Below are positions 1-64,000 of a DNA stretch of 64,000 bases, in pieces. How positions within the stretch are numbered: position 1 is the first letter of the stretch; each line of letters begins with the position of its first letter. The DNA is from Dehalobacter sp. DCA (GTDB lineage Bacteria > Bacillota > Desulfitobacteriia > Desulfitobacteriales > Syntrophobotulaceae). Location: NCBI RefSeq assembly GCF_000305775.1, contig NC_018866.1, positions 2,065,001-2,129,000 of the forward strand, in the 5' to 3' direction. The position numbers and the translations under genes are program-made. The notes below the pieces were generated by a model. The model saw only the letters and a list, made by a program, of their open reading frames with translations. It had not been told where the DNA came from and searched no databases.

Positions 1-1
1 A

Positions 2-652
2 GAAACCAAAATTCTACTTATCATTGCCAAGTCTGCACAAGCTAAAGGGGGGATTGAAAGGCTCTGGGAAACTTTGCAGGATCGTTTGCCTAAAGATATG
101 AAGCGTAAAGGCATTAATTCAATTGAACAGGCTAATGAATTCCTGAGGCAATATATTCCCTATTACAACCGCAAATTCTCCGTCCAGGCTGCCAGCATGG
201 AAAAGGCCTATTTGCCCAAACAGGATTTGGCTGCATTTCAGTTAACCTTTGCTATACATGAAACAAGAAAGCTTGATTCAGGCCTTTCCTTTTCTTATAG
301 AGGTCAGAAATACCGGTTGCCAATTTCTAAGGATAATAAAGAAATCCCTGCATCCCCTCATGACACGATTACTGTAGCAACCAGTAAACATATCGGAATG
401 CAGGTTCTTTTCAAGGGCCTTGTGATTAAACCAGAACCGCTTAATACTCAGCCTAAGGAAAGTATAATACATATCTCTCAGCCGGACAACTCTACTAATT
501 GCCTACCTTCTGAGACTTTAATTAAACCTAAAAACAAAACTAATTCCCCTTGGTTTGGCTATACCGAAATTTTCTATTCCAAGAAACTTAGGGATGACAT
601 TTCTGCTGCACAGTTATCACCCTATCAGGGTGACATTATCGCAGACTATTGA
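2..652 (+). CDS. ISNCY/IS1202-like transposase, 3' part
   Basis: The frame is open from the first bases of the window, so this is the C-terminal ~216 residues of a gene that starts upstream. It contains the typical end of the DDE core, SAQAKGGIERLWETLQDRL, where the Glu of GGIERLW matches the third catalytic acidic residue in this transposase group. This is followed by a YIPYYNRKF segment and a C-terminal beta-rich domain (around residues 90-140). It would cut and join element ends in the nucleus of a transposition complex. The element's right end is probably just after the stop, near position 657, where a GGGTGACATTATCGCAG-type sequence resembles the end of related elements. I cannot see the left end, so I cannot say whether the element is intact. 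The family is recognised from overall pattern, not a search. Confidence 0.75.
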   Translation, partial: ETKILLIIAKSAQAKGGIERLWETLQDRLPKDMKRKGINSIEQANEFLRQYIPYYNRKFSVQAASMEKAYLPKQDLAAFQLTFAIHETRKLDSGLSFSYRGQKYRLPISKDNKEIPASPHDTITVATSKHIGMQVLFKGLVIKPEPLNTQPKESIIHISQPDNSTNCLPSETLIKPKNKTNSPWFGYTEIFYSKKLRDDISAAQLSPYQGDIIADY

Positions 653-765
653 CACAGCAAATCACATGATTCTTTCAAAAGAATTTATTGCCTGTTATTT
701 TACGCATTTTCTTATTATTTGCGGCAAAAATACAATACATCTAATCTAAAAAATAATAAAACGAT

Positions 766-1431
766 TTAGCGTATTAATAAACTCCAATACCACAAAATCA
801 TTTCATTGCCAAAAAGAATGCTTCCTATGATACCTATTACTAAAAATGGTCCATATGGAATCGCAGTCTTTAATTGTCCTTTGCCGCTGGCCAGAATAAT
901 CACCCCGAAGACTCCGCCGATGATTGACCCGACAAGCATTGCCCAAAGCGTTAGTTTCCAGCCCAGAAAAAAGCCTGCTGCGGCCATCAGCTTGATATCT
1001 CCGCCACCTATGCCGCCTCTCGATAATATATAGATCAGCAGCAAACCCAATCCAGCTCCAAAGAAGCCAATCAGCCTCTCCAGCCAGGAGACATCCCGAT
1101 TGAAGAAGGCAAACAGAATGCCCAGAACCAGAATCAAGAGGACAGTCCAGTTGGGGATCAACATAGTCTTAAAATCGACGAAAGCAATCAGCAAAAGGAT
1201 GGAACCAAGAATTATAAAACCCAGTGTCTCCACAGAAAAACCATACTTCCAGAATACAGCGCAGTACAGCAGCGCATTCAGGATTTCCACGACCGGTTTG
1301 GATGGGAAATTTCTGTGTTCCTCATCCATGTTTCTTCTAATTAATATTTTCAAAAATCTTCCGGCAGCAATCCCGACGATAAATAAACCCAAATAGGTCA
1401 GCCAAATATGTTCCATAAAAAACGTTTCCAT
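766..1431 (-). CDS. pilD: Prepilin peptidase, A24 family, minimal form
   Basis: A 221-residue polytopic membrane protein that should cleave the leader peptides of the pilins encoded nearby, after Gly and before Phe. The aspartate protease signatures are visible: VDFKTMLIPN (first catalytic Asp) and GGIGGGDIKLM (second). About seven hydrophobic segments are present. It is shorter than PilD/GspO (about 250-290 residues). The cytoplasmic loop after the first membrane segment is only ~15 residues long and lacks the four-cysteine zinc motif and the segment tied to N-methyltransferase activity. The start ATG at 1431 follows an AAAGGAG site by 7 bases. It is divergent from pilB and shares the 154-bp gap with it. 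Confidence 0.9.
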   Translation of the reverse strand: METFFMEHIWLTYLGLFIVGIAAGRFLKILIRRNMDEEHRNFPSKPVVEILNALLYCAVFWKYGFSVETLGFIILGSILLLIAFVDFKTMLIPNWTVLLILVLGILFAFFNRDVSWLERLIGFFGAGLGLLLIYILSRGGIGGGDIKLMAAAGFFLGWKLTLWAMLVGSIIGGVFGVIILASGKGQLKTAIPYGPFLVIGIIGSILFGNEMILWYWSLLIR

Positions 1432-1458
1432 CCAAACACTCCTTTGACCTTTCTTTCC

Positions 1459-1570
1459 TCAAGAGTATCCAAATTCACAGGATTTGTAAATATTAGTAAT
1501 TCTTCTTTCTTTTTTATTTACACTATAATACAATAAATGAGAATAGCCAAAATATAAACAATAATTTTGC
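1459..1570. promoter_or_regulatory. Divergent pilD/pilB control region
   Basis: AT-rich gap between the divergent prepilin peptidase and pilB genes. It contains a TATAAT-like hexamer around 1533-1538 on the plus strand and a single TTTGTAAAT motif near 1479-1487. The latter resembles the TGTAAA boxes found in tandem upstream of the pilin and pilC genes. No convincing -35 element is seen, so the exact promoter positions are uncertain. Confidence 0.35.
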
Positions 1571-1585
1571 AATTGGAGAAAAAAT

Positions 1586-3265
1586 ATGCCGGAAACGATG
1601 CGGAAATTGGGACAGCTTTTAGTTGAATCAGAGGTGATTACTACTAAGCAGCTCGAAGATGCCTTGGAGATGCAGTCCAAAACCTCTAAAAAACTGGGCG
1701 AGATCCTGATTGAAATGAAATCCATTACAGAAAAACAGCTACTCAGAGTACTGGAATTTCAATATCATATTCCATACTATGATCTAGGTGAAACTCCGAT
1801 TGATCCTCTTGCTACGGGACTGATTACAGAAGGAATGGTCAGAAAGCATTCCTTGATACCGATCAAGAAGGAAAATAATGTGCTGATCGTTGCCATGGTC
1901 GACCCGCTGGACTTTTATGCGATCGATGATGTCAAACGGGCCACCCGTCTTGACATTAAGCCTGCCATGGCTACCGCGTCGGATATCATGAATGCGATCG
2001 AGCGCTATTATGGCAAGGAAAGCGCTGAAAAAGCGATTGAAGAACTGAAACAAACGTATGACCTTGTTGACTTTTCGGGAATTGACGATCAGTTTGGCGA
2101 TGAGGTGACGAATGCCCCTGTCGTAAGACTGGTTAATTCCGTGATTCAGCACGCGATCAAGACCAATGCCAGTGACATTCATATTGAACCGTCTGACAAT
2201 GAAATGCGGATCCGCTACCGGATAGACGGAGAACTTCAGGAAGCCATGAAAACATCTAAAGCGGCTCACCAGGCCATCGTCACCAGAATTAAGATCATGG
2301 GGCAAATGGATATTGCTGAGAAGCGCCTGCCCCAGGATGGCAGAATCGAAGTCAGCATTGACGGCAATAACGTCGACCTCAGGCTTTCCATACTTCCGAC
2401 TGTCCACGGAGAAAAGATTGTTATCCGCGTGCTTGGAATGAGAAACAGTACATATACCAAATCTGAGCTGGGCTTTACTGCTGAAAATCTTGAGCTGTTT
2501 GACCGGATTATTAAAAGTCCGAATGGGATCATCCTTGTTTCCGGCCCCACCGGTTCCGGAAAAACGACGACACTTTACGCAGTCATGCGGGAATTGAATA
2601 AACCAACTGCCAATATCATCACCGTAGAAGACCCTGTTGAATACCGGATGGATGGGATTAATCAGGTTCAAGTCAATACCAAAGCCGGCCTGACTTTTGC
2701 CTCAGGACTGCGGTCGATTTTGCGTCAGGACCCCGACATTATCATGATTGGGGAGATCCGTGATTCGGAGACAGCCCAGATTGCGATCCGTTCAGCCATC
2801 ACCGGCCACCTGGTCTTAAGCACTATCCACACCAACGACGCAGCTTCCTCGATCCTCCGGCTTGTCGATATGGGAATTGAATCTTATCTTGTTTCTTCCG
2901 CTGTTGTCGGCCTGATGGCACAGAGACTTGTCCGTAAAATATGCACGAAATGCAAAACTTCATACCGACCGGAACATGCGGAAATGATGCTGCTGAAACT
3001 GCGAGAACCCCAGCCGCTATACAAAGGGACTGGATGTCCTGCCTGTAATTACACAGGCTATCACGGCAGAACTGCCATCCATGAAATCATTCCGATCAAC
3101 AAGGATATCCGCGAGATGGTTAACCGGGGTGTAACTCCTGATCAAATAAGACATATTGCCGGCCGCTTTGGCTATATTTCGCTTCGTGATACCTGTACCC
3201 GTCTGGTTCTGGACGGAACCACCACCACGGAAGAATTATTAAAAGTAACCTATAGTATTGAATAG
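1586..3265 (+). CDS. pilB: Type IV pilus assembly ATPase PilB
   Basis: Hexameric cytoplasmic ATPase (559 residues) that powers pilus extension. The N-terminal ~60 residues contain two RKLGQLLVESEVIT...QLEDALEMQ-type units, the pattern of MshEN domains, which in other PilB/MshE proteins bind cyclic di-GMP. The motor domain has Walker A GPTGSGKTTT (about residues 319-328), an Asp box, a Walker B region DPDIIMIGEIRD and a His box. A zinc tetracysteine motif is formed by CTKC (about 452) and CPAC (about 484). The start ATG at 1586 follows a GGAG site (TTGGAG then 8 bases). It is followed after 35 bp by pilT, so both are probably cotranscribed. Confidence 0.96.
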   Translation: MPETMRKLGQLLVESEVITTKQLEDALEMQSKTSKKLGEILIEMKSITEKQLLRVLEFQYHIPYYDLGETPIDPLATGLITEGMVRKHSLIPIKKENNVLIVAMVDPLDFYAIDDVKRATRLDIKPAMATASDIMNAIERYYGKESAEKAIEELKQTYDLVDFSGIDDQFGDEVTNAPVVRLVNSVIQHAIKTNASDIHIEPSDNEMRIRYRIDGELQEAMKTSKAAHQAIVTRIKIMGQMDIAEKRLPQDGRIEVSIDGNNVDLRLSILPTVHGEKIVIRVLGMRNSTYTKSELGFTAENLELFDRIIKSPNGIILVSGPTGSGKTTTLYAVMRELNKPTANIITVEDPVEYRMDGINQVQVNTKAGLTFASGLRSILRQDPDIIMIGEIRDSETAQIAIRSAITGHLVLSTIHTNDAASSILRLVDMGIESYLVSSAVVGLMAQRLVRKICTKCKTSYRPEHAEMMLLKLREPQPLYKGTGCPACNYTGYHGRTAIHEIIPINKDIREMVNRGVTPDQIRHIAGRFGYISLRDTCTRLVLDGTTTTEELLKVTYSIE

Positions 3266-3300
3266 ACTGATCAAATCTATTTATGTTGAGGAGTGTTTGT

Positions 3301-4377
3301 ATGAATCTAAATATCAGGGACTTACTTTTAATGTCATTGGAACTGAAAGCTTCTGACCTCCACATCACAACCGGCCTTCCCCCAATGTTCAGAATCAATG
3401 GTATCCTGACTCCGATGGCAAACGCCAAGTATTTGTCTCCGTTGGACACCAAAGAGCTTGTCGACGAACTGATGGATGAACCCGTGAAAAACCGTTTGCA
3501 GCAAAAGGGAGAAGTTGACTTTTCCTATACGATCCCTGGTATCAGCCGTTTCAGGGTTAACGTCTACAGCCAGCGGAAAAGCATGGCAGCCGCGATCAGG
3601 GTCATTGTTCCTGATATTCCAAGCATAAACGAACTGGGACTTCCCGATATCCTGAAAGACCTCGCGATGAAACCCAGAGGTCTGATCCTGGTCACAGGTC
3701 CGACCGGTTCCGGTAAATCCACTACCCTTGCTGCCATGGTGCGCCATATGAATACGCACCGCAACAGTCACGTCATTACCATCGAAGACCCGATCGAATA
3801 TTTGCATGCCCATAATCAATGTATGATAAACCAGCGTGAGATAGGTGACGATACCCATACCTTTGCAGATGCTTTACGGTCTGCACTGCGTGAAGACCCC
3901 GATGTTATCCTGGTCGGTGAAATGCGCGACCTTGAGACGATCAACACGGCCCTGATGGCTTCAGAAACAGGCCACCTGGTCTTGTCCACACTCCATACTT
4001 CATCCGCAGCGACTACCATTGACCGGATCATCGATGTCTTTCCGCCGAATCAGCTGCAGCAAATTAAAGTTCAGCTGGCATCTGTTCTTCAGGGCATTAT
4101 CTGCCAGCAGCTGCTGCCTACTCTTGAGGGTACCGGACGTGTTGCAGCGATGGAAGCTCTCATCGTCAATGACGCTGTCCGGAATATGATCCGCGAAGGT
4201 AAAACCCACCAGATTGATACGGTCATCCAGACTGGCATCAAAGTCGGTATGGCCCCGATGGATTATTCTCTGGCGAATCTGGTTAAGCGGAAGATGGTAA
4301 CCCTCGAGGAAGCAAAATCGAGATGTGTGAATCCAGAACTGTTCTCGAAGTATCTTGATCAGCCGTATATTTTCTAA
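3301..4377 (+). CDS. pilT: Twitching motility retraction ATPase PilT
   Basis: Cytoplasmic ATPase (358 residues) that depolymerises the pilus and gives retraction and twitching. Walker A is VTGPTGSGKSTT (about residues 131-142) and Walker B is EDPDVILVGEMRD. The PilT-specific retraction motif is clear near residue 300 (AVRNMIREGK, compare AIRNLIREGK in the family), which separates it from PilB. I place the start at ATG 3301 because GAGGAG lies 7 bases upstream. An in-frame ATG at 3283 overlaps that ribosome site and has none of its own. It is followed by a strong hairpin terminator shared with the convergent unit downstream. Confidence 0.95.
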   Translation: MNLNIRDLLLMSLELKASDLHITTGLPPMFRINGILTPMANAKYLSPLDTKELVDELMDEPVKNRLQQKGEVDFSYTIPGISRFRVNVYSQRKSMAAAIRVIVPDIPSINELGLPDILKDLAMKPRGLILVTGPTGSGKSTTLAAMVRHMNTHRNSHVITIEDPIEYLHAHNQCMINQREIGDDTHTFADALRSALREDPDVILVGEMRDLETINTALMASETGHLVLSTLHTSSAATTIDRIIDVFPPNQLQQIKVQLASVLQGIICQQLLPTLEGTGRVAAMEALIVNDAVRNMIREGKTHQIDTVIQTGIKVGMAPMDYSLANLVKRKMVTLEEAKSRCVNPELFSKYLDQPYIF

Positions 4378-4394
4378 GTTAAAATAGGGGCTTA

Positions 4395-4440
4395 CGGCCT
4401 GGTGCTTTCGCATCGTGCTTCACTGGCCGCGAATAGCACC
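4395..4440. repeat. Imperfect hairpin after pilT
   Basis: GGTGCT and AGCACC arms (about 4400-4434) flank a GC-rich core with CGC/GCG pairing, so the stretch can fold into one stem. Its style (short G+C-rich palindrome in an AT-rich gap) resembles the larger intergenic palindromes later in the window, but it shares no long match with them. Confidence 0.4.
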
Positions 4441-4473
4441 ATCGTTAGTATTTTGTTTATAAAGCAATAAAAT

Positions 4474-4524
4474 AAAGCGCCCTGTTCGGAGTATAAGAAA
4501 TATTCCGGGCAGGGCGTTTCTTTC
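4474..4524. terminator. Bidirectional terminator between pilT and the convergent pair
   Basis: Arms AAAGCGCCCTG and CAGGGCGTTT with an inner CGGA/TCCG stem. T-rich runs lie on both outer sides, so it can end pilB-pilT transcripts and those of the minus-strand pair at 4560-8538. Confidence 0.8.
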
Positions 4525-4559
4525 ACAATTAAGTATATCATCTATGGGTAGATCATCTA

Positions 4560-5771
4560 TTAATAGATCTTTTCCCGAAAGCGGGATATCGCATGCTTGA
4601 ACTTGACCGGCCAGATCTCCTCGCCCCTGCGGAGCAGTTCCCCCATTAGCTCCGCAACATATAGCTTACCAACTCCGGTAAGATTTAAAACCAGAATATC
4701 TGAACTTTTTTCTTCAATGATAACATCTCTGGCCTCAATATCGGTCTTCCTGTGGATCAAGCGAAGTTTTTCCCCTTCTTGCAGGGTTTCAAGCTCCATT
4801 TCCAGTGTTGATTTTTCCATCAACCAGGAATATTCGGCCATCTCTTTCAGATTTAAGATGCCGAATTGTCCAAAATCAAGAACCATGATCTGATCGTCAT
4901 GGTAGAGCCCGATATGCTTCAGTTCCTGATAATACCTGCTGTAAATCAGATATTTCCTGCTATCTGAGCCAAAGAAATCTTCCATCATGTCCAGGAAAAC
5001 CCACTGACGGAATTTTGCAATCAGATCCACATCGATACTCGCCCATAGGGATGACTTATCATCTTCCGGTAGGCCAAACCTTTGGAGCAGCTTCCGGTTG
5101 ATAGACCTGGAAGGAGCCTGCGTCCAAGGCTGATCAAGATAATTAATGACCACAGGCACTAAATCCGGTTCAGAATCCGCATCAATCATTTTTAAAAAAT
5201 AATCCTCATTTAAAAGAAAGCTTTCCTCATTTCCAAACTGAAAAAACCTGCGGATCACCCCTTTGCTGAAAGGACTGTCTGCAATCAACCTGTATCTCGA
5301 GATCATCAGGGAAACCATTTCCTCATTTTGATGAATCAGATTGACCGCAACTTCAATAATATCCTTTTCCTGATCAAACAACTCATGCAGGAGCTCATCA
5401 CTGCAATCCCTAGAATTTGCTGCAAGCCTTGAAGCCTTTCTCATTTCCGGAAGCTCACAAAAATACTGAGTGAGCGCCCAGATCAAGCCAATCAGCCTTG
5501 GACTCATCCGCAGTTTAAGGATCTGAAGAATCACGGACTTCATTTCCGGCCTGTCATCCTGTATCAAAGCGACAAGACAATCCTCAAGTTCCCTTTTGCC
5601 CAGGGAAAAAGCATAGCTCTCCAGAGAGCCCTGGAATCTGCTGAAATCGTCTTTAAATGTTCCAGGCTCTGGATTCCGGCTGACCCGCTCCGCAAACTCG
5701 TGCGGCAGTAAAACGGCCTCACGCAGAACATCCATTGTGCTGTTTAATCGTTCCGGGGTAAACCTCTGCAT
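4560..5771 (-). CDS. Unknown 403-residue protein, partner of the ExbB/ZorA-like gene
   Basis: I do not recognise a family. The first ~280 residues are predominantly helical, with Leu/Ile-spaced segments (DCLVALIQDD, VILQILKLRMS, VAVNLIHQNEEM, VPVVINYLDQPW) that look like HEAT-type repeats of about 35-40 residues. The last ~110 residues look mixed alpha/beta (QIMVLDFGQFGILNL, DILVLNLTGVGKLYV). There is no signal peptide or membrane segment, so it should be cytoplasmic. It starts 13 bp after the stop of the 917-residue membrane protein and is almost certainly translated from the same mRNA. The pairing suggests that it binds the coiled-coil tail or uses the membrane complex. Whether it serves the pilus or a separate process is not shown. 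Confidence 0.8.
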   Translation of the reverse strand: MQRFTPERLNSTMDVLREAVLLPHEFAERVSRNPEPGTFKDDFSRFQGSLESYAFSLGKRELEDCLVALIQDDRPEMKSVILQILKLRMSPRLIGLIWALTQYFCELPEMRKASRLAANSRDCSDELLHELFDQEKDIIEVAVNLIHQNEEMVSLMISRYRLIADSPFSKGVIRRFFQFGNEESFLLNEDYFLKMIDADSEPDLVPVVINYLDQPWTQAPSRSINRKLLQRFGLPEDDKSSLWASIDVDLIAKFRQWVFLDMMEDFFGSDSRKYLIYSRYYQELKHIGLYHDDQIMVLDFGQFGILNLKEMAEYSWLMEKSTLEMELETLQEGEKLRLIHRKTDIEARDVIIEEKSSDILVLNLTGVGKLYVAELMGELLRRGEEIWPVKFKHAISRFREKIY

Positions 5772-5784
5772 ACTTTACTCCTGT

Positions 5785-8538
5785 TTACTGCTTCGTTCCT
5801 GTTTTTAAAGCGCTCTGCAGCGCTTCTGCAGAATCTCTGATACTTTCAAGGATGGTGGCCAGCCTCAGAGTTACTTCCCCGAGACCCTTGTCAAAATCTG
5901 CAAAGGTTCCGTTGATCCCGTCCTGAATCCGCTCATTAAATTCCTGTACGGACAGCCTGAGATTTGCAGACAGATCGGCCACGTCAATATTAATTTCTTT
6001 GGCGTAGAGACCGATACTGCGGGAATTCTCGTCCATATTTTCAACCAGTTCCTTAATCCCTTTATCAAAGAATTCCAGTGCCCCGGAAGAGTTGTTCGTA
6101 ATTTTGCTGATGATCTCGGCCGTTTCTGATGAGAAGGAGGCTAGTGTCTTCTGAATGCTGAAATCGAGCTCGTCCAGGGTCTTCGAAGACTGCTCCGCGA
6201 TCCGGGTGAAGTAGTCGTCATACAGATCTTTCATTTCTGCAGTCCTGACTGCCAGCTTCTCCACGATCTCTATGCTTTCACCCATAGCAGCCCGCATACT
6301 TACTGCCAGATTTTCGCCCATGGAATCAATGGACTTATCCATCCTGCTAAGCAAATCGCCATAAAGATCAGACGCCTGACGGCCTGCCTTTTCCAGCATA
6401 TTTTTGCCTTCGAGCGATACCTCCGCGGCCATATCAGCTAGTTTTTCCGTTGTCTGCAGGTTGGAGGCCATGATTCTGTTACTGTAATCCGACAAACGTT
6501 CATCGGTTATCGCTATCAGCCGACTGAGCCTTTCATCCAGCTCATAACCATATTTTTCGCGGGACTCTTCCATTTTGGTGCTGACTTCTGTGTATCCTTC
6601 AACCGCCCTGACAAGATCTCCGGAGATTTGCAGATTGGAGCTTTCCAGCTTGGTTGCCACATCACTGAACAGCTGGGAAGCGCGTTCGTTGATCTGTTCC
6701 AATAAATTGCTGCTTGATAGCGAGAAACCCTCCGCGACTACCGTCAATTTTTGAGCTGTCAGCGTATGGGATCCCATGATATTCTCCGTGTAGCCCGCCA
6801 ACCTTTCATCGGTTGCCTTGATTAATTGACTAAGCCTGTTATCCAGTTCTTCACTGTATTTTTCACGGGACGCTTCCATTCTGTTGCTGACCTCCGCATA
6901 TTCCGCAACAGCCCGAGCTAGGTATCCGGAAATCTGCATATTGGAATTATCCAGCTTGCCGGTAATCTCCGCATACATCTGGGAAGCCTTCTCATTGATT
7001 TGCTCCAGCAGCTGATTGCTGGATTCAGAGATCTCAGTTACGGAAGAGGTCAGTTTATCCATTGCCAGTGCACCGGAGTTCAAGATCCGGCTACTGAGAT
7101 CCGAGAGGCGCAGGTCAAGACTCTCGATCATTTTCCCGATCCGCTCATCCGTCTCCTCACCGTGCAGTTTTCTTGATTCCTCGATCCCTGCAAAAATCTC
7201 CGCGTATTTTTCGACTGCGCCGGTCAGTGTTTCGGAAATCCTGGTGATGGATTGATCCATATGCCCCTGCAGGGTACCCGTCAGCTCTGCAATCCCGTTC
7301 TGGACCGATTTCACTTGCTCCATATTCCCTTCGAGCAGCTGCAGCGACTGCAGCGCCATGGCATCGGCTTTATCCATACCTTGAACTGCATACGCCCTCA
7401 TCTCAGCAGCAACTGTTTCTGCCGCCCTGACGCTGTCCAGAGAGGCCCGCAATGCTTCTGAAACCTGTGTCTGGACTTTACCGGCTTCATTCAGTGCATC
7501 AAGAGACTGTACACAAAGTTTTTCCTGGGATTTTGCGTTTTGTTCGGTCGCTTCCTGGATCCTGCTCATACCTGATACAACGGTTTCCAGAGCCCCGGCA
7601 ATCACTGTGGTCTTTTCCGTAAACGTATTCAGCCTGTCGGCCGTAACCGCAGTGACTTTTTCGGTAAACGTCTGCGCGAGTTCCTTCATTCCGTTTTCCT
7701 GCCTGGTAATCAGCGCATCTGAAAGATCGCTCAACACGCCTGAAGTCTGCTTTAATACCGGCGTAATATTCTGTTCGATGGCTTCCCTGAACTTATCTCC
7801 AAGCATCGGCGCCATTGTCTCTGTCTCAAAGGAATCCAATCTATTTTCAAGCCGCTGAACCGCCTCCTGAAAAGCCAGGGTGTTTTGACGCTGGCTCTCG
7901 ACTAAGAGACTGATTTCAGTAGGTTCGGAGATCGGATTCAGCCATCCGGAAAGCTTGTATTGATATTCCCATAGCCCTTTCCTAGTTCTCTCTAGACTGG
8001 CTGCATCGGCCACTTTAAACAGAAAGACAATTACGGAGACCGCTGCGAGCTCCAAAAGCAGGATGCCAAGGCTCCTGATGATGCCTTCCGGTGTCACCGT
8101 CCCGTCAAAACCCAGAAAATACAAAGAGGGATATAGCAGCGACCCGGCAATACCCAGAATAAAAAGAGTCAAACCTGCGCGCTCCATCATCTGCCGCCCG
8201 CACGGGATATTGATCATATTGTTTTCATTAAAGTAATACGGAATGTCCGGACAGATCTCACCTTTAAGCCTATCTGCATATTCCCGGTTATATTCTTTCC
8301 AAAGCGTTTCTAAAACCGGGTTTCCTGTTTTAGAGGCCATATCCAGCAGCGTGTCCATTCTGCCCTTTTGATCAGAAGGCAGCTTCTTATCCGCATTACT
8401 TATCTGTTTAAGGCCCTTGGCCAGTCCATCAAGACATACTATATCGTATTTTATGTAAAATATTAGTGCTATGAACAGCACCAGCAGCAATGTTCCGCTT
8501 AAGACCATTATATCTGTCTGCGTCATCATGGCAATCAT
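5785..8538 (-). CDS. ExbB/ZorA-like membrane protein with very long coiled-coil tail
   Basis: 917 residues. Membrane segments lie at about 9-29, 121-143 and 154-175, with a ~90-residue loop between the first and second. This is the topology of TolQ/ExbB and of ZorA of the Zorya defence system. The stretch YYFNENNMINIPC just before the second segment sits where ZorA-like proteins have a similar YF...C element. The GTFxGL signature usual in that segment is not preserved (it reads ILGIAGSLLYP). Residues 180-917 are a continuous alpha-helical coiled coil rich in Glu, Ser, Leu and Ala, with three 102-residue repeats at about 454-759. No MotB/ExbD/ZorB partner is adjacent. The ATG at 8538 has an AGGGGG site 9 bases upstream. 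It could be annotated as chemoreceptor-like because of the tail, but no receptor signature is seen. Confidence 0.85.
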   Translation of the reverse strand: MIAMMTQTDIMVLSGTLLLVLFIALIFYIKYDIVCLDGLAKGLKQISNADKKLPSDQKGRMDTLLDMASKTGNPVLETLWKEYNREYADRLKGEICPDIPYYFNENNMINIPCGRQMMERAGLTLFILGIAGSLLYPSLYFLGFDGTVTPEGIIRSLGILLLELAAVSVIVFLFKVADAASLERTRKGLWEYQYKLSGWLNPISEPTEISLLVESQRQNTLAFQEAVQRLENRLDSFETETMAPMLGDKFREAIEQNITPVLKQTSGVLSDLSDALITRQENGMKELAQTFTEKVTAVTADRLNTFTEKTTVIAGALETVVSGMSRIQEATEQNAKSQEKLCVQSLDALNEAGKVQTQVSEALRASLDSVRAAETVAAEMRAYAVQGMDKADAMALQSLQLLEGNMEQVKSVQNGIAELTGTLQGHMDQSITRISETLTGAVEKYAEIFAGIEESRKLHGEETDERIGKMIESLDLRLSDLSSRILNSGALAMDKLTSSVTEISESSNQLLEQINEKASQMYAEITGKLDNSNMQISGYLARAVAEYAEVSNRMEASREKYSEELDNRLSQLIKATDERLAGYTENIMGSHTLTAQKLTVVAEGFSLSSSNLLEQINERASQLFSDVATKLESSNLQISGDLVRAVEGYTEVSTKMEESREKYGYELDERLSRLIAITDERLSDYSNRIMASNLQTTEKLADMAAEVSLEGKNMLEKAGRQASDLYGDLLSRMDKSIDSMGENLAVSMRAAMGESIEIVEKLAVRTAEMKDLYDDYFTRIAEQSSKTLDELDFSIQKTLASFSSETAEIISKITNNSSGALEFFDKGIKELVENMDENSRSIGLYAKEINIDVADLSANLRLSVQEFNERIQDGINGTFADFDKGLGEVTLRLATILESIRDSAEALQSALKTGTKQ
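6262..7179 (-). repeat. Three 306-bp coding repeats in the coiled-coil tail
   Basis: Each unit encodes 102 residues beginning with ESRK/ASREKY/ESREKY, followed by a DERLSxLI...DERLxxY core and LLEQINExASQ. The first two units align without gaps over their whole length, and the third diverges in its second half. The constant length points to duplication of a fixed structural segment rather than simple coiled-coil drift. Confidence 0.8.
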
Positions 8539-8616
8539 TGTTCATATCCCCCTATGCTTCTATATCTATGGTCTATTATATTGCCCAAATCCTGCCAGGA
8601 CAATAGATTTTTTGAT

Positions 8617-8660
8617 TTGTAAACTAATTGTAAATTAATTGTATGTATTTTGTAAAATAT
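8617..8660 (+). promoter_or_regulatory. Four TGTAAA boxes at 11-bp spacing upstream of the first pilin
   Basis: Units start at 8617, 8628, 8639 and 8650. Three read TTGTAAA and the third TTGTATG. A TATAAT hexamer follows at 8693-8698, so the boxes sit upstream of the -35 position, where an activator would bind on one face of the helix. The same motif and period recur upstream of pilC. Confidence 0.55.
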
Positions 8661-8692
8661 GTAGAATGATGTCTAAAAAGAAAATCCACAGG

Positions 8693-8698
8693 TATAAT
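8693..8698 (+). promoter_or_regulatory. -10 hexamer of the first pilin gene
   Basis: A perfect TATAAT lies 66 bp before the pilin start. The expected -35 position (about 8670) has no good TTGACA match, which fits a promoter needing an activator at the TGTAAA boxes just upstream. Confidence 0.5.
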
Positions 8699-8764
8699 TC
8701 AAACGTCTAGACCTTGAGGACGACCTCAAAAAATTACGATAATAAAAAATTGGAGGAAAAAGAA

Positions 8765-9163
8765 ATGTTAAAGAAAATGTGTCTTCAAATGAAAAAGAAA
8801 AACAAAGGCTTTACACTAATTGAGCTGATTGTGGTTATTGCGATTCTGGGTATTTTGGCTGCTGTGTTGATTCCGCAGTTTACTGGATTCCAGGATAAAG
8901 CCCACAGCACACAGGTAATGGTTGAAGCTAAACAGATCGCCACTGCCGCAGACAGTCTTTATGTAGAGCTGGGAGCAGCACCAACAGCAGCTCAAATTGT
9001 TGCAGTAGCCGGACCTGATATTGCCGCAGCTGATATCACCGTTGGTGCTGTAGGTAGCGGACATGTTGGATTTGTCTATGTCACAACAGTAACTGGTTCA
9101 ACTAAAACATTTACCGCAACTAGAAATGCAGCCAATAACTATTCAATTGTCATTACCTATTAG
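8765..9163 (+). CDS. pilA: Type IV pilin (major pilin candidate 1)
   Basis: 132-residue prepilin. The leader MLKKMCLQMKKKNKG ends in Gly15. The mature protein starts FTLIELIVVIAILGILAAV, with the conserved Glu at +5 and a hydrophobic helix. The mature body is ~117 residues and small, with an Ala/Thr/Val-rich C-terminal half like Gram-positive type IVa pilins. The ATG at 8765 is chosen because GGAGG lies 8 bases upstream. An in-frame TTG at 8714 has no ribosome site. Its own promoter region and terminator suggest a strongly expressed single gene. It shares the STQV-EAK-IATAAD segment with the next pilin, so the two are paralogues. Confidence 0.92.
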   Translation: MLKKMCLQMKKKNKGFTLIELIVVIAILGILAAVLIPQFTGFQDKAHSTQVMVEAKQIATAADSLYVELGAAPTAAQIVAVAGPDIAAADITVGAVGSGHVGFVYVTTVTGSTKTFTATRNAANNYSIVITY

Positions 9164-9197
9164 TAGGTTTGTCTTATAGCAAATTATAATTTAATTC

Positions 9198-9232
9198 AAA
9201 GAGCTAACAGATTAACCTGTTGGCTCTTTTCT
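9198..9232 (+). terminator. Terminator of the first pilin gene
   Basis: A 12-bp stem AAGAGCTAACAG/CTGTTGGCTCTT with a five-base loop, followed by TTTTC. Confidence 0.85.
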
Positions 9233-9429
9233 TGGGACATACATACATTTAACTGTAAAATAACATAAGTTACAACAATTTCCCTGTCTCTTATACATCC
9301 GATATTTCAGTTAATTGAATTAATCATGACTTTCTTCGAAGTGATTTCACTCTTGATGAATAAAAAGATAACCTGTTCGTCTAATAATAGTTTGGTGAAT
9401 ATCCAGAATAATATTAAGGGGAAAAGAGT

Positions 9430-9852
9430 ATGCACCAAAATCTCGCTAATCAACTACTTATAACCCCACAAAAAAAACTAAACCGCGGCTTCACACTTGT
9501 TGAACTGATTTTAGCTATTGCAATTATTGGTATCCTTGCGGCAGCTGTGATTCCAAGCTTTTCTGGTTATCAGGAAAAAGCAAGAAGCACTCAAGTTTTG
9601 CTAGAGGCAAAGAAAATTGCCACTGCAGCTGATGGTCTTTTAGGGGGAGGGAAAACTTATGGTATCGTTGCTTCTACAACCGTGTTTACGGATGCTGATA
9701 TTTTAACCTTAGCTGGCTCAGATATTACAGGGACTATTTCATCCGGGTCTGTTTCAGGTGAGCATTTTATCTTTACCTATGACAAAACTATAGGTACAGC
9801 AGCTTATACTGCTTCCCGGGCTGCTACGGGGAAATTCAATATCACTTGGTAA
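9430..9852 (+). CDS. Type IV pilin (candidate 2)
   Basis: 140-residue prepilin paralogous to the upstream pilin. The leader is unusually long (20 residues, ending LNRG) and cleavage would expose FTLVELILAIAIIGILAAAV with Glu at +5. Residues after the helix (STQVLLEAKKIATAADG) match the first pilin, and the rest is divergent. The ATG at 9430 follows AAGGGG by 7 bases. The 197 bp between the pilin-1 terminator and this gene hold no repeat of the TGTAAA array, so control may differ. It may be a minor or alternative pilin. Confidence 0.9.
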   Translation: MHQNLANQLLITPQKKLNRGFTLVELILAIAIIGILAAAVIPSFSGYQEKARSTQVLLEAKKIATAADGLLGGGKTYGIVASTTVFTDADILTLAGSDITGTISSGSVSGEHFIFTYDKTIGTAAYTASRAATGKFNITW

Positions 9853-9923
9853 TAAATAATTCATGAATAGCTATGTAGAATACCTATAGCAGATCTCTAC
9901 TTCAAACAACGTATTGATAAAAG

Positions 9924-9957
9924 AAAAGAACTTGCATTGAACTTTGCTAGTTCTTTT
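9924..9957 (+). terminator. Terminator of the second pilin gene
   Basis: AAAAGAACT/AGTTCTTTT arms with an inner GCA/TGC pair, ending in TTTTC. Confidence 0.75.
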
Positions 9958-10044
9958 CATATCCTTAGGTAAGAATACTTCTTTAAAGATTTCATAATAG
10001 TGCAAAGGTTATCAAATATCCGGATGTTGTTATTTTATCTTACT

Positions 10045-10082
10045 GATAAAGAGCTAGCAAATTTTAATTACCAGCTCTCTAG
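10045..10082 (-). terminator. Weak terminator after the sigma-factor gene
   Basis: AGAGCT/AGCTCT arms with a 17-base loop, read on the minus strand into TTTATC. It is short and could be fortuitous, but it is the only hairpin at the end of the pilC-to-sigma operon. Confidence 0.35.
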
Positions 10083-10792
10083 TCTCTATTAATATTCTCC
10101 CTTAATATCTTTATACTTCGATCCTTCACCCTACTTACCTGTCACTGAGAGATTCCCAGCTGCGAAGCGACCTGCTGCTGTGTCATATCTTTAATGAAAA
10201 TCATTTGAACCACTTTTTGCTGGATATTCGTTAGCTTTTTTAATGCATGGTAAAGGGCAAGTTTATCCTCAATCGGAAGGTGAAATGTCTCATAGGCTGT
10301 ACTATGAATCCTTGAAGCATCAATCTCATCAAAACTAACAAAGCCCGCTCTCATAACTTCGATAACACTTTCTTCCTTAATTTTTAGCTCTTTGGCAATA
10401 TAATCTGTACCCGGTACATCGCCGTTTTCTTTCATATATTTTTGAACTTCATGTTCTACTTTGGCCTGAAGCTCAGCAATGCAACCCGGACGGTAGAAAG
10501 ATGCTTCTTTACGCGCCAGATGACGAACCTCCCCCATGATACAGTGAGAAGCAAACGTCATAAATCTAGTCTCCCTATCGGGGTCAAAATTACGCAAAGC
10601 TTTCATTAAACCCAGACTGCCAGCCTGAAAGAGATCGTCCTCGCAGCAGCCTCCGCCGTAGAGCCTTGCAAAATATTTGATCAGTCCCTTGCCTGCTTCA
10701 AGCACCTTTTCTGCTGATTCTTTATCTTTATGCTGATAGTAGTAGGCTGCTGCTTCATTGATCGTTTGATTCACTTGTCCGGTTTCTTCCAT
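10079..10792 (-). pseudogene. Sigma-70 family factor interrupted by an in-frame TGA
   Basis: A group-3-like sigma factor. Region 2 is visible (DDLFQAGSLGLMKALRNFDP, then RFMTFASHCIMGEVRH), a region 3 segment follows (GDVPGTDYIAKELKIKEES), and region 4 reads NIQQKVVQMIFIKDMTQQQVASQLGISQ. There a TGA at 10142-10144 stops translation. The same frame then continues QVSRVKDRSIKILREN to a TAG at 10079. This is exactly the recognition helix and end expected for region 4.2, where the residue after GISQ is usually Arg, so a CGA-to-TGA change explains it. The start ATG at 10792 has GGAGA 8 bases upstream. It is the last gene of the pil operon, so it once may have controlled pilus genes. The truncated product (to 10142) keeps core-binding regions but lacks the -35-contacting helix. 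Confidence 0.8.
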
Positions 10793-10860
10793 ACTACACT
10801 CTCCATAGGATATGATCATCCAGACTATTTACTTTACTAAAATCAACTGAGTAGGCTGCC

Positions 10861-11394
10861 CTACAAAGAAGACGGCAAGGTATACGAGAAACCGATACAG
10901 GAGCCTGAGGCGGTCGGAAACGTGCTTTTATGATAATTCAGCAGAATGACTTCTGTGGTGACATCATAATTGGCATCATCTTTATCCCTAATTGTAAAAA
11001 TGACCGAATTTGATTTGCCTGTGTTTGCAAAAGAAATCATAAATTTTTGGGTGCTATCAACTCCGGGCGCAGTGGCACTCGTTCCATTGTTATTGTAGTG
11101 GAAGAAACCTGAAGCATCCAGGTAAATATCGTTTCTGCCGGTGGCAGCGGTAGGCGTACTCGTCAGGAAGGTAAATGAATTGGCATAGCGTATCTGCTTG
11201 CTGATAAAATCGGCAGCCATGCGCACCTGGTATTGCCTATCGGCATTTACTTGTCCCTTGTGGAGAGCGGTTGTTCCGAATGTGATCATCGGGTAAATGA
11301 TCGCCACGACCAAAGCCATGATTGCTGTGACAGCCATCACTTCAAGCAAGGTAAAGCCCTTGCTCTTCCTTTGTGTTTTTATGCTGAATTTCAT
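10861..11394 (-). CDS. Minor pilin, PilW/GspJ-like
   Basis: 177 residues with the prepilin signature KSKGFTLLEVMAVTAIMALVVAI near the N-terminus (Gly14, Glu at +5). The C-terminal region has FISKQIRYANSFTF, typical of PilW/GspJ-type minor pilins that prime pilus assembly. It lies third from last in the minus-strand pil operon, 29 bp after the PilV-like gene. Family assignment within minor pilins is by position and pattern only. Confidence 0.85.
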   Translation of the reverse strand: MKFSIKTQRKSKGFTLLEVMAVTAIMALVVAIIYPMITFGTTALHKGQVNADRQYQVRMAADFISKQIRYANSFTFLTSTPTAATGRNDIYLDASGFFHYNNNGTSATAPGVDSTQKFMISFANTGKSNSVIFTIRDKDDANYDVTTEVILLNYHKSTFPTASGSCIGFSYTLPSSL

Positions 11395-11423
11395 GGGCTC
11401 CCCTCCTAGTCGTCTAAATTCTT

Positions 11424-11750
11424 TTATTTTCCGGGCTTGAAGTAATCAATCGAAACTTCTTTTCCGTTCACAGTAGCACTCTCGGCAGGCATTACTGTAC
11501 CACTAGCCGAAATCGTCGTCGCATCGGGCATCGTGATTGTAATCGTGGAAGGCGCTGCATTTATCGTATTGAGCTCTACCTCCACCTGGGACTGGGCTGT
11601 GAATGACGCATCATTGCGGTCTCTGGCCTGGACGATGACCCGTATGCCCATTGTGAAAACAGTAAGAAGGGACACTCCCATCACACCGATGATCGCCAGA
11701 GCGACAATGATCTCAATCAGCGTAAATCCTTTGGCCTTTTTTCGAAGCAT
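11424..11750 (-). CDS. Minor pilin, PilV/GspI-like
   Basis: 108 residues. The short leader MLRKKAKG is followed by FTLIEIIVALAIIGVMGVSLL, with Glu at +5, and the small C-terminal body has the TAQSQVEVELNTINA segment common in GspI/PilV proteins. It probably forms the tip complex with the neighbouring minor pilins. The ATG at 11750 is preceded by an AGGAGG-like site. Confidence 0.85.
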   Translation of the reverse strand: MLRKKAKGFTLIEIIVALAIIGVMGVSLLTVFTMGIRVIVQARDRNDASFTAQSQVEVELNTINAAPSTITITMPDATTISASGTVMPAESATVNGKEVSIDYFKPGK

Positions 11751-11786
11751 TGCGGTATCCCTCCTTAATAAATTATTATATTGCCA

Positions 11787-12971
11787 TTATTTAAGCCAAG
11801 CATCCCTTTGATACGTTTCAGCACCAATGATATCGTTCTGGTCTACCGTTGTGTCATTTGTTAATGTTACATGGCTGTTAGAAGTATCATCATATGTTCC
11901 TATTACCATTTTCCCTAGAAAAGTACCATTACCACCACCTGTTATATTGAACGAGGCATTTGGAGCATAAATACTCAGATGCTGATATGAAAAATTACCG
12001 CTGTTATCTGCAATTTGGTTGGTTCCATTATAATATAGATATAATGTGTTGCCATCAGGGACGTTGACTTGTGACCCCAATGTAAAATTAGTAATTGTAT
12101 CCGATATCAATATGTGAAGCTCTCCGCCCCCACCTGCAGGCCATGTTATATTGGCCATGATATCACTCAAATCAGTAACCGCAGTCGCAAGTACATGGTT
12201 GCCTGGGTCACTTGGGGTCGCGGTGACAACATATGGTGTTGGTGGATTATGGCCATGTCTTGGTGTCCCTAGCTGTGAATTATTATTTTCAGTTGGAAAA
12301 AGGTCCGTCTTGGTATTAGGAAATATAATTTTTTCATTAAGTCTCTGCGGAGTTCCACACATAGGATCTACGGAGTTATTTAAATATGTCTGAGTAGCAT
12401 CCGGTCCCAAAATTACATTTCCATTAACCGGGTTCCTGCCAAAGGTAATAGAACCGGCATTTGTCCCAATATCACCATTGACGGTGATATTGTTACCTAA
12501 ACTCATACTGTCATTGGCAAAAATTGTTGTATCTAATACTGTCCTTAAAGCCTGCTTTAATGTTAAACTTACCTTGACCGGAAGTGTACCAGTGGCGGTC
12601 GTCCCTGTGGACTCTAACAGCAAATCACCTCTGTATGGTCCGCTGGGTATCCGGCTGACATTCACTTGGAATGAACTAATAGTAGCCCCGGTCCCGATCG
12701 TTCCGGTTCCAGGTAATGTCTCAATTTTAAAGATCAGATCATCGACTACTCCTGAAATTGTCGTATTATTGCTGCTTTGTTCTATGATGTATGAAGCCAT
12801 GGCATCGGCTCCGGAACGTGCGGCATAGTAGGCCCGTTTATTCTCAACCTGGTTCGCAACCATCTTGGTTTCCCCGTAAGCAATACTCAGGATCGCAGTC
12901 CCCAGCAAAGATAAAACGACCAGCAAAACCATCGTCAGCACTAATGCATAACCATCCGATTTTTTTTTCAC
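11787..12971 (-). CDS. PilX-like pilus tip/assembly protein
   Basis: 394 residues. The N-terminus KKKSDGYALVLTMVLLVVLSLLGTAIL followed by NKRAYYAARSGADAM is the PilX N-terminal pattern; it lacks the Glu at +5 of classical pilins. Residues ~130-394 are beta-rich, with Gly/Asn/Thr-rich stretches (NNITVNGDIGTNAGSITFG) that look like a right-handed beta-helix or DUF-type surface domain. It is probably an exported tip-associated subunit. It lies between pilO and the PilV-like gene. Confidence 0.8.
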   Translation of the reverse strand: MKKKSDGYALVLTMVLLVVLSLLGTAILSIAYGETKMVANQVENKRAYYAARSGADAMASYIIEQSSNNTTISGVVDDLIFKIETLPGTGTIGTGATISSFQVNVSRIPSGPYRGDLLLESTGTTATGTLPVKVSLTLKQALRTVLDTTIFANDSMSLGNNITVNGDIGTNAGSITFGRNPVNGNVILGPDATQTYLNNSVDPMCGTPQRLNEKIIFPNTKTDLFPTENNNSQLGTPRHGHNPPTPYVVTATPSDPGNHVLATAVTDLSDIMANITWPAGGGGELHILISDTITNFTLGSQVNVPDGNTLYLYYNGTNQIADNSGNFSYQHLSIYAPNASFNITGGGNGTFLGKMVIGTYDDTSNSHVTLTNDTTVDQNDIIGAETYQRDAWLK

Positions 12972-13018
12972 ATGACTCCCTCCTTGTATTCCTATTATTG
13001 AAAGAAATCATTGTTATC

Positions 13019-13852
13019 TTAATTGAAAGGATCCGACTTTCCGTAACTGCCTTTAATCGTCCAAGCGTTGAATGGATCCTCGCCGTTATCAACTTTTTCC
13101 ACCGCATAGAAAGATACAGTCAGTATGAATTTTAGTCCTTTTTCATCTTCCTTGGCTTCGACGGCTTCCAGCGCAATCGCCCGGTTTAGTTTTTCCAGGC
13201 TGGTGACGACTGTTCGGTACTGGGCGTAGCTTCCTGTAAACTCAATTGTTGTAGGTAACCGGAGCACCGCATCGGCAGGTAAAGTCTTCTCTTCACCGGT
13301 AGTGGCGGTACTCTGAGAAGTACCTGCAGCAGAAGATATCTCTTTTGCCGGCTGGTCACTATAAGCCTGGTTAATGGTATTCGCTTCTTGCTGCAAGGAA
13401 TAAGCCGGAAGCAGATAACGGTTGTCCTCCGGCATCACGACCCCATTAACTTCGGGGTCAGAAAACTCGAGATTCGTCAACGTCGCGCCGCTTCCCTTCA
13501 CGATTTTCTCAACGAGCAGCACGTACTGCTCCTTATACGGGTAGACGCCGGGGAAGAAGGATTCAGAAGCCTCCATTCCGTTTGCTAATTGCGTTTCATA
13601 GGCCTTGACGATGCTTTGTTCATTTTCCAGGTCGCTTTTGGCTGCGGCTACTTTTTGTTTCATGACTTCTTTATCGGCTGTTAAACTTTCAAGGCTGGCA
13701 CTCATCGGAAGGTAAAGGACATAGTAGCTGATTGCGATGATAATCACAACCCCGAGAACCATCAGCAGCTTTTTATCCCGCTCGGTGATTTTGGCATCGA
13801 GTGATAATCTCCCAATCTTTTTCCCCTGCAAGTTTGGTTTCTGCAGCTTCAT
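13019..13852 (-). CDS. pilO: Pilus alignment-complex protein PilO
   Basis: 277 residues: a short cytoplasmic N-terminus, one membrane helix at about 28-50 (LLMVLGVVIIIAISYYVLYL), a coiled coil (about 52-92) and a periplasm-side ferredoxin-like domain. This matches PilO, longer than usual because of a Ser/Thr-rich insertion near residue 160-195. Its start ATG overlaps the pilN stop by one base (TAATG), so the pair is translationally coupled. Confidence 0.85.
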   Translation of the reverse strand: MKLQKPNLQGKKIGRLSLDAKITERDKKLLMVLGVVIIIAISYYVLYLPMSASLESLTADKEVMKQKVAAAKSDLENEQSIVKAYETQLANGMEASESFFPGVYPYKEQYVLLVEKIVKGSGATLTNLEFSDPEVNGVVMPEDNRYLLPAYSLQQEANTINQAYSDQPAKEISSAAGTSQSTATTGEEKTLPADAVLRLPTTIEFTGSYAQYRTVVTSLEKLNRAIALEAVEAKEDEKGLKFILTVSFYAVEKVDNGEDPFNAWTIKGSYGKSDPFN

Positions 13853-14418
13853 TATTTAGCCACCTCCTTCAATTCGCACAGAATGGAAAATTCATAGGCG
13901 GCTGTTTCTGTACCACTCTGAATAAACTGTACCTGCACCCTGGAAAAAAGTTCTGTTGCCTCCAGGTTATGGGCCAACTCGGCCACTGTCGCCGATGCCG
14001 GTACAGTGCCCTGCAAAATCACTTGATAGTCTTTGATTTCCAGAGATTTCAGGCTGACTGCTGCCGGAATCGTCTTTTGAATTGTATTCAGGAATTCACT
14101 GCTGACTTTAGTGGCCAGCGTAATTTTTTGTTTAGCCTGATTTACTTGCACCGTATAGGTGATTAAATTCTCGGTTGCTGCTTTCTTGGCCTGAATGTCT
14201 GTCAGCTTCGCTTTGTTTTCCGGAGCATTCAGAAAGGCCTCGCCTTTATTAATCGCGTAAGAACAATAGAGCATCCTTGCTCCCATAATGCCGTAGAACA
14301 GTACAACAACAAGAATTACGCCGAGAATGGCTCCGTAGGATCTTCTGATTTTTTTCTTCTGGGCCAGTTTCTGTTTTTCAAATGTTGAAAAAAAGTTAAA
14401 ATCATTCATTTTAGTCAC
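13852..14418 (-). CDS. pilN: Pilus alignment-complex protein PilN
   Basis: 188 residues: an N-terminal MNDFNFFS segment, which in the family binds PilM; one membrane helix at about 27-48; a short coiled coil; and a C-terminal alpha/beta domain with the YQVILQGTVPASATVAELAHNLE pattern of PilN. It lies 6 bp after pilM and overlaps pilO. The internal order pilM-pilN-pilO is that of type IV pilus loci generally. Confidence 0.87.
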   Translation of the reverse strand: MTKMNDFNFFSTFEKQKLAQKKKIRRSYGAILGVILVVVLFYGIMGARMLYCSYAINKGEAFLNAPENKAKLTDIQAKKAATENLITYTVQVNQAKQKITLATKVSSEFLNTIQKTIPAAVSLKSLEIKDYQVILQGTVPASATVAELAHNLEATELFSRVQVQFIQSGTETAAYEFSILCELKEVAK

Positions 14419-14424
14419 CTGCTC

Positions 14425-15630
14425 TCAAAGCCTGATCAGCGCAGCGGAGGCATTAACATAGTCTCCGGGTGCCTGTTCATGGTCAATATACTGAATGTTA
14501 CTGATCATCTGAAGCCGGTCAACTTTCAAACCGAGCCCCTGTGACAGGTACTCTGGTATTCCTGTAAGACTGGCTCCTCCACCGATCAGGTAGATTTGGC
14601 TCAAATCCTTAGAGCCGCTCCTGTTCGCAAAAAACTGCATAACCTTTCGGATTTCTTCGAGCAGTTCTCCGTAAAGCGGTTTCACAGCGGCTAGTGCTTC
14701 CTCTTTAGTAAAAACTTTTCCTTGTTCTATGGGCCGAATCCCTTCAACCGTGTTCTCAGCTGAATCGGAAACAGGTTCTTCCATATTTTCGGTTAGACCT
14801 TTCTTTTTAATCACAAATGTATGGCCTTTCTTTTTTACGGCAAGGGATCTGTTCTCGGTTCTCTCCGTTACGCCTGCTTCCGAAGCAATGCGCTCTTGTT
14901 TATCGGAAAGAAACTCCAGTTTCTTTTCTTCAGCCTTCTCTTCGGATAAGGCAAATAGGCCTGCAAGCAGGCGGTCCACCGCTTTTCCACCGAAGCTGAT
15001 TGAGCGGAAGAAATTCAGGCTGCCCTGAGAGATCAGATAGATCATCGTCCCGGAATATCCAATATCTAAAATGATATAGTTGTTCGACAAATCGTTGTTA
15101 ATCGCAGTCTGTTCGTTGAAAATTTTAGAAATAACATTCGCGTGAATGTCCAGGGCGACTGGTTTCAGCTTAAGGCTATCAAGAAGGTCGTAATACGCAT
15201 GCGCTATTTCCTTATTCATGACCGCTGCCCGTACCTTGACTTTTTTCATTCCGCCGGTCTCTGTCTCACCGATCTTGCGGTACTCGACCAGATCGGTATC
15301 CGTCATACCGAAAAATTGAATAATTTCATTCTTAATCATTGCTTCGAGTTCTTGCTCATTTCCTGAAGGAACCTCAAATTCACGAATAATCACGCTGTTG
15401 GAGTTAAACGTGATCAGGGCATCTTTAGTGGAAGTATTCAGAGAAGCAAGCACTTCCTGCATGGCTGAGGTCAGTACTTCTTTATTCGTAATCAAACCGT
15501 CAGAGAGTACGCCTTTCGGAAGCCCGATGCTGGCACTTCGCAGTATTCTGACAGTATTTCCTTCCGTCTGGCCGACAACAGCGTGAATATTTCTTGTTCC
15601 AAGATCAAAGGACAGATATGCAGCAGTCAA
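14425..15630 (-). CDS. pilM: Pilus assembly protein PilM (actin-like ATPase)
   Basis: 401 residues with the actin/FtsA-like fold: phosphate-1 motif SFDLGTRNIHAVVG at the N-terminus, phosphate-2 ILDIGYSGTMIY near residue 190, and adenosine motif IYLIGGGASLTGI near residue 355. A charged insertion (about residues 230-300, rich in Glu and Lys) makes it longer than standard PilM (about 350). It should sit on the inner membrane face and bind the PilN N-terminus. Translation starts at TTG 15630 after GAGGGGG. Confidence 0.9.
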   Translation of the reverse strand: MTAAYLSFDLGTRNIHAVVGQTEGNTVRILRSASIGLPKGVLSDGLITNKEVLTSAMQEVLASLNTSTKDALITFNSNSVIIREFEVPSGNEQELEAMIKNEIIQFFGMTDTDLVEYRKIGETETGGMKKVKVRAAVMNKEIAHAYYDLLDSLKLKPVALDIHANVISKIFNEQTAINNDLSNNYIILDIGYSGTMIYLISQGSLNFFRSISFGGKAVDRLLAGLFALSEEKAEEKKLEFLSDKQERIASEAGVTERTENRSLAVKKKGHTFVIKKKGLTENMEEPVSDSAENTVEGIRPIEQGKVFTKEEALAAVKPLYGELLEEIRKVMQFFANRSGSKDLSQIYLIGGGASLTGIPEYLSQGLGLKVDRLQMISNIQYIDHEQAPGDYVNASAALIRL

Positions 15631-15659
15631 GTATATTCCCCCTCTTATGTAAAATTTAC

Positions 15660-16868
15660 TTAAATATTCTGATAGGCGCCATACATCGCCGAAACAATCG
15701 ACAGAACAATAAAGCCGATCACGACCGCCATCACAACGATCAAGGCCGGTTCAAACAGCGCCAGCATACGCTGAATTGCCACATCAGCTTCCTCGTCATA
15801 ATAGGCAGACGTTCTTTCCAAAATACTCTCCAGTGAGCCGGATTCCTCGCCGATGCTGATCATGGAATAAATCATCGGCGGAAACACCCCGATCTTGCGG
15901 ATGGACTGCGAGATTGTCGCTCCTTTGCTCATATCCTCTTTGGCAGCTAACAGACCGTCACTGACTACTTTATTCCCAAGCACTTTCGCGGTGATTTCTA
16001 TACAGTTCAGCAAAGGAATCCCGCTGCTTAACAGCGTGGAAAGGGTACGGGCCATCCTGGCGGACATGATCTTGATGGAAGTCGACTTTACAACAGGGAT
16101 TTTCAGTTTCATTCCATCCCATTTCAGTCTTCCAGAATCGGTCTTAATGTATTGTCTTGTTGCAAAAACAACCGCTGCAATCACAATAATTAAAATGTAC
16201 CAATAAGACCTCATAAAGTTACTGATTCCCATAAGGATTCTGGTTGTCAACGGCAGGGTTGTGCCGGTAGATTCAAACATGGCGGTAAACGTCGGCAGCA
16301 CAAAAGTCATCAATATAATAACCACAATGATCATTACGCCGGTTAAGATGGCCGGGTATGTCATGGAAGAAATCATTTTTGTCCGAAGCTTTCGTTCCTT
16401 TTCAAAATGATCAGTCATCTTATTCAGTACGAGATCGAGCTTACCGCTAGCCTCACCGGACTCAATCATATTAATCAGGATTTCAGGAAATGCCTGCCCC
16501 TGCTTGCGCATAGCTTCGGAAAGCATGTCCCCTTTTTGTACTGCTTCATAGACTCTGAGGACTACAGCTTTAAGCTTTTTGCTTTCTGTCTGCTGGTAAA
16601 TGACATCGAGGGCTTTAATGACCGTTACACCGGCTGTTAACAGCGCATGAAACTGATTGCAGAATACGACAAGATCTTTGACTTTCAACTTGATCGGCTT
16701 GTCCTTACTGATCGCCTTTTGGACATTTTGCCGTTTTTCATTGACTTCGATACAGAAAAGCTGTTGCTCTTTGAGCTGCCGGTAAAAGTTCTGAATACTG
16801 TCGGCTTCCAAAACGCCTGTCGTTCTCTGGCCGGAAAAGTCTTTGGCGACATACGAATATAAGGGCAT
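15660..16868 (-). CDS. pilC: Type IV pilus inner-membrane platform protein PilC
   Basis: 402 residues with two copies of the T2SSF/GspF domain (LVVFCNQFHALLTAGV... and MARTLSTLLSSGIPLLNCIE...), each followed by a membrane helix (about 165-190 and 370-395) and one central helix near 215. PilC couples the PilB and PilT motors to pilin insertion. It is the first gene of the minus-strand pil operon, with an AAAGGAAG site before ATG 16868 and a structured, box-containing leader upstream. Confidence 0.95.
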   Translation of the reverse strand: MPLYSYVAKDFSGQRTTGVLEADSIQNFYRQLKEQQLFCIEVNEKRQNVQKAISKDKPIKLKVKDLVVFCNQFHALLTAGVTVIKALDVIYQQTESKKLKAVVLRVYEAVQKGDMLSEAMRKQGQAFPEILINMIESGEASGKLDLVLNKMTDHFEKERKLRTKMISSMTYPAILTGVMIIVVIILMTFVLPTFTAMFESTGTTLPLTTRILMGISNFMRSYWYILIIVIAAVVFATRQYIKTDSGRLKWDGMKLKIPVVKSTSIKIMSARMARTLSTLLSSGIPLLNCIEITAKVLGNKVVSDGLLAAKEDMSKGATISQSIRKIGVFPPMIYSMISIGEESGSLESILERTSAYYDEEADVAIQRMLALFEPALIVVMAVVIGFIVLSIVSAMYGAYQNI

Positions 16869-16891
16869 TATTTCACTTCCTTTATGTCAAT

Positions 16892-16931
16892 TTTACATTT
16901 TTTTTACATTTATTTTACATATTTTTTACAT
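16892..16931 (-). promoter_or_regulatory. Four ATGTAAA boxes at 11-bp spacing upstream of pilC
   Basis: On the plus strand TTTACAT occurs at 16892, 16903, 16914 and 16925, an exact 11-bp period. Read with the operon, each is ATGTAAA. They lie between the likely promoter (16980-17008) and the pilC ribosome site, that is, in the untranslated leader. Each unit also makes an AUG directly followed by UAA. Confidence 0.55.
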
Positions 16932-16979
16932 TCTTTCATAACTCTTATATTTCATTTTTAGAAATAATTATACAATTTT

Positions 16980-17008
16980 ATTATACTACCAAATAGTATA
17001 AATTGTAA
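16980..17008 (-). promoter_or_regulatory. Probable promoter of the pilC operon with overlapping palindrome
   Basis: Minus strand TTACAA (17003-17008), 17-bp spacer, TATAAT (16980-16985). The perfect inverted repeat TTATACTA-CCAAA-TAGTATAA (16981-17001) covers the -10 and spacer, a good operator candidate. Confidence 0.55.
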
Positions 17009-17103
17009 GTTTTTTCTTTAATTTGTCATTGACAAAATCTTGACAAGTTATACTTCTGGTAGTTCTCTTCACTCTTATCTATTACTTCATACCTCAACTC
17101 CGC

Positions 17104-17270
17104 AGGTGATGGGAATCGCTCCGCTTCACTAATTGGCCTCTGCCAATTCGCTCGCTATCACGCCGGGGTGGAAAAATGCTTCCATAGGTCGCATTTGACG
17201 GCCACGGATGGCCTAATGCCGTGATGCCATGGATGGCAAGGAACAGCGCTACCCGTTCGATTCCCATCGC
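17104..17270. repeat. Composite intergenic palindrome
   Basis: Outer arms AGGTGATGGGAATCG and CGATTCCCATCGCCT. Inside are the hairpin AATTGGC/GCCAATT, a module at 17153-17196 shared with 19705-19747 in the tRNA array, and a module at 17196-17246 shared with 54945-54995 inside a family A palindrome. It seems to be built from several repeat modules. No gene is seen in 17010-17358 apart from this and the hairpin at 17284. Confidence 0.7.
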
Positions 17271-17283
17271 CTCATAAATAGAA

Positions 17284-17324
17284 GGGGGCGTAACGAAACT
17301 TTAGGTTTCGGTTGCGCCCCCTCA
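17284..17324. terminator. Strong hairpin at the left side of the IS1182-like element
   Basis: GGGGGCG-AACGAAAC pairs with GTTTCGGTTGCGCCCCC (one bulge), followed on the plus strand by TCACTTTTT. It may terminate transcription entering or leaving the transposase gene. Confidence 0.65.
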
Positions 17325-17358
17325 CTTTTTATGGTGAATTTTTTTAAAATTTAGTTTC

Positions 17359-18962
17359 CTATCCAGTGATCAACGCCATTTTTCTCATATTATGAGCGAT
17401 GCAATGTAATCCCCACTCAATTTTAACCTTTTCTAGCCCTTTTAACAGGAATCTTCGCATACCGTGATTCCCTTTAATGTCTCCAAAGACGCTTTCAACC
17501 TCGACCGGCCTCAAGCTCCTCATGCGCAAACCTTCTTCTGAACACAAATTCCTGCGGGCCTGTTCTTTATAGGCATTCAGTTTGCGATTGACATATATTC
17601 TTCTGTTAGCGTATGGATCGGATGACTTCACGCACTGGTTCCGATGAGGACACCGGAACAATTCAGGCATTCATAGATTCGGATCAAACTCCTATAGCCA
17701 TTGTCACTTTTTTGGTGCCGCTCGTATAAGAAAATGAGTGTTCTCCCATAACCGCAGATATATTCATCATTTTCATGGTCATAGGTGAAGTTCTGTGGTT
17801 TCGTTATGTCTTCTTTCCATTTCTTACTGGCTTCTTTGTGGAAGGTATTATATTTGACATAAGACACAAGCTTTTTCTCCTGCAGATAGTCGTAATTTTC
17901 TTCGCTGCCATAGCCGGCATCGGCAATAATATTCTTTGGTAATTCCCCATGCAGGAGCGTTTTTAATTCTTCCAGGTGATCCTTCATACAGCTGGTATCG
18001 CCCGGTCTCTGATGAACACTGTAACCGACCACAAACTGGTTCTCCGTCCCGATCTGGACATTGTAACCTGGCTTTAACTGACCGTTTTTCATATGGTCTT
18101 CTTTCATTCGCATAAAGGTGGCATCGTGATCTGTCTTGGAGTAACTGTTTCTTTCTTCCAGGATCAGTTCTTGCTGTTCATATTTCTGCATTCTTGGCAG
18201 ATAATCTTTCGTAAGGGTGTTTCTTGTTTTCTTTAACTTTTTGGTTTCAGCATCTACTGTCTCTTCTTCCGATTTCTTAGCCAGTCTCTCGTCAATTTTC
18301 CTTACGGCTTCTTCAATAGCCTCTGAGTCAATGGGCTTGCCATTGCCTAGCTCTTCTAAATCACTGTCGCCGTATTCCGCATTTTCTTCTTCATTGATCT
18401 GATCGATTTCTTTAAATAATTCCCGGCATTTCTCCCTTAACGCTTCTTTATAGCGCTTCGTGGATTTGCCCCATACCCAACTGTATTTATTGGCATTGGC
18501 CTCAATTTTTGTCCCGTCTAAAAAATAATTTTCCAGCTTGATGTATTTTTCTTTGACTAAGAGTTCAATAACTTCAGCAAATACTTCTAGAATAACCTCT
18601 TTCATCCGTTCACTCCGGAAGCGGTTAACTGACATGAAATCCGGCTGATTGCCGCCGCACAGCCACATATACATAATATTTTCACGGGCCGCTTTTGCTA
18701 TCCGGCGGCATGAAAAAACCCTGTCCGTATACGCATAAACCAATAACTTGGTCATCATGACAGGGTGAAAGCTGGAACGGCCGCCTCCAGGATATTTGGC
18801 AAACAAGGGTTCGAGATTCATGCGATCGATAGCACGATTCACAACTCGGACGACATGGTTTTGAGGAATCAGGCTGTCGATGCTTAACGGCAGTGTTTGT
18901 TGTTCCTGCACATAAGGTTTAAATACTTTCTTGGTATGTACTTTCTGCCCTTTCTTAGACAT
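17359..18962 (-). pseudogene. IS1182-family transposase, frameshifted
   Basis: A DDE transposase split into two frames: 18962-17628 (N-terminal 444 residues) and 17670-17359 (C-terminal part). DGTKIEAN and IIADAGYGSEENY carry the two Asp residues, and the Glu lies in VEVESVFGDIKGN of the second frame. Thus no single frame holds the whole triad. Near 17652 the sequence reads TCCGGTGTCCTCAT. One added T (GGTTGT) would restore the expected CSGCPHRNQC zinc-like motif, so a one-base deletion is the simplest cause. The N-terminal part starts at ATG 18962 after GGAGG. Terminal inverted repeats and target duplication could not be resolved. Confidence 0.85.
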
Positions 18963-19059
18963 TCAAATACCTCCAAATATGGCAATATTTATATCCATAG
19001 ACATTATACCACATTCACGTCAAAAATATCTCCCTATATCTGCTGATTTCTTCAAATAT

Positions 19060-19240
19060 TGCAGACTTGCACAGATTCACAAGCGGACGTTAGTGGCAGC
19101 AGCGTTAAAAAACAGAAATCCGCAGCGTTAAAACATGCCAACGGTTAACTTGCAGTAAACAGCGGGGTTTTGGCATGTTAGCGAGGGTTTCTGTTTTTAG
19201 CTGCGAGAACGGGGGAGCGGTGGACTGTGCGAGTCTGCAC
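19060..19240. repeat. 180-bp imperfect palindrome beside the tRNA operon
   Basis: Outer arms TGCAGACTTGCACAG / CTGTGCGAGTCTGCA. Middle arms AAAAACAGAAA / TTTCTGTTTTT. Inner arms ACATGCCAA / TTGGCATGT. The whole could fold as one long hairpin, and it has MITE-like architecture. It lies between the IS1182-like transposase and the tRNA operon terminator and codes for nothing I can recognise. Confidence 0.7.
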
Positions 19241-19242
19241 TA

Positions 19243-19293
19243 CCCCAAAAAGAAAAGACGCCATTTTTTTAAATTGACGTCTTTCGCTTGGGG
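19243..19293 (-). terminator. Terminator of the tRNA operon
   Basis: On the minus strand the arms GAAAGACGTCA and TGGCGTCTTTTC, with an outer CCCC/GGGG pair, are followed by a T-rich run. It lies directly after the last tRNA gene. Confidence 0.75.
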
Positions 19294-19323
19294 CTAAGTT
19301 GTGATACAGCCCCTTATTTTCTT

Positions 19324-19397
19324 TGGAGCGGGTGATGGGAATCGAACCCACGTAACCAGCTTGGAAGGCTGGCACTCTACCATTGAGTTACACCCGC
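19324..19397 (-). tRNA. tRNA-Gly (TCC)
   Basis: Cloverleaf with acceptor GCGGGTG/CACCCGC, anticodon loop CTTCCAA and encoded CCA. Last gene of the 14-tRNA operon. Confidence 0.97.
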
Positions 19398-19402
19398 ATG
19401 TT

Positions 19403-19479
19403 TGGTAGCAGGGGGGGGATTTGAACCCTCGGATGAGCGGGTATGAACCGCTTGCCTTAGACCACTTGGCTACCCTGCC
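19403..19479 (-). tRNA. tRNA-Met (CAT), probably elongator
   Basis: Anticodon arm AGCGG-TTCATAC-CCGCT and encoded CCA. The G1-T72 pair is unlike the unpaired C1-A72 of initiators, and the anticodon stem lacks the GGG/CCC run. The Ile-CAT (lysidine) type cannot be fully excluded by eye. Confidence 0.92.
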
Positions 19480-19480
19480 A

Positions 19481-19555
19481 TGGCTCCCCGAGCTGGATTC
19501 GAACCAGCAACCTATCGGTTAACAGCCGATTGCTCTACCGTTGAGCTATCGAGGA
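19481..19555 (-). tRNA. tRNA-Asn (GTT)
   Basis: Acceptor TCCTCGA/TCGGGGA, anticodon loop CTGTTAA, encoded GCCA. Confidence 0.97.
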
Positions 19556-19561
19556 ATATGC

Positions 19562-19652
19562 TGGCGGAGAAGGAGGGATTTGAACCCTCGCAGCAGTTAC
19601 CCACTCTAACGGTTTAGCAAACCGTCCTCTTCAGCCACTTGAGTACTTCTCC
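19562..19652 (-). tRNA. tRNA-Ser (GCT)
   Basis: Class II tRNA with long variable arm, anticodon loop TTGCTAA, acceptor GGAGAAG, encoded CCA. Confidence 0.96.
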
Positions 19653-19663
19653 GTAAACTACTG

Positions 19664-19686
19664 ATTGGTGCGGAAGGCGGGACTTG
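19664..19686 (-). pseudogene. Duplicated 3' fragment of tRNA-Leu
   Basis: These 23 bp are identical to 19792-19814, the 3' end of the adjacent tRNA-Leu(GAG) gene (CCA, acceptor 3' strand and part of the T arm). The rest of the tRNA is absent. Between the copies lies a 105-bp stretch with a hairpin and a repeat module. Confidence 0.85.
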
Positions 19687-19791
19687 CGCCGCGTGCTTTC
19701 AGCACGCTATCACGCCGGGCCTAAAAATGCTTCCATAGGTCGCATTTTCTTTACGGCCGTTCAAGGCCCTTCTTCCGATGAAAGCTTCATA
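19687..19791. repeat. Repeat module flanked by the tRNA-Leu 3'-end duplication
   Basis: Contains the perfect hairpin GCGTGCT-TTC-AGCACGC (19691-19707) and, at 19705-19747, a module nearly identical to 17153-17196 (shared core AAAAATGCTTCCATAGGTCG). It looks like a small inserted element. Confidence 0.65.
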
Positions 19792-19793
19792 AT

Positions 19794-19878
19794 TGGTGCG
19801 GAAGGCGGGACTTGAACCCGCACGGTGTTAACCACACGCCCCTCAAACGTGCGCGTCTGCCAATTCCGCCACTCCCGC
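19794..19878 (-). tRNA. tRNA-Leu (GAG)
   Basis: Class II tRNA. Acceptor GCGGGAG, anticodon loop TTGAGGG, long variable arm, encoded CCA. Its 3' end is the duplicated segment. Confidence 0.96.
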
Positions 19879-19885
19879 ATAAAAC

Positions 19886-19961
19886 TGGAGCCGTTAACCG
19901 GGATTGAACCGGTGACCTTATCCTTACCAAGGATACGCTCTACCTACTGAGCTATAACGGC
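19886..19961 (-). tRNA. tRNA-Thr (GGT)
   Basis: Acceptor GCCGTTA/TAACGGC, anticodon loop TTGGTAA, encoded CCA. Confidence 0.96.
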
Positions 19962-19977
19962 GAATGCCTTTGAAAGA

Positions 19978-20054
<77 letters not shown>

Positions 20055-20063
20055 ATATTTTTT

Positions 20064-20138
20064 TGGAGCGGGTGACGAGATTCGAACTCGCGACTTTCAC
20101 CTTGGCAAGGTGACACTCTACCACTGAGTTACACCCGC
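20064..20138 (-). tRNA. tRNA-Gly (GCC)
   Basis: Acceptor GCGGGTG/CACCCGC, anticodon loop TTGCCAA, encoded CCA. Closely similar to the Gly(TCC) gene in acceptor and D arms. Confidence 0.97.
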
Positions 20139-20146
20139 ATGATAGA

Positions 20147-20222
20147 TGGTGAGCCATCCGCGACTCGAACGCGGGACACCCTGATTAAAAGTCAGATGCT
20201 CTACCGACTGAGCTAATGGCTC
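20147..20222 (-). tRNA. tRNA-Lys (TTT)
   Basis: Acceptor GAGCCAT/ATGGCTC, anticodon loop CTTTTAA, encoded CCA. Confidence 0.97.
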
Positions 20223-20241
20223 GGAAATAATATTGATTTGA

Positions 20242-20317
20242 TGGTGGGCCATCAGGGGCTCGAACCCTGGACACCCTGATTAAGAGTCAGGTGCTCTACC
20301 AGCTGAGCTAATGACCC
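20242..20317 (-). tRNA. tRNA-Lys (CTT)
   Basis: Anticodon loop CTCTTAA, encoded CCA. The body is nearly the same as the adjacent Lys(TTT), which suggests local duplication with anticodon change. Acceptor GGGTCAT/ATGGCCC has a T-G pair. Confidence 0.96.
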
Positions 20318-20320
20318 GTC

Positions 20321-20395
20321 TGGCTGGGGTGGCTGGATTTGAACCAACGAATGCCAGAGTCAAAGTCTGGTGCCTTACCGCTTGGCGACACCCCA
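20321..20395 (-). tRNA. tRNA-Gln (TTG)
   Basis: Acceptor TGGGGTG/CACCCCA, anticodon loop CTTTGAC, encoded GCCA. Confidence 0.97.
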
Positions 20396-20430
20396 TCGGT
20401 TTCAGGATGAATTCAGAACCTGATGAATAA

Positions 20431-20507
20431 TGGCGACCCCGATCGGATTTGAACCGACGATCTCCTGCGTGACAGGCAGGCGCTTTAAACCACTAAGCTA
20501 CGGGGCC
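20431..20507 (-). tRNA. tRNA-Asp (GTC)
   Basis: Acceptor GGCCCCG, anticodon loop CTGTCAC, encoded GCCA. Confidence 0.96.
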
Positions 20508-20672
20508 AATTCGATATTCGAGGCACGACGTTCGATATTCGATATTCGATATTCGAACCTTCGTATTCCTCTGCAGTAAGTTTCCCGATGTTCAGTTCGT
20601 ACCTTCCGCTCTTCAAGCAATATCTTAATATGCTTTTTCGAACTTCGCGCCTCGAACTTCGAACTTCGAGTT
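20508..20672. repeat. TTCGATA / TTCGAAC repeat tract between tRNA-Asp and tRNA-Val
   Basis: The plus strand shows repeated TTCGATA units (20513-20556) and, at the other end, repeated TTCGAAC units (20637-20671), each around a CGAGGC/GCCTCG core. The two ends resemble each other. It is an unusual spacer for a tRNA operon, where gaps are otherwise under 40 bp. No gene is seen. Confidence 0.6.
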
Positions 20673-20748
<76 letters not shown>

Positions 20749-20791
20749 TTATCTGATGTTCGGGGAAAAACCACGAACGTCGGATTTTAAA

Positions 20792-20867
20792 TGGTGACCC
20801 GTACGGGATTCGAACCCGTGTTACCGCCGTGAAAGGGCGGTGTCTTAGGCCGCTTGACCAACGGGCC
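20792..20867 (-). tRNA. tRNA-Glu (TTC)
   Basis: Acceptor GGCCCGT/ACGGGTC, anticodon loop CTTTCAC, encoded CCA. First gene of the tRNA operon. Confidence 0.97.
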
Positions 20868-20888
20868 AAAATTGCGAGAACATTTGAT

Positions 20889-20917
20889 AGTATAGCTAAA
20901 TGCGAAAACATTGTCAA
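20889..20917 (-). promoter_or_regulatory. Promoter of the tRNA operon
   Basis: Minus strand TTGACA (20912-20917), 17-bp spacer, TATACT (20889-20894), 21 bp before the tRNA-Glu 5' end. This is close to consensus for the housekeeping sigma factor. Confidence 0.88.
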
Positions 20918-20952
20918 CCCGTTTAGGAAAAAAATGTTCGAACTTGTTGAAC

Positions 20953-22617
20953 TTATTTCACTTCCTGAATAATTGGCAGGATGACCGGTTTTCTTTTCGT
21001 TTTTTCGTACAGATGCTTGCCTAGAACGTCTTTAATCTGATTTTTGAGTGTGACCCATTCAATAATACCGTTCTCGAGGCAGCGTTCGGTGGTCTGTCTG
21101 ATTTTCTCTTTGGCCTCATCCAGCATCGTCTCGGATTCTCTGACATAGACGAATCCCCTGGTCACAATATCAGGCCCGGCAACAATTTCATTGGTGGAAC
21201 GGCTCAGCGCAATGACTACGATTAGAATACCGTCCTGAGACAGCTGTTTGCGGTCGCGCAGCACAATATTGCCGACGTCCCCTACGCCAAGTCCGTCCAC
21301 TAAAATTCTGCCGGATGGCACTTTTCCAGCGATACCTGCTCCATTTCTGGTGAACTCAATGACACTTCCATTTTCGGCAATAAAAATATTTTTGTGCGGA
21401 ATGCCAAGCTGTTCGGCAATCTGACCATGCTTGATCAGCATGCGGTACTCACCGTGCACAGGCACAAAATACTGCGGTCTTACCATATTCAGCATCATCT
21501 TTAATTCTTCCTGACTGCCATGACCGGAAACATGGACGCCTGATGCTTGTTCGTGGATCACATTGGCGCCGAGTTTAAACAACTGATCGATGGTCCGGGC
21601 CACCGATTTTTCATTTCCCGGAATCGGACTCGCCGAAATAATCACCGTATCACCGGGCAGGATTTCGACCTGTTTATGATCGCTAGAGGCCATACGAGAA
21701 AGTGCCGACATCGGTTCTCCCTGGCTCCCTGTTGTAATAATGCAGACCTGATTCGGCGGCAGCTGGAGAACCTCTTCTACATCGACCAGCGTTCCTTCTG
21801 GAATGATCAGATATCCGTATTCAGCAGCGATTGAGGCGTAATTCTGCATGCTCCTGCCGACAATGGCAACCTTCCTGTTCGTTTTGAAAGCAGCGGTGAT
21901 GACCTGCTGCACGCGATGGATATTCGAAGCAAAGCTGGCTAAAATGATCCTTTCCTTGGCGGTGCGGAATACATCGTCAAACATCTGTCCGACCACTCTC
22001 TCCGACATCGTAAAGCCAGGTCTTTCTACATTCGTGCTGTCAGACATTAAGCAGAGTACACCTTTTTCACCCAATTCGGAGAATTTATAAATATCTAGGA
22101 TCTCCGAGGTAACGGGGGTATGATCCAGTTTAAAATCTCCGGTATGGACGATCACACCGAGGGGTGTATGGATAGCCAGACTCACAGAATCAGGTATGCT
22201 GTGGTTGACCCGGATAAAATCAATTTTAAAAACGCCAAGCTTGATACTCTCTCCAGGATTGACGACAGTCGATTTAAACCGGTTGACATTGCACTCCTTT
22301 AATTTGGCCTGGATCAGTCCCAAGGTAAGTTTCGGCGCAAATACAGGCGCGTCTATGTCCTTCAGAAGATATGGGAATGTGCCGATATGATCTTCATGAC
22401 CATGGGTCACCATAATCCCGAGCAGCATGTCCTTGTTTTCGATGACATAGGAATAGTCAGGGATGACCAGATCAATTCCGGGCATGTCATCTTCAGGAAA
22501 AGCCATACCGGCATCAATCATGATCATCTGGTTGTCATACTTTACCAGCGTCATGTTTTTTCCGATCTCACCCAACCCGCCTAAAGGGATAATTTGCAGT
22601 TTGTGTTCTTTTGGCAA
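20953..22617 (-). CDS. rnj: Ribonuclease J
   Basis: Metallo-beta-lactamase/beta-CASP nuclease of ~554 residues that degrades and matures RNA with endo- and 5'-to-3' exonuclease activity. The zinc motif THGHEDHIG (His72, His74, Asp76, His77) and IPLGGLGEIGKNM at the N-terminus are clear, as is GSQGEPMSALSRM in the beta-CASP part and SGHGSQEEL near residue 368. I choose TTG 22617 because GGAGG ends 8 bases before it. The in-frame ATG at 22632 lacks a ribosome site. It stands where Bacillus has rnjB downstream of dapA, but hairpins separate the two here. The tRNA operon follows with its own promoter. Confidence 0.95.
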   Translation of the reverse strand: MPKEHKLQIIPLGGLGEIGKNMTLVKYDNQMIMIDAGMAFPEDDMPGIDLVIPDYSYVIENKDMLLGIMVTHGHEDHIGTFPYLLKDIDAPVFAPKLTLGLIQAKLKECNVNRFKSTVVNPGESIKLGVFKIDFIRVNHSIPDSVSLAIHTPLGVIVHTGDFKLDHTPVTSEILDIYKFSELGEKGVLCLMSDSTNVERPGFTMSERVVGQMFDDVFRTAKERIILASFASNIHRVQQVITAAFKTNRKVAIVGRSMQNYASIAAEYGYLIIPEGTLVDVEEVLQLPPNQVCIITTGSQGEPMSALSRMASSDHKQVEILPGDTVIISASPIPGNEKSVARTIDQLFKLGANVIHEQASGVHVSGHGSQEELKMMLNMVRPQYFVPVHGEYRMLIKHGQIAEQLGIPHKNIFIAENGSVIEFTRNGAGIAGKVPSGRILVDGLGVGDVGNIVLRDRKQLSQDGILIVVIALSRSTNEIVAGPDIVTRGFVYVRESETMLDEAKEKIRQTTERCLENGIIEWVTLKNQIKDVLGKHLYEKTKRKPVILPIIQEVK

Positions 22618-22756
22618 AGGCAATACCTCCATTGATTTATATATTTAACTTTATTAATTTCAATTGTAATCCTATTAATTTGTAAACCTAGAGAATACAA
22701 TAAGATACCCCGAAGTACCTGAGCAGGATAAAAAAGACTAAAACAAAAAAACACAA

Positions 22757-22794
22757 ACAAAAATAGAAACAGGTAAAAATACCTCTTGGTTTCT
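22757..22794 (-). terminator. Terminator between dapA and rnj
   Basis: Minus strand: AGAAAC and AGGTA arms pair with TACCT and GTTTCT, then ATTTTTG. Second hairpin of the gap. Confidence 0.6.
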
Positions 22795-22904
22795 TTGATT
22801 CCGTTATTCGGTTAGCCGTACAACACATTAGATTTATTATAGTACTTGAATATCAGATATGCAAGCTGGGTGAACCGCTTCCAACATTATTGTTCCCCAT
22901 TCGC

Positions 22905-22939
22905 GAATAAAACTAAAACTTCGGCATTGCCAAAGTTTT
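22905..22939 (-). terminator. Terminator after dapA
   Basis: Minus strand AAAACTTTGGC-AAT-GCCGAAGTTTT followed by AGTTTTA. It ends the dapB-to-dapA operon. Apart from the two hairpins, the 350-bp gap 22633-22986 shows nothing further. Confidence 0.75.
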
Positions 22940-22986
22940 AAATCATTTATTAATTTTTTGATTTTATCCGAAAGCAAATTCTGAGA

Positions 22987-23871
22987 TTAGACCTCTTCAG
23001 GCAGATTCCGAATATTCGTGAGCAATTCTTTTAAGAAAGCTTGTTCCGTCTGGGTCGGGCCAACAATGGGCAACCGGTAGCCTCCGGCTTTGATGCCGAC
23101 TTCATTCAGTAGATACTTCACCGGCACTGGATTTGTTGCCACGAACATCCCTTTAAAGATCGGGAACAACAGCAGATGCCATTTTAAAGCTTTCTCCATA
23201 TCGCCGGCCTTAAACGCAGCAACCATTTTTTGCATCTGGGTACCGATCAGATGAGAAGCGACACTTACGATCCCTGCCCCGCCTAAAGACAGCATCGGCA
23301 CGGTCAATGAATCATCGCCCGAATAAATCTCAAAGGTCGAAGGTAGTTCCTTTTTCAGTTCACTGACCTGGTCCATTGATCCTGCTGCTTCTTTAATGCA
23401 GACAATATTTGAGATTTCAGCTAGTTTGGCGACTGTAGAAGGAAGAAGATTGATGACTGTCCTTCCTGGTATGTTATAAAGCATCACAGGCCGGTCTGTG
23501 GCCGCTGCGATGGCTTTAAAATGCTCATAAAGACCTTCCTGGGAAGGTTTGCTGTAATACGGAACCACTGCCATAATGCCATCGAGCTGGTTTGAGACTT
23601 TTTCGGCAAGTTCAATGCTTTCACGGGTCGAATAGGTACCCACGCCCGCAATGACTTTGCACGTATCCCCAACCGCTTCTTTCACTGTTGTAAAAAGCTT
23701 AAGCTTTTCTTCACCGGTCAGATTAGGGCTCTCACCGGTTGTTCCGGCTACGACGATCCCTTCTGTGCCGTTTTCAGCCAAATATCTGGCCAGCACTGCG
23801 GCTGCAGGATAATCGATCTCCAGCTTATCGTTAAATGGTGTCACCATAGCTGTTAAAACGCTGCCAAACAT
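22987..23871 (-). CDS. dapA: 4-hydroxy-tetrahydrodipicolinate synthase
   Basis: Condenses pyruvate and aspartate semialdehyde, the first step committed to lysine and diaminopimelate, and here also the source of dipicolinate for spores. About 294 residues, (beta/alpha)8 barrel. AGTTGESPNLT holds the Thr pair, MLYNIPGRT the catalytic Tyr and Arg, and VCIKEAAG the Schiff-base Lys. The ATG at 23871 has GGAGG 8 bases upstream and gives the usual MFGSVLTAMVTPF start. The upstream ATG at 23886 overlaps that site. Last gene of the operon, 42 bp after dapG. Confidence 0.97.
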   Translation of the reverse strand: MFGSVLTAMVTPFNDKLEIDYPAAAVLARYLAENGTEGIVVAGTTGESPNLTGEEKLKLFTTVKEAVGDTCKVIAGVGTYSTRESIELAEKVSNQLDGIMAVVPYYSKPSQEGLYEHFKAIAAATDRPVMLYNIPGRTVINLLPSTVAKLAEISNIVCIKEAAGSMDQVSELKKELPSTFEIYSGDDSLTVPMLSLGGAGIVSVASHLIGTQMQKMVAAFKAGDMEKALKWHLLLFPIFKGMFVATNPVPVKYLLNEVGIKAGGYRLPIVGPTQTEQAFLKELLTNIRNLPEEV

Positions 23872-23912
23872 TTCTCTTTCCTCCATAAACTATTTTATGC
23901 ACTGCCTGGCTG

Positions 23913-25139
23913 TCAAATACCAAGCTCAAACTTTTTGTGCAAAGACTGAACAGCCGGAACCATATGTTCCTTTCTGACAAGCACCCAGATCGTGGTATGG
24001 GAGTCAGCGGACTGAAGAATCTCAATGCCGCTCTCAGCAAGTGCTTCTGCCATATTGGCCATGACACCGGGTACATCGGCAATTCCCCCGCCGACAAGCG
24101 CAATCTTGGCGCATCCTGGTGCGGATTCAGGGTTAAAGCCCAGATTCTTTAAAATATTGACGGCTTTCTTTGCCAGCTCATCACGAACTGTATACAGGAC
24201 AGTTTCTGGCTGAACGCTGATGAAATCGACACTAATATCGGCTAAAGCCATCCCTTTGAATATTTTGGTGATCGCTTTGGGTTTATTTTCTTCTTCTTGA
24301 ATGTGGATCTTGATCTGGGTGACATTCGGGGTATGTGCAATCCCTGTAATAATCCTGTCGCCGATCATGTCCGAGCCCTCCGCAAGGTCGGGCTGAACAT
24401 TGGTGACCAGCGTTCCAGGAGCATCGGAAAACGTACATTTTACCCGTAGTGGGATATTCTTTTGCATCGCGATTTCCACGGCACGCGGATGGATGACTTT
24501 AGCTCCCTGATGCGCCAGATGGCAGATATCATTATAGGTGATCACGTCAAGAATTTTGGCATCCTGGACGATCCGGGGGTCTGCGGTCATAATACCTTCG
24601 ACGTCCGTATAAATATCGATTGCTTCAGCATTTAGTGCGACGCCAATCGAACAGGCCGTCGTATCGCTTCCGCCTCTGCCCAGGGTTGTAATTTGTCCGT
24701 TTTCGGTCATGCCCTGGAAGCCCGTAATGACGACAACCTTGCCTTCTTTCAGCTGCTCCAGGATATTTTCCGGTTCGATTCTGACAATTCTTGCATCGCC
24801 AAAACTGCTGTTGGTGATAATGCCGGCCTGTCCACCCGTTAAAAGAACAGCTTCCAACCCGAGACCCTGCAGCGTGCTAACCATAATGCTGCCGGAAATG
24901 ATTTCCCCGCAACTTAAGAGTAAATCCATTTCTCTTTTGGGCACTTCGGAATAAATGCTTGAAACCATCTTAATCAGCGTATCGGTCGCATAGGGATCTC
25001 CCGAACGCCCGATTGCAGAAACAACAACCACAGGCGAAAACCCTTGATTAATAGCCTCGGAAACCTTAGCAGCGACCTGCGCTCTTCTTTCCGGATTGGC
25101 CAGGGAAGTTCCGCCAAATTTTTGAACCAATATACGCAA
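23913..25139 (-). CDS. dapG: Aspartate kinase (DapG-type)
   Basis: Phosphorylates aspartate, the first step of the aspartate family. About 408 residues. N-terminal kinase motif VQKFGGTSLAN, middle GRGGSDTTA, and two C-terminal ACT domains (ITGIAHTPNVTQIKIH... and CAKIALVGGGIADVPGV...), which bind the feedback effector. By gene order it matches Bacillus DapG, which is diaminopimelate-sensitive, but the effector cannot be read here. TTG 25139 is preferred because AAGGAG lies 8 bases before it and gives MRILVQKFGG. Confidence 0.95.
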   Translation of the reverse strand: MRILVQKFGGTSLANPERRAQVAAKVSEAINQGFSPVVVVSAIGRSGDPYATDTLIKMVSSIYSEVPKREMDLLLSCGEIISGSIMVSTLQGLGLEAVLLTGGQAGIITNSSFGDARIVRIEPENILEQLKEGKVVVITGFQGMTENGQITTLGRGGSDTTACSIGVALNAEAIDIYTDVEGIMTADPRIVQDAKILDVITYNDICHLAHQGAKVIHPRAVEIAMQKNIPLRVKCTFSDAPGTLVTNVQPDLAEGSDMIGDRIITGIAHTPNVTQIKIHIQEEENKPKAITKIFKGMALADISVDFISVQPETVLYTVRDELAKKAVNILKNLGFNPESAPGCAKIALVGGGIADVPGVMANMAEALAESGIEILQSADSHTTIWVLVRKEHMVPAVQSLHKKFELGI

Positions 25140-25250
25140 GGTAATTTCTCCTTCCTCCAATTTTCTTAACTTGTCTTGAATTTTGCTTTCCTTATTATTA
25201 TAACGTCTATGTTTTCTTATCTTTTAATCTTATCCGTTATTTTCTATCTA

Positions 25251-26243
25251 TTATAACAGCAATTCTGCAATCTGGACTGCATTTGTCGCTGCACCTTTGC
25301 GAATCTGATCACCTGCGATCCAGAGATTAATCCCCTGATCAATGGTATGATCTTCCCGGATTCTTCCGACCAGAACTTCATCCCTGTTCGAGCTGTCGAG
25401 CGGCATCGGATAAATATCTTTCGCCGAATCGTCTTTTAAGATTACGCCGGGAGCCTGGGCAAGCGCAGCCTTGACCTGATCGATCATGAGTTTTTTCTCA
25501 GTCTCAATATTGATGGATTCACAGTGAGAACGAAAGACCGGAACACGGACACAGGTAGCCGTAACACGCAAATCATCCCTGTGGAAGATTTTTTGGGTTT
25601 CCTTGACCATTTTCCATTCTTCCTTTGTATAGTCACCCTCCTGGAATACATCAATTCTGGGTATCAGGTTAAAGGCGATCTGATATGGGAAGGTATCGAT
25701 ATCTGTGATCTTTTCCCCGTTGCTCCACGACTTCACCTGTTCCTCCAGTTCAATAATACCTTCTTTGCCCGCGCCGGAAACTGCCTGATACGTGGATACC
25801 ACAATGCGTTTGATTGGCGAAAGCGCTTCGAGCGGTTTCAGTGCCACGACCATGATAATCGTGGAACAGTTCGGATTGGCAATAATTCCTTTATGCCATT
25901 TGACATCTTCGGGGTTGACTTCAGGCACAACCAGAGGAACATCCGGATTTAGCCGAAAAGCACTGCTGTTGTCAATGACGACTGCCCCGCTCCGGACTGC
26001 GGCCGGCGCATACTCCGTGCTGGCGGAACCGCCCGCAAATAAGGCGATATCAATGCCTTGAAAGCTCTGATTCGTTGTTTCTTGCACTTCTATTTCTTTT
26101 CCCTGCCAGGAAATCCGTGACCCGCTTGATCTTTTCGTCGCAAGCAAGCGAAGCTCATCCACCGGGAACTTCCGTTCAGCAAGAATTTTCAGAAATTCCT
26201 GACCAACGACACCCGTTGCCCCGACAATTGCAATATTCGGCAT
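25251..26243 (-). CDS. asd: Aspartate-semialdehyde dehydrogenase
   Basis: NADPH-dependent reduction of aspartyl phosphate to the semialdehyde. 330 residues. Rossmann motif GATGVVGQEF at the N-terminus, active-site Cys in IANPNCSTI (about residue 128), and the catalytic His in VFRSHCESI. GGAGG precedes ATG 26243 by 7 bases. It lies between dpaB and dapG, supplying both lysine and dipicolinate branches. Confidence 0.97.
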   Translation of the reverse strand: MPNIAIVGATGVVGQEFLKILAERKFPVDELRLLATKRSSGSRISWQGKEIEVQETTNQSFQGIDIALFAGGSASTEYAPAAVRSGAVVIDNSSAFRLNPDVPLVVPEVNPEDVKWHKGIIANPNCSTIIMVVALKPLEALSPIKRIVVSTYQAVSGAGKEGIIELEEQVKSWSNGEKITDIDTFPYQIAFNLIPRIDVFQEGDYTKEEWKMVKETQKIFHRDDLRVTATCVRVPVFRSHCESINIETEKKLMIDQVKAALAQAPGVILKDDSAKDIYPMPLDSSNRDEVLVGRIREDHTIDQGINLWIAGDQIRKGAATNAVQIAELLL

Positions 26244-26354
26244 TGAGATCCTCCTTAAACATGGATATTCAATAATTCTGACAATCCACTTTCAACAACT
26301 AAGTATTAATATAGTATAAATCATTATTCTCTCATAGGATACTAAATATTTTAG

Positions 26355-26951
26355 CTACTCAGAAGAAGTAATTTCTACCAGGAGCGGTTCAATTTGTTTT
26401 CCCTGGCAGGCCAGCAGTATTGTGTCCGGTATTTTATCCATCTGGGCAACTAGTGAATTGGTTTTTTTGAGCGGGCTGTCCTGACCAAAAGGCACCAGGT
26501 AGATATTCTTGGCTAAGAGTAAGGCTCCGATATTCTTGGCGTTAACCCCTAACCCGTCATTTGTGGATATAGCGATTACAACAGGGCCTAAATTGCGCAA
26601 ATGCGCTTTGGTAGCCATTAAGACGGGTGTATCGGTGATACCGTTGGCGAGTTTGGCAAGTGTATTCCCGGTACAGGGCGCAATAACTATACAGTCAAAA
26701 AGCTTGCCCGGACCGATTGGTTCTGCTTCCGGGATAGTCCTGATCGGGTCTTTCCCTGTAATCTCTTTCAGACTGGATTTCCAGTACGCTGCTTTCCCGA
26801 ATCTCGTATCCACTGTATCAACAGACTCCGAAACAATCGGCGTTATATCTGCTCCTTCTTCGACAAGCTGCCTGATCACCTCCATGACCCGGCCAAGGGT
26901 ACAATGGGAACCGGTCAGCGCAAAACCAATGTGCAGCTTTTCAAATCTCAT
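26355..26951 (-). CDS. dpaB: Dipicolinate synthase subunit B
   Basis: About 198 residues, flavoprotein (PPC-decarboxylase-like) fold. FALTGSHCTLGRVMEVI at the N-terminus and VIAPCTGNTLAKLANGI are the family marks. With DpaA it oxidises dihydrodipicolinate to dipicolinate in the mother cell during sporulation. The ATG at 26951 overlaps the dpaA end by 11 bases and has an AGGGGGTG site 8 bases before it. Its presence is direct evidence for an endospore programme. Confidence 0.95.
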   Translation of the reverse strand: MRFEKLHIGFALTGSHCTLGRVMEVIRQLVEEGADITPIVSESVDTVDTRFGKAAYWKSSLKEITGKDPIRTIPEAEPIGPGKLFDCIVIAPCTGNTLAKLANGITDTPVLMATKAHLRNLGPVVIAISTNDGLGVNAKNIGALLLAKNIYLVPFGQDSPLKKTNSLVAQMDKIPDTILLACQGKQIEPLLVEITSSE

Positions 26952-27888
26952 TTTTGGGCACCCCCTTCCGGAGTGCAGCAGCAGTGGCTGCTTCTGCAGC
27001 AGGTACAAGGTGCTCAAGAATCAGAGGCGGATAAAGCTTTGCCAGTATTTTTCCGGCGGTCCTTGGAGCGACAATACCAGGCAGGCCAGGAGCAAGCTGG
27101 GCCTTAATGCCAAGCATCTGAGCATATTCAAAGTCAGTACCTCCCGGAATAGAGGCAATATCAATAATGACGGTTTCCCGGGACATTTTGTTCAGCAGGT
27201 CTCTACCAAGAACCAGGGCGGGTACGGTATTGAAAACAATTTCCGCCCTGCTGATTTCCTTTTCAAGATCAGAAAAACCGATAGCACGCACTCCCATCTC
27301 TACGGCCCGGGCCAGGTCTGCTGGCTTACGTGCAACACACGTAACCCTTGCTCCCATTCCCTTCAGTAGATTCACCAGCGTCATGCCACAGCGGCCAAGA
27401 CCCAAAACAAAGCTTTCACTGCTGTGAATGGTGATCGTCGTGGCCTCTATTGCCATCTGAACCGCTCCCTCGGCTGAAGGTATCGAATTCAAGATGACAA
27501 TTTCATTACGGTTTGCTATTTCCACGAGGTCTATGTTCATCTTTTGGGCTGCGCTGATTAGGGCAGGACGGGCCCAGCCTATAAAAAGCGGAACACCAGG
27601 CGGAATCAATTCCAGAACTTCATTATTCAAGATGATCGGGTAGCTGGAATACTTTGCCTTGATCAGGCCCCGTGCATCTGTACCAAACATTGGCAAGATA
27701 AGAGCATCTGCTTTAGCAATAACCTCGGTAAAAGATTTGGCATGTTCAATGCTGTCTCCAAGCGGAGACTTTTCCAGACCGAGCCCGATGATCTTGGCAC
27801 CACACTTTTGCAGCTCAGGGACAAGAAATATTTCTCTGTCATCCCCGCCGATTACTGCCAGGCGAACTCCTTCAAGTACCGCATTCAT
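26941..27888 (-). CDS. dpaA: Dipicolinate synthase subunit A
   Basis: 315 residues with a C-terminal NAD(P)-binding Rossmann domain (LGLGRCGMTLVNLLKGMGA at about residues 160-180) and an N-terminal substrate domain starting RLAVIGGDDREIFL. It makes dipicolinate with DpaB for spore core dehydration and heat resistance. AAGGAGG lies 8 bases before the ATG. The 77 bp before it hold a perfect 10-bp inverted repeat and a CATATACTG sequence close to the mother-cell SigK -10 consensus. Confidence 0.95.
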   Translation of the reverse strand: MNAVLEGVRLAVIGGDDREIFLVPELQKCGAKIIGLGLEKSPLGDSIEHAKSFTEVIAKADALILPMFGTDARGLIKAKYSSYPIILNNEVLELIPPGVPLFIGWARPALISAAQKMNIDLVEIANRNEIVILNSIPSAEGAVQMAIEATTITIHSSESFVLGLGRCGMTLVNLLKGMGARVTCVARKPADLARAVEMGVRAIGFSDLEKEISRAEIVFNTVPALVLGRDLLNKMSRETVIIDIASIPGGTDFEYAQMLGIKAQLAPGLPGIVAPRTAGKILAKLYPPLILEHLVPAAEAATAAALRKGVPKNEI

Positions 27889-27902
27889 GTTTATGCCTCC
27901 TT

Positions 27903-27934
27903 ACTGGATAGTGTCCAGTTAACTACTATCCAGT
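27903..27934. promoter_or_regulatory. Inverted repeat in front of dpaA
   Basis: ACTGGATAGT (27903-27912) and ACTATCCAGT (27925-27934) are perfect complements 12 bases apart. They sit directly before the dpaA ribosome site and after a SigK-like AC-N17-CATATACTG element (about 27931-27957). It could be an operator or an mRNA hairpin. Confidence 0.5.
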
Positions 27935-27965
27935 ATATGAGCAGCCGAGAAACGCGGTGCTTAAC

Positions 27966-28769
27966 CTAATCCAGGAAATTCTCGAGTCCGACAACAAGTC
28001 CGGTCAGCTTATATGCTTTGCGAATGGCCAGTATCACCCCGGGCATGTAGGTTTCCCGGGTATACGCGTCATGACGGATCGTAAGCGTCTGTCCGGATCC
28101 TCCAAAAATAACTTCCTGATGGGCGATCAGTCCCGGTAAACGGATGGAATGGATGTGAATGCCATTCAGGTCTCCGCCCCGCGAACCAGGTATTTTCTCA
28201 TATTCGTTCGGATGTCCCTGGATTATTGGTTCCCGGATCTCAGAGATCATATCCGCAGTTTTCAAAGCAGTGCCTGAAGGTGCATCCAGCTTCTGATCAT
28301 GATGATATTCAACGATATCGACGTGATGAAAGTATTTTGCGGTTTCTTTCGCAAACTTCATCATCAGTATTGCGCCAAGCGCAAAATTCGGTGCAATAAA
28401 AACCCCTGTGCCGGTCGCTTTGGACAGATCCTCCAATTCACTGATTTCGTGACCGTCCAGCCCAGTCGCTCCGATAACAGGAACAACCCCCGCTTTAATT
28501 GCAATTTTGGCATTGGAAAATACTGATTGGGGATTCGTAAAATCAACGAGAATATCTACTTGCAGTTCTTTTAATTTTTCTATTTCCATCTGGCCGGAAA
28601 TCTGTAGGTCGAATGGCTGCTGTCCAAGGACTAATCCAATATCCTTTCCTTGATTCTGAATATCTGATACCCCTGCAAGCTCCATATCGTTCTGCAGACG
28701 TATTGTCCTGACTGTTTCCATGCCCACTTTGCCACATGCTCCGGCAACAAATACGCGTATTTTGTCCAA
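27966..28769 (-). CDS. dapB: 4-hydroxy-tetrahydrodipicolinate reductase
   Basis: 267 residues. N-terminal nucleotide site VAGACGKVGMETV, catalytic EYHHDQKLDAPSGTAL (His pair and Lys), and C-terminal tetramerisation domain. It reduces the DapA product on the way to diaminopimelate, competing with DpaAB for the same pool. Start TTG 28769 with AGGAGGGG upstream. First gene of the dapB-dpaA-dpaB-asd-dapG-dapA cluster. Confidence 0.96.
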   Translation of the reverse strand: MDKIRVFVAGACGKVGMETVRTIRLQNDMELAGVSDIQNQGKDIGLVLGQQPFDLQISGQMEIEKLKELQVDILVDFTNPQSVFSNAKIAIKAGVVPVIGATGLDGHEISELEDLSKATGTGVFIAPNFALGAILMMKFAKETAKYFHHVDIVEYHHDQKLDAPSGTALKTADMISEIREPIIQGHPNEYEKIPGSRGGDLNGIHIHSIRLPGLIAHQEVIFGGSGQTLTIRHDAYTRETYMPGVILAIRKAYKLTGLVVGLENFLD

Positions 28770-28796
28770 ATATACCCCTCCTGAATACGATAACGC

Positions 28797-28827
28797 AAAA
28801 CCCCGCGCCAGAAGCCTTTCGGGGTTT
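28797..28827 (-). terminator. Terminator between the ylmC-like gene and dapB
   Basis: Minus strand AAACCCCG/CGGGGTTTT arms with a 14-base loop and a short T run. Confidence 0.65.
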
Positions 28828-28870
28828 AATACACTTCTTATTCTATTATATCAATAGAAACCTGTCAAAC

Positions 28871-29122
28871 CTACATATCGATATCTACGATGATCACTTC
28901 ACTGCCTACTTTTTTAATGGCTTTCCAGGGGACGACCACATACCCGCCTTCTTTTTCACTGTTCTTATTAAAAAACCTTCCGTATCCCACTCTTGAATCG
29001 ATGATGATTGCCTCAATTTTTCCTTCGGGGCTAATTTTAATATCACTCTCGCCAATTGAACCGAGCTTCGCGCCATCATGAAGATTAATAATTTCTTTTC
29101 CTGACAGTTCACTTAAAAGCAT
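28871..29122 (-). CDS. ylmC: YlmC/YmxH-type PRC-barrel protein
   Basis: 83 residues, a single PRC-barrel: LLSELSGKEIINLHDGAKLGSI, then GKIEAIIID and VVPWKAIKKVGSEVIIVD. In sporulating Firmicutes such proteins are found in sporulation-linked operons; in Bacillus ymxH lies beside the dpaA operon, as here. The ATG at 29122 has a GGAG site 8 bases upstream. An upstream in-frame ATG at 29185 lies inside the preceding gene. Confidence 0.88.
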   Translation of the reverse strand: MLLSELSGKEIINLHDGAKLGSIGESDIKISPEGKIEAIIIDSRVGYGRFFNKNSEKEGGYVVVPWKAIKKVGSEVIIVDIDM

Positions 29123-29123
29123 A

Positions 29124-29438
29124 TTACACACTCCTGCCCCGGACCGTTTCCCATATTTTTTGACCATAGGGCTGCAGTATCGCAATGATCAGCGAAAAAA
29201 CAGCCAGTGGCTTTATAAAATAAACCGATGAGGGATTCCAGATGTTTTCTGGTATTCCTAGAAAGGTCAGTAGCAGTTCCAAAGAAATATAAATTCCACC
29301 CGCAGTCCCGACCAGCTGGGTAATGGCCTTGGCCAAACGATTAGGTGCCTCAGGAGACCTCCACATCATGACTTTTACTCTGGTTCTCAATGATACAGCA
29401 ATCCCGAGCGCCAGCAGAACACTATATAGAATACTCAT
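29124..29438 (-). CDS. Small membrane protein, unknown
   Basis: 104 residues with hydrophobic segments at about 2-17, 40-62 and 72-90; a basic cytoplasmic loop follows the first (RTRVKVMMWRSPEAPNRLAK). I do not recognise a family. It ends one base before the ylmC-like gene starts, so the two are likely cotranslated. Its own start has a poor ribosome site, but a 7-codon frame just upstream (29435-29458) has a strong one and ends ATGA over this start. Confidence 0.65.
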   Translation of the reverse strand: MSILYSVLLALGIAVSLRTRVKVMMWRSPEAPNRLAKAITQLVGTAGGIYISLELLLTFLGIPENIWNPSSVYFIKPLAVFSLIIAILQPYGQKIWETVRGRSV

Positions 29439-29671
29439 AAACGCTTCAGGGCTTTCATTAGGAATCCCCCCTAAGCATATCTATGAGGGAAAAAACGGCA
29501 TTATTCTTCCGTAAACGGGTAACGCTTTATTATCTTCCGTTGACGTGCTGAATACTGCTTTTGCAGTCAGAATCACAAACCTTTGATCTCTTTTCTGATA
29601 AGATACGTAAAAAGATAACGCTGGCCGGATTCCATCAGGATCGACGGACAGATAAAGAAAGGAAGATAATA

Positions 29672-30874
29672 ATGAACAGAGTGAGACAAGGTTGGACAGT
29701 TACTTTGGCCGGAACCGGCATTAATTTGGCTCTTGGCGTTCTGTATACCTGGAGCGTTTTTGCAGCTGCCCTGATTGAGCAGGCTCACTGGACTAAAACT
29801 GCGGCTTCTGTTCCGTATATGGTCGCTTGCGCAGTGTTTGCCTTGATGATGGTTCCCGGCGGATATCTTCAAGACCGGTACGGTCCCCGCTGGATTGCTG
29901 CCTTTGGCGGAATCATGGCAGGCAGTGGTTTAATCCTGAGCAGCTTTACGCACTCACTGACCATGCTGATCGTTACTTTCGGTTTAATTGCCGGGATGGG
30001 GATCGGGCTCGGATACTCGGCTGCGACACCTGCCGCAGTCAAATGGTTTCCCCCAGAGAAAAAAGGTCTGATCTCGGGTGTCGTTGTTGCCGGCTTTGGT
30101 TTGGCTTCTCTTTATATCGCACCATTAACCAATGCTTTGCTGAGAAAGTTTGGCATAGAGAGCACCTTCCGTATTGAAGGGATCCTGTTCTTACTGATTA
30201 TTGTTTTGCTTGCCCAGGTACTGACTGTCCCTTCCACTCTAAGCGGCCAATCTCAGAGCAGCACGGCTTCCCCTTCAGCGGCTACTGCCTCGACAGGAGG
30301 CCTAAACTGGCGGCAAATGCTTATAAGACGGGAATTCTATCTGCTTTGGGTGATGTATGCGGCAGGAGCCAGCGCCGGGCTGATGATCATCAGCCAGCTT
30401 TCTTCAATTGCCAAAACGCAGGCCGGTATTTCCTGGGGGTACGCGATGGTCGCTTTGCTGGCCATTTTTAATGCCTCCGGCAGGGTTATTGCCGGCTGGC
30501 TCTCCGATAAAATCGGGCGTTCTTGGTCGATGCGTATTTTCTTCCTGATCCAGGCGCTCAACATGCTTGCTTTCAGCACTTACAATACTCCGGCATTAAT
30601 TGCGTTAGGTGCAGCGATTGCAGGATTAGGCTACGGTTCTTTGCTTTCGCTCTTCCCATCAGCAACCTATGATTATTTCGGTACAAAACATGCTGGAGTA
30701 AATTACGGCTTAGTCTTTACAGCCTGGGGTGTCGGCGGCGTCTTTGGTCCACTGATGGCCGGAACCATTGTTGATGCGACCAAAAGCTACTCCCTGGCTT
30801 TCAACATTTCCTTCCTGTTATGCCTTTGTGCAGTAGTTCTGACCTTTTTCTTGAAGAAGCCTCAGAAGTCCTGA
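29672..30874 (+). CDS. MFS transporter, oxalate/formate antiporter type
   Basis: About 400 residues with 12 membrane segments. The N-terminal LALGVLYTWSVFAAAL and GYLQDRYGPRWIAAFGG are typical of the OFA group of the major facilitator superfamily; a second GWLSDKIGRSWSMRIF follows in the C-terminal half. Members carry oxalate, formate or other small monocarboxylates, and the substrate cannot be told here. ATG 29672 has AAGGAAG 7 bases before it; an ATG at 29561 lacks a site. It is the only plus-strand gene between 10 and 64 kb and stands alone. Confidence 0.92.
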   Translation: MNRVRQGWTVTLAGTGINLALGVLYTWSVFAAALIEQAHWTKTAASVPYMVACAVFALMMVPGGYLQDRYGPRWIAAFGGIMAGSGLILSSFTHSLTMLIVTFGLIAGMGIGLGYSAATPAAVKWFPPEKKGLISGVVVAGFGLASLYIAPLTNALLRKFGIESTFRIEGILFLLIIVLLAQVLTVPSTLSGQSQSSTASPSAATASTGGLNWRQMLIRREFYLLWVMYAAGASAGLMIISQLSSIAKTQAGISWGYAMVALLAIFNASGRVIAGWLSDKIGRSWSMRIFFLIQALNMLAFSTYNTPALIALGAAIAGLGYGSLLSLFPSATYDYFGTKHAGVNYGLVFTAWGVGGVFGPLMAGTIVDATKSYSLAFNISFLLCLCAVVLTFFLKKPQKS

Positions 30875-30880
30875 CAATAT

Positions 30881-30920
30881 AAAAAATCAGCCTTGGCTTT
30901 GAATTCTGCAAGGCTGACAT
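30881..30920. terminator. Terminator shared by the MFS gene and dut
   Basis: TCAGCCTTG/CAAGGCTGA arms. The better T run (TTTTTTAT) is on the minus strand, after dut and a family A palindrome. Confidence 0.7.
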
Positions 30921-30944
30921 GTTTATAATTAATAATTAGGGTAA

Positions 30945-31023
30945 GTTTGTGGGCCATAATACCGCTCTTCGGCGATTTGCGCAATCCCTGCTTCGCTTAA
31001 CGCGGAATTGTGGCCCACGGACT
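30945..31023. repeat. Family A palindrome, copy 1
   Basis: Outer arms GTGGGCCATAATACCGC and GCGGAATTGTGGCCCAC. Short core. Between dut and the terminator. Confidence 0.75.
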
Positions 31024-31045
31024 GATTATGAGGGTAGATCTCTTT

Positions 31046-31510
31046 CTATAAACCAGTCGATCCGAAGCCACCTTCGCCCCTGAACGTGTCACCCAGATCT
31101 TCAACCTCTGTAAAAATGGCTCTGCAGACAGGCATAAACACAATCTGGGCAATGCGGTCACCATTGCTGACGACAACGTCTTCTTTTCCAAGATTAATCA
31201 TCAGCACTTTGATTTCGCCCCGGAAGTCGGAATCAATGACACCGACTCCGTTGCTTAAAGCAAGACCTTTTTTATCTGCCAGGCCGCTGCGGGCAAACAC
31301 GAAAGCTGCCACCTGCGGGCCTGGCAGTTCTATGGCTATTCCAGTAGGAACGCGGACCCTTTCCCCAGGCCGCACAACCATGTCTTGATCCAGAGAAGCA
31401 AACAGGTCTGCGCCCGCGGCTCCTGTCGTTGCATAAAAGGGTACTTTGGACCTATCCGCATCTCCGTCTGAAATCTTCCTTATTTTGACTCGAATCCTCT
31501 CTTCCAGCAT
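31046..31510 (-). CDS. dut: dUTP diphosphatase
   Basis: About 154 residues. Hydrolyses dUTP to dUMP, keeping uracil out of DNA. All five trimeric dUTPase motifs are visible: [43 protein letters not shown] and [13 protein letters not shown] 31510 (MLEERIRV) has AGGAG just upstream; the ATG at 31531 would place that site inside the gene. It follows the M16 peptidase by 42 bp. Confidence 0.96.
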
Positions 31511-31552
31511 CGTTCTCCTCTTCCTCCGCATTATTTCTTCGTCTTTATTGCA

Positions 31553-32821
31553 TCATGTTTCCGTAAAAGCTTCCTCAATAATCCTGTCGAAATCTGTATT
31601 ATAATCCTTTTGTCCCAACGTGAGGATGCTGATTTTTTCTTTCTGCCAGAGACGCTCCATCACTCTCTTGACATCCGCCGTGGTGACCTTTTCCAGTTTT
31701 TCAACTGCCTCTTCCGGTGTTTTTACTTCGCCGAAAGACAGCTCTGTTTTGCCGAGTCTGCTCATTCTGCTGCTGACAGATTCCAGTCCCAGATAAAGGT
31801 TGCCCTTGATCTGGGCTTTCGTTTTCATGAGCTCCTCTTCAGTTAATCCTTCTTTTTTTAATTTATTCAATTCATCAAGGATACATTTGATGACTTCATC
31901 CGTATTCCCGGGGCTCGTGCCTGCATAGACCGCAAACAGACCGGTATCGACATAGGTGGAGTGATAGGAATAGACGGAATAAGCCAGGCCTCTCTGTTCC
32001 CTGATTTCCTGAAAAAGACGTGAACTAAGCCCTCCACCTAAGATGCTGTTGATTACATGCATCACATAGATATCCTCATGATCCTGTCCGAGCCCCGGCA
32101 CTCCCACGATCAGGTGCATCTGCTCGGTATCCTTGCCAACCGCTTTTCTGAAGGCCGTCCCCTGAGGGTCTCCCTTGATGGAATCTGTTCTTTGTCTCTG
32201 GAAATCACCGAACATGGCCAGTTGACGGATGATATCCTCATGCTTAATCTTTCCGGCTACCGCAATGACGACCTGATCTGGTGTATAGCGTGTCTCCAGG
32301 TAATGGGAAACCTTTTCGCAGCTTAAATCGTGAATGGTTTCTTCGATACCGAGGATCGGTTTACCCAGCGGGTCTTTATTCCAGACATACTGGGAAAAGA
32401 GATCATGGATCAGCTCATCCGGAGAATCCTGATACATTTTGATTTCTTCAATGACAACTTTTTTTTCTTTATCCATCTCCTTAGGATCAAAGAGAGAGTT
32501 AAAAAACATATCACTTAAGACATCAATCGCCAGTGAGAGGTCCTCATCAAGCACTTTGGCATAATAACAAGTAAGCTCCTTAGTCGTAAACGCATTAATC
32601 TGGCCTCCGACTGCTTCCAGAGATTCTGCGAGCTGACGTGCACTTCGTTTCCCGGTTCCTTTGAAAAACATATGTTCAATGAAATGAGAAATACCTTCAT
32701 ACCCTTCCGTTTCGTTGCGAGATCCTGTTCCGACCCAGATCCCAATCGCCACTGAACGGACATAATCAATCTCTTCGGTGATGATTCGAACTCCGTTAGG
32801 CAATACGTGTTTTCGATGCAA
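31553..32821 (-). CDS. mlpA: M16 family zinc peptidase (MlpA-like)
   Basis: 422 residues, single-chain processing-peptidase type. Inverted zinc motif HFIEH (His46, Glu49, His50), downstream Glu in KVVIEEIKMYQDSPDE, and the second half has the GLAYSVYSYHS motif of this family. Cytoplasmic. In Bacillus the orthologous position (between ylxY and ymxH) is held by mlpA/ymxG. Sharing of the neighbourhood with pnp, ylxY and ylmC supports the name. Confidence 0.92.
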   Translation of the reverse strand: MHRKHVLPNGVRIITEEIDYVRSVAIGIWVGTGSRNETEGYEGISHFIEHMFFKGTGKRSARQLAESLEAVGGQINAFTTKELTCYYAKVLDEDLSLAIDVLSDMFFNSLFDPKEMDKEKKVVIEEIKMYQDSPDELIHDLFSQYVWNKDPLGKPILGIEETIHDLSCEKVSHYLETRYTPDQVVIAVAGKIKHEDIIRQLAMFGDFQRQRTDSIKGDPQGTAFRKAVGKDTEQMHLIVGVPGLGQDHEDIYVMHVINSILGGGLSSRLFQEIREQRGLAYSVYSYHSTYVDTGLFAVYAGTSPGNTDEVIKCILDELNKLKKEGLTEEELMKTKAQIKGNLYLGLESVSSRMSRLGKTELSFGEVKTPEEAVEKLEKVTTADVKRVMERLWQKEKISILTLGQKDYNTDFDRIIEEAFTET

Positions 32822-32862
32822 TGATCTTCCCCCTTAAGCACTTTGATAACGCTCTATTTAGT

Positions 32863-34071
32863 TTATCCTTTCTTAGCAAAGAAATCCAGTAAATCGTCCA
32901 CAAAGATTCGGACTCTTCCGGGAAGATTACCTGGGTTTTCCCCATCATGCTGTGCCAGGAGCGGTACTTCTTTAAGAAGCTTGTCCTCTGCATAAATTTG
33001 ATAATGACCCAGAATGTCTCCTTCTTTAATTGGATAGTCAATTTCCGTCCTTAGGTTTATCTGCATTTTAAGGCCTTTGATCGTGTCTTTTTCAAGACAG
33101 AGCCGGATATCTTCGCCTAGAACCAGAGGAATTTCCGTATCTGAAATCGGAAAGTTGCCTGCAACGTCCCCTTTTTTCCCTATTTCAATGATTCCGGTAT
33201 AATCAAAGCCCCATTGCAGAAGTCTTTGGGCATCTCCGAAACGATCCGGGGCATTCAGCACAACGCAGATCAGTCTCCGTCCGTCTTTACTGGCTGAAGC
33301 GACTAGGCATTTCCCAGCTGCGTTGGTCGTTCCCGTTTTTACACCGTCCGCCAAAGAGTAATTCCACAGAAGTTTATTGGTGTTTTTGGCATTTTGAGAC
33401 TTACGCGGTTCCTCAAAGCTGATAACTGAATATTTTTGGCTTACGATTTCAGCAAATTGAGGGTTATTCATCGCATATCTGGTGATGAGAGCCAGGTCAA
33501 ACGCCGTGGAATAATGATTTGGATCGGGAAGACCGTTTGGATTGACAAAGTTTGTGTTATAAGCGCCCAGCGAAGCTGCTTTCTGATTCATCAGCCGGAT
33601 GAACTCATCCTGGCTTCCCGCGGTATTTTCAGCGAGCGCGACACACGCATCATTGCCGGAGCTTAAGAGCGCCCCTTCCAGCAATTCTCCAATCTTAATC
33701 TTGTCTCCCTTGTCCAGATAGATAGAAGATTCCCCTACACCGCCGGCTTTCTCACTGACCGTAGTTATCTCCTCAGGCTCTGTCAGTTCCAGAGCCAGGA
33801 TTGCGGTCATGATCTTGGTGGTGCTGGCGGGCGGCCGCTGGACATTTCCGTCTCTGTCATATAGCAGCTCTCCTGTCTCCAAGTCGAGCAGCACTGCCGA
33901 ATGCGCTGTTACATATGGAAGCGTCCACTTTCCGCTGGATAAATTGGACGTCTCTACGATCATTTCTCCGGATAACCTGGTATTTTGGGCATATAGAGGA
34001 CTGCCTGCTGTCAGTATCATGGTCAGCAGACTCAGAATTATGCCCAAGAATTTTTTTTTCAATTGTACCAC
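32863..34071 (-). CDS. dacF: D-alanyl-D-alanine carboxypeptidase (S11, DacF-like)
   Basis: 402 residues. N-terminal signal peptide (LGIILSLLTMILTAGSPLYA), penicillin-binding motifs SxxK in PPASTTKIM (Ser83, Lys86), SGN in LLSSGNDACVALAE, KTG in DGVKTGTTN. C-terminal PBP5-like beta domain, but the end (VDDLLDFFAKKG) is short for a membrane anchor. It trims peptidoglycan stems outside the cell. Whether it is DacF (spore cortex) or DacA-like cannot be settled here. Confidence 0.9.
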   Translation of the reverse strand: MVQLKKKFLGIILSLLTMILTAGSPLYAQNTRLSGEMIVETSNLSSGKWTLPYVTAHSAVLLDLETGELLYDRDGNVQRPPASTTKIMTAILALELTEPEEITTVSEKAGGVGESSIYLDKGDKIKIGELLEGALLSSGNDACVALAENTAGSQDEFIRLMNQKAASLGAYNTNFVNPNGLPDPNHYSTAFDLALITRYAMNNPQFAEIVSQKYSVISFEEPRKSQNAKNTNKLLWNYSLADGVKTGTTNAAGKCLVASASKDGRRLICVVLNAPDRFGDAQRLLQWGFDYTGIIEIGKKGDVAGNFPISDTEIPLVLGEDIRLCLEKDTIKGLKMQINLRTEIDYPIKEGDILGHYQIYAEDKLLKEVPLLAQHDGENPGNLPGRVRIFVDDLLDFFAKKG

Positions 34072-34084
34072 CCCTTCATTTTGC

Positions 34085-34840
34085 TCAAGGAGTAGTATTT
34101 CCTGTTAATCCGTTTGTTATTAATTTTTCTATTGTTACAAAACTGAATCCTTCACTTTTTAAACCGGCTAAGATATTGGGTAACGCCTTGACGGTATTTT
34201 CCTTGGGATGCATCAGCACAATCGCACCCTTTTTCTCCGGTTTTACGCCATATCGTATTTTAGGTTCCAAAATTCTCTGGGTAATCAGTTCCGGAGTGCT
34301 CTCCGGCTTCCAGTCAATGGTATCCAGCGTCCAGAGGATGGTCGTATAGCCCAGCTCATCTGCTGCCTGAAGTCCGTTTTTTCCTTTTTCCCCATATGGA
34401 GGGGCATAGTATATTGTTCTGCACCCGGTCGCTTCTTTAATTATATTTTCCGTCTTGCTTAACTCCTCTTTATTTTGGGCCACAGTCAGGTTGTCCGGAT
34501 GTGAATGGGAATAACCGTGATTCCCAAGGAGATGGCCTTTTACTGCAATCTGCTGAATGAGTTCGGGATGTTTGGCGGCCCATTTGCCCGTCACAAAAAA
34601 ATTTGCTTTGGCCTGATAACGGTCGAGGATATCCAGTATTTCCGGGATATACGCTTCCCCCCAGTCGACATTAATGGTAAGCGCAATCATTTTTTTATCC
34701 GTCTGAACCTGATCGACCGGAACAGGTAAATTCGGGTTGCTGACTCCAACGACCCGGCTTTGCATCAAGGTAAGACCGATAAACACAACCAGCAGGGTAA
34801 TTGCTTTAAACTTGATCTTAGTCAGAGGAAAAAATGACAT
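34085..34840 (-). CDS. ylxY: Polysaccharide deacetylase, YlxY-like
   Basis: About 251 residues. N-terminal signal anchor (AITLLVVFIGLTLMQSRVVG), then a NodB homology domain: ALTINVDWGEAYIPEIL (in place of the usual TFDDG), LLGNHGYSHSHPDNL (metal His pair), YYAPPYGEKG, and IVLMHPKENTVKAL. The first motif having VDWG instead of DDG is typical of the YlxY subgroup, so activity may be altered. ATG 34840 is six bases after GGGAGGGG. It lies directly after pnp as in Bacillus. Confidence 0.9.
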   Translation of the reverse strand: MSFFPLTKIKFKAITLLVVFIGLTLMQSRVVGVSNPNLPVPVDQVQTDKKMIALTINVDWGEAYIPEILDILDRYQAKANFFVTGKWAAKHPELIQQIAVKGHLLGNHGYSHSHPDNLTVAQNKEELSKTENIIKEATGCRTIYYAPPYGEKGKNGLQAADELGYTTILWTLDTIDWKPESTPELITQRILEPKIRYGVKPEKKGAIVLMHPKENTVKALPNILAGLKSEGFSFVTIEKLITNGLTGNTTP

Positions 34841-34920
34841 CTGCATCCCCTCCCCTACATTAATATGACGATGAGAAGTAATACAGACGTCATTCTATAT
34901 TGACTATTAAATACTTATCT

Positions 34921-35028
34921 GAGGCGGGTCTCCATAATGCATAACCGCTTTCGGCTATTGTGCCATCCATGGCACAAAAAGCCGCACTCCGCATCGTGCT
35001 CCGCGTGCAAGGCTACACTGCCCAAGAA
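34921..35028. repeat. Family A palindrome, copy 2 (degenerate)
   Basis: Keeps the core ACCGCTTTCGGCTATTGTGCC-type stem with CCATCCATGG centre and the GCCGCACTCCGCATCGTGCT segment; the outer arms are degraded. It lies in the gap between pnp and the ylxY-like gene, which otherwise holds only the pnp terminator. Confidence 0.65.
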
Positions 35029-35030
35029 TA

Positions 35031-35063
35031 GAAAAAAGACGCCTCAATTATATGAGACGCCTT
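35031..35063 (-). terminator. Terminator after pnp
   Basis: Minus strand AAGGCGTCTCA/TGAGGCGTCTT stem (two wobble pairs), then TTTTC. Confidence 0.8.
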
Positions 35064-35123
35064 CTGTAAGCTGAGGTTAGTTAGCTCCGTTAATGATTGC
35101 AGGCCTAAGCTCGCAAAAATTCC

Positions 35124-37262
35124 TTATTCTTTTGGTCCCTGGCTCTGTCCGAGAGCGTCTTTACGGGATAGGTTCAATCTGCCCTGCTTGTCAATGCCGG
35201 TAGCCTTGACGATGATCTCATCGCCAAGTTTGACGACATCTTCTACTTTGTTCACGCGGTTCACATCGAGCTGGGAGATATGCACGAGACCATCTTTTCC
35301 CGGAAGTCCAAGCACGCCTGGAATGACTTCGACAAAGGCGCCAAAATCCATGATCCGGACGACTTTGCCTTTGTAGATCTTCCCGACTTCAATGTCCTGC
35401 GTCAAAGAGCGAATGATCTCAGCTGCTTTGTCTCCGGCTTCACCGTCAACCGCAGCAATAAATACCTGTCCGTCATCTTCGATATCGATTTTGACCTTGG
35501 TTTCTTCCACGATCTTCTTAATGATCTTGCCGCCTGGTCCGATGACATCTCTGATTTTGTCAGGATGAATGGTAAAGGTAATAATTCGCGGTGCAAATGG
35601 CGAGAGATTTGGTCTGGGCTGCGGCAGGACCTGCAGCATTTTATCCAGGATGAACATCCTGCCGGCCTTGGCCTGAGCCAGAGCCTGAGCGAGGATTTCA
35701 CGGTTGACGCCTTTGATCTTGATATCCATCTGCAGTGCTGTAATGCCCTCGGCAGTACCGGCTACTTTAAAGTCCATATCACCGTCGTGGTCTTCCAAAC
35801 CCTGAATATCGGTAAGAATCGCAAAATGGTCTTCTTCTTTGATCAATCCCATCGCAATCCCAGCTACCGGAGCCTTAATCGGAACCCCAGCATCCATTAG
35901 AGCGAGTGTGCTGCCGCAGACGGAAGCCATGGAGCTCGATCCGTTGGATTCCAATACTTCGGAAACCAGACGCAGCGTATACGGGAATTCACTTTCCGGA
36001 GGAATCATCGGCAGCAGGGCACGTTCAGCCAAAGCGCCGTGACCAATCTCACGTCTGCCCGGTCCCCTGTTCGGACGGACTTCGCCGACACTGAAGGCCG
36101 GGAAATTATAATGATGCATATAACGTTTGGAATCTTCCAATCCCAAACCGTCGATGATCTGCTCATCACCGGCAGCTCCTAATGTCGCAACCGTGAGTAC
36201 CTGTGTCTGTCCGCGCGTAAACAGACCGGTGCCGTGTGTTCTCGGAAGACGTCCGACTTCAATCGTAATCGGTCTGATCTCATCCAAAGCACGGCCATCA
36301 GGTCTGATATGTTCGTGGGTAATCAGCTTACGGACAATTTTATGGGTCATGTCATCCAATATTTTCGTAACTAATTTCAAGCCCTCAGGAAATTCCTCGG
36401 CGAAAACTTCGAGCGCGTCTGCTTTGACCTTGTCAACAGCTTCCTGGCGGGCCAGTTTTTCTTCAATACGGATAGCCTGATCGAGCTTATCATAACCCCA
36501 GGCCAGGACCTTGTCGGATATTTCCGCAGGGATCTCGACCGGAGTGACTTCTCTTTTAGCTTTGGCAAGTCCCACTTCCAGGGCTGCTTCCCTGTATCTC
36601 TCAATAAACTCTGCTATCTTTTTAATTTCTTCGTGCGCAAACATGATCGCTTCGAGCATCTGATCCTCGGGAACTTCCTTGGCACCAGCCTCGACCATCA
36701 TAATCGCATCTTTGGTTCCAGCAACTGTCAGCTGCATTTTGCTGATTTCCGCCTGGGCTACCGTCGGGTTAACGACAAACTCTCCGTCGACAAGCCCGAC
36801 AACCACGGCGGCAATAGGACCCAGAAAAGGAATATCGGAAATCGTGAGCGCAGCCGAAACTGCGTTGATAGCCGTTACGTCCGGTGCACAGTCCTGATCG
36901 ACGGACATGACCATCGCACTGATCTGTACATCGTTGCGGTAACCGTCCGGGAAAAGCGGACGGACCGGTCTGTCTATCAGTCTTGACGATAATATGGACT
37001 TCTCACTAGGTCTGCCTTCTCTTTTAATGAATCCACCGGGAATCTTTCCTACGGCATAAAAACGTTCTTCCAAATCAACAGTCAAAGGAAAAAAGTCGAT
37101 CCCTTCCCGTGGTTTAGAACTGGTCGTTGCAAATGCAGATATGACTGTGTCTCCATATCTGGCATAAATTGCCCCACCGGCTTGACGACCTATGATACCG
37201 GTTTCAAACGACAGGTTTCTGCCTCCAACCTGTAGCGAGCGTTCCAAGACTTCTTGAGTCAC
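35124..37262 (-). CDS. pnp: Polynucleotide phosphorylase
   Basis: About 712 residues. Two RNase PH domains ([16 protein letters not shown] in the first; [13 protein letters not shown] and [15 protein letters not shown] in the second), a KH domain ([14 protein letters not shown]) and a C-terminal S1 domain ([20 protein letters not shown]). It degrades RNA 3'-to-5' by phosphorolysis. GTG 37262 is chosen since AAGGAGG ends 8 bases before it; ATG 37298 lies upstream of that site. Follows rpsO. Confidence 0.97.
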
Positions 37263-37481
37263 TTTGGAAACCTCCTTAAATACGCTTCTTTTATTCACAA
37301 TTTTTTATTATCCGGAATGTGTTCGACATATTATTTATTATTTCCTGCACCCGAGCAAAAAAAACAGTCCGGACAATTTTTCTTAAGATAAATACCCTAA
37401 TACATAAATACAAAGAGCGCTGAACACGCTCCTGTAAATATCGACATATAAATTGAATGACCAAAATATTTTCGATGGTTT

Positions 37482-37748
37482 TTAGTGACGTAAGCCGAGT
37501 TCTGTGACTACTGTGCGGTAACGGTTAAAATCGGATTTCTTGAGGTAGTTCAGCATTGCACGGCGTTGTCCAATCAATTTAAAGAGACCCCGGCGGGAAT
37601 GATGATCTTTCTTATGGGTCTTGAAGTGTTCTGTCAACTCGCTGATTCTTGTAGTGAGAAGAGCGATCTGAACCTCGGGTGAACCTGTGTCTCCTTCATG
37701 CTGCTGAAACTTCGCAATGATATCCTTCTTTTTCTCCGGTGTAAGCAT
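37482..37748 (-). CDS. rpsO: 30S ribosomal protein S15
   Basis: 88 residues, full length, with the signature [32 protein letters not shown]. Binds 16S rRNA helices 20-22. An AGGTGC-type site precedes ATG 37748. The 219-bp gap to pnp includes a GAGCG/CGCTC hairpin near 37417-37433, which might be part of the pnp leader. Confidence 0.97.
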
Positions 37749-37843
37749 TGGTTCTGCACCTCCATATTTTTTAAGCGCCTGCTGCCAAGTAAGACGGTGG
37801 AGATTCGTCGAACCCAGTCAGCGGTTACCTTTGTCATTTTAAC

Positions 37844-38788
37844 TTATTCCATAAATTTTGTAAAGTTTTGTTTTTGCAGCTTTTGTTTTGCCGCTTCCAT
37901 GTCTTTGCCGAGTTGCTCTGTGATTTCCTTAACTCCGCTAAATTTCTTCTCAGCTCGCAGTCTGACCTGAATATCTATGAATAAGTCCTTCTGATATAAA
38001 TCTCCGTGAAAATCAAAAAAATGGATTTCAATGATCTTCTCCTGGCCGGTTTTAAAGGTCGGTACAATCCCGATATTCATCATCCCGCCGTAGATCCTGC
38101 CGTCAATTTCTGCAGTAACGGCATACACACCATTTTTCGGGATTAGCAAGTCCTCATGTGTCTCTATGTTGGCTGTCGGAAATCCAATATCTCTGCCCCG
38201 CCCGTCACCGTGAACCACCGTTCCGATAATCGTAGGTGCGCGTCCCATCATCGCCTTGGCCAGATCGATATCCCCATTCAGAAGCGCACGTCTGATTTCG
38301 GTCGAAGAAATCACTCTGTCGTCAAGCATCTGGGCTTGGACAACACTTACTCCAAAGTTGTAAGCTTCACCAAACTTTTCGAGGTCACCGGGTTTTCCTT
38401 TGCCATGACAGCCGAAGGAGTAGTTGAAACCAACGATGACATGAACGGCCCCGATTTTCAGCAGAATATTTTCAACGAATTCCTGCGGTGTTGTCTCGGC
38501 AAATTCCGGAGAGAAAGGCAATAAGAACACCTTGTCTACGCCAAATTGTTCAAATAGCATGATTTTCTCATCCTTGCCGGTAATCAATTCCAGTTTTCTA
38601 TCTGGATGAAGTACTTTCAGTGGATGGGGATCAAAAAGCAAAACTGAAAACAATGTCTTCAGTGAACGTGCTTTCTTCAATCCGTGCTTCAACAGCTCCT
38701 GATGTCCTAGGTGTATACCGTCAAAATTCCCCAGAGCAAGCACAGTCGGCTCAAATTTGTGTCCCGGAATCAAAGTGCAAACTTCCAA
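37844..38788 (-). CDS. ribF: Riboflavin kinase / FAD synthetase
   Basis: 314 residues. N-terminal adenylyltransferase domain with LALGNFDGIHLGHQEL and the late ISSTEIRRALLNGD motif; C-terminal kinase domain with GRGRDIGFPTANIE and IEIHFFDFHGDLY. Makes FMN and FAD from riboflavin. It lies between truB and rpsO, as in Bacillus. Confidence 0.97.
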   Translation of the reverse strand: MEVCTLIPGHKFEPTVLALGNFDGIHLGHQELLKHGLKKARSLKTLFSVLLFDPHPLKVLHPDRKLELITGKDEKIMLFEQFGVDKVFLLPFSPEFAETTPQEFVENILLKIGAVHVIVGFNYSFGCHGKGKPGDLEKFGEAYNFGVSVVQAQMLDDRVISSTEIRRALLNGDIDLAKAMMGRAPTIIGTVVHGDGRGRDIGFPTANIETHEDLLIPKNGVYAVTAEIDGRIYGGMMNIGIVPTFKTGQEKIIEIHFFDFHGDLYQKDLFIDIQVRLRAEKKFSGVKEITEQLGKDMEAAKQKLQKQNFTKFME

Positions 38789-38822
38789 AAACCTTTACCC
38801 CCTAGTACCTCGTTAACCTTTG

Positions 38823-39707
38823 CTAACCCATGACCTTATTGGGGCATAAACATCCGTTTTCCCAATTCCCTATGCCAATAAAACGTCCCGCACAAAATAC
38901 CTGAACAGGAAGCTGTTCCCCGTACACTTCAGCATCAACAAGATCCCCTCCGGTAGAAAGCCCGTTTCGGAAAGCGGCAAGCCGATAGGCCGGTATACTT
39001 GCCTTTGGCAGTGTGAGTCCCCATTCCGGAGCCAGGAGCATGTGTTCATCGCCGCCGGCAAGTGTTTGGTCAATCTCTTCCAGTGTGTAGGCGGAATCCA
39101 GCGTAAACTTGCCTGCGCCTAATCTGAGCAAAAAGGACATATGTGCACCGCAGCCCAAGGCAACGCCAATATCGTGACATAAAGTGCGTATATACGTTCC
39201 TTTGGAACATTCCACATCGAATAGAACTCTTGGAAACGTCTCTTCATGCCATTCCACCAGATCCAGCCGCTTGATCTCAACCTGTCTTTTTTCTCTTGCA
39301 ACATCGATCCCCTGGCGGGCATATTCGTACAGATGCCTGCCATTTTTTCTGACAGCGGAATACATAGGCGGTTCCTGTTCAATGACACCAAGAAAATTTT
39401 CCAGTGTATTTACAAATTGCTCTCGTGATACTATAGGCACAATCCTCGATAGTTCCTGTCCGAAAGCATCCTGCGTATCTGTCGTGATTCCGAGTGTAAT
39501 CTCAGCTCTATAACTTTTCCCCTGGTCGCTGTGGTATTCTGCCAGCCGCGTTGCCTTGCCAAGGCAAATCGGAAGCACCCCGGCAGCTCCGGGATCCAGC
39601 GTCCCAATATGGCCTGCCTTGCCGGCTTTTGTTTTTCGAAGCAGCCACCTAACAACGTCTGTGGAGGTCATGCCAACAGGTTTTAAAACATTAATGATCC
39701 CGTCCAA
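38823..39707 (-). CDS. truB: tRNA pseudouridine-55 synthase
   Basis: 294 residues. LNVLKPVGMTSTDVVR-like N-terminus and the catalytic Asp38 in HIGTLDPGAAGVL; KGTYIRTLCHDIG is the second motif. Modifies U55 in the T loop of tRNAs. Starts at TTG 39707, GGAGG nine bases before it, overlapping the nrnA end by 17 bases. Confidence 0.96.
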   Translation of the reverse strand: MDGIINVLKPVGMTSTDVVRWLLRKTKAGKAGHIGTLDPGAAGVLPICLGKATRLAEYHSDQGKSYRAEITLGITTDTQDAFGQELSRIVPIVSREQFVNTLENFLGVIEQEPPMYSAVRKNGRHLYEYARQGIDVAREKRQVEIKRLDLVEWHEETFPRVLFDVECSKGTYIRTLCHDIGVALGCGAHMSFLLRLGAGKFTLDSAYTLEEIDQTLAGGDEHMLLAPEWGLTLPKASIPAYRLAAFRNGLSTGGDLVDAEVYGEQLPVQVFCAGRFIGIGNWENGCLCPNKVMG

Positions 39708-40686
39708 CGTTCAGGGCCTCCTCAAGTGCGGATACAATCATTTGCCTGGCTTGACCCATTGTTCCATTAATAGAACAGCCTGATGCCCGCCGGTGTCCGC
39801 CTCCGCCGAACCGGCTCGCAACTTGATTTACATCAAGCCAGGTATTGGATCGGAAACTGACTTTGATTTCATCCGGGGCAATTTCTTTTAACAGCGCAGC
39901 AGCTTCCACCTTTTCGATATTGCGTGCATAGTTCACCAAGCCTTCACTCAAGCTCTCATCTGCACCTGTTTCTTCAAAGTCTTCTCTGGTCAGAACAATG
40001 ACAGCCATCGTTCCCTGCTGATGAAGTTCCAGGTTCGTCAGCGCTTTTTGCAGCAGTTTAGTCTGAGCCAGGCTTTTCTGTTCAAACAGTATATTGTTGA
40101 TCTGAACAAGATCAAGGCCTGTTTTGAGCAATTCCGCGGCAATCCTGAAGCTTTCGACTGTGGTGTTGCTGTAGCTGAATCTGCCTGTATCCGTGATGAT
40201 CGCAGTATAGAGATTCTCTGCAATTTCTTTAGTCATGGAAACTCCCATTTCACCCAGCAGGTGAAAAATCATTTCACCTGTGGCGGCTGCGCCGGCGTCA
40301 ATCCAATTAACCGTACCAAAACCGTTATTGGAAATATGATGATCGATATTAATCACCGTTTTCCCCTGAAGGAACTCCGGGCAAAGACCGCTGTACGCCC
40401 TTTCCGCTTCAGCGCAGTCAATAAAAATAAGGGTTTCTGGAAACTCTTCCGGAGGCAGAACAGAACATATCTTGTCCACACCCGAAAGAAACTTCAAATT
40501 TACCGGCAGAAACCCAGGATTATAATAACATATTTTTTTGTTCAGACCTTCTAAGGCAATCCCCAAAGCAAGCATTGAACCAATGCAGTCCCCATCCGGG
40601 GATATATGCGTAAGCAGTGCAGCCTCGGAGATTGTATCCAATTTTTTAGCCAGTTCTGAGATCACCTTATTCGTCGTCTTGTCCAT
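39691..40686 (-). CDS. nrnA: Bifunctional oligoribonuclease / pAp phosphatase
   Basis: About 331 residues. DHH domain with THISPDGDCIGSML, IFIDCAEAE and VINIDHHISN (the DHH triad), and a C-terminal DHHA1 domain with SRFGGGGHRRASG. Degrades nano-RNAs and pAp. ATG 40686 (MDKTTNK) has AAGGTG nine bases upstream. It overlaps the rbfA end by 20 bases; the upstream ATG at 40761 is inside rbfA. Confidence 0.94.
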   Translation of the reverse strand: MDKTTNKVISELAKKLDTISEAALLTHISPDGDCIGSMLALGIALEGLNKKICYYNPGFLPVNLKFLSGVDKICSVLPPEEFPETLIFIDCAEAERAYSGLCPEFLQGKTVINIDHHISNNGFGTVNWIDAGAAATGEMIFHLLGEMGVSMTKEIAENLYTAIITDTGRFSYSNTTVESFRIAAELLKTGLDLVQINNILFEQKSLAQTKLLQKALTNLELHQQGTMAVIVLTREDFEETGADESLSEGLVNYARNIEKVEAAALLKEIAPDEIKVSFRSNTWLDVNQVASRFGGGGHRRASGCSINGTMGQARQMIVSALEEALNVGRDH

Positions 40687-41041
40687 CGCTGGATTCACCT
40701 TTCGCGCCAACCTCACGAAGCAGCTTGGAAATATGGGCGCCATGTTCGATAGACTGATCATACTTGAAAGTGATCTCGGGAAAATAGCGCAGGCTGATGA
40801 TTTTACCCAGTTCGCTGCGCAGATATCCGGATGCTTTATTTAAAACATCTAAACTGCTTTTCATTTCTTCTTCTGTTCCCAATACGCTGACGAATATTTT
40901 GGCATGCCGTAAATCGTCAGCCACCTCCACATCTGTGACGGTCACGAATCCAAGCCGCGGGTCTTTAATATCCTCCCGGATCATTTGTGCCACTTCTGCT
41001 TTGATCGATTCTGCCAGGCGAAAAGCCCTGTGTTTAGCCAT
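40667..41041 (-). CDS. rbfA: Ribosome-binding factor A
   Basis: 124 residues, KH-like fold: RLAESIKAEVAQMIREDIKDPRLGFVTVTDVEVADDLRHAKIF pattern present (seen in pieces). Acts in late 30S maturation. A short acidic tail (GESSDGQDDE) ends the protein. Follows infB by 22 bp. Confidence 0.96.
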   Translation of the reverse strand: MAKHRAFRLAESIKAEVAQMIREDIKDPRLGFVTVTDVEVADDLRHAKIFVSVLGTEEEMKSSLDVLNKASGYLRSELGKIISLRYFPEITFKYDQSIEHGAHISKLLREVGAKGESSDGQDDE

Positions 41042-41063
41042 TCAGAAAACCTCCAATGCTGGT

Positions 41064-44000
41064 CTAGAGCTCTCTTTTAACTTCCTCCATCGTAAAGGCT
41101 TCCAAGATATCTCCTTCTTTAAGATCATTGAAGTTCTTTAAGCCAATCCCGCATTCGTATCCTTCCGCAACTTCCTTGGCATCATCCTTGAAACGTCTCA
41201 GAGATTCCAGGTCTCCCTCGTGAACGACAATTCCATCTCTGATTACCCTGATCTTATCCGACCTATGAATCTTGCCGTCGGTTATATAGCTTCCAGCAAC
41301 AGTTCCAGCCTTTGGCACCTTGAAAATCTGACGGACTTCCGCTTTACCCTGTATGACTTCCTTGAAGGTAGGTTCGAGCAGGCCCTCCATCGCTGCCTTA
41401 ATGTCATCAATCGCATCATAGATGACTCTGTACATCCTGATGTCCACACCCTGGAGTTCTGCTGTCGATTTTGTGTTGGAATCATGTCTGATATTAAAGC
41501 CAATAATGATCGCATTGGAAGCCGCAGCGAGCATCACGTCGGATTCACTGATCGCACCGACTCCGCCGTGAATGATGTTTACGCGTACTTCCGAGGTCGT
41601 CAGTTTGGCCAGAGACTGCTTAATAGCTTCGACAGAGCCCTGAACGTCAGCTTTAATAATGATATTCAAATCTTTGACTTCGCCTTCTTTGATCTTATCG
41701 AAAAGATCATCAAGGCTAATCCTGGATTTTTGTTTGACTTCTTCCGCTTTTTTCTCATCCATTCTGGCTTCGGTAACGCTGCGGGCGAGTTTCTCATCGT
41801 TAACAACGTTGAAGATTTCTCCCGCCGGCGGAACTTCAGACAATCCCTGAACCTCCACAGGCATGGAAGGTCCCGCTTTTTTTACTCTGCGGCCTTTGTC
41901 GTCAACCATCCCCCTGATCCGGCCAAAGGAATGCCCGGCAACAATAATGTCACCGATATTCAGCGTACCTTTGGATACCAGGACAGTTGCTACAGGCCCC
42001 TTGCCTTTATCGAGCTTCGCTTCAATAACGGTTCCGGTTGCCTTCCGGTTCGGATTAGCTTTCAGATCTTTCATCTCTGCAACAAGCAGGACCATTTCCA
42101 GCAGCGTGTCAATGTTGAGTCTAGCTTTGGCTGAGACCGGTACCGTGATCGTATCCCCGCCCCATTCTTCAACAACTAAGCCGTACTCGGTCAGTTCCTG
42201 TTTGACACGGTCCGGATTGGCATTTTCTTTATCAATTTTATTGATAGCAACAATGATGGGTACATTGGCCGCTTTGGCATGGTTGATCGCTTCCACGGTC
42301 TGGGGCATGACACCATCATCCGCAGCAACAACCAGTATGGCAATATCTGTGACCTGGGCCCCTCTCGCTCTCATGGCTGTAAAAGCCTCGTGACCAGGAG
42401 TATCCAGGAAAGTAATTTTTTGATTTTTAATTTCTACCTGATAAGCACCGATATGCTGCGTAATCCCGCCAGCTTCGGATGCGGTGACATTGGCGGAACG
42501 AATCGCATCGAGCAAAGATGTTTTTCCGTGGTCGACGTGGCCCATGACCGTGACAACCGGAGGACGGAATTTGAGCGTGGACGCATCATCTTCTACTTCC
42601 TCAATGACTGCCATGGATTTTTCGGCTCTAACCTCAAGCGTCATGCCCATTTCAGTAGCGACAATCGTTGCTGTATCAGCATCAATTTCCTGATTGATGG
42701 TCGCCATAACACCAAGCTTCATTAATTCCTTGATGACTTCACCGGCTTTGCGGCTCATTCTGAGCGCCAGTTCCTGAACTGACAAGGACTCAGGAATAAT
42801 AATATGCTTGGGAACCACTTCTTTAACCATCTTATTGAGTTGGTTCCGGTTTGGTTGACTCCGGTCATTTTTTCTTAAGATGGAAGAAAAATCTTTTTCA
42901 TCATTGCGCCGTTTATCAAATAAAAACTCTTTATTCTCATGGGCTTTCTTTTTCTCCGGTGGCTGGCGTTTTACCGGCTGCTCGGCGACAGTAAGCTCAA
43001 CGGATTTTCCTTCGATCTTGATCCTCTGAGTTTGAGGGGCTTTTTTATCTGCTCCCGGACGCTGTCCCTGGGAAGGTCTTCTTCCGGTATCGGAGAACGG
43101 ACGTCCGCCACCCTGCGGTCTCCGGTCATCACCTGCAGGACGCTGTGATGGACGGAAATCGCCCTGAGATCTCGGCGCATACGGCCGGTCACCGCTCATC
43201 GGCGGTCTTGGTCCTGGTGGTCTTTGACCCTGCGGCCTGAATTCACCTGGTGGTCTTTGACCCTGCGGTCTGAATTCACCCGGCGGTCTTTGACCCTGCG
43301 GTCTGAATTCACCTGGTGGTCTTTGACCCTGCGGTCTGAATTCACCTGGTGGTCTTTGACCCTGCGGTCTGAATTCACCCGGCGGTCTTTGGCCCTGCGG
43401 TCTGAATTCACCCGGCGGTCTTTGGCCCTGCGGTCTCATCTCGCCTGGCGGTCTTTGACCCTGCGGTCTCATCTCACCTGGCGGTCTTTGACCCTGCGGT
43501 CTCATCTCACCTGGCGGTCTTTGACCCTGCGGTCTCATCTCACCTGGCGGTCTTTGACCCTGCGGTCTCATCTCGCCTGGCGGTCTTTGACCCTGCGGTC
43601 TCATCTCACCTGGCGGTCTTTGACCCTGCGGTCTCATCTCACCTGGCGGTCTTTGACCCTGTGGTCTCATCTCACCTGGCGGTCTTTGACCCTGCGGTCT
43701 CATCTCACCTGGCGGTCTTTGACCCTGCGGTCTCATCTCACCTGGCGGTCTTTGACCCTGTGGTCTCATCTCACCTGGCGGTCTTTGACCCTGTGGTCTC
43801 ATCTCACCTGGCGGTCTTTGACCCTGTGGTCTCATCTCACCTGGCGGTCTTTGACCCTGCGGTCTCATCTCACCTGGCGGTCTTTGACCCTGCGGTCTCA
43901 TCTCACCTGGCGGTCTTTGACCCTGCGGTCTCATCTCACCTGGCGGTCTTTGACCCTGCGGTCTCATCTCACCTGGCGGTCTTTGACCCTGCGGTCTCAT

Positions 44001-44318
44001 CTCGCCTGGCGGTCTTTGACCCTGACTTCCTTTGTGACCTTCTGCATCTCTAAAGCTTTCCGGGGGAATATCTTCTTCGGTCTTTTTTCTGGCAGGGACT
44101 TTTTCCTCAGCCCCGGCAGCCTTAACCGGCTTGCTTACTTCTTTTTGCTGTGATTCGCCTGTCTTGGTCAGTGCTTTTTTAACTTTTTCAACTTCCTCCG
44201 TGGATACCGCACTTAAGTGGTTTTTCACTGGTACCCCAATATCATTCAACTTTTCCATTAAAGCCTTGCTGGATATATTCAATTCTTTAGCCAGTTCGTG
44301 AACTCGAATATTGGTCAC
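41064..44318 (-). CDS. infB: Translation initiation factor IF-2 with expanded repeat domain
   Basis: About 1084 residues, well above the Bacillus-type 716. N-terminal IF2_N domain ([21 protein letters not shown]). Then, at residues ~100-370, 25 copies of GQRPPGE(M/F)RPQ. A second linker and IF2_N module follow. The G domain has [20 protein letters not shown] and NKIDKENAN, and beta-barrel and C-terminal fMet-tRNA-binding domains end the chain. It brings initiator tRNA to the 30S subunit. GTG 44318 has GGGGGTGA just upstream; an in-frame TTG at 44333 overlaps that site. Part of the nusA-infB operon. Confidence 0.97.
43217..44021 (-). repeat. 33-bp tandem repeat inside infB
   Basis: 25 units at an exact 33-bp period. 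In coding order there are 18 units ending GEM, 6 ending GEF and a last one ending GPRPP. Many units are identical at the DNA level, or differ in one third-position base, so expansion or homogenisation is recent. Confidence 0.95.
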
Positions 44319-44393
44319 ATTGTCACCCCCCAAAAACGAAAATAGAAATATAACCTTTCAACTCCTTATCTCTTACTGAGGACATTAAAACTT

Positions 44394-44711
44394 TTAAACC
44401 CGCTCATTTTCAGGTGTGTCCCCCAACCTGATGATTGCTTTGGCGAAACCGTCATCCATAATCAGTATAAGTGCTCTTGGTGATAATCCGACAGCCGTCC
44501 CGAGTTCTTGTTTCGTGCTGCAGATCATAACCGGAATATGAAGATCATCGGCCCATTGCGTGTACTTGGTGATAGAGCCCGGTGAATCTTCTGCAATAAT
44601 CAATAACGAGCCCTTTTGTTTTTTAAGGAACGCTTCAACCTGTGATTCTCCGGAAGAAATTTTCCCGGCTCTCCTTGCCATTCCAAGCAATGATAATATT
44701 TTTGGTGTCAA
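44394..44711 (-). CDS. ylxQ: L7Ae/L30e-like ribosome-associated protein YlxQ
   Basis: 105 residues with LGMARRAGKISSGESQVEAFLKK and the LLIIAEDSPGSITKY segment of the L7Ae fold; expected to bind kink-turn RNA. Starts at TTG 44711, sharing TTGA with the ylxR stop (4-bp overlap). Confidence 0.93.
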   Translation of the reverse strand: MTPKILSLLGMARRAGKISSGESQVEAFLKKQKGSLLIIAEDSPGSITKYTQWADDLHIPVMICSTKQELGTAVGLSPRALILIMDDGFAKAIIRLGDTPENERV

Positions 44712-44974
44712 GAAGAATTCATCTGCCTTTCAATTTCGGCCAGCATCTCTTTGGTCGGTTTGATGCCAAAAGTTTTTTCAAAACGGTTTTGTTTCAGAGC
44801 CTTTATCAGACAATCTGGACACTGGCAAAGGTAAGCTCCACGCCCATTTTTCTTGGAAGAAGGATCAAATTCCAATACTCCCTCAGGTGTTTTTACAATT
44901 CTCAATAATTCTTTTTTTGGTTTCATTTCCTGGCAGCCAAGACACATGCGCAGAGGGATTTTTCGTACCTTCAT
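44708..44974 (-). CDS. ylxR: RNA-binding protein YlxR (DUF448)
   Basis: 88 residues. RKIPLRMCLGCQEMKPKKELLRIV is the family signature, with GRGAYLCQCPDCL near residue 50. In other bacteria YlxR proteins bind RNA or RNase P. Between nusA and ylxQ, coupled to the latter. Confidence 0.95.
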   Translation of the reverse strand: MKVRKIPLRMCLGCQEMKPKKELLRIVKTPEGVLEFDPSSKKNGRGAYLCQCPDCLIKALKQNRFEKTFGIKPTKEMLAEIERQMNSS

Positions 44975-45012
44975 TTTCTCACCTTTCAGGAATTACTTTT
45001 GGTCACTGAAGC

Positions 45013-46485
45013 CTATTTTTTCTTGCTTGAAGACTTGGCCTTTTTCTTGGGTTTCTCTGCTTCCTGCTGTTCATCTACTTGGGAAGCTTCATCAGCAGGT
45101 GATTCTAATTCTGAATAAGACACATCAGCATCACTGTTTTCATTTCGGGCATTTTCATCGCCGTCATATTCTGCAGATTCATCGTATTCATCGTAGTATT
45201 GGCTATCCTCGTCCTCCTGATAACTCCCGTCATCATATTCATCATATCCTTCTTCTGTGTAGTCCTGATAGCCTTCATCATATTCCTGATATTCTTCTTC
45301 AGATTCTTCATACTCGCCTTCTACATAATCGCCGTAGGGCTCGTCTTCATAATCTGTATATTCTCCTTCTTCATAGGGTTCATATGCCTGTTCATAGTAC
45401 CCACCCTCATATTCTTCATCCTGATAGCTGTCTTCCGGGATCAAATTCTGAGCGAGCGCCTGCGTTTCGTTCTTAATATCGATTTTCCAGCCGGTCAGCT
45501 TTGCAGCCAGTCTGGCGTTCTGTCCTTCTTTCCCGATAGCGAGTGATAATTGATAGTCCGGCACGACCACTAACGTCACCTTGTCTTCATACCGCGGATA
45601 AACACCCAGGACTCTGGCCGGGGAAAGCGCATTGGAGACAAAATCAATCGGATCAGCCGACCAGTTGATGATGTCCATTTTTTCGCCTTTCAGTTCATTC
45701 ACAATATTCTGTACCCTGCTACCCTTCGGTCCAACACACGCTCCAACCGGATCAACGTTTTTGTCTTTCGAGTAAACGGCAATTTTGGAGCGTGCACCTG
45801 CTTCCCTTGCAACTGCTTTGATTTCTACAATTCCATCGTGGATCTCCGGAACTTCCAGCTCAAACAATCGTTTGATCAGTCCTGGATGGGTGCGGGAAAG
45901 CAAAATTTGGGGGCCTTTGGTAGTTTTCTTCACTTCAACAACATAGGCCTTGATTCTTTCAAAAGGCTGGTAGTTTACTCCGGGATTCTGCTCTGAGGCA
46001 GGCAGTATGGCCTCCACCTTGCCAAGATCCACAATGACGTTACGCTGTTCATAGCGTTGGACAATACCGGTGACAATATCTCCCTCGCGATTAATATATT
46101 CATCGTATATTAATCCACGTTCAGCCTCGCGTATTCTTTGGACAACAACCTGCTTGGCAGTCTGCGCTGCGATGCGGCCAAAGTCACGCGGGGTGACTTC
46201 AAATTCAACAATATCCTCAGTTGAATAGTTCGGGTCAATTTTTTTAGCTTCTTCTAATGATATTTGGGTGCGAGAATCATCCGCAATTTCCACAACGTTT
46301 TTGCGGGCATATACTTTAATTTCTCCATTCAAGCGGTCTATATGGATCCTTACATTCTGTAAAGAGGAAAAGTTCTTTTTATATGCCGATATCAGAGCAG
46401 CTTCAATCGCTTCAAACAATATCTCTGTCGAAATACCTTTTTCTTTTTCTAATTCGTGAATTGCCTCAATGAACTCCATGTTCAT
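45013..46485 (-). CDS. nusA: Transcription factor NusA with acidic Tyr-rich tail
   Basis: 490 residues. Residues ~1-345 are a standard NusA: N-terminal RNAP-binding domain (MEFIEAIHELEKEKGIS), S1 (GDIVTGIVQRYEQRNVIVDLG), KH1 and KH2 (GPKGSRVQNIVNELKGEKMD; AIGKEGQNARLAAKLTGW). Residues ~350-475 form an extension of Glu, Asp and Tyr (over 20 Tyr) in EYEGGYYEQAYEP-like units. The end is lysine-rich (KPKKKAKSSSKKK). Typical Firmicutes NusA stops near 370 residues. It controls pausing, termination and antitermination. Confidence 0.96.
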   Translation of the reverse strand: MNMEFIEAIHELEKEKGISTEILFEAIEAALISAYKKNFSSLQNVRIHIDRLNGEIKVYARKNVVEIADDSRTQISLEEAKKIDPNYSTEDIVEFEVTPRDFGRIAAQTAKQVVVQRIREAERGLIYDEYINREGDIVTGIVQRYEQRNVIVDLGKVEAILPASEQNPGVNYQPFERIKAYVVEVKKTTKGPQILLSRTHPGLIKRLFELEVPEIHDGIVEIKAVAREAGARSKIAVYSKDKNVDPVGACVGPKGSRVQNIVNELKGEKMDIINWSADPIDFVSNALSPARVLGVYPRYEDKVTLVVVPDYQLSLAIGKEGQNARLAAKLTGWKIDIKNETQALAQNLIPEDSYQDEEYEGGYYEQAYEPYEEGEYTDYEDEPYGDYVEGEYEESEEEYQEYDEGYQDYTEEGYDEYDDGSYQEDEDSQYYDEYDESAEYDGDENARNENSDADVSYSELESPADEASQVDEQQEAEKPKKKAKSSSKKK

Positions 46486-46512
46486 CTGTCTGAATCCCTC
46501 CTCAAAATCATT

Positions 46513-46971
46513 TTAAAACTCAAAAGTAAGATGGGCCTTTTCAATTAGCGACAAAGGAATGGCAATCTCCCGCCCCTCATATTCTAGGATAACCTGGTCA
46601 TCAGCCAGTCCTTTTAAATTTCCGGTAAAGCGGCTGTATCCCTCAAACACTTCTGTCGTATTAATACTGACAAGCTTTCCTGTATATTTGATATAATCTT
46701 CTCTCTTTTTAAGCGGTCTCTCAATTCCGGGAGAAGAGACTTCCAGCATATAGGCCTGAGGAATCGGGTTTTCTTTATCCAGAACCTCATTAATTTGATG
46801 GCTTACCTCGGCACAGTCGTCAATCTCTACTCCGCCTTCCTTATCAATATATAATCGCAGATACCAGTAAGCACCTTCCTTAACATACTCGACATCGACG
46901 AATTCCAGTCCCAGCTCCATTACGAGTGGCTCTGCCAAACTTCTAACTTTGTTTAGAATAGAATTGCTCAT
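46513..46971 (-). CDS. rimP: Ribosome maturation factor RimP
   Basis: 152 residues. GLEFVDVEYVKEGAYWYLRLYIDKEGG and VSHQINEVLDKENPI are typical, with the EVSSPGIERPLKK motif (about residue 80). Acts in 30S assembly. First gene of the rimP-nusA-ylxR-ylxQ-infB-rbfA operon. Confidence 0.96.
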   Translation of the reverse strand: MSNSILNKVRSLAEPLVMELGLEFVDVEYVKEGAYWYLRLYIDKEGGVEIDDCAEVSHQINEVLDKENPIPQAYMLEVSSPGIERPLKKREDYIKYTGKLVSINTTEVFEGYSRFTGNLKGLADDQVILEYEGREIAIPLSLIEKAHLTFEF

Positions 46972-47011
46972 CGTATACTCCCTTTAGAGTTAAGCATTTT
47001 TTATTTTTCAT

Positions 47012-47045
47012 CATACCAAATGAAAGAGTGGGTAATCCCCACTCT
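47012..47045 (-). terminator. Hairpin between polC and rimP
   Basis: Minus strand AGAGTGGG-GATTA-CCCACTCT, then TTCATTT. It could end polC transcription or be the rimP leader stem. Confidence 0.5.
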
Positions 47046-47128
47046 GAACCAAAAATCTGCTTAGAATAAAATTCCTGCTTTTACTATATCATATACTGTT
47101 TCCGTCTGCAATATTCCTAATGTCCAGT

Positions 47129-50100
47129 TTAAAACAAACTCAGCTGATTTTTGTCGGGCAGCCCTTCCAGGCACCCGTGCTGCTGAAGCGTTTCAATGAC
47201 GGTTTTGCTGATCTTTCCGTTGGATCGGGCCTGGATATCTTCGACAGATTTGATCGTTCCATGTTCCCTGAGTTTGACCAAACTCGCCGCAGCCGTTTCA
47301 CCGACTCCCTGCAGGGATGACAGTGGCGGCAGGAGCCCATCAGGCGTTACTTGAAAACGTACCGCATCCGATTTCCACAGATTAACCTTGCGCAGCTTAA
47401 TCTTTCGGCAGTACATTTCCACCACAATCTCAAGGATCGTCTGCAGGTTCTTGTCCTTAGCCGTTGCATTGTTGCCTTTGGCGGCAATTTCTTTGATAGC
47501 CTCCCGGCACTTTTTCACACCGCTGCAGATCAGTTCCGCATCAAACTCATCTGCCCTGACGGTAAAAAATGTGGCATAAAACGCTTCAGGATAATTGATC
47601 TTAAACCAAGCAATCCTGAAAGCCATTGTCACATAAGCTACAGCATGGGCCTTCGGAAACATATAGCTGATCTTCTGACAAGAGTCAATATACCAATCCG
47701 GAACATTTTGTTTTTTCATGGCCTCAATATCTTCATCTTTGAGTCCTTTGCCCTTGCGGACCGACTCCATAATTTTAAAGGCATGGCTGGAATTAAGTCC
47801 CATCTGAATCAAATAGATCATAATGTCATCACGGCAGGCAATAATGTTGGAGATGTCAGCTGTACCGTTTAAGACAAGGTCCTGGGCATTGCCAACCCAG
47901 ACATTCGTACCATGGGAAAGTCCGGATATTCTGACCAAATGGGAAAAGCTTGAAGGTTTGGTGTCTTCCAGCATCTGTCTTACAAATTTTGTACCGAATT
48001 CCGGGATGCCGAGTGTTCCGGTCGTGGACCCGATTTCCTCCGCAGTCACGTCAAGCGCATCCGTACTCGAAAAAAGCGAGAGGGTTTGCGTGTCATCGAG
48101 TCGGATTTTCTTGGCATCAAGCCCTGTCAGGTCCTCCAGCATTTTAATCGACGTCGGATCGTCATGACCGAGCAGGTCCAGTTTGGTTAAACGCCCGGAG
48201 ATGGAATGGTAGTCGAAGTGGGTCGTAATGATATCTGAAGAGGTGTCGTTAGCTGGCCTTTGCAGCGGGGTAAAATCAAAGACATCGCATTCTTTCGGGA
48301 TAACCATTAATCCTCCCGGGTGCTGTCCTGTTGTTCTTTTTACGCCCGTACAGCCGTTAACCAGCCGGTTCAGTTCTGTCTGGTTATATTTGACCTTTCT
48401 TTCCTCAAGGTAATTTTTCACAAAACCATAGGCAGTTTTTTCAGCAATCGTGGAGATCGTTCCGGCCCGGAAAACATTTTCCTTGCCAAATATCTCCTCG
48501 GTGTATTTCATAGCTCTGGGCTGATATTCTCCCGAGAAATTTAGATCGATATCAGGAACCTTGTCTCCTTTAAAGCCCAGGAAGGTTTCAAACGGGATGT
48601 CATGTCCGTCTTTGACCAGTTCCCTGCCGCACTGCGGACATATTTTATCCGGCAGATCCACACCTGCTCCGGCGATTCCGTCCGTCACAAACTCTGAATA
48701 AAGACACTCCGGGTTAGCACAACGATAGTGTGGCGGAAGCGGATTGACCTCCGTGATGCCGGTAAAAGTTGCGACGAGCGATGAACCGACGGAACCCCTT
48801 GATCCGACCAGATAACCATCCTCGTTCGATCTTTTTACGAGCAGATGCGCAATCAGATACAACACGGCAAAACCGTTGCCGATGATGGAATCCAGTTCCT
48901 TATTTAAGGTTTTCTGAACCATTTCCGGCAAAGGATTGCCGTACAGCTCATACGCTCTGGTCATCGTCATATCCCGGATTTTATCGGCAGCGCCTTCAAT
49001 CTTCGGTTCAAAAAAGTCATCCGGGAATGGCTTGATTTCAGCTACCTGTTCAGCAATCATTCTCGGTGTAGTGACTACCGCCCGATAGGCATCCTCTTCA
49101 TTAAGATAAGAGAATTCCTCGAGCATTTCATCCGTAGACCTGTAATACAGCGGGGCTTGCTCATCAGCATCAGCAAACCCTTTCCCGGCCATCAAAATTC
49201 TTCGGTAGACTTCATCTTCCTTATCCAAAAAATGAACATCACAGGTAGCAGCGACCGGAACCCCAAGTTCCTTACCGAGAGAGACAATGCGCCGGTTCAT
49301 ATCAATCAATTGTTCTTCGCTGGAGACCTCACCGTTTTTCAGCATAAACCGATTATTGCCCAGCGGCTGGATTTCCAGATAATCATAGTAGGATGCAATT
49401 TTTTCGATTTCTGCCGCATCCTTCTTTTGCAGGATCGCCCGTATCAATTCTCCTGATTCGCAGGCCGAACCAAGGATCAAACCTTCCCTGTGGGCATCAA
49501 GCAGCGAACGCGGAATACGGGGACGTCTGTAAAAATACTCCATATGGGAAGCGGTAACAAGTTTATACAGATTCTTTAAGCCGGTATAATCCTTGGCCAG
49601 AATAATAATATGAAAAGAACGGCTGCGGCTCAACTCGACCGGATTAGTTCCGACATCCTCGACCAAATAGCCTTCCATGCCATAGATGATTTTAACACCG
49701 TACTTTTTTCCGGCTTCAGCTGCATCCGGGAAAGCCTGGACGACCCCGTGGTCTGTTACAGCAATCGCGGTATGTCCCCATTCACCGGCTCGCTTCACCA
49801 TGTTTTGGATCGATGAAACACCATCCATTTCCGAATGCTTGGTGTGCAGATGCAGTTCAACCCGTTTCTCTTCCGCAAGATCCAGCTTGGACGTCTTCGG
49901 AACAATCATCATATCCCTTGGCATCAACGTCAGCTCGGTCGTATAACGATCGAACTGCACAGCTCCTTTCACTCTGAGCCAGTCACCTTTGTTGATTTCC
50001 AGAGGTTTTTTTCCTTCGTCAAAGAACAGTTTACAGCCTATTGAGTTTGTCTTGTCTGTCAAACCGAACGACAATAATTGACGTCCGCTTTTTAATAGTC

Positions 50101-50842
50101 TGATTTCTGCTTCGCAGACCTCACCCTCTACAATGACCTGTTTCTCCTCGTCATGAATATCGGCTAACGGAGCCGGCGTACCCTTTATCTCTCTGCCAAG
50201 CAAAACAGCATTCTGCTCTTTCTTCTCTTTTTTCTCTTCAGGCTTTTTGGACAGGATTTCCTCTACATACTTCTGCTCTTCTTTTTCCGCGTCAAAATAG
50301 ATTTCCTCTTCGGCGGCAGTCTCTTCAATTTCCCAGAAAATCCTTGCCTCCACACCATATTTCTGCCGAAAGAAGCTTTCCAGACTATCCTGTTTCAGCT
50401 GACAATATTCCATCGCCATCATGCTCGGAACGAAGAAGGTCAGTCTGTTTTTAACAACCTCGTATTTTACGGAAGCATTCAGCCAGACCTTAAGGGAAGG
50501 CACCTTCTCGTGAATATCCTGGATGATTTGCAGCCAATGTTCTTGACAAAGCATCTCTAGGGTAAAATCGGGAGACATTTTTGTTTTTATCTCAATCGTG
50601 ATTCCGTTATTTTCGTTCCCACTATTTAATCTTTTCTTTAAGGATTCAGTTAAGAGGCCCAGAATTTCTTCCTGGACCGGACAGGATAAAGAAAGATGGA
50701 GTATCCACTTTCTTTGTTCAGGAACAATCTCCACCCTCTCCAGCAGTATGTAATTTAGAAAAGTATCCAGCCTCATGCTGACATCACTTGGTAATTCCTG
50801 ATAAAAAGGTGTTGCTTCCAGTTTGACCGCCGCAGTTGACAC
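47129..50842 (-). CDS. polC: DNA polymerase III PolC lacking the exonuclease domain
   Basis: Replicative polymerase, about 1237 residues (Bacillus PolC 1437). In order: N-terminal domain, OB fold (VIVEGEVCEAEIRLLKSG), PHP domain opening with ELHLHTKHSEMDG (about residue 330) and AVTDHG, then GMEGYLVED (about 390), which runs within ~20 residues into HIIILAKDYTGLKNLYKL. In Bacillus the DnaQ-like exonuclease of ~190 residues lies exactly there; no DxE or exonuclease motifs are present. The later PHP residues (ATCDVHFL), zinc finger (CANPEC...CPQCG), palm (DIDLNFSG, about 762) and finger/HhH region are intact. GTG 50842 or TTG 50845 follows AAAGGAGG. An open frame further upstream runs into a family A palindrome and is not coding. 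Confidence 0.95.
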   Translation of the reverse strand: MSTAAVKLEATPFYQELPSDVSMRLDTFLNYILLERVEIVPEQRKWILHLSLSCPVQEEILGLLTESLKKRLNSGNENNGITIEIKTKMSPDFTLEMLCQEHWLQIIQDIHEKVPSLKVWLNASVKYEVVKNRLTFFVPSMMAMEYCQLKQDSLESFFRQKYGVEARIFWEIEETAAEEEIYFDAEKEEQKYVEEILSKKPEEKKEKKEQNAVLLGREIKGTPAPLADIHDEEKQVIVEGEVCEAEIRLLKSGRQLLSFGLTDKTNSIGCKLFFDEGKKPLEINKGDWLRVKGAVQFDRYTTELTLMPRDMMIVPKTSKLDLAEEKRVELHLHTKHSEMDGVSSIQNMVKRAGEWGHTAIAVTDHGVVQAFPDAAEAGKKYGVKIIYGMEGYLVEDVGTNPVELSRSRSFHIIILAKDYTGLKNLYKLVTASHMEYFYRRPRIPRSLLDAHREGLILGSACESGELIRAILQKKDAAEIEKIASYYDYLEIQPLGNNRFMLKNGEVSSEEQLIDMNRRIVSLGKELGVPVAATCDVHFLDKEDEVYRRILMAGKGFADADEQAPLYYRSTDEMLEEFSYLNEEDAYRAVVTTPRMIAEQVAEIKPFPDDFFEPKIEGAADKIRDMTMTRAYELYGNPLPEMVQKTLNKELDSIIGNGFAVLYLIAHLLVKRSNEDGYLVGSRGSVGSSLVATFTGITEVNPLPPHYRCANPECLYSEFVTDGIAGAGVDLPDKICPQCGRELVKDGHDIPFETFLGFKGDKVPDIDLNFSGEYQPRAMKYTEEIFGKENVFRAGTISTIAEKTAYGFVKNYLEERKVKYNQTELNRLVNGCTGVKRTTGQHPGGLMVIPKECDVFDFTPLQRPANDTSSDIITTHFDYHSISGRLTKLDLLGHDDPTSIKMLEDLTGLDAKKIRLDDTQTLSLFSSTDALDVTAEEIGSTTGTLGIPEFGTKFVRQMLEDTKPSSFSHLVRISGLSHGTNVWVGNAQDLVLNGTADISNIIACRDDIMIYLIQMGLNSSHAFKIMESVRKGKGLKDEDIEAMKKQNVPDWYIDSCQKISYMFPKAHAVAYVTMAFRIAWFKINYPEAFYATFFTVRADEFDAELICSGVKKCREAIKEIAAKGNNATAKDKNLQTILEIVVEMYCRKIKLRKVNLWKSDAVRFQVTPDGLLPPLSSLQGVGETAAASLVKLREHGTIKSVEDIQARSNGKISKTVIETLQQHGCLEGLPDKNQLSLF

Positions 50843-50926
50843 CAATGAATGCCTCCTTTGTATCCAAACGCAATTCACATCACTGCATATTACTATGTAA
50901 CTTACTATGTAACTTATTTGGGGTTG

Positions 50927-51032
50927 GTCTGTGTGCCACAAATCCGCTTTCGGCCGTTGTGTCATCCATGACACAAAAGGCCGCGCTTCGCACTCCATGC
51001 TCCGCTTGACGCTGGAATTGTGGCACACAGAC
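50927..51032. repeat. Family A palindrome, copy 3
   Basis: Outer arms GTCTGTGTGCCACA / TGTGGCACACAGAC; inner stem TTGTGTCATCCATGACACAA; then GCGCTTCGCACTCCATGCTCCGC. Upstream of polC. Confidence 0.8.
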
Positions 51033-51181
51033 TGAATCTTTGGATAATAAGATTATAATGCTTGCTTAAATTAAGCATATAGCTTTGAGAAGTATAACGA
51101 TACACTGTTCTTTTCTTTTAATAAATTCTCAAGAATAATCTACATTCTGACATGCAGACTTGCTTGAATAAGCCTAAGATC

Positions 51182-51289
51182 AGTCTGGGGGCCACAGTTC
51201 CGCGACAAGCGGAGCATGGAGTGCGCAGCGCGGCATTTGCGCCACGGAGGGCGCAATTCGCCGAAAAGCGGTATTGTGGCCCCCAGACC
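51182..51289. repeat. Family A palindrome, copy 4 (inverted orientation)
   Basis: Outer arms AGTCTGGGGGCCACAGTTCCGC / GCGGTATTGTGGCCCCCAGAC. The GCGGAGCATGGAGTGCG segment is the reverse complement of that in copy 3. Between polC and proS; the 150 bp separating copies 3 and 4 hold only a small TGCTT/AAGCA hairpin. Confidence 0.8.
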
Positions 51290-51363
51290 TGCCATACATA
51301 ATGGTTTTGTAATACTCAATAGAACTTTATCAACAATTTGTGTAAGATTTTGAAAACGTGGTT

Positions 51364-53088
51364 CTAGGCACGACAGGCTTCTTTGATGATTTCTGTTACA
51401 AGACTGCAAACGCGGTCCGCCTCAACCAGTTCGACTTGTCTGGTACTTCTGTTGTACAGTTCAACTTTACCTTCGACGAGTGCTTTGGGGCCGATCGTCA
51501 GTCTCAAAGGATAGCCGACAAGGTCTGCATCCTTGAATTTTACGCCCGGACGTTCATCTCTGTCATCATATACTGTCTCGACGCCGGCTGCCTTTAATTC
51601 TGCATATAACCTTTCGGCAGTTGAGACGACATTTTCGTCCTTTAAGGAAACCGGGACGATAATACAATGATACGGGGCAATCGGCATCGGCCAGATAATT
51701 CCGTTCTCATCATAATTCTGCTCAATGGCGGCAGCCATTGTTCTGCTGACGCCTATCCCATAGCAACCCATGTAGCAGACCTTTTCCTTACCAGTATCGT
51801 CGAGGTAGGTTGCCTGAAGGGCCTGACTGTATTTCGTACCAAGATTGAAGACCTGTCCGACTTCAATCCCGCGGGCTTCCTGGAGCGGTCCCTGGCATTT
51901 CGGGCAGGGTTCACCCGGTGTTACCATTCTGAGGTCTGCTATTTTGGCGGGAACAAAATCCTTTCCGCAAGCAACACCGAGCAGATGATAATCTTTTTTA
52001 TTGGCTCCGCAGACTCCCTGTTTCATCTCAGCTACTTCAAGGTCTGCGGCAACATAGACATCCTTAAGTCCAACCGGTCCGATGAACCCGTGCTCGCAGT
52101 TGAAAACCTCCCGGACTTCCTCCGGGTCAGCCATTCTGAGGTTCAGGAACGGTCCGAGCATATTATTGACCTTGATTTCATTGACTTCCCGGTCTCCCCT
52201 AACCAGGACAAGTATAAAACGGTCGTCGCCTTTATATAAAAGCGTTTTTATCAGAGAAGACTTGTTGATTTTTAAGAAATCGGCCAGCTGGTCAATCGTT
52301 TTGATATTGGGGGTATGAACCTCACCTGTCCGGCCTGCCAGAATATCCTGATCAGTGTCTGGATGCGGCAGACATTCAGCTTTCTCGACATTGGCGGCAT
52401 AATCGCAATCTGGACAGAATACCACCGCAGCCTCTCCGGATTCGGCCAGCACCATAAATTCATGGGTTCCGCCTGTTCCGCCAATCGCACCGGCATCTGC
52501 CTCGACAGCACGGAAAGTCAGCCCACAGCGCGTAAAAATACGTTCATAAGCCTCATACATCTTGCGGTAGCTTTCCCTGGAACCTTCAGGATCCCTGTCA
52601 AAAGAATACAAGTCCTTCATGATAAATTCCCTGCCGCGCATCAGTCCGAAACGTGGTCTTCTTTCATCACGGTATTTGTTTTGAATCTGGTACAGAAGGA
52701 GCGGCAGCTGTTTGTAGGAACGGACTTCACTTCTGACCAAGTCGGTGATGACTTCTTCATGCGTGGGTCCGAGACAGAATTCCCGATCATGCCTGTCTTT
52801 TAATCGGAACATCTCCGGACCATAGACATCCCAGCGTCCGGTTTCTTTCCACAGCTCAGCCGGCTGGACAATCGGCAGCATGACTTCCTGCCCGCCTTTG
52901 GCATCCATCTCTTCGCGTACGATTTGCTCGATCTTTTTAATTACTCTGAGTCCCAGAGGAAGATATGTATAAATCCCGGCTGCAGCTTTGCGGATAAATC
53001 CGGCTCTCAGCATGAGCTGGTGACTGATCACTTCGGCTTCTGCAGGCACTTCCCGCAAGGTCGGATTTAATAATTGGCTAACTTTCAT
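51364..53088 (-). CDS. proS: Prolyl-tRNA synthetase, bacterial type
   Basis: 574 residues. Class II motifs: [17 protein letters not shown] (motif 1 region), [19 protein letters not shown] and [25 protein letters not shown] (motif 2), and [17 protein letters not shown] (motif 3). The middle insertion (about 225-400) is the editing domain that removes Ala-tRNA-Pro. Upstream I see no T-box. Confidence 0.97.
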
Positions 53089-53193
53089 TGTTTATTTCTT
53101 CCTTTCAACAAGTGCTTGCTCTTAAAAAATTCTTGCTCTTCAATATTACCATTTTCACACAGGATTAAACAACTGGAAAACCTCAGATTTATT

Positions 53194-53340
53194 TAAAGAA
53201 AACTTGGCTAACGCCAAGTCACTGGTGATCGCTCCTTACCATCCGTGGCACCGTGACACCGTGAAGCCTATTTAAACGCCTTCACGCTTCCGTAGCCGTT
53301 GACAGCCTTAGCTGCACTTAGATCTATCAGAAAATGTTTA
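53194..53340. repeat. Family B repeat, copy 1
   Basis: About 147 bp highly similar to 60215-60360. Starts AAAGAAAACTTGGCT with an ACTTGGC/GCCAAGT hairpin, includes GTGAAGCCTATTTAAACGCC then TTCACG (palindromic), and ends CTATCAGAAAATGTTTA. Lies between ispG and proS. Confidence 0.85.
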
Positions 53341-53346
53341 GAGTTT

Positions 53347-54417
53347 TTATGATAGACTTAAATCGTCTTCGATTTTCTCCATCAAAGCCGACACTAATTC
53401 ATCTTCAGGCAGCTGCGCGATGACCTCACCCCGTGCAAAAAGCAGCCCCCTGCTTTTTCCTCCTGCAATGCCAAAATCGGCTTCCCGGGCTTCCCCAGGG
53501 CCATTGACCACACAGCCCATCACGGCTATGGATACCCTCTTGGATGGTGCCGGTAAAGCTTCAAGTCTCTGTTCTACTTCCTCAGCCAGATGAACTAAAT
53601 CCACCTGAGTCCTGCCGCAGGTCGGACAACTGATTAATTCGAATCCGCCTTTCTTGAGATCCAGTACCCGCAGAATCTGTTGGGCAACCGGAATCTCTGC
53701 AGCAGGATCGCCTGTCAGTGAGACTCTGATCGTATCGCCGATGCCTTCAGCCAGAAGCGTTCCTATGCCGATCGCAGACTTTACCACCCCGGATCTGACC
53801 GTACCGGCTTCGGTTACCCCGACATGCAGCGGATAGTCCACCCGATGGGCAATCATGCGGTAAGCGTCAATCATCAACGGAACATGGGACGATTTCAGGG
53901 ATATCTTGATATTATGATAGTTTTCCTGTTCCAGGATGCCAACATGGCCCAAAGCGCTTTCGACCATCCCTTCCGCGGTCGGTCCGCCGTATTTCTCAAG
54001 GATTTCCTTTTCCAGAGATCCGGTATTGACTCCGATCCGGATCGGGATGTTTCTTTCGCGGACCGCGTTGATAATCTCCTGTACTTTCCAGCGCTCACCG
54101 ATATTTCCCGGATTGATCCGGAGTCCATGAACCCCATTTGCAACAGCTTTAAGTGCAAGCCGGTAGTCAAAGTGAATATCCGCAACTACCGGGATCGGAC
54201 TTAGGCTGCAGATGTCTTTCAATGCAAGCGCAGCCTGCTCATTTAAGACAGCCATCCGGATAATCTCACAGCCAATTTCCGCCAAGTGCCTGATCTGACT
54301 GAGCGTGGCCTGCACATCCCGGGTATCCGTATTGGTCATCGACTGAATCACGACCGGATGATTTCCGCCAATCGCCACCGATCCGATTTTCACTTCTCGC
54401 GTAATCCTACGTTTCAA
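53347..54417 (-). CDS. ispG: 4-hydroxy-3-methylbut-2-enyl diphosphate synthase
   Basis: About 356 residues. Iron-sulfur enzyme of the MEP isoprenoid pathway. TIM-barrel part with VVIQSMTNTDTRDV; C-terminal cluster-binding SCPTCGRTQ and GCVVNGPGEA. TTG 54417 (LKRRITREV) is nine bases after AGGAGG; an upstream ATG at 54507 falls in a family A repeat and is not used. Near dxr and uppS, so three isoprenoid genes cluster here. Confidence 0.96.
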   Translation of the reverse strand: MKRRITREVKIGSVAIGGNHPVVIQSMTNTDTRDVQATLSQIRHLAEIGCEIIRMAVLNEQAALALKDICSLSPIPVVADIHFDYRLALKAVANGVHGLRINPGNIGERWKVQEIINAVRERNIPIRIGVNTGSLEKEILEKYGGPTAEGMVESALGHVGILEQENYHNIKISLKSSHVPLMIDAYRMIAHRVDYPLHVGVTEAGTVRSGVVKSAIGIGTLLAEGIGDTIRVSLTGDPAAEIPVAQQILRVLDLKKGGFELISCPTCGRTQVDLVHLAEEVEQRLEALPAPSKRVSIAVMGCVVNGPGEAREADFGIAGGKSRGLLFARGEVIAQLPEDELVSALMEKIEDDLSLS

Positions 54418-54457
54418 TCGATAAACCCTCCTATTTTGACGTAGTTTATCTTGGGCT

Positions 54458-54563
54458 AGTCTGTGGGCCACAATACCGCTTCTCGGCTGTTGTGCCCTCC
54501 GTGGCACAAAAAGCCGCGCTCCGCATCGTGCTCCGCTGACAGCGGAACTGTGGCCCCCAGACT
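54458..54563. repeat. Family A palindrome, copy 5
   Basis: Outer arms AGTCTGTGGGCCACAATACCGC / GCGGAACTGTGGCCCCCAGACT; inner TTGTGCC...GGCACAA stem. Confidence 0.85.
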
Positions 54564-54887
54564 AATCTTAAGTTTAATTTGCAAGCTAGATCAAGGAGCC
54601 AGAAAGTATCTCTATGAAGAAGAAGCCTGCCAAGCTCCTTCAAGCGCTCTGATATCATCGATTGGATGCATTCAGATGATGATTGACCTAGCTAACGTCA
54701 TTCGTTTGCATAGCGTTGGGAACTTAAAGGCTAAAGAATAATCCGTGCTTAAATCAAATCAGATAAACACGCTTTTTATTCGTGATTAAAATCTAGTATG
54801 AATTCCCAGCAAGAGAACTATAATTGTATTCTCTACATAGAAGAACTGCAACTTCCGTATAAGTCATGCCAATTACCCTAAAAATCA
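54564..54887. other. Intergenic stretch without a recognisable gene
   Basis: Between palindrome copies 5 and 6, upstream of ispG. Short frames only; no RNA gene or convincing promoter seen. It may be decayed coding sequence, but I cannot name it. Confidence 0.4.
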
Positions 54888-55046
54888 GGCTGCGGGCCAC
54901 AGTTTCGCTGTGAGCGGAGCAAGGATTGCATAGCGCGGCCTTTTGACGGCCATGGATGGCCTAATGTCGCGATGCCATGGATGGCAAGGAGCGACGGGTC
55001 ACGGAGGACACAACGGCCGAAAAGCGGTATTGTGGCCCTCAGCCTT
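54888..55046. repeat. Family A palindrome, copy 6 with inserted module
   Basis: Outer arms AGGCTGCGGGCCACAGTTTCGC / GCGGTATTGTGGCCCTCAGCCT. The centre carries the GACGGCC-GGATGGCCTAATG module (54945-54995) also found at 17196-17246, making it 50 bp longer than other copies. Confidence 0.8.
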
Positions 55047-55126
55047 GCCCAAACAATAGGGTTTCAAATAACATTCATAATTCAAACGCTATAGAGACAT
55101 ATCCGCTATTCTTTAACCAAAAAAGT

Positions 55127-56215
55127 TTACTTCGTAATAATCCTCAGTATATCCTGATACGTCACCGCGATCATCAGCGCAATGAGCAGCGCAAAGCCTG
55201 TGAGCTGAATCCAGCCTTTCTTTTCGATACTTAAAGGCTTACGTCGGATTCCTTCAAAAGTCATCACGGCCAGCTGACCGCCGTCGAGCGCCGGAAGCGG
55301 TAGAATATTTAATACACCAAAGTTGATGCTGAGCACAGCAGCCAGGGTAAATAGCGATGACATGCCCTGTTTTACGCCTTCCCCGATGACCTGGGCAACA
55401 CCAATCGGACCCGAAAGTTCAACCGGCGCCTTGCCGGTAATCATATGGATCAGATATAGGACGAGTTGTCTAGTAAACTCTACCGTCTGCAGAAAACCAT
55501 ATTGAATGGATTTCAGGACGGATACTTTCTGCATGGTATAAGAAGGCGCAATCCCGATCAATCCTTTTCCAAGCTCCTGATCATAGGCCGGGGTAATCTC
55601 AATCGTGACAATTTGTTTCGTATCCGCTTTTTCTACGGTAAACGACATCTTTTCTCCGGGGTTGGTGTGAATTTGCTGCGTTACAGAATTCCAGTCTGGA
55701 GTCTCTGTACCATTGATCGCCATAATTCTGTCTCCGGCGGCGAGTCCCGCCGTGGCTGCAGGTTTACCCAGTGACACCTCACCGATTAGGTTCTGGTTAT
55801 CGGCTACGGCTACGCCAAAAAAGGCAAAAGCAACCACAAAAAGCACCGCACCGAGGATGAAGTTCATGAGCGGTCCGGCCACAATGACGGCCATTCTCTT
55901 CCAGATTGATTTGCTTTCAAAACTTCGGGCCAACAGTTCCTCCCTGCTAACCTGATCGCCTTCTTCCCCTTCTTCGACTTCTTCAACACTTAAGAATCTG
56001 CAGAACCCTCCCAGAGGCAGTATCCTGATGGAGTAAAGCGTTTCCTTACCCTGGAACCCAAAAAGCTTTGGCCCAATGCCAAAAGCAAATTCCAGCACTT
56101 TAATCCCCGATCTCTTGGCTATGATAAAATGCCCAAATTCATGCACAAATACCAAAACGCCAAATATTACGATAAAAGCAATTACCGTTTTCAATATTTC
56201 AAACAAACCATTCAC
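55127..56215 (-). CDS. rseP: RIP site-2 zinc metalloprotease (RseP/RasP)
   Basis: 362 residues. N-terminal membrane helix with zinc motif VHEFGHFIIAKRSG (HExxH), a PDZ domain (GKPAATAGLAAGDRIMAING, about 150-170) and the C-terminal LPLPALDGGQL motif with the third ligand. It cleaves membrane proteins such as anti-sigma factors within the bilayer. It abuts dxr, 1 bp apart. Confidence 0.96.
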   Translation of the reverse strand: MNGLFEILKTVIAFIVIFGVLVFVHEFGHFIIAKRSGIKVLEFAFGIGPKLFGFQGKETLYSIRILPLGGFCRFLSVEEVEEGEEGDQVSREELLARSFESKSIWKRMAVIVAGPLMNFILGAVLFVVAFAFFGVAVADNQNLIGEVSLGKPAATAGLAAGDRIMAINGTETPDWNSVTQQIHTNPGEKMSFTVEKADTKQIVTIEITPAYDQELGKGLIGIAPSYTMQKVSVLKSIQYGFLQTVEFTRQLVLYLIHMITGKAPVELSGPIGVAQVIGEGVKQGMSSLFTLAAVLSINFGVLNILPLPALDGGQLAVMTFEGIRRKPLSIEKKGWIQLTGFALLIALMIAVTYQDILRIITK

Positions 56216-56216
56216 C

Positions 56217-57365
56217 TCAACCCAGATTTATTTGTGATGCAGCATACTCCCTAGCCCATCTGTCCGCAGTCAGTACGGTATCCAGGTCCTTTATCTCCAG
56301 AACCTGATGGGCCTGACAAGTGCGTTCCACAAGTTCGTGCATCTCAAGATATTTTATGCGTCCTGCCAGGAAAGCATGTACACAGATTTCGTTGGCAGCA
56401 TTCATGACAGCAGGAAGTGTCCCTCCCGTCTGACCGCAGGAACAAGCGAATTTCAAAAATGGGAAAGCAGCCAAATCGGGCTTCTCAAACGTTAAGCTCT
56501 TTCCGGCAAGCGAAAGTTCCGGCAAACGGTTTTCCCAGCGTTCGGGATAGGTCAGCGCATACTGAATTGGAATGCGCATATCCGGTATGCCAAGCTGGGC
56601 AAGAACAGTGCCGTCATGGAATTCGACCATCGAGTGAACAATGCTCTGAGGATGAACCAAAACATCAATTTGGTCATAATCTACGCCGAAAAGAAATTTT
56701 GCCTCAATAACTTCCAAACCTTTGTTCATCATGGTTGCTGAATCAATGGTGATCTTGGCGCCCATATTCCAGTTCGGATGTTTCAGCGCCATTACCGGTG
56801 TTACCTCAGCCAGCCTTTCCCTGCTCCATCCTCTGAAAGGGCCGCCTGAAGCAGTCAAAATAATTTTTTTAACTGCATTTTCGTTGCCGCTGAGACACTG
56901 GAACACAGCAGAGTGTTCACTGTCAACAGGAATGATGGAACAGCCGTTCCGTTCTGCTGTCTGCATTACGAGTTCCCCTGCGGCAACGAGCGTTTCTTTG
57001 TTGGCCAGCGCAATATTTTTTCCTGCGTTCAGTGCAGCCAGTGTAGGTTCAAGACCAATACTGCCGCTGACTGCGGTCACAACCGTGTCAACCTCTGCTG
57101 CAGTCGCCGCCTCAAGCAGTCCCTCCATACCTACCAGCACCTTAACAGGCAGGTCAACAACCTGTTGTTTCAGGTAAAGTGCTTTTTCTTCCTGCATCAT
57201 TACGGCAATCCTCGGCCTGAACTCGCGGATCTGCTGTTCAAAAAGGTCGGCCCGAGAATTGGCCGACAAAGCATAGACAGCTAATTTTCCTTCCGAATTT
57301 CTGACCACATCCAGTGTCTGCGTGCCAATTGAACCGGTGGAGCCTAAAACCGAGATTATTTTCAC
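56217..57365 (-). CDS. dxr: 1-deoxy-D-xylulose-5-phosphate reductoisomerase
   Basis: 382 residues. NADPH site ISVLGSTGSIGTQTLDVV; ANKETLVAAGE; metal/substrate residues in IPVDSEHSAVFQCL and MNKGLEVIEAKFLF. Second step of the MEP pathway. Followed immediately by rseP; preceded by the YtvI-like gene after 83 bp. Confidence 0.97.
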   Translation of the reverse strand: MKIISVLGSTGSIGTQTLDVVRNSEGKLAVYALSANSRADLFEQQIREFRPRIAVMMQEEKALYLKQQVVDLPVKVLVGMEGLLEAATAAEVDTVVTAVSGSIGLEPTLAALNAGKNIALANKETLVAAGELVMQTAERNGCSIIPVDSEHSAVFQCLSGNENAVKKIILTASGGPFRGWSRERLAEVTPVMALKHPNWNMGAKITIDSATMMNKGLEVIEAKFLFGVDYDQIDVLVHPQSIVHSMVEFHDGTVLAQLGIPDMRIPIQYALTYPERWENRLPELSLAGKSLTFEKPDLAAFPFLKFACSCGQTGGTLPAVMNAANEICVHAFLAGRIKYLEMHELVERTCQAHQVLEIKDLDTVLTADRWAREYAASQINLG

Positions 57366-57448
57366 TTTGATATCTCCAATTCAAATTCTATCCTAATTCA
57401 TTATGCTTAAGTTTTACTTAGAGTGAATCTTTTAAGAGAATGGCTTTG

Positions 57449-58552
57449 CTATTCTCCCTTAAAAAAGCCGGCTTTCCTGACGGCTTCATACATGACGACC
57501 AGAGTGGGGCCGATAATCAGTCCTACTGCTCCGAAAAGGTTCATTCCAATGTACATGGACATCAGGGTGGCCAGCGGATGCAGCCCGATATTATGAGACA
57601 AAATCTTTGGTTCCAGGACCTGCCGGATCACAGTAGCGGCAAGGTAGATCACCAGGATTTTAACTGCTGAGGCAATACTGCCGGTAAAAAGCAGTACCAA
57701 GATCCACGGAATAAATATGAGGGCCGGTCCGATAACCGGTATCAGATCGAGCAGGCCGGACAGAATGCCAAGCGTAAAGGCATAGCTATTACCGATGATC
57801 AACAGTCCAATTGTGATCACAGCAAATGTGATGCAGACAAGAATGGTCTGAGCTCTTAAGAATCCTACCAGTGCTGAACCAAGGTCTGCAGCAATTTGTC
57901 TGGTTTTGCCAAGATATTTCCCTTTTACCCTGCCAAACAGCCATTCCTTAACGGCCGGAAAACTCATGCTCGTCAGCAGTGTTGCTACAGTTGTAATCAC
58001 AATCACAAACATCAAGCCCGGCAGCGCACCCAGAAAATTCAGCAAGCCAAGACTGCCGTTTTTAAGAATGACCTGGAGTGCCACAAGTATTTTTTCCATA
58101 TTGGACTGAATCGCACTGTTGATCTCAGGATTCAGCTGAATAAACTGCTGAATTAAGCCGATCTTTTCTGTCAGCATTGCCAAGGTCTGTTGATAAATCA
58201 TCGGAAAAGCGGTATATAGTTCGGCTAACTCGCGGTATATCCGGCTTCCGAACAAAACCAGCAGCAGCACAAACACAATCATAACCAGGACCACCACAAG
58301 CAGAGATGCGTAGGTTCTCTTGATTTTAAGCACATTAATCAGTTTTAATATAAGCGGTTCCAGCAGAAAAGAAATGATAAATGCCAAAATAAAGGGCAGC
58401 AGGGCCGAGACCACTGTTCCAAGCGTTGAGCCAAAGACAGGGAAAAACTCGACGATCGCATAGGTAAAAAGTTTCAGGCTGAGTAATGCAGCTGCAATCA
58501 TAACCAACCTGTTTAGATTCACCCTTAGGGAGTTTTTGGTCGTATCGTTCAT
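57449..58552 (-). CDS. YtvI-like AI-2E family membrane protein
   Basis: 367 residues with about eight membrane segments and the family pattern: long amphipathic middle part, then LLDLIPVIGPALIFIPWILVLL and the C-terminal GLIIGPTLVVMYEAVRKAGF. Resembles sporulation membrane protein YtvI and PerM-type permeases; substrate unknown. Its place between cdsA (2 bp gap) and dxr is not the usual one; those two genes normally adjoin. Confidence 0.85.
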   Translation of the reverse strand: MNDTTKNSLRVNLNRLVMIAAALLSLKLFTYAIVEFFPVFGSTLGTVVSALLPFILAFIISFLLEPLILKLINVLKIKRTYASLLVVVLVMIVFVLLLVLFGSRIYRELAELYTAFPMIYQQTLAMLTEKIGLIQQFIQLNPEINSAIQSNMEKILVALQVILKNGSLGLLNFLGALPGLMFVIVITTVATLLTSMSFPAVKEWLFGRVKGKYLGKTRQIAADLGSALVGFLRAQTILVCITFAVITIGLLIIGNSYAFTLGILSGLLDLIPVIGPALIFIPWILVLLFTGSIASAVKILVIYLAATVIRQVLEPKILSHNIGLHPLATLMSMYIGMNLFGAVGLIIGPTLVVMYEAVRKAGFFKGE

Positions 58553-58554
58553 GC

Positions 58555-59337
58555 TTATCCCACCAATCCTAGGTTAATAGAAAAAAACACCAATGGCAGC
58601 GCAAACAAAAAGCTGTCAAAGCGATCCAGGATACCGCCATGGCCTGGGATCAGTCTGCCGGAATCCTTCACACCGGCAGTCCGTTTCAGTGCGGATTCAA
58701 AAAGATCACCGATCTGGGAGGCAATGCTGGTCAAGAGTGACAGGACAAGGATAGCCGGAAGCGTTGCTTGCTTGGTAATCAACCAGAAAACAAAACCGCA
58801 GACTAAAGCCATCACCAGGCCGCCAACAGCCCCTTCGACTGTCTTGTTCGGGCTGACTTTCGGGGCAAGCTTTCTTTTGCCAAGCGTATTCCCGACAAAA
58901 AAAGCTCCGGTATCTGTGAGCCAGACCAGTAAGAAAACAAGAAAACACCAAGAAACACCAAATTCTCTTAAAGAGTAGAGATAGGTAAACAGAAAGACCG
59001 GATAAATCAGCGCTAGAAAATAATACGTTGAAGACGCTAAAGACTGATTTGGATAGCGCAGCGCATAACTTCCAAATGTCAGCATGAACCATATGATCGC
59101 AAGTGGCAGCATCCATTCCGTGCGGCCAAGAAGAAAAATAGCCAGCCACAAGATGCTGTAAACGACTGCCGGCCATAACCTATTTATTAAACCAGCCTTT
59201 TGTCCAATCTGTAAAAACTCTTTAAGTCCAAGTAAAGCCAGAATCACAACAGCAATGGACAAATACCATCCTCCGAGCCAGGTCAAAACCAATAAAAGGG
59301 GGGCTCCGATCAGAGCACTCAAGATTCTCTTAACCAT
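58555..59337 (-). CDS. cdsA: Phosphatidate cytidylyltransferase
   Basis: 260 residues, about seven or eight membrane helices. C-terminal family signature KDSGRLIPGHGGILDRFDS. Makes CDP-diacylglycerol from phosphatidate and CTP for phospholipid synthesis. Ten bases after uppS. Confidence 0.96.
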   Translation of the reverse strand: MVKRILSALIGAPLLLVLTWLGGWYLSIAVVILALLGLKEFLQIGQKAGLINRLWPAVVYSILWLAIFLLGRTEWMLPLAIIWFMLTFGSYALRYPNQSLASSTYYFLALIYPVFLFTYLYSLREFGVSWCFLVFLLVWLTDTGAFFVGNTLGKRKLAPKVSPNKTVEGAVGGLVMALVCGFVFWLITKQATLPAILVLSLLTSIASQIGDLFESALKRTAGVKDSGRLIPGHGGILDRFDSFLFALPLVFFSINLGLVG

Positions 59338-59347
59338 TTTCTATCCC

Positions 59348-60115
59348 TCAACCTTCTTTTACGCCGCCAAACCTGCGTTCCCGGTTTTGAAAAATCCGAA
59401 TCGTTTCAAATAATGATGCTCTGTTAAAATCCGGCCAGCATTCATTCACAATCACGATTTCTGAATAGGCGGCCTGCCAGAGCAGATAATTGCTTAAGCG
59501 CATTTCACCTGAAGTCCTGACGAGAAGCTCCGGATCAGGACAATCTTTCGTATACAAATGCTTTTCAAATATTTCCTCGGTAATTTGCTGAACATTTAGC
59601 GCTCCGCTTTGGACCTCCTGCGCAACTTCCTTGACTGCTTTGAGGATTTCGATCCTGCTTCCGTAATTCAAGGCAACATTCAGCACTAATCCGGTGTTAT
59701 TCTTTGTTTTTTCACAAGCCTCGTTATAAGCCTTCAGGACATCCTTCGGTATATCCTCTTGCTGCCCGAGAATGCATATCTTAACATTGTTCGCATGTAG
59801 CTCAGCAAGCTCTTTGCGGATATACTCCTTCAAGAGTGACATAAGAATCCCGATCTCCGACTGCGGTCTTTTCCAGTTCTCGGTCGAAAAAGCATATACG
59901 GTCAGGTATTTGATTCCAAGCTCATCACTGCCCCTGACGACCTCCCGCAGTGCTTCTACTCCGGCCCGGTGACCGACAGAACGAGGCAATCCTTTCTGCT
60001 GGGCCCATCTTCCGTTTCCGTCCATAATGATTGCCAGATGCCGAGGGACTCTTTTCATATCAATGTTTTTCAGCTGAACATCCCCACTGTCTTTTTTCCA
60101 GATTGTCACAAGCAT
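59348..60115 (-). CDS. uppS: Isoprenyl transferase (undecaprenyl diphosphate synthase)
   Basis: 255 residues. IIMDGNGRWAQQKGLPRSVGHRAG with catalytic Asp, TVYAFSTENWKRP, and RTSGEMRLSNYLLWQ near the C-terminus. Elongates farnesyl diphosphate with cis prenyl units, giving the lipid carrier for cell wall. The first ~18 residues before MKRVPRHLAIIMDG are not conserved in the family, so the start could be ATG 60058. Confidence 0.96.
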   Translation of the reverse strand: MLVTIWKKDSGDVQLKNIDMKRVPRHLAIIMDGNGRWAQQKGLPRSVGHRAGVEALREVVRGSDELGIKYLTVYAFSTENWKRPQSEIGILMSLLKEYIRKELAELHANNVKICILGQQEDIPKDVLKAYNEACEKTKNNTGLVLNVALNYGSRIEILKAVKEVAQEVQSGALNVQQITEEIFEKHLYTKDCPDPELLVRTSGEMRLSNYLLWQAAYSEIVIVNECWPDFNRASLFETIRIFQNRERRFGGVKEG

Positions 60116-60185
60116 TCCTCTTTATATCTGTACTTAGTACCATGTCATGCATTTTAGAGCTGACAAGATACTAGAACGGCTGCGG

Positions 60186-60210
60186 AAAGACCCCCTGTTC
60201 CGTAGGGGGC
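60186..60210 (-). terminator. Hairpin upstream of uppS
   Basis: Minus strand CCCCCT-ACGGAAC-AGGGGG then TCTTTCC. Between family B copy 2 and uppS. Confidence 0.45.
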
Positions 60211-60214
60211 CATA

Positions 60215-60360
60215 TAAAGAAAACTTGGCTGGCGCCAAGCCTTTGGCGGTCGTTCCTTGCCATTCTTAGCACCGCGGCACCGTGAAGCCTATTTAAACGC
60301 CTTCACGCTTCTGTGGCCGTTGAAGCCTTAGCTGCACCTAGATATATCAGAAAGTATTTA
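60215..60360. repeat. Family B repeat, copy 2
   Basis: Matches 53194-53340 over its whole length with scattered differences; CCGTGAAGCCTATTTAAACG and CTTAGCTGCAC are shared. It is followed by ACTTTCTGATA, which can pair with TATCAGAAAGT at its end. Lies between the small gene after frr and uppS. Confidence 0.85.
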
Positions 60361-60382
60361 TACTTTCTGATATGCCAAAAAA

Positions 60383-60574
60383 CTACCTTATAAATCTATC
60401 ATGGATTAGAATAAATTTCAAATAACCATCGGTACAACTTATTCTGGCCACACGTAAATCTCCGCAGGGAACAGCCTTTCCTACAGGGCTGGTTATCTCA
60501 TAACAGAAATTCGCGCTTTCTTGTGTCAATTCCTCTTTAACGTCGTCCCACTTTTTCCCGAGCCAGCGCAACAC
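60383..60574 (-). CDS. Small unknown protein downstream of frr
   Basis: 63 residues starting at GTG 60574, one base after the frr stop, with GGAAGTG before it. Sequence features: a basic/aromatic N-terminus (LRWLGKKWDDVKEEL), two Cys (about 22 and 36), and a beta-rich second half (DLRVARISCTDGYLKFILIHD). I do not recognise a family. The tight link to frr and sensible composition favour a real gene. Confidence 0.55.
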   Translation of the reverse strand: MLRWLGKKWDDVKEELTQESANFCYEITSPVGKAVPCGDLRVARISCTDGYLKFILIHDRFIR

Positions 60575-60575
60575 G

Positions 60576-61133
60576 CTACACTTCCATAATTTCTTTTTCT
60601 TTTTTCTCGAGGATCTCGTCAATATCCTTCACAGTTTTATCGGTAAGTTTCTGCGCTTTTTCCTGTCCTTTTTTAGAATCGTCCTCAGAGACAGTTTTGT
60701 CCTTCTCGAGCTGTTTTATCTCATCAATAAGCTCCCGTCTGATATTTCGGACAGCGACCTTAGCATCTTCTGCTTTCTTTTTAACCGTCTTGACAATCTC
60801 TGCACGGCGTTCCGCCGTCAATTGCGGAATATTTAGCCTGATGACCATGCCGTCATTCGAAGGCATAAGTCCAAGATCGGATTTAAGAATCGCCTTCTCA
60901 ATATCCTTAATCGAAGATTTATCCCAGGGCTGAATGGTGATCATCCGTGGGTCAGGAACTGAGACATTGGCCAGCTGATTAATTGGGGTAGGAGTCCCGT
61001 AATAATCAACAGAGACTTTGTCCAGAACTGCCGGATTCGCCCTTCCTGCCCTGACAGATGCGAGGTCCTTCTTGAGTACCTCCTCTGTTTTATGCATTTT
61101 TTCTTCAGCGTCATTCAGAAATTCATTGAGCAT
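60576..61133 (-). CDS. frr: Ribosome recycling factor
   Basis: 185 residues, full length. KMHKTEEVLKKDLASVRAGRANPAVLD at the N-terminus, and VRNIRRELIDEIKQLEKDK near 130. Splits post-termination ribosomes with EF-G. Six bases after pyrH. Confidence 0.97.
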   Translation of the reverse strand: MLNEFLNDAEEKMHKTEEVLKKDLASVRAGRANPAVLDKVSVDYYGTPTPINQLANVSVPDPRMITIQPWDKSSIKDIEKAILKSDLGLMPSNDGMVIRLNIPQLTAERRAEIVKTVKKKAEDAKVAVRNIRRELIDEIKQLEKDKTVSEDDSKKGQEKAQKLTDKTVKDIDEILEKKEKEIMEV

Positions 61134-61139
61134 TTTTCA

Positions 61140-61856
61140 TTACCTCCCCACATAGGTACCTATTGGTTCTCCCTTAAGTGCTTTAATAATATTGCCATTT
61201 TCTTTCAAGTTAAAAACAATGATTGGAATATCATTGTCCATGCACAACGAAGTTGCTGTCGAGTCCATCACACCCAGCCCTTTGCTGAGCACATCAAGAT
61301 AGGTCAGTCTATCAAATTTCTTGGCATCAGGATTCTTCATCGGATCACTGTCAAATACACCGTCAACCTGTTTGGCCATTAAGATAACGTCTGCTTCAAT
61401 CTCTGCAGCCCGCAAAGCAGCCGTCGTATCTGTCGAAAAATAGGGATTGCCTGTCCCCGCTGCAAAAATCACAGTACGGCCTTTTTCCATATGGCGGATC
61501 GCTCTTCTTCTGATATAAGGTTCTGCTACCTGCCTCATCTCAATCGCCGACAATACTCTCGTGACAATGTTGTGCTGTTCCAGAACATCCTGCAGCGCTA
61601 GGGCATTCATTACAGTAGCGAGCATTCCCATATAATCAGCAGTTGTCCGGTCTATTCCCTGAGAACTCCCGGCAATGCCCCGCCAAATATTTCCTCCGCC
61701 AACGACTAGTGCCATTTCCACACCAAGTTTCTGGACTTCAGAAATCTGTCTGGCGACAGATTCCAGCATGCTGTGCGCAATTCCAAAACCCTGCTCCCCG
61801 GCAAGCGCTTCTCCGCTTAGTTTTAATACGATGCGGCGGTAACGTGCATCTGTCAT
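61140..61856 (-). CDS. pyrH: UMP kinase
   Basis: 238 residues, amino-acid kinase fold: [44 protein letters not shown], and [15 protein letters not shown] (seen as [12 protein letters not shown]). Hexameric bacterial UMP kinase making UDP. Confidence 0.97.
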
Positions 61857-61984
61857 AAACGAACCTCCGTACTTAGTTTATTTCTACACCAAAGATAAAA
61901 ATCCTCTTGTCGCTGTACGTAGATGTAACAGAAAGCATTTATACTCTGTATTAACTCAAGAAGCAATAAACCTTTCTGATCCCC

Positions 61985-62012
61985 TAAAAAAGAGAACACC
62001 GAAGTGTTCTCT
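61985..62012 (-). terminator. Terminator after tsf
   Basis: Minus strand AGAGAACAC-TTCG-GTGTTCTCT followed by TTTTTAGGGG: a 9-bp stem with a stable UUCG loop. The 155-bp gap to pyrH also includes, near 61912-61945, a partial match to the end of the family B repeat. Confidence 0.92.
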
Positions 62013-62665
62013 TATCGATTTATTTCTTTCATGACTTCATCGGCAAAATTATCCTGGCGCTTTTCAATTCCTTCACCCAACTCATAGCGGGTAAATCTGC
62101 GAATAGCTATTTTCTCACCGATCTTGGCAATCTTAGCCATGACCAGGTCTTTGACTAAAACATCGGGGTCCTTGATAAAAGGCTGTTCTACAAGACAAAC
62201 TTCCTTATAGAACTTCTCTATGCGACCGTCAACCATCTTGTCGACAATTTTTTCCGGTTTCCCTTCATTCAATGCCTGAGCCCTGAATATTTCTCTTTCA
62301 TGGGCAACAACGTCAGCCGGAACATCTTCTTTATTGACATAAAGCGGTTTAGCTGCGGCGATCTGCATCGCAATATCCTTAGTCAGCTGCTTAAATTCAT
62401 CTCCACGGGATACAAAGTCGGTTTCGCAGTTTAATTCGAGCAAAACACCAATTCTACCGCCCCCATGAATGTAGGCTTCTACAGTCCCTTCGGCAGCAAT
62501 TCGTCCTTCTTTTTTCGCAGCGGCAGCCAGACCCTTTTCTCTTAAGAAATCTATCGCTTTGTCCATATCGGCATTACATTCGGTTAATGCCTTTTTGCAG
62601 TCCATCATTCCGGCTCCGGTTCTTTCCCTGAGTTCTTTCACCTGAGAAGAAGTAACTTCAGCCAT
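62012..62665 (-). CDS. tsf: Elongation factor Ts
   Basis: About 217 residues. Signature [21 protein letters not shown] and [31 protein letters not shown]. Nucleotide exchange factor for EF-Tu. ATG 62665 (MAEVTSSQ) follows AAGGAGGG by 6 bases. Confidence 0.97.
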
Positions 62666-62704
62666 ACGGTAACCCTCCTTTATTGAATACTTCACGACAC
62701 ATAT

Positions 62705-62753
62705 AAAAACAGGGTAAGTCATGAAGAACATACCCCAATCTCACCCTGTTTTA
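62705..62753 (-). terminator. Hairpin between rpsB and tsf
   Basis: Minus strand AAAACAGGGTGA...TTACCCTGTTTTT. A leaky terminator here would set rpsB above tsf expression. Confidence 0.75.
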
Positions 62754-62757
62754 TTAA

Positions 62758-63495
62758 CTATTCTTCGTCTTCGGTTTGATTGCTCTCTTCGACTTCTTCG
62801 GTATTGTCAAGACTTCCCTGTTGTCCTTCGATAATGGCATCGGCCATTTTCGCGGTGAGCAGTTTTACAGCCCGGATCGCGTCATCATTGGCAGGAATCA
62901 CAACATCGATCTCGTCAGGATCACAGTTGGTATCGACAATTCCTACGATCGGAATATTTAATCTTCTTGCCTCAGCAACGGCAATTCTTTCTTTGCGCGG
63001 ATCTACGATGAATAAAACATCAGGAAGTTTTTTCATGTTTTTGATGCCGCCAAGGAATCTTTCCAGCTTGCCCATTTCATGGCGCAGCGCAGCGACTTCC
63101 TTCTTAGGAAGAACTTCAAAAACGCCTTCTGCTTCCATTCTTTCGAGCTGATGCAGTCTCTGAACTCTCTTTTGAATCGTCTGGAAGTTCGTCAGCATTC
63201 CGCCGAGCCAGCGCTCGTTAACGAAATACATGCCGCAACGTTCAGCTTCTTCTTTCACAGATTCCTGAGCCTGTTTTTTTGTGCCTACAAACAGCACAGT
63301 TCCGCCGTTTACTGCGGCATCCCGGATAAAATTGAAGGCCTCGTCAACTTTTTTAACGGTTTTCTGAAGGTCAATGATATAGATACCATTTCTCTCCGTA
63401 AAAATGTAACGAGCCATTTTAGGATTCCAGCGGCGGGTCTGGTGCCCGAAGTGTACACCGGCTTCTAAGAGTTGCTTCATAGAAATTACAGCCAT
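62758..63495 (-). CDS. rpsB: 30S ribosomal protein S2
   Basis: 245 residues. [27 protein letters not shown] and [30 protein letters not shown] motif as [14 protein letters not shown]. The acidic C-terminus ([15 protein letters not shown]) is longer than usual. ATG 63495 follows GAGGAGGTG by 7 bases. Confidence 0.97.
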
Positions 63496-63534
63496 TGTGT
63501 TACACCTCCTCTCTTCATTTGTTTTTTTCCTCCG

Positions 63535-63575
63535 CAGGTTCATTCCTGGTACCCTTTGCTTGCGCAAAGAACCTG
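63535..63575 (-). promoter_or_regulatory. Structured leader of rpsB
   Basis: Minus strand CAGGTTC and GAACCTG close a stem, and CTTTGC-GCAA-GCAAAG forms an inner hairpin with a GNRA loop. It lies 40 bp before the S2 start and could mediate autogenous control by S2. Confidence 0.45.
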
Positions 63576-63654
63576 TACGCTAAGTCCCACTGCGTGTGTA
63601 CTCCAAAAAATCACACTGCGAATAGAATATCATACCCTACTCCCGAATGCAACT

Positions 63655-63999
63655 TTAATTAATCCCGTAATGGGCGGCCAGATTGGACCGGATATTATGA
63701 GAGATGATAAACTCCTCTAGATCTGTAAGCAGTTCATTATAAGGAAAATAAAGATCAGTAAGGTAATACACTTTATTATTCCCGGCTTTAAGCATCACAA
63801 TTTCTTCATTGTTTTTGGTCCAAAAGAATGAGGCTTTACGGATATCTTTCGGCTCAAATGCCTTTTTGCGGAATAAGGACCGGAAGATGATCGCACGATC
63901 ATCAATAACAATCCGTTTCGTTTTCGCCGTCAACCAAATCAACAGGATCAAGAGAATCGTAGCAGCATAAATTCCGGAAAGGATCAGTAAATAAAGCGT
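63655..63999 (-). CDS. Membrane protein with PH-like domain, 5' end outside window
   Basis: The frame is open to the window edge, so the N-terminus is missing. Visible part (~114 residues): a hydrophobic segment (LYLLILSGIYAATILLILLIWL) and then a soluble region, TKRIVIDDRAIIFRSLFRKKAF and IRKASFFWTKNNEEIVML, with the alternating pattern of bacterial PH-like domains. Function unknown. Confidence 0.7.
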   Translation of the reverse strand, partial: TLYLLILSGIYAATILLILLIWLTAKTKRIVIDDRAIIFRSLFRKKAFEPKDIRKASFFWTKNNEEIVMLKAGNNKVYYLTDLYFPYNELLTDLEEFIISHNIRSNLAAHYGIN

Positions 64000-64000
64000 C

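What the first reader, a model, noticed from the sequence alone, without database searches (positions are those of the whole stretch)
4560..8538. Two-gene ExbB/ZorA-like unit inside a type IV pilus locus
A three-helix membrane protein with ExbB/ZorA topology carries a ~740-residue coiled-coil tail and is cotranscribed with an unknown HEAT-like 403-residue protein. In the Zorya phage-defence system a ZorA motor with a long intracellular tail works with ZorB and effectors. Here no ZorB/MotB-like gene and no nuclease or helicase is adjacent, and the GTFxGL helix motif is eroded. It may be a new tail-signalling membrane device, either a defence remnant or a pilus-linked mechanosensor. This is inference from topology and context.
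Basis: partly seen in the sequence, partly recalled or inferred. Interest (0 to 1): 0.65.

Follow-up and report, generated by a model that had tools for sequence, protein, structure and literature searches.

The report
Motorless Zorya-like pair in pilus loci
Beside the genes for a retractable surface fibre (a type IV pilus), this bacterium carries relatives of two parts of the Zorya anti-phage machine that seem to have lost the ion motor and the DNA-cutting part; the pair travels with one lineage of pili, which suggests a defence-like signalling rod is used to serve a pilus.

Summary
ORF1 (917 aa, 5785-8538 -) is a distant ZorA relative. ZorB and ZorD are absent. The ZorA Thr/Ser positions of the ion path (Thr147, Ser184 in E. 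coli) are not conserved in six lineages. ORF2 lacks the EH signature and is acidic. Constraint is inverted: the tail tip is the most conserved part of ORF1, whereas in true ZorA the membrane region is. In all six Bacillota lineages found, the pair sits beside pilB/pilT; PilT, ORF1 and ORF2 trees agree; three losses or decays of the pair coincide with loss or replacement of the matching pilus genes. Both genes are under purifying selection (dN/dS about 0.15), so this is not a defence remnant. Best reading: a non-motor ZorA-type rod plus ZorC-type adaptor serving one clade of type IV pili. Its job (regulating, positioning or sensing) is inferred. I found no published description in the library searched.

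The parts
5785..8538 (-). ORF1, 917 aa: ZorA-like membrane domain (3 TM) plus a long cytoplasmic coiled-coil tail with a conserved C-terminal tip
7920..8538 (-). ORF1 residues 1-206: ZorA-like membrane domain; equivalents of E. coli ZorA Thr147 and Ser184 are S and L here
5788..6240 (-). ORF1 last 151 residues: conserved tail tip (34-65% identity across lineages)
4560..5771 (-). ORF2, 403 aa: ZorC-like helical-repeat protein without the EH signature; acidic (pI 5.05)
1586..3265 (+). pilB, extension ATPase of the same pilus locus
3283..4377 (+). pilT, retraction ATPase; pair-bearing PilTs form one clade
766..1431 (-). pilD, prepilin peptidase
8714..9163 (+). major-pilin-like gene, divergent from ORF1
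9430..9852 (+). second pilin-like gene
10142..10819 (-). sigma-70-like factor inside the pilus locus; in-frame stop in region 4.2 in this genome
10861..16868 (-). minor pilins, PilX-like, PilO, PilN, PilM, PilC

Best explanation
ORF1 and ORF2 are a ZorA-type and a ZorC-type protein that work together as an accessory module of one clade of type IV pili, not as a phage-defence motor. ORF1 anchors in the membrane with its ZorA-like three-helix domain (probably a pentamer) and sends a stiff helical rod, about 70-120 nm by residue count, into the cytoplasm. With the Thr/Ser ion path and ZorB gone it most likely no longer conducts ions or rotates. Its conserved tail tip is probably where ORF2 docks, and ORF2 (acidic, without the EH signature) most likely acts as an adaptor or regulator of the pilus motor (PilB/PilT) or of its location, not as a DNA-binding effector. 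Shown by computation: homology to ZorA and ZorC, lack of ZorB/ZorD, lost ion-path residues, inverted conservation, linkage, co-descent and co-loss with the pilus. Inferred: pentamer, docking, loss of conduction, regulatory role.
For: ZorA homology: a pil-type-only profile hits the solved ZorA chains at E 1e-5; hhalign against true ZorA gives E 1.2e-10, column shuffles at best 0.06; the three Foldseek hits below E 0.001 are all ZorA. ZorC homology: hhalign E 6.6e-16, shuffles at best 0.11; the ORF2-family profile finds ZorC of ZorA-B-C-D operons at E 7e-21 and 2e-17; fold match to 8r68 ZorC with Z 10.7 over 294 residues, next row 6.8; ORF2 of L008 hits PADLOC ZorC1 at E 2e-6. Pilus link: beside pilB/pilT in six lineages and inside one pil operon in L025; pair-bearing PilTs form one clade (92/96), and the branching orders of PilT, ORF1 and ORF2 agree; co-loss in G003, G069 and G006. 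No motor: Thr147/Ser184 equivalents are S,A,A,F,L,I and L,L,L,F,F,F against T and S in all five true ZorA. Inverted constraint: tail tip 38.5% against membrane region 26.3% in the pil type; 22.4% against 36.9% in true ZorA. Selection: dN/dS 0.15.
Against: No experiment. Only six lineages were found. ORF1-ORF2 contact and any contact with PilB/PilT were not modelled. The pair is absent from most pilus-bearing relatives (PilT in 69 of 82 genomes of the class, the pair intact in 5), so it is not essential to pili in general. The ORF1 model has modest confidence (pLDDT 64). An unknown ZorB-like partner without the MotB plug cannot be excluded.
Confidence: 0.6

Rival explanations
1. A pilus-tuned phage-defence system: the pair senses phage contact through the pilus and ORF2, or an unknown effector, blocks infection, without ZorB and ZorD.
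For: Both proteins belong to the same families as parts of a defence system; distribution is patchy.
Against: No nuclease or helicase partner; ZorC EH signature missing and ORF2 acidic where ZorC is neutral or basic; ion path lost although Zorya needs it (PMC11890865); always in pil loci and lost with them; none found in the phage, plasmid or viral collections searched.
Confidence: 0.15
2. A purely structural scaffold: the rod positions the pilus machine in the cell or sets a distance, and ORF2 caps or anchors its far end, with no signalling.
For: Proline-free rod of 450-800 residues with conserved ends and variable length; tip conservation.
Against: ORF1 length varies from 717 to 1059 aa among lineages, which argues against a fixed ruler; no localisation data.
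Confidence: 0.2
3. Decaying remnant of a type I Zorya operon that happens to lie near pil genes.
For: ZorB and ZorD missing; copies decayed in G003 and G006.
Against: dN/dS about 0.15; intact in six lineages with congruent trees; decays only where the matching pilus genes are gone or replaced.
Confidence: 0.04

Closest known systems
Zorya type I ZorA (E. coli 8qyd/8qyh/8qyk/8qyy; Shewanella 8vvn)
   Same: ZorA-like membrane domain recognised by sequence profile and fold; Pro-x15-Pro just after the membrane domain in most members of the pil type and in two of four ZorA; very long helical cytoplasmic tail
   Different: No ZorB; Thr/Ser ion-path positions replaced in every lineage; the tail tip is more conserved than the membrane region (the reverse of ZorA); lies in pil loci
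Zorya type I ZorC (8r68), Pfam EH_Signature PF15611
   Same: Same fold over about 294 residues; profile homology; gene just downstream of the tail protein (in Zorya operons ZorB stands between)
   Different: EH signature not kept (E replaced by D/N, H absent); a different C-terminal block with invariant ARD-x-IIE; acidic (pI 5.0-5.6 against 7.1-9.1); no ZorD
MotA / ExbB / TolQ ion-driven motors
   Same: Same superfamily fold of the membrane domain (weaker fold hits)
   Different: No MotB/ExbD/TolR partner, no conserved ion-path residues, long tail
Type IV pilus machinery of Bacillota
   Same: The pair lies in or beside a pilB/T/C/M/N/O/D locus and descends with its PilT
   Different: No described pilus component of this kind was found in the paper searches

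Membership tests
Zorya type I system | ZorA homologue with long tail | tested here: met
   homologous, though divergent
Zorya type I system | ZorB (MotB-like, peptidoglycan-binding) partner | tested here: not met
   None adjacent in any pil-type locus; the genome's two MotB_plug proteins lie elsewhere beside MotA-like genes
Zorya type I system | Ser/Thr ring of the ion path in ZorA | tested here: not met
   Thr147 and Ser184 equivalents replaced in all six lineages (one has S at 147), present in all five true ZorA compared
Zorya type I system | ZorC with EH signature | tested here: not met
   ZorC fold and homology present but E is D/N and H is missing
Zorya type I system | ZorD helicase/nuclease effector | tested here: not met
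   No such gene seen beside the pair in the pil-type loci; the same profile does find ZorA-B-C-D operons elsewhere
Zorya type I system | Anti-phage activity | not testable with these tools
   Needs phage challenge of a strain with and without the pair
MotA/ExbB/TolQ ion-motor superfamily | Fold of the membrane domain | tested here: met
   ZorA best, then ExbB, TolQ and PomA; model of modest confidence
MotA/ExbB/TolQ ion-motor superfamily | 5:2 complex conducting ions | not testable with these tools
   Sequence argues against it
Type IV pilus accessory gene | Genetic linkage to pil genes across lineages and co-loss with them | tested here: met
Type IV pilus accessory gene | Pilus phenotype on deletion | not testable with these tools
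   Needs a mutant in a cultivable pair-bearing species

The most novel reading that the evidence does not exclude
A Zorya-type sensing rod without its motor is a dedicated part of one clade of type IV pili: it reads the state of the pilus machine at the membrane (retraction load, or phage on the pilus) and passes it through a roughly 100 nm cytoplasmic rod to a ZorC-type switch that controls the pilus motor. This would be a signalling principle not described for pili, and evidence that defence machines and surface machines exchange parts.
Probability: 0.3. Interest if true: 0.88.

Novelty: new variant of a known kind. Interest (0 to 1): 0.72.

Why it matters
How the ZorA tail passes a signal to ZorC/ZorD is an open question in Zorya. 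Here the tail and the ZorC-like partner have been kept by evolution without ZorB, without the ion-path residues and without the nuclease, while the tail tip has become the most conserved part. That gives a natural minimal system for testing whether the tail tip docks ZorC. It also shows that parts of a defence machine and of a pilus machine have been exchanged, in one direction or the other.

Tried and rejected
Pfam and NCBIfam give no family above cut-off for either protein. The apolipoprotein, NCBIfam and PADLOC ZorA hits of ORF1 fall mostly in the coiled coil and were not used as evidence. A scan of genome contigs with ORF2 alone found nothing; with the five-member alignment it gave the three named loci. 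Searches of plasmids, phages and viral contigs with pil-type ORF2 found nothing. Plain Foldseek with the ORF2 model gave only weak HEAT/PUF hits; the second aligner put ZorC first. The profile search of ORF2 against PDB sequences gave no real hit without ZorC members, and only E 0.066 to 8r68 with them. Class- and order-level searches around the two distant hosts found no further members. The trees of ORF1 and ORF2 cannot be rooted, so I do not claim which came first, Zorya or the pilus module. Identification of the genome as a Dehalobacter rests on its size and on published strain sizes and was not confirmed by name.
Full report
What is there. The two ORFs are at the stated places, 13 bp apart on the minus strand, between a plus-strand pilB-pilT pair and the pilin genes of a complete type IV pilus locus. 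ORF1 has three hydrophobic segments, then about 690 tail residues that are free of proline from residue 260 to the end and have a hydrophobic period of 3.63 residues. At 0.15 nm per residue in a helix, a straight tail would be about 98 nm long here and 68-120 nm in relatives (my calculation from the proline positions).

ORF1 is a ZorA relative. A profile of the N-terminal regions of six pil-type ORF1 proteins, with no ZorA in it, hits the four solved E. coli ZorA sequences at E 1e-5 to 7e-5, with the next hit at 0.17. Profile-profile comparison with ZorA from three true Zorya operons gives E 1.2e-10; 25 column shuffles gave at best 0.06, and the reversed profile 0.27. The AlphaFold model of the N-terminal part (pLDDT 64) has ZorA as its only Foldseek hits below E 0.001, followed by ExbB, TolQ and PomA. 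Prolines 16 residues apart just after the membrane domain occur in five of six pil-type proteins (ORF1 244/260) and in ZorA of L026 (244/260) and L027 (235/251).

ORF2 is a ZorC relative. A profile of five close ORF2 proteins, searched in 398 evenly drawn genomes of the phylum, found two further pil-linked pairs and, with weaker scores, genes in three loci (L026-L028) that turned out to be ZorC of ZorA-ZorB-ZorC-ZorD operons. ZorB and ZorD of L026, and ZorC of L026-L028, were confirmed with PADLOC, and ZorC of all three with Pfam EH_Signature. With eight members the profile found ZorC of another Zorya operon, L040, at E 7e-21, and L026 at 2e-17. hhalign of the ORF2 family against ZorC gives E 6.6e-16 over 317 columns, against at best 0.11 in shuffles and 0.08 reversed; cross controls between the two protein families gave nothing. 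The ORF2 model (pLDDT 75) aligns best with solved ZorC 8r68: Z 10.7, 294 residues, rmsd 6.2, next row 6.8. This Z is below the caution level given for repeat proteins (about 13), but it stands well above the other rows and covers most of the model.

What has been lost or changed. In Zorya the critical ZorB aspartate packs against a ring of serine/threonine from ZorA, and ion flow is needed for defence (PMC11890865). On my alignment with the E. coli ZorA sequence, Thr147 and Ser184 are T and S in all five true ZorA, but S,A,A,F,L,I and L,L,L,F,F,F in the six pil-type lineages; the glycines at 150 and 154 are mostly lost too. That 147 and 184 are the ring residues is from my own knowledge of the E. 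coli structure. No ZorB lies beside any of the pairs. The genome has two MotB_plug proteins, at 640 kb and 1587 kb, each directly after a MotA-like gene. In ORF2 the glutamate of the EH signature is D or N, the histidine region is gone, and the C-terminal block has an invariant ARD-x-IIE instead. Pil-type ORF2 proteins are acidic (pI 5.05-5.62), whereas the four ZorC are neutral to basic (7.05-9.14).

Inverted constraint. Between distant pil-type lineages the last 150 residues of ORF1 are 38.5% identical on average, and the membrane region 111-205 is 26.3%. In true ZorA the same figures are 22.4% and 36.9%; shuffled pil-type tails give 25.7%. So in the pil type the tail tip is held and the membrane part drifts, which is what loss of the motor with retention of the tail as the working part predicts.

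Link to the pilus. All six lineages with an intact pair have it beside pilB/pilT: this genus (three genomes), L008/L014 (Peptococcaceae UBA2264), L009/L015 (Desulfosporosinus UBA5188; a 4.3 kb contig, only pilT visible), L016 (Clostridiales UBA8921), L024 and L025 (unnamed). In L025 the pair lies between the pilin gene and pilB in one run of genes, pilD-pilin-ORF1-ORF2-pilB-pilT-pilC-pilM-pilN-pilO. In a tree of 27 PilT proteins the pair-bearing ones, plus the two orphaned ones next to them, form one group (92/96; 98/95 without L016), apart from PilTs of the other relatives sampled, including a second PilT of the Desulfosporosinus genome. The ORF1 and ORF2 trees are consistent with the same order: L024 with L025, and window, L014 and L009/L015 together, with L016 apart; pil-type and Zorya-type proteins separate with 100/99-100 support. 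These trees have few members and long branches and cannot be rooted.

Co-loss. G003 has a deletion whose junction joins window 4958 to 16736, removing the N-terminal part of ORF2, ORF1, the pilins, the sigma factor, PilX, PilO, PilN, PilM and most of PilC; no PilC match is left in that genome. Published work notes type IV pilus genes among pathways in which genes missing in D. [quoted passage not shown] G003's size (2,943,336 bp) fits the 2.9 Mb of PER-K23, but its name was not confirmed. G069 keeps only pilT where its sister G068 has the full locus, and its one PilC is 27% identical. G006 keeps a 60-residue trace of ORF2 beside a pilus locus of another PilT clade. PilT itself is common (69 of 82 genomes of the class), so the module belongs to one pilus lineage, not to pili in general.

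Selection. dN/dS between this genome and two others is 0.15 for ORF1 and 0.15-0.17 for ORF2 (pilT 0.05), so both are maintained.

Mechanism. Shown by computation: ancestry, missing parts, inverted constraint, co-descent with the pilus. Inferred: that ORF1 still forms a pentamer with a rod, that it no longer conducts ions, that the tip docks ORF2, and that ORF2 acts on the pilus motor or its placement. Defence against phages that use the pilus stays possible but has less support. In the paper library I found no description of such a pair; that library holds only open-licence papers, and the main E. coli Zorya structure paper is not in it.

Verdict. A real, conserved module, undescribed as far as I could search, built from two Zorya-type proteins without the motor partner and without the nuclease, attached to one clade of type IV pili in Bacillota.

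Noticed in passing
window 10142-10819 (-); L012 4553-5290, L013 14832-15572, L014 19284-20027, L024 3280-3984: A sigma-70-like factor is encoded inside pair-bearing pilus loci of several lineages; in this window it has an in-frame stop in region 4.2, while the relatives are full length.
   Followed up: partly
L010 (G003), junction of window 4958 and 16736: An 11.8 kb deletion removed the pilin/PilMNOC half of the locus and ORF1, leaving pilD, pilB, pilT and the end of ORF2.
   Followed up: yes
window 17628-18962 (-): Transposase-like ORF (444 aa, judged by its start sequence only) between pilC and a cluster of 14 tRNA genes.
   Followed up: no
L048 (G069) 6533-7621: Orphan pilT without pilB or pilC beside it, next to Suf-like genes, where the sister genome G068 has the whole pilus locus with the pair.
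   Followed up: partly
ORF1 tails, e.g. window 5788-7850; L014 6754-9933: The tail varies from about 490 to 830 residues between lineages, with look-alike segments in the middle seen by eye in window and L014; a BLAST self-comparison at E 1e-6 reported none.
   Followed up: partly
L040 6173-12450, L027 5412-12152, L028 899-7877, L026 5409-11954: Zorya-type ZorA-B-C-D operons in Bacillota genomes, useful as comparison set; ZorC gene products there are only 391-399 aa.
   Followed up: partly
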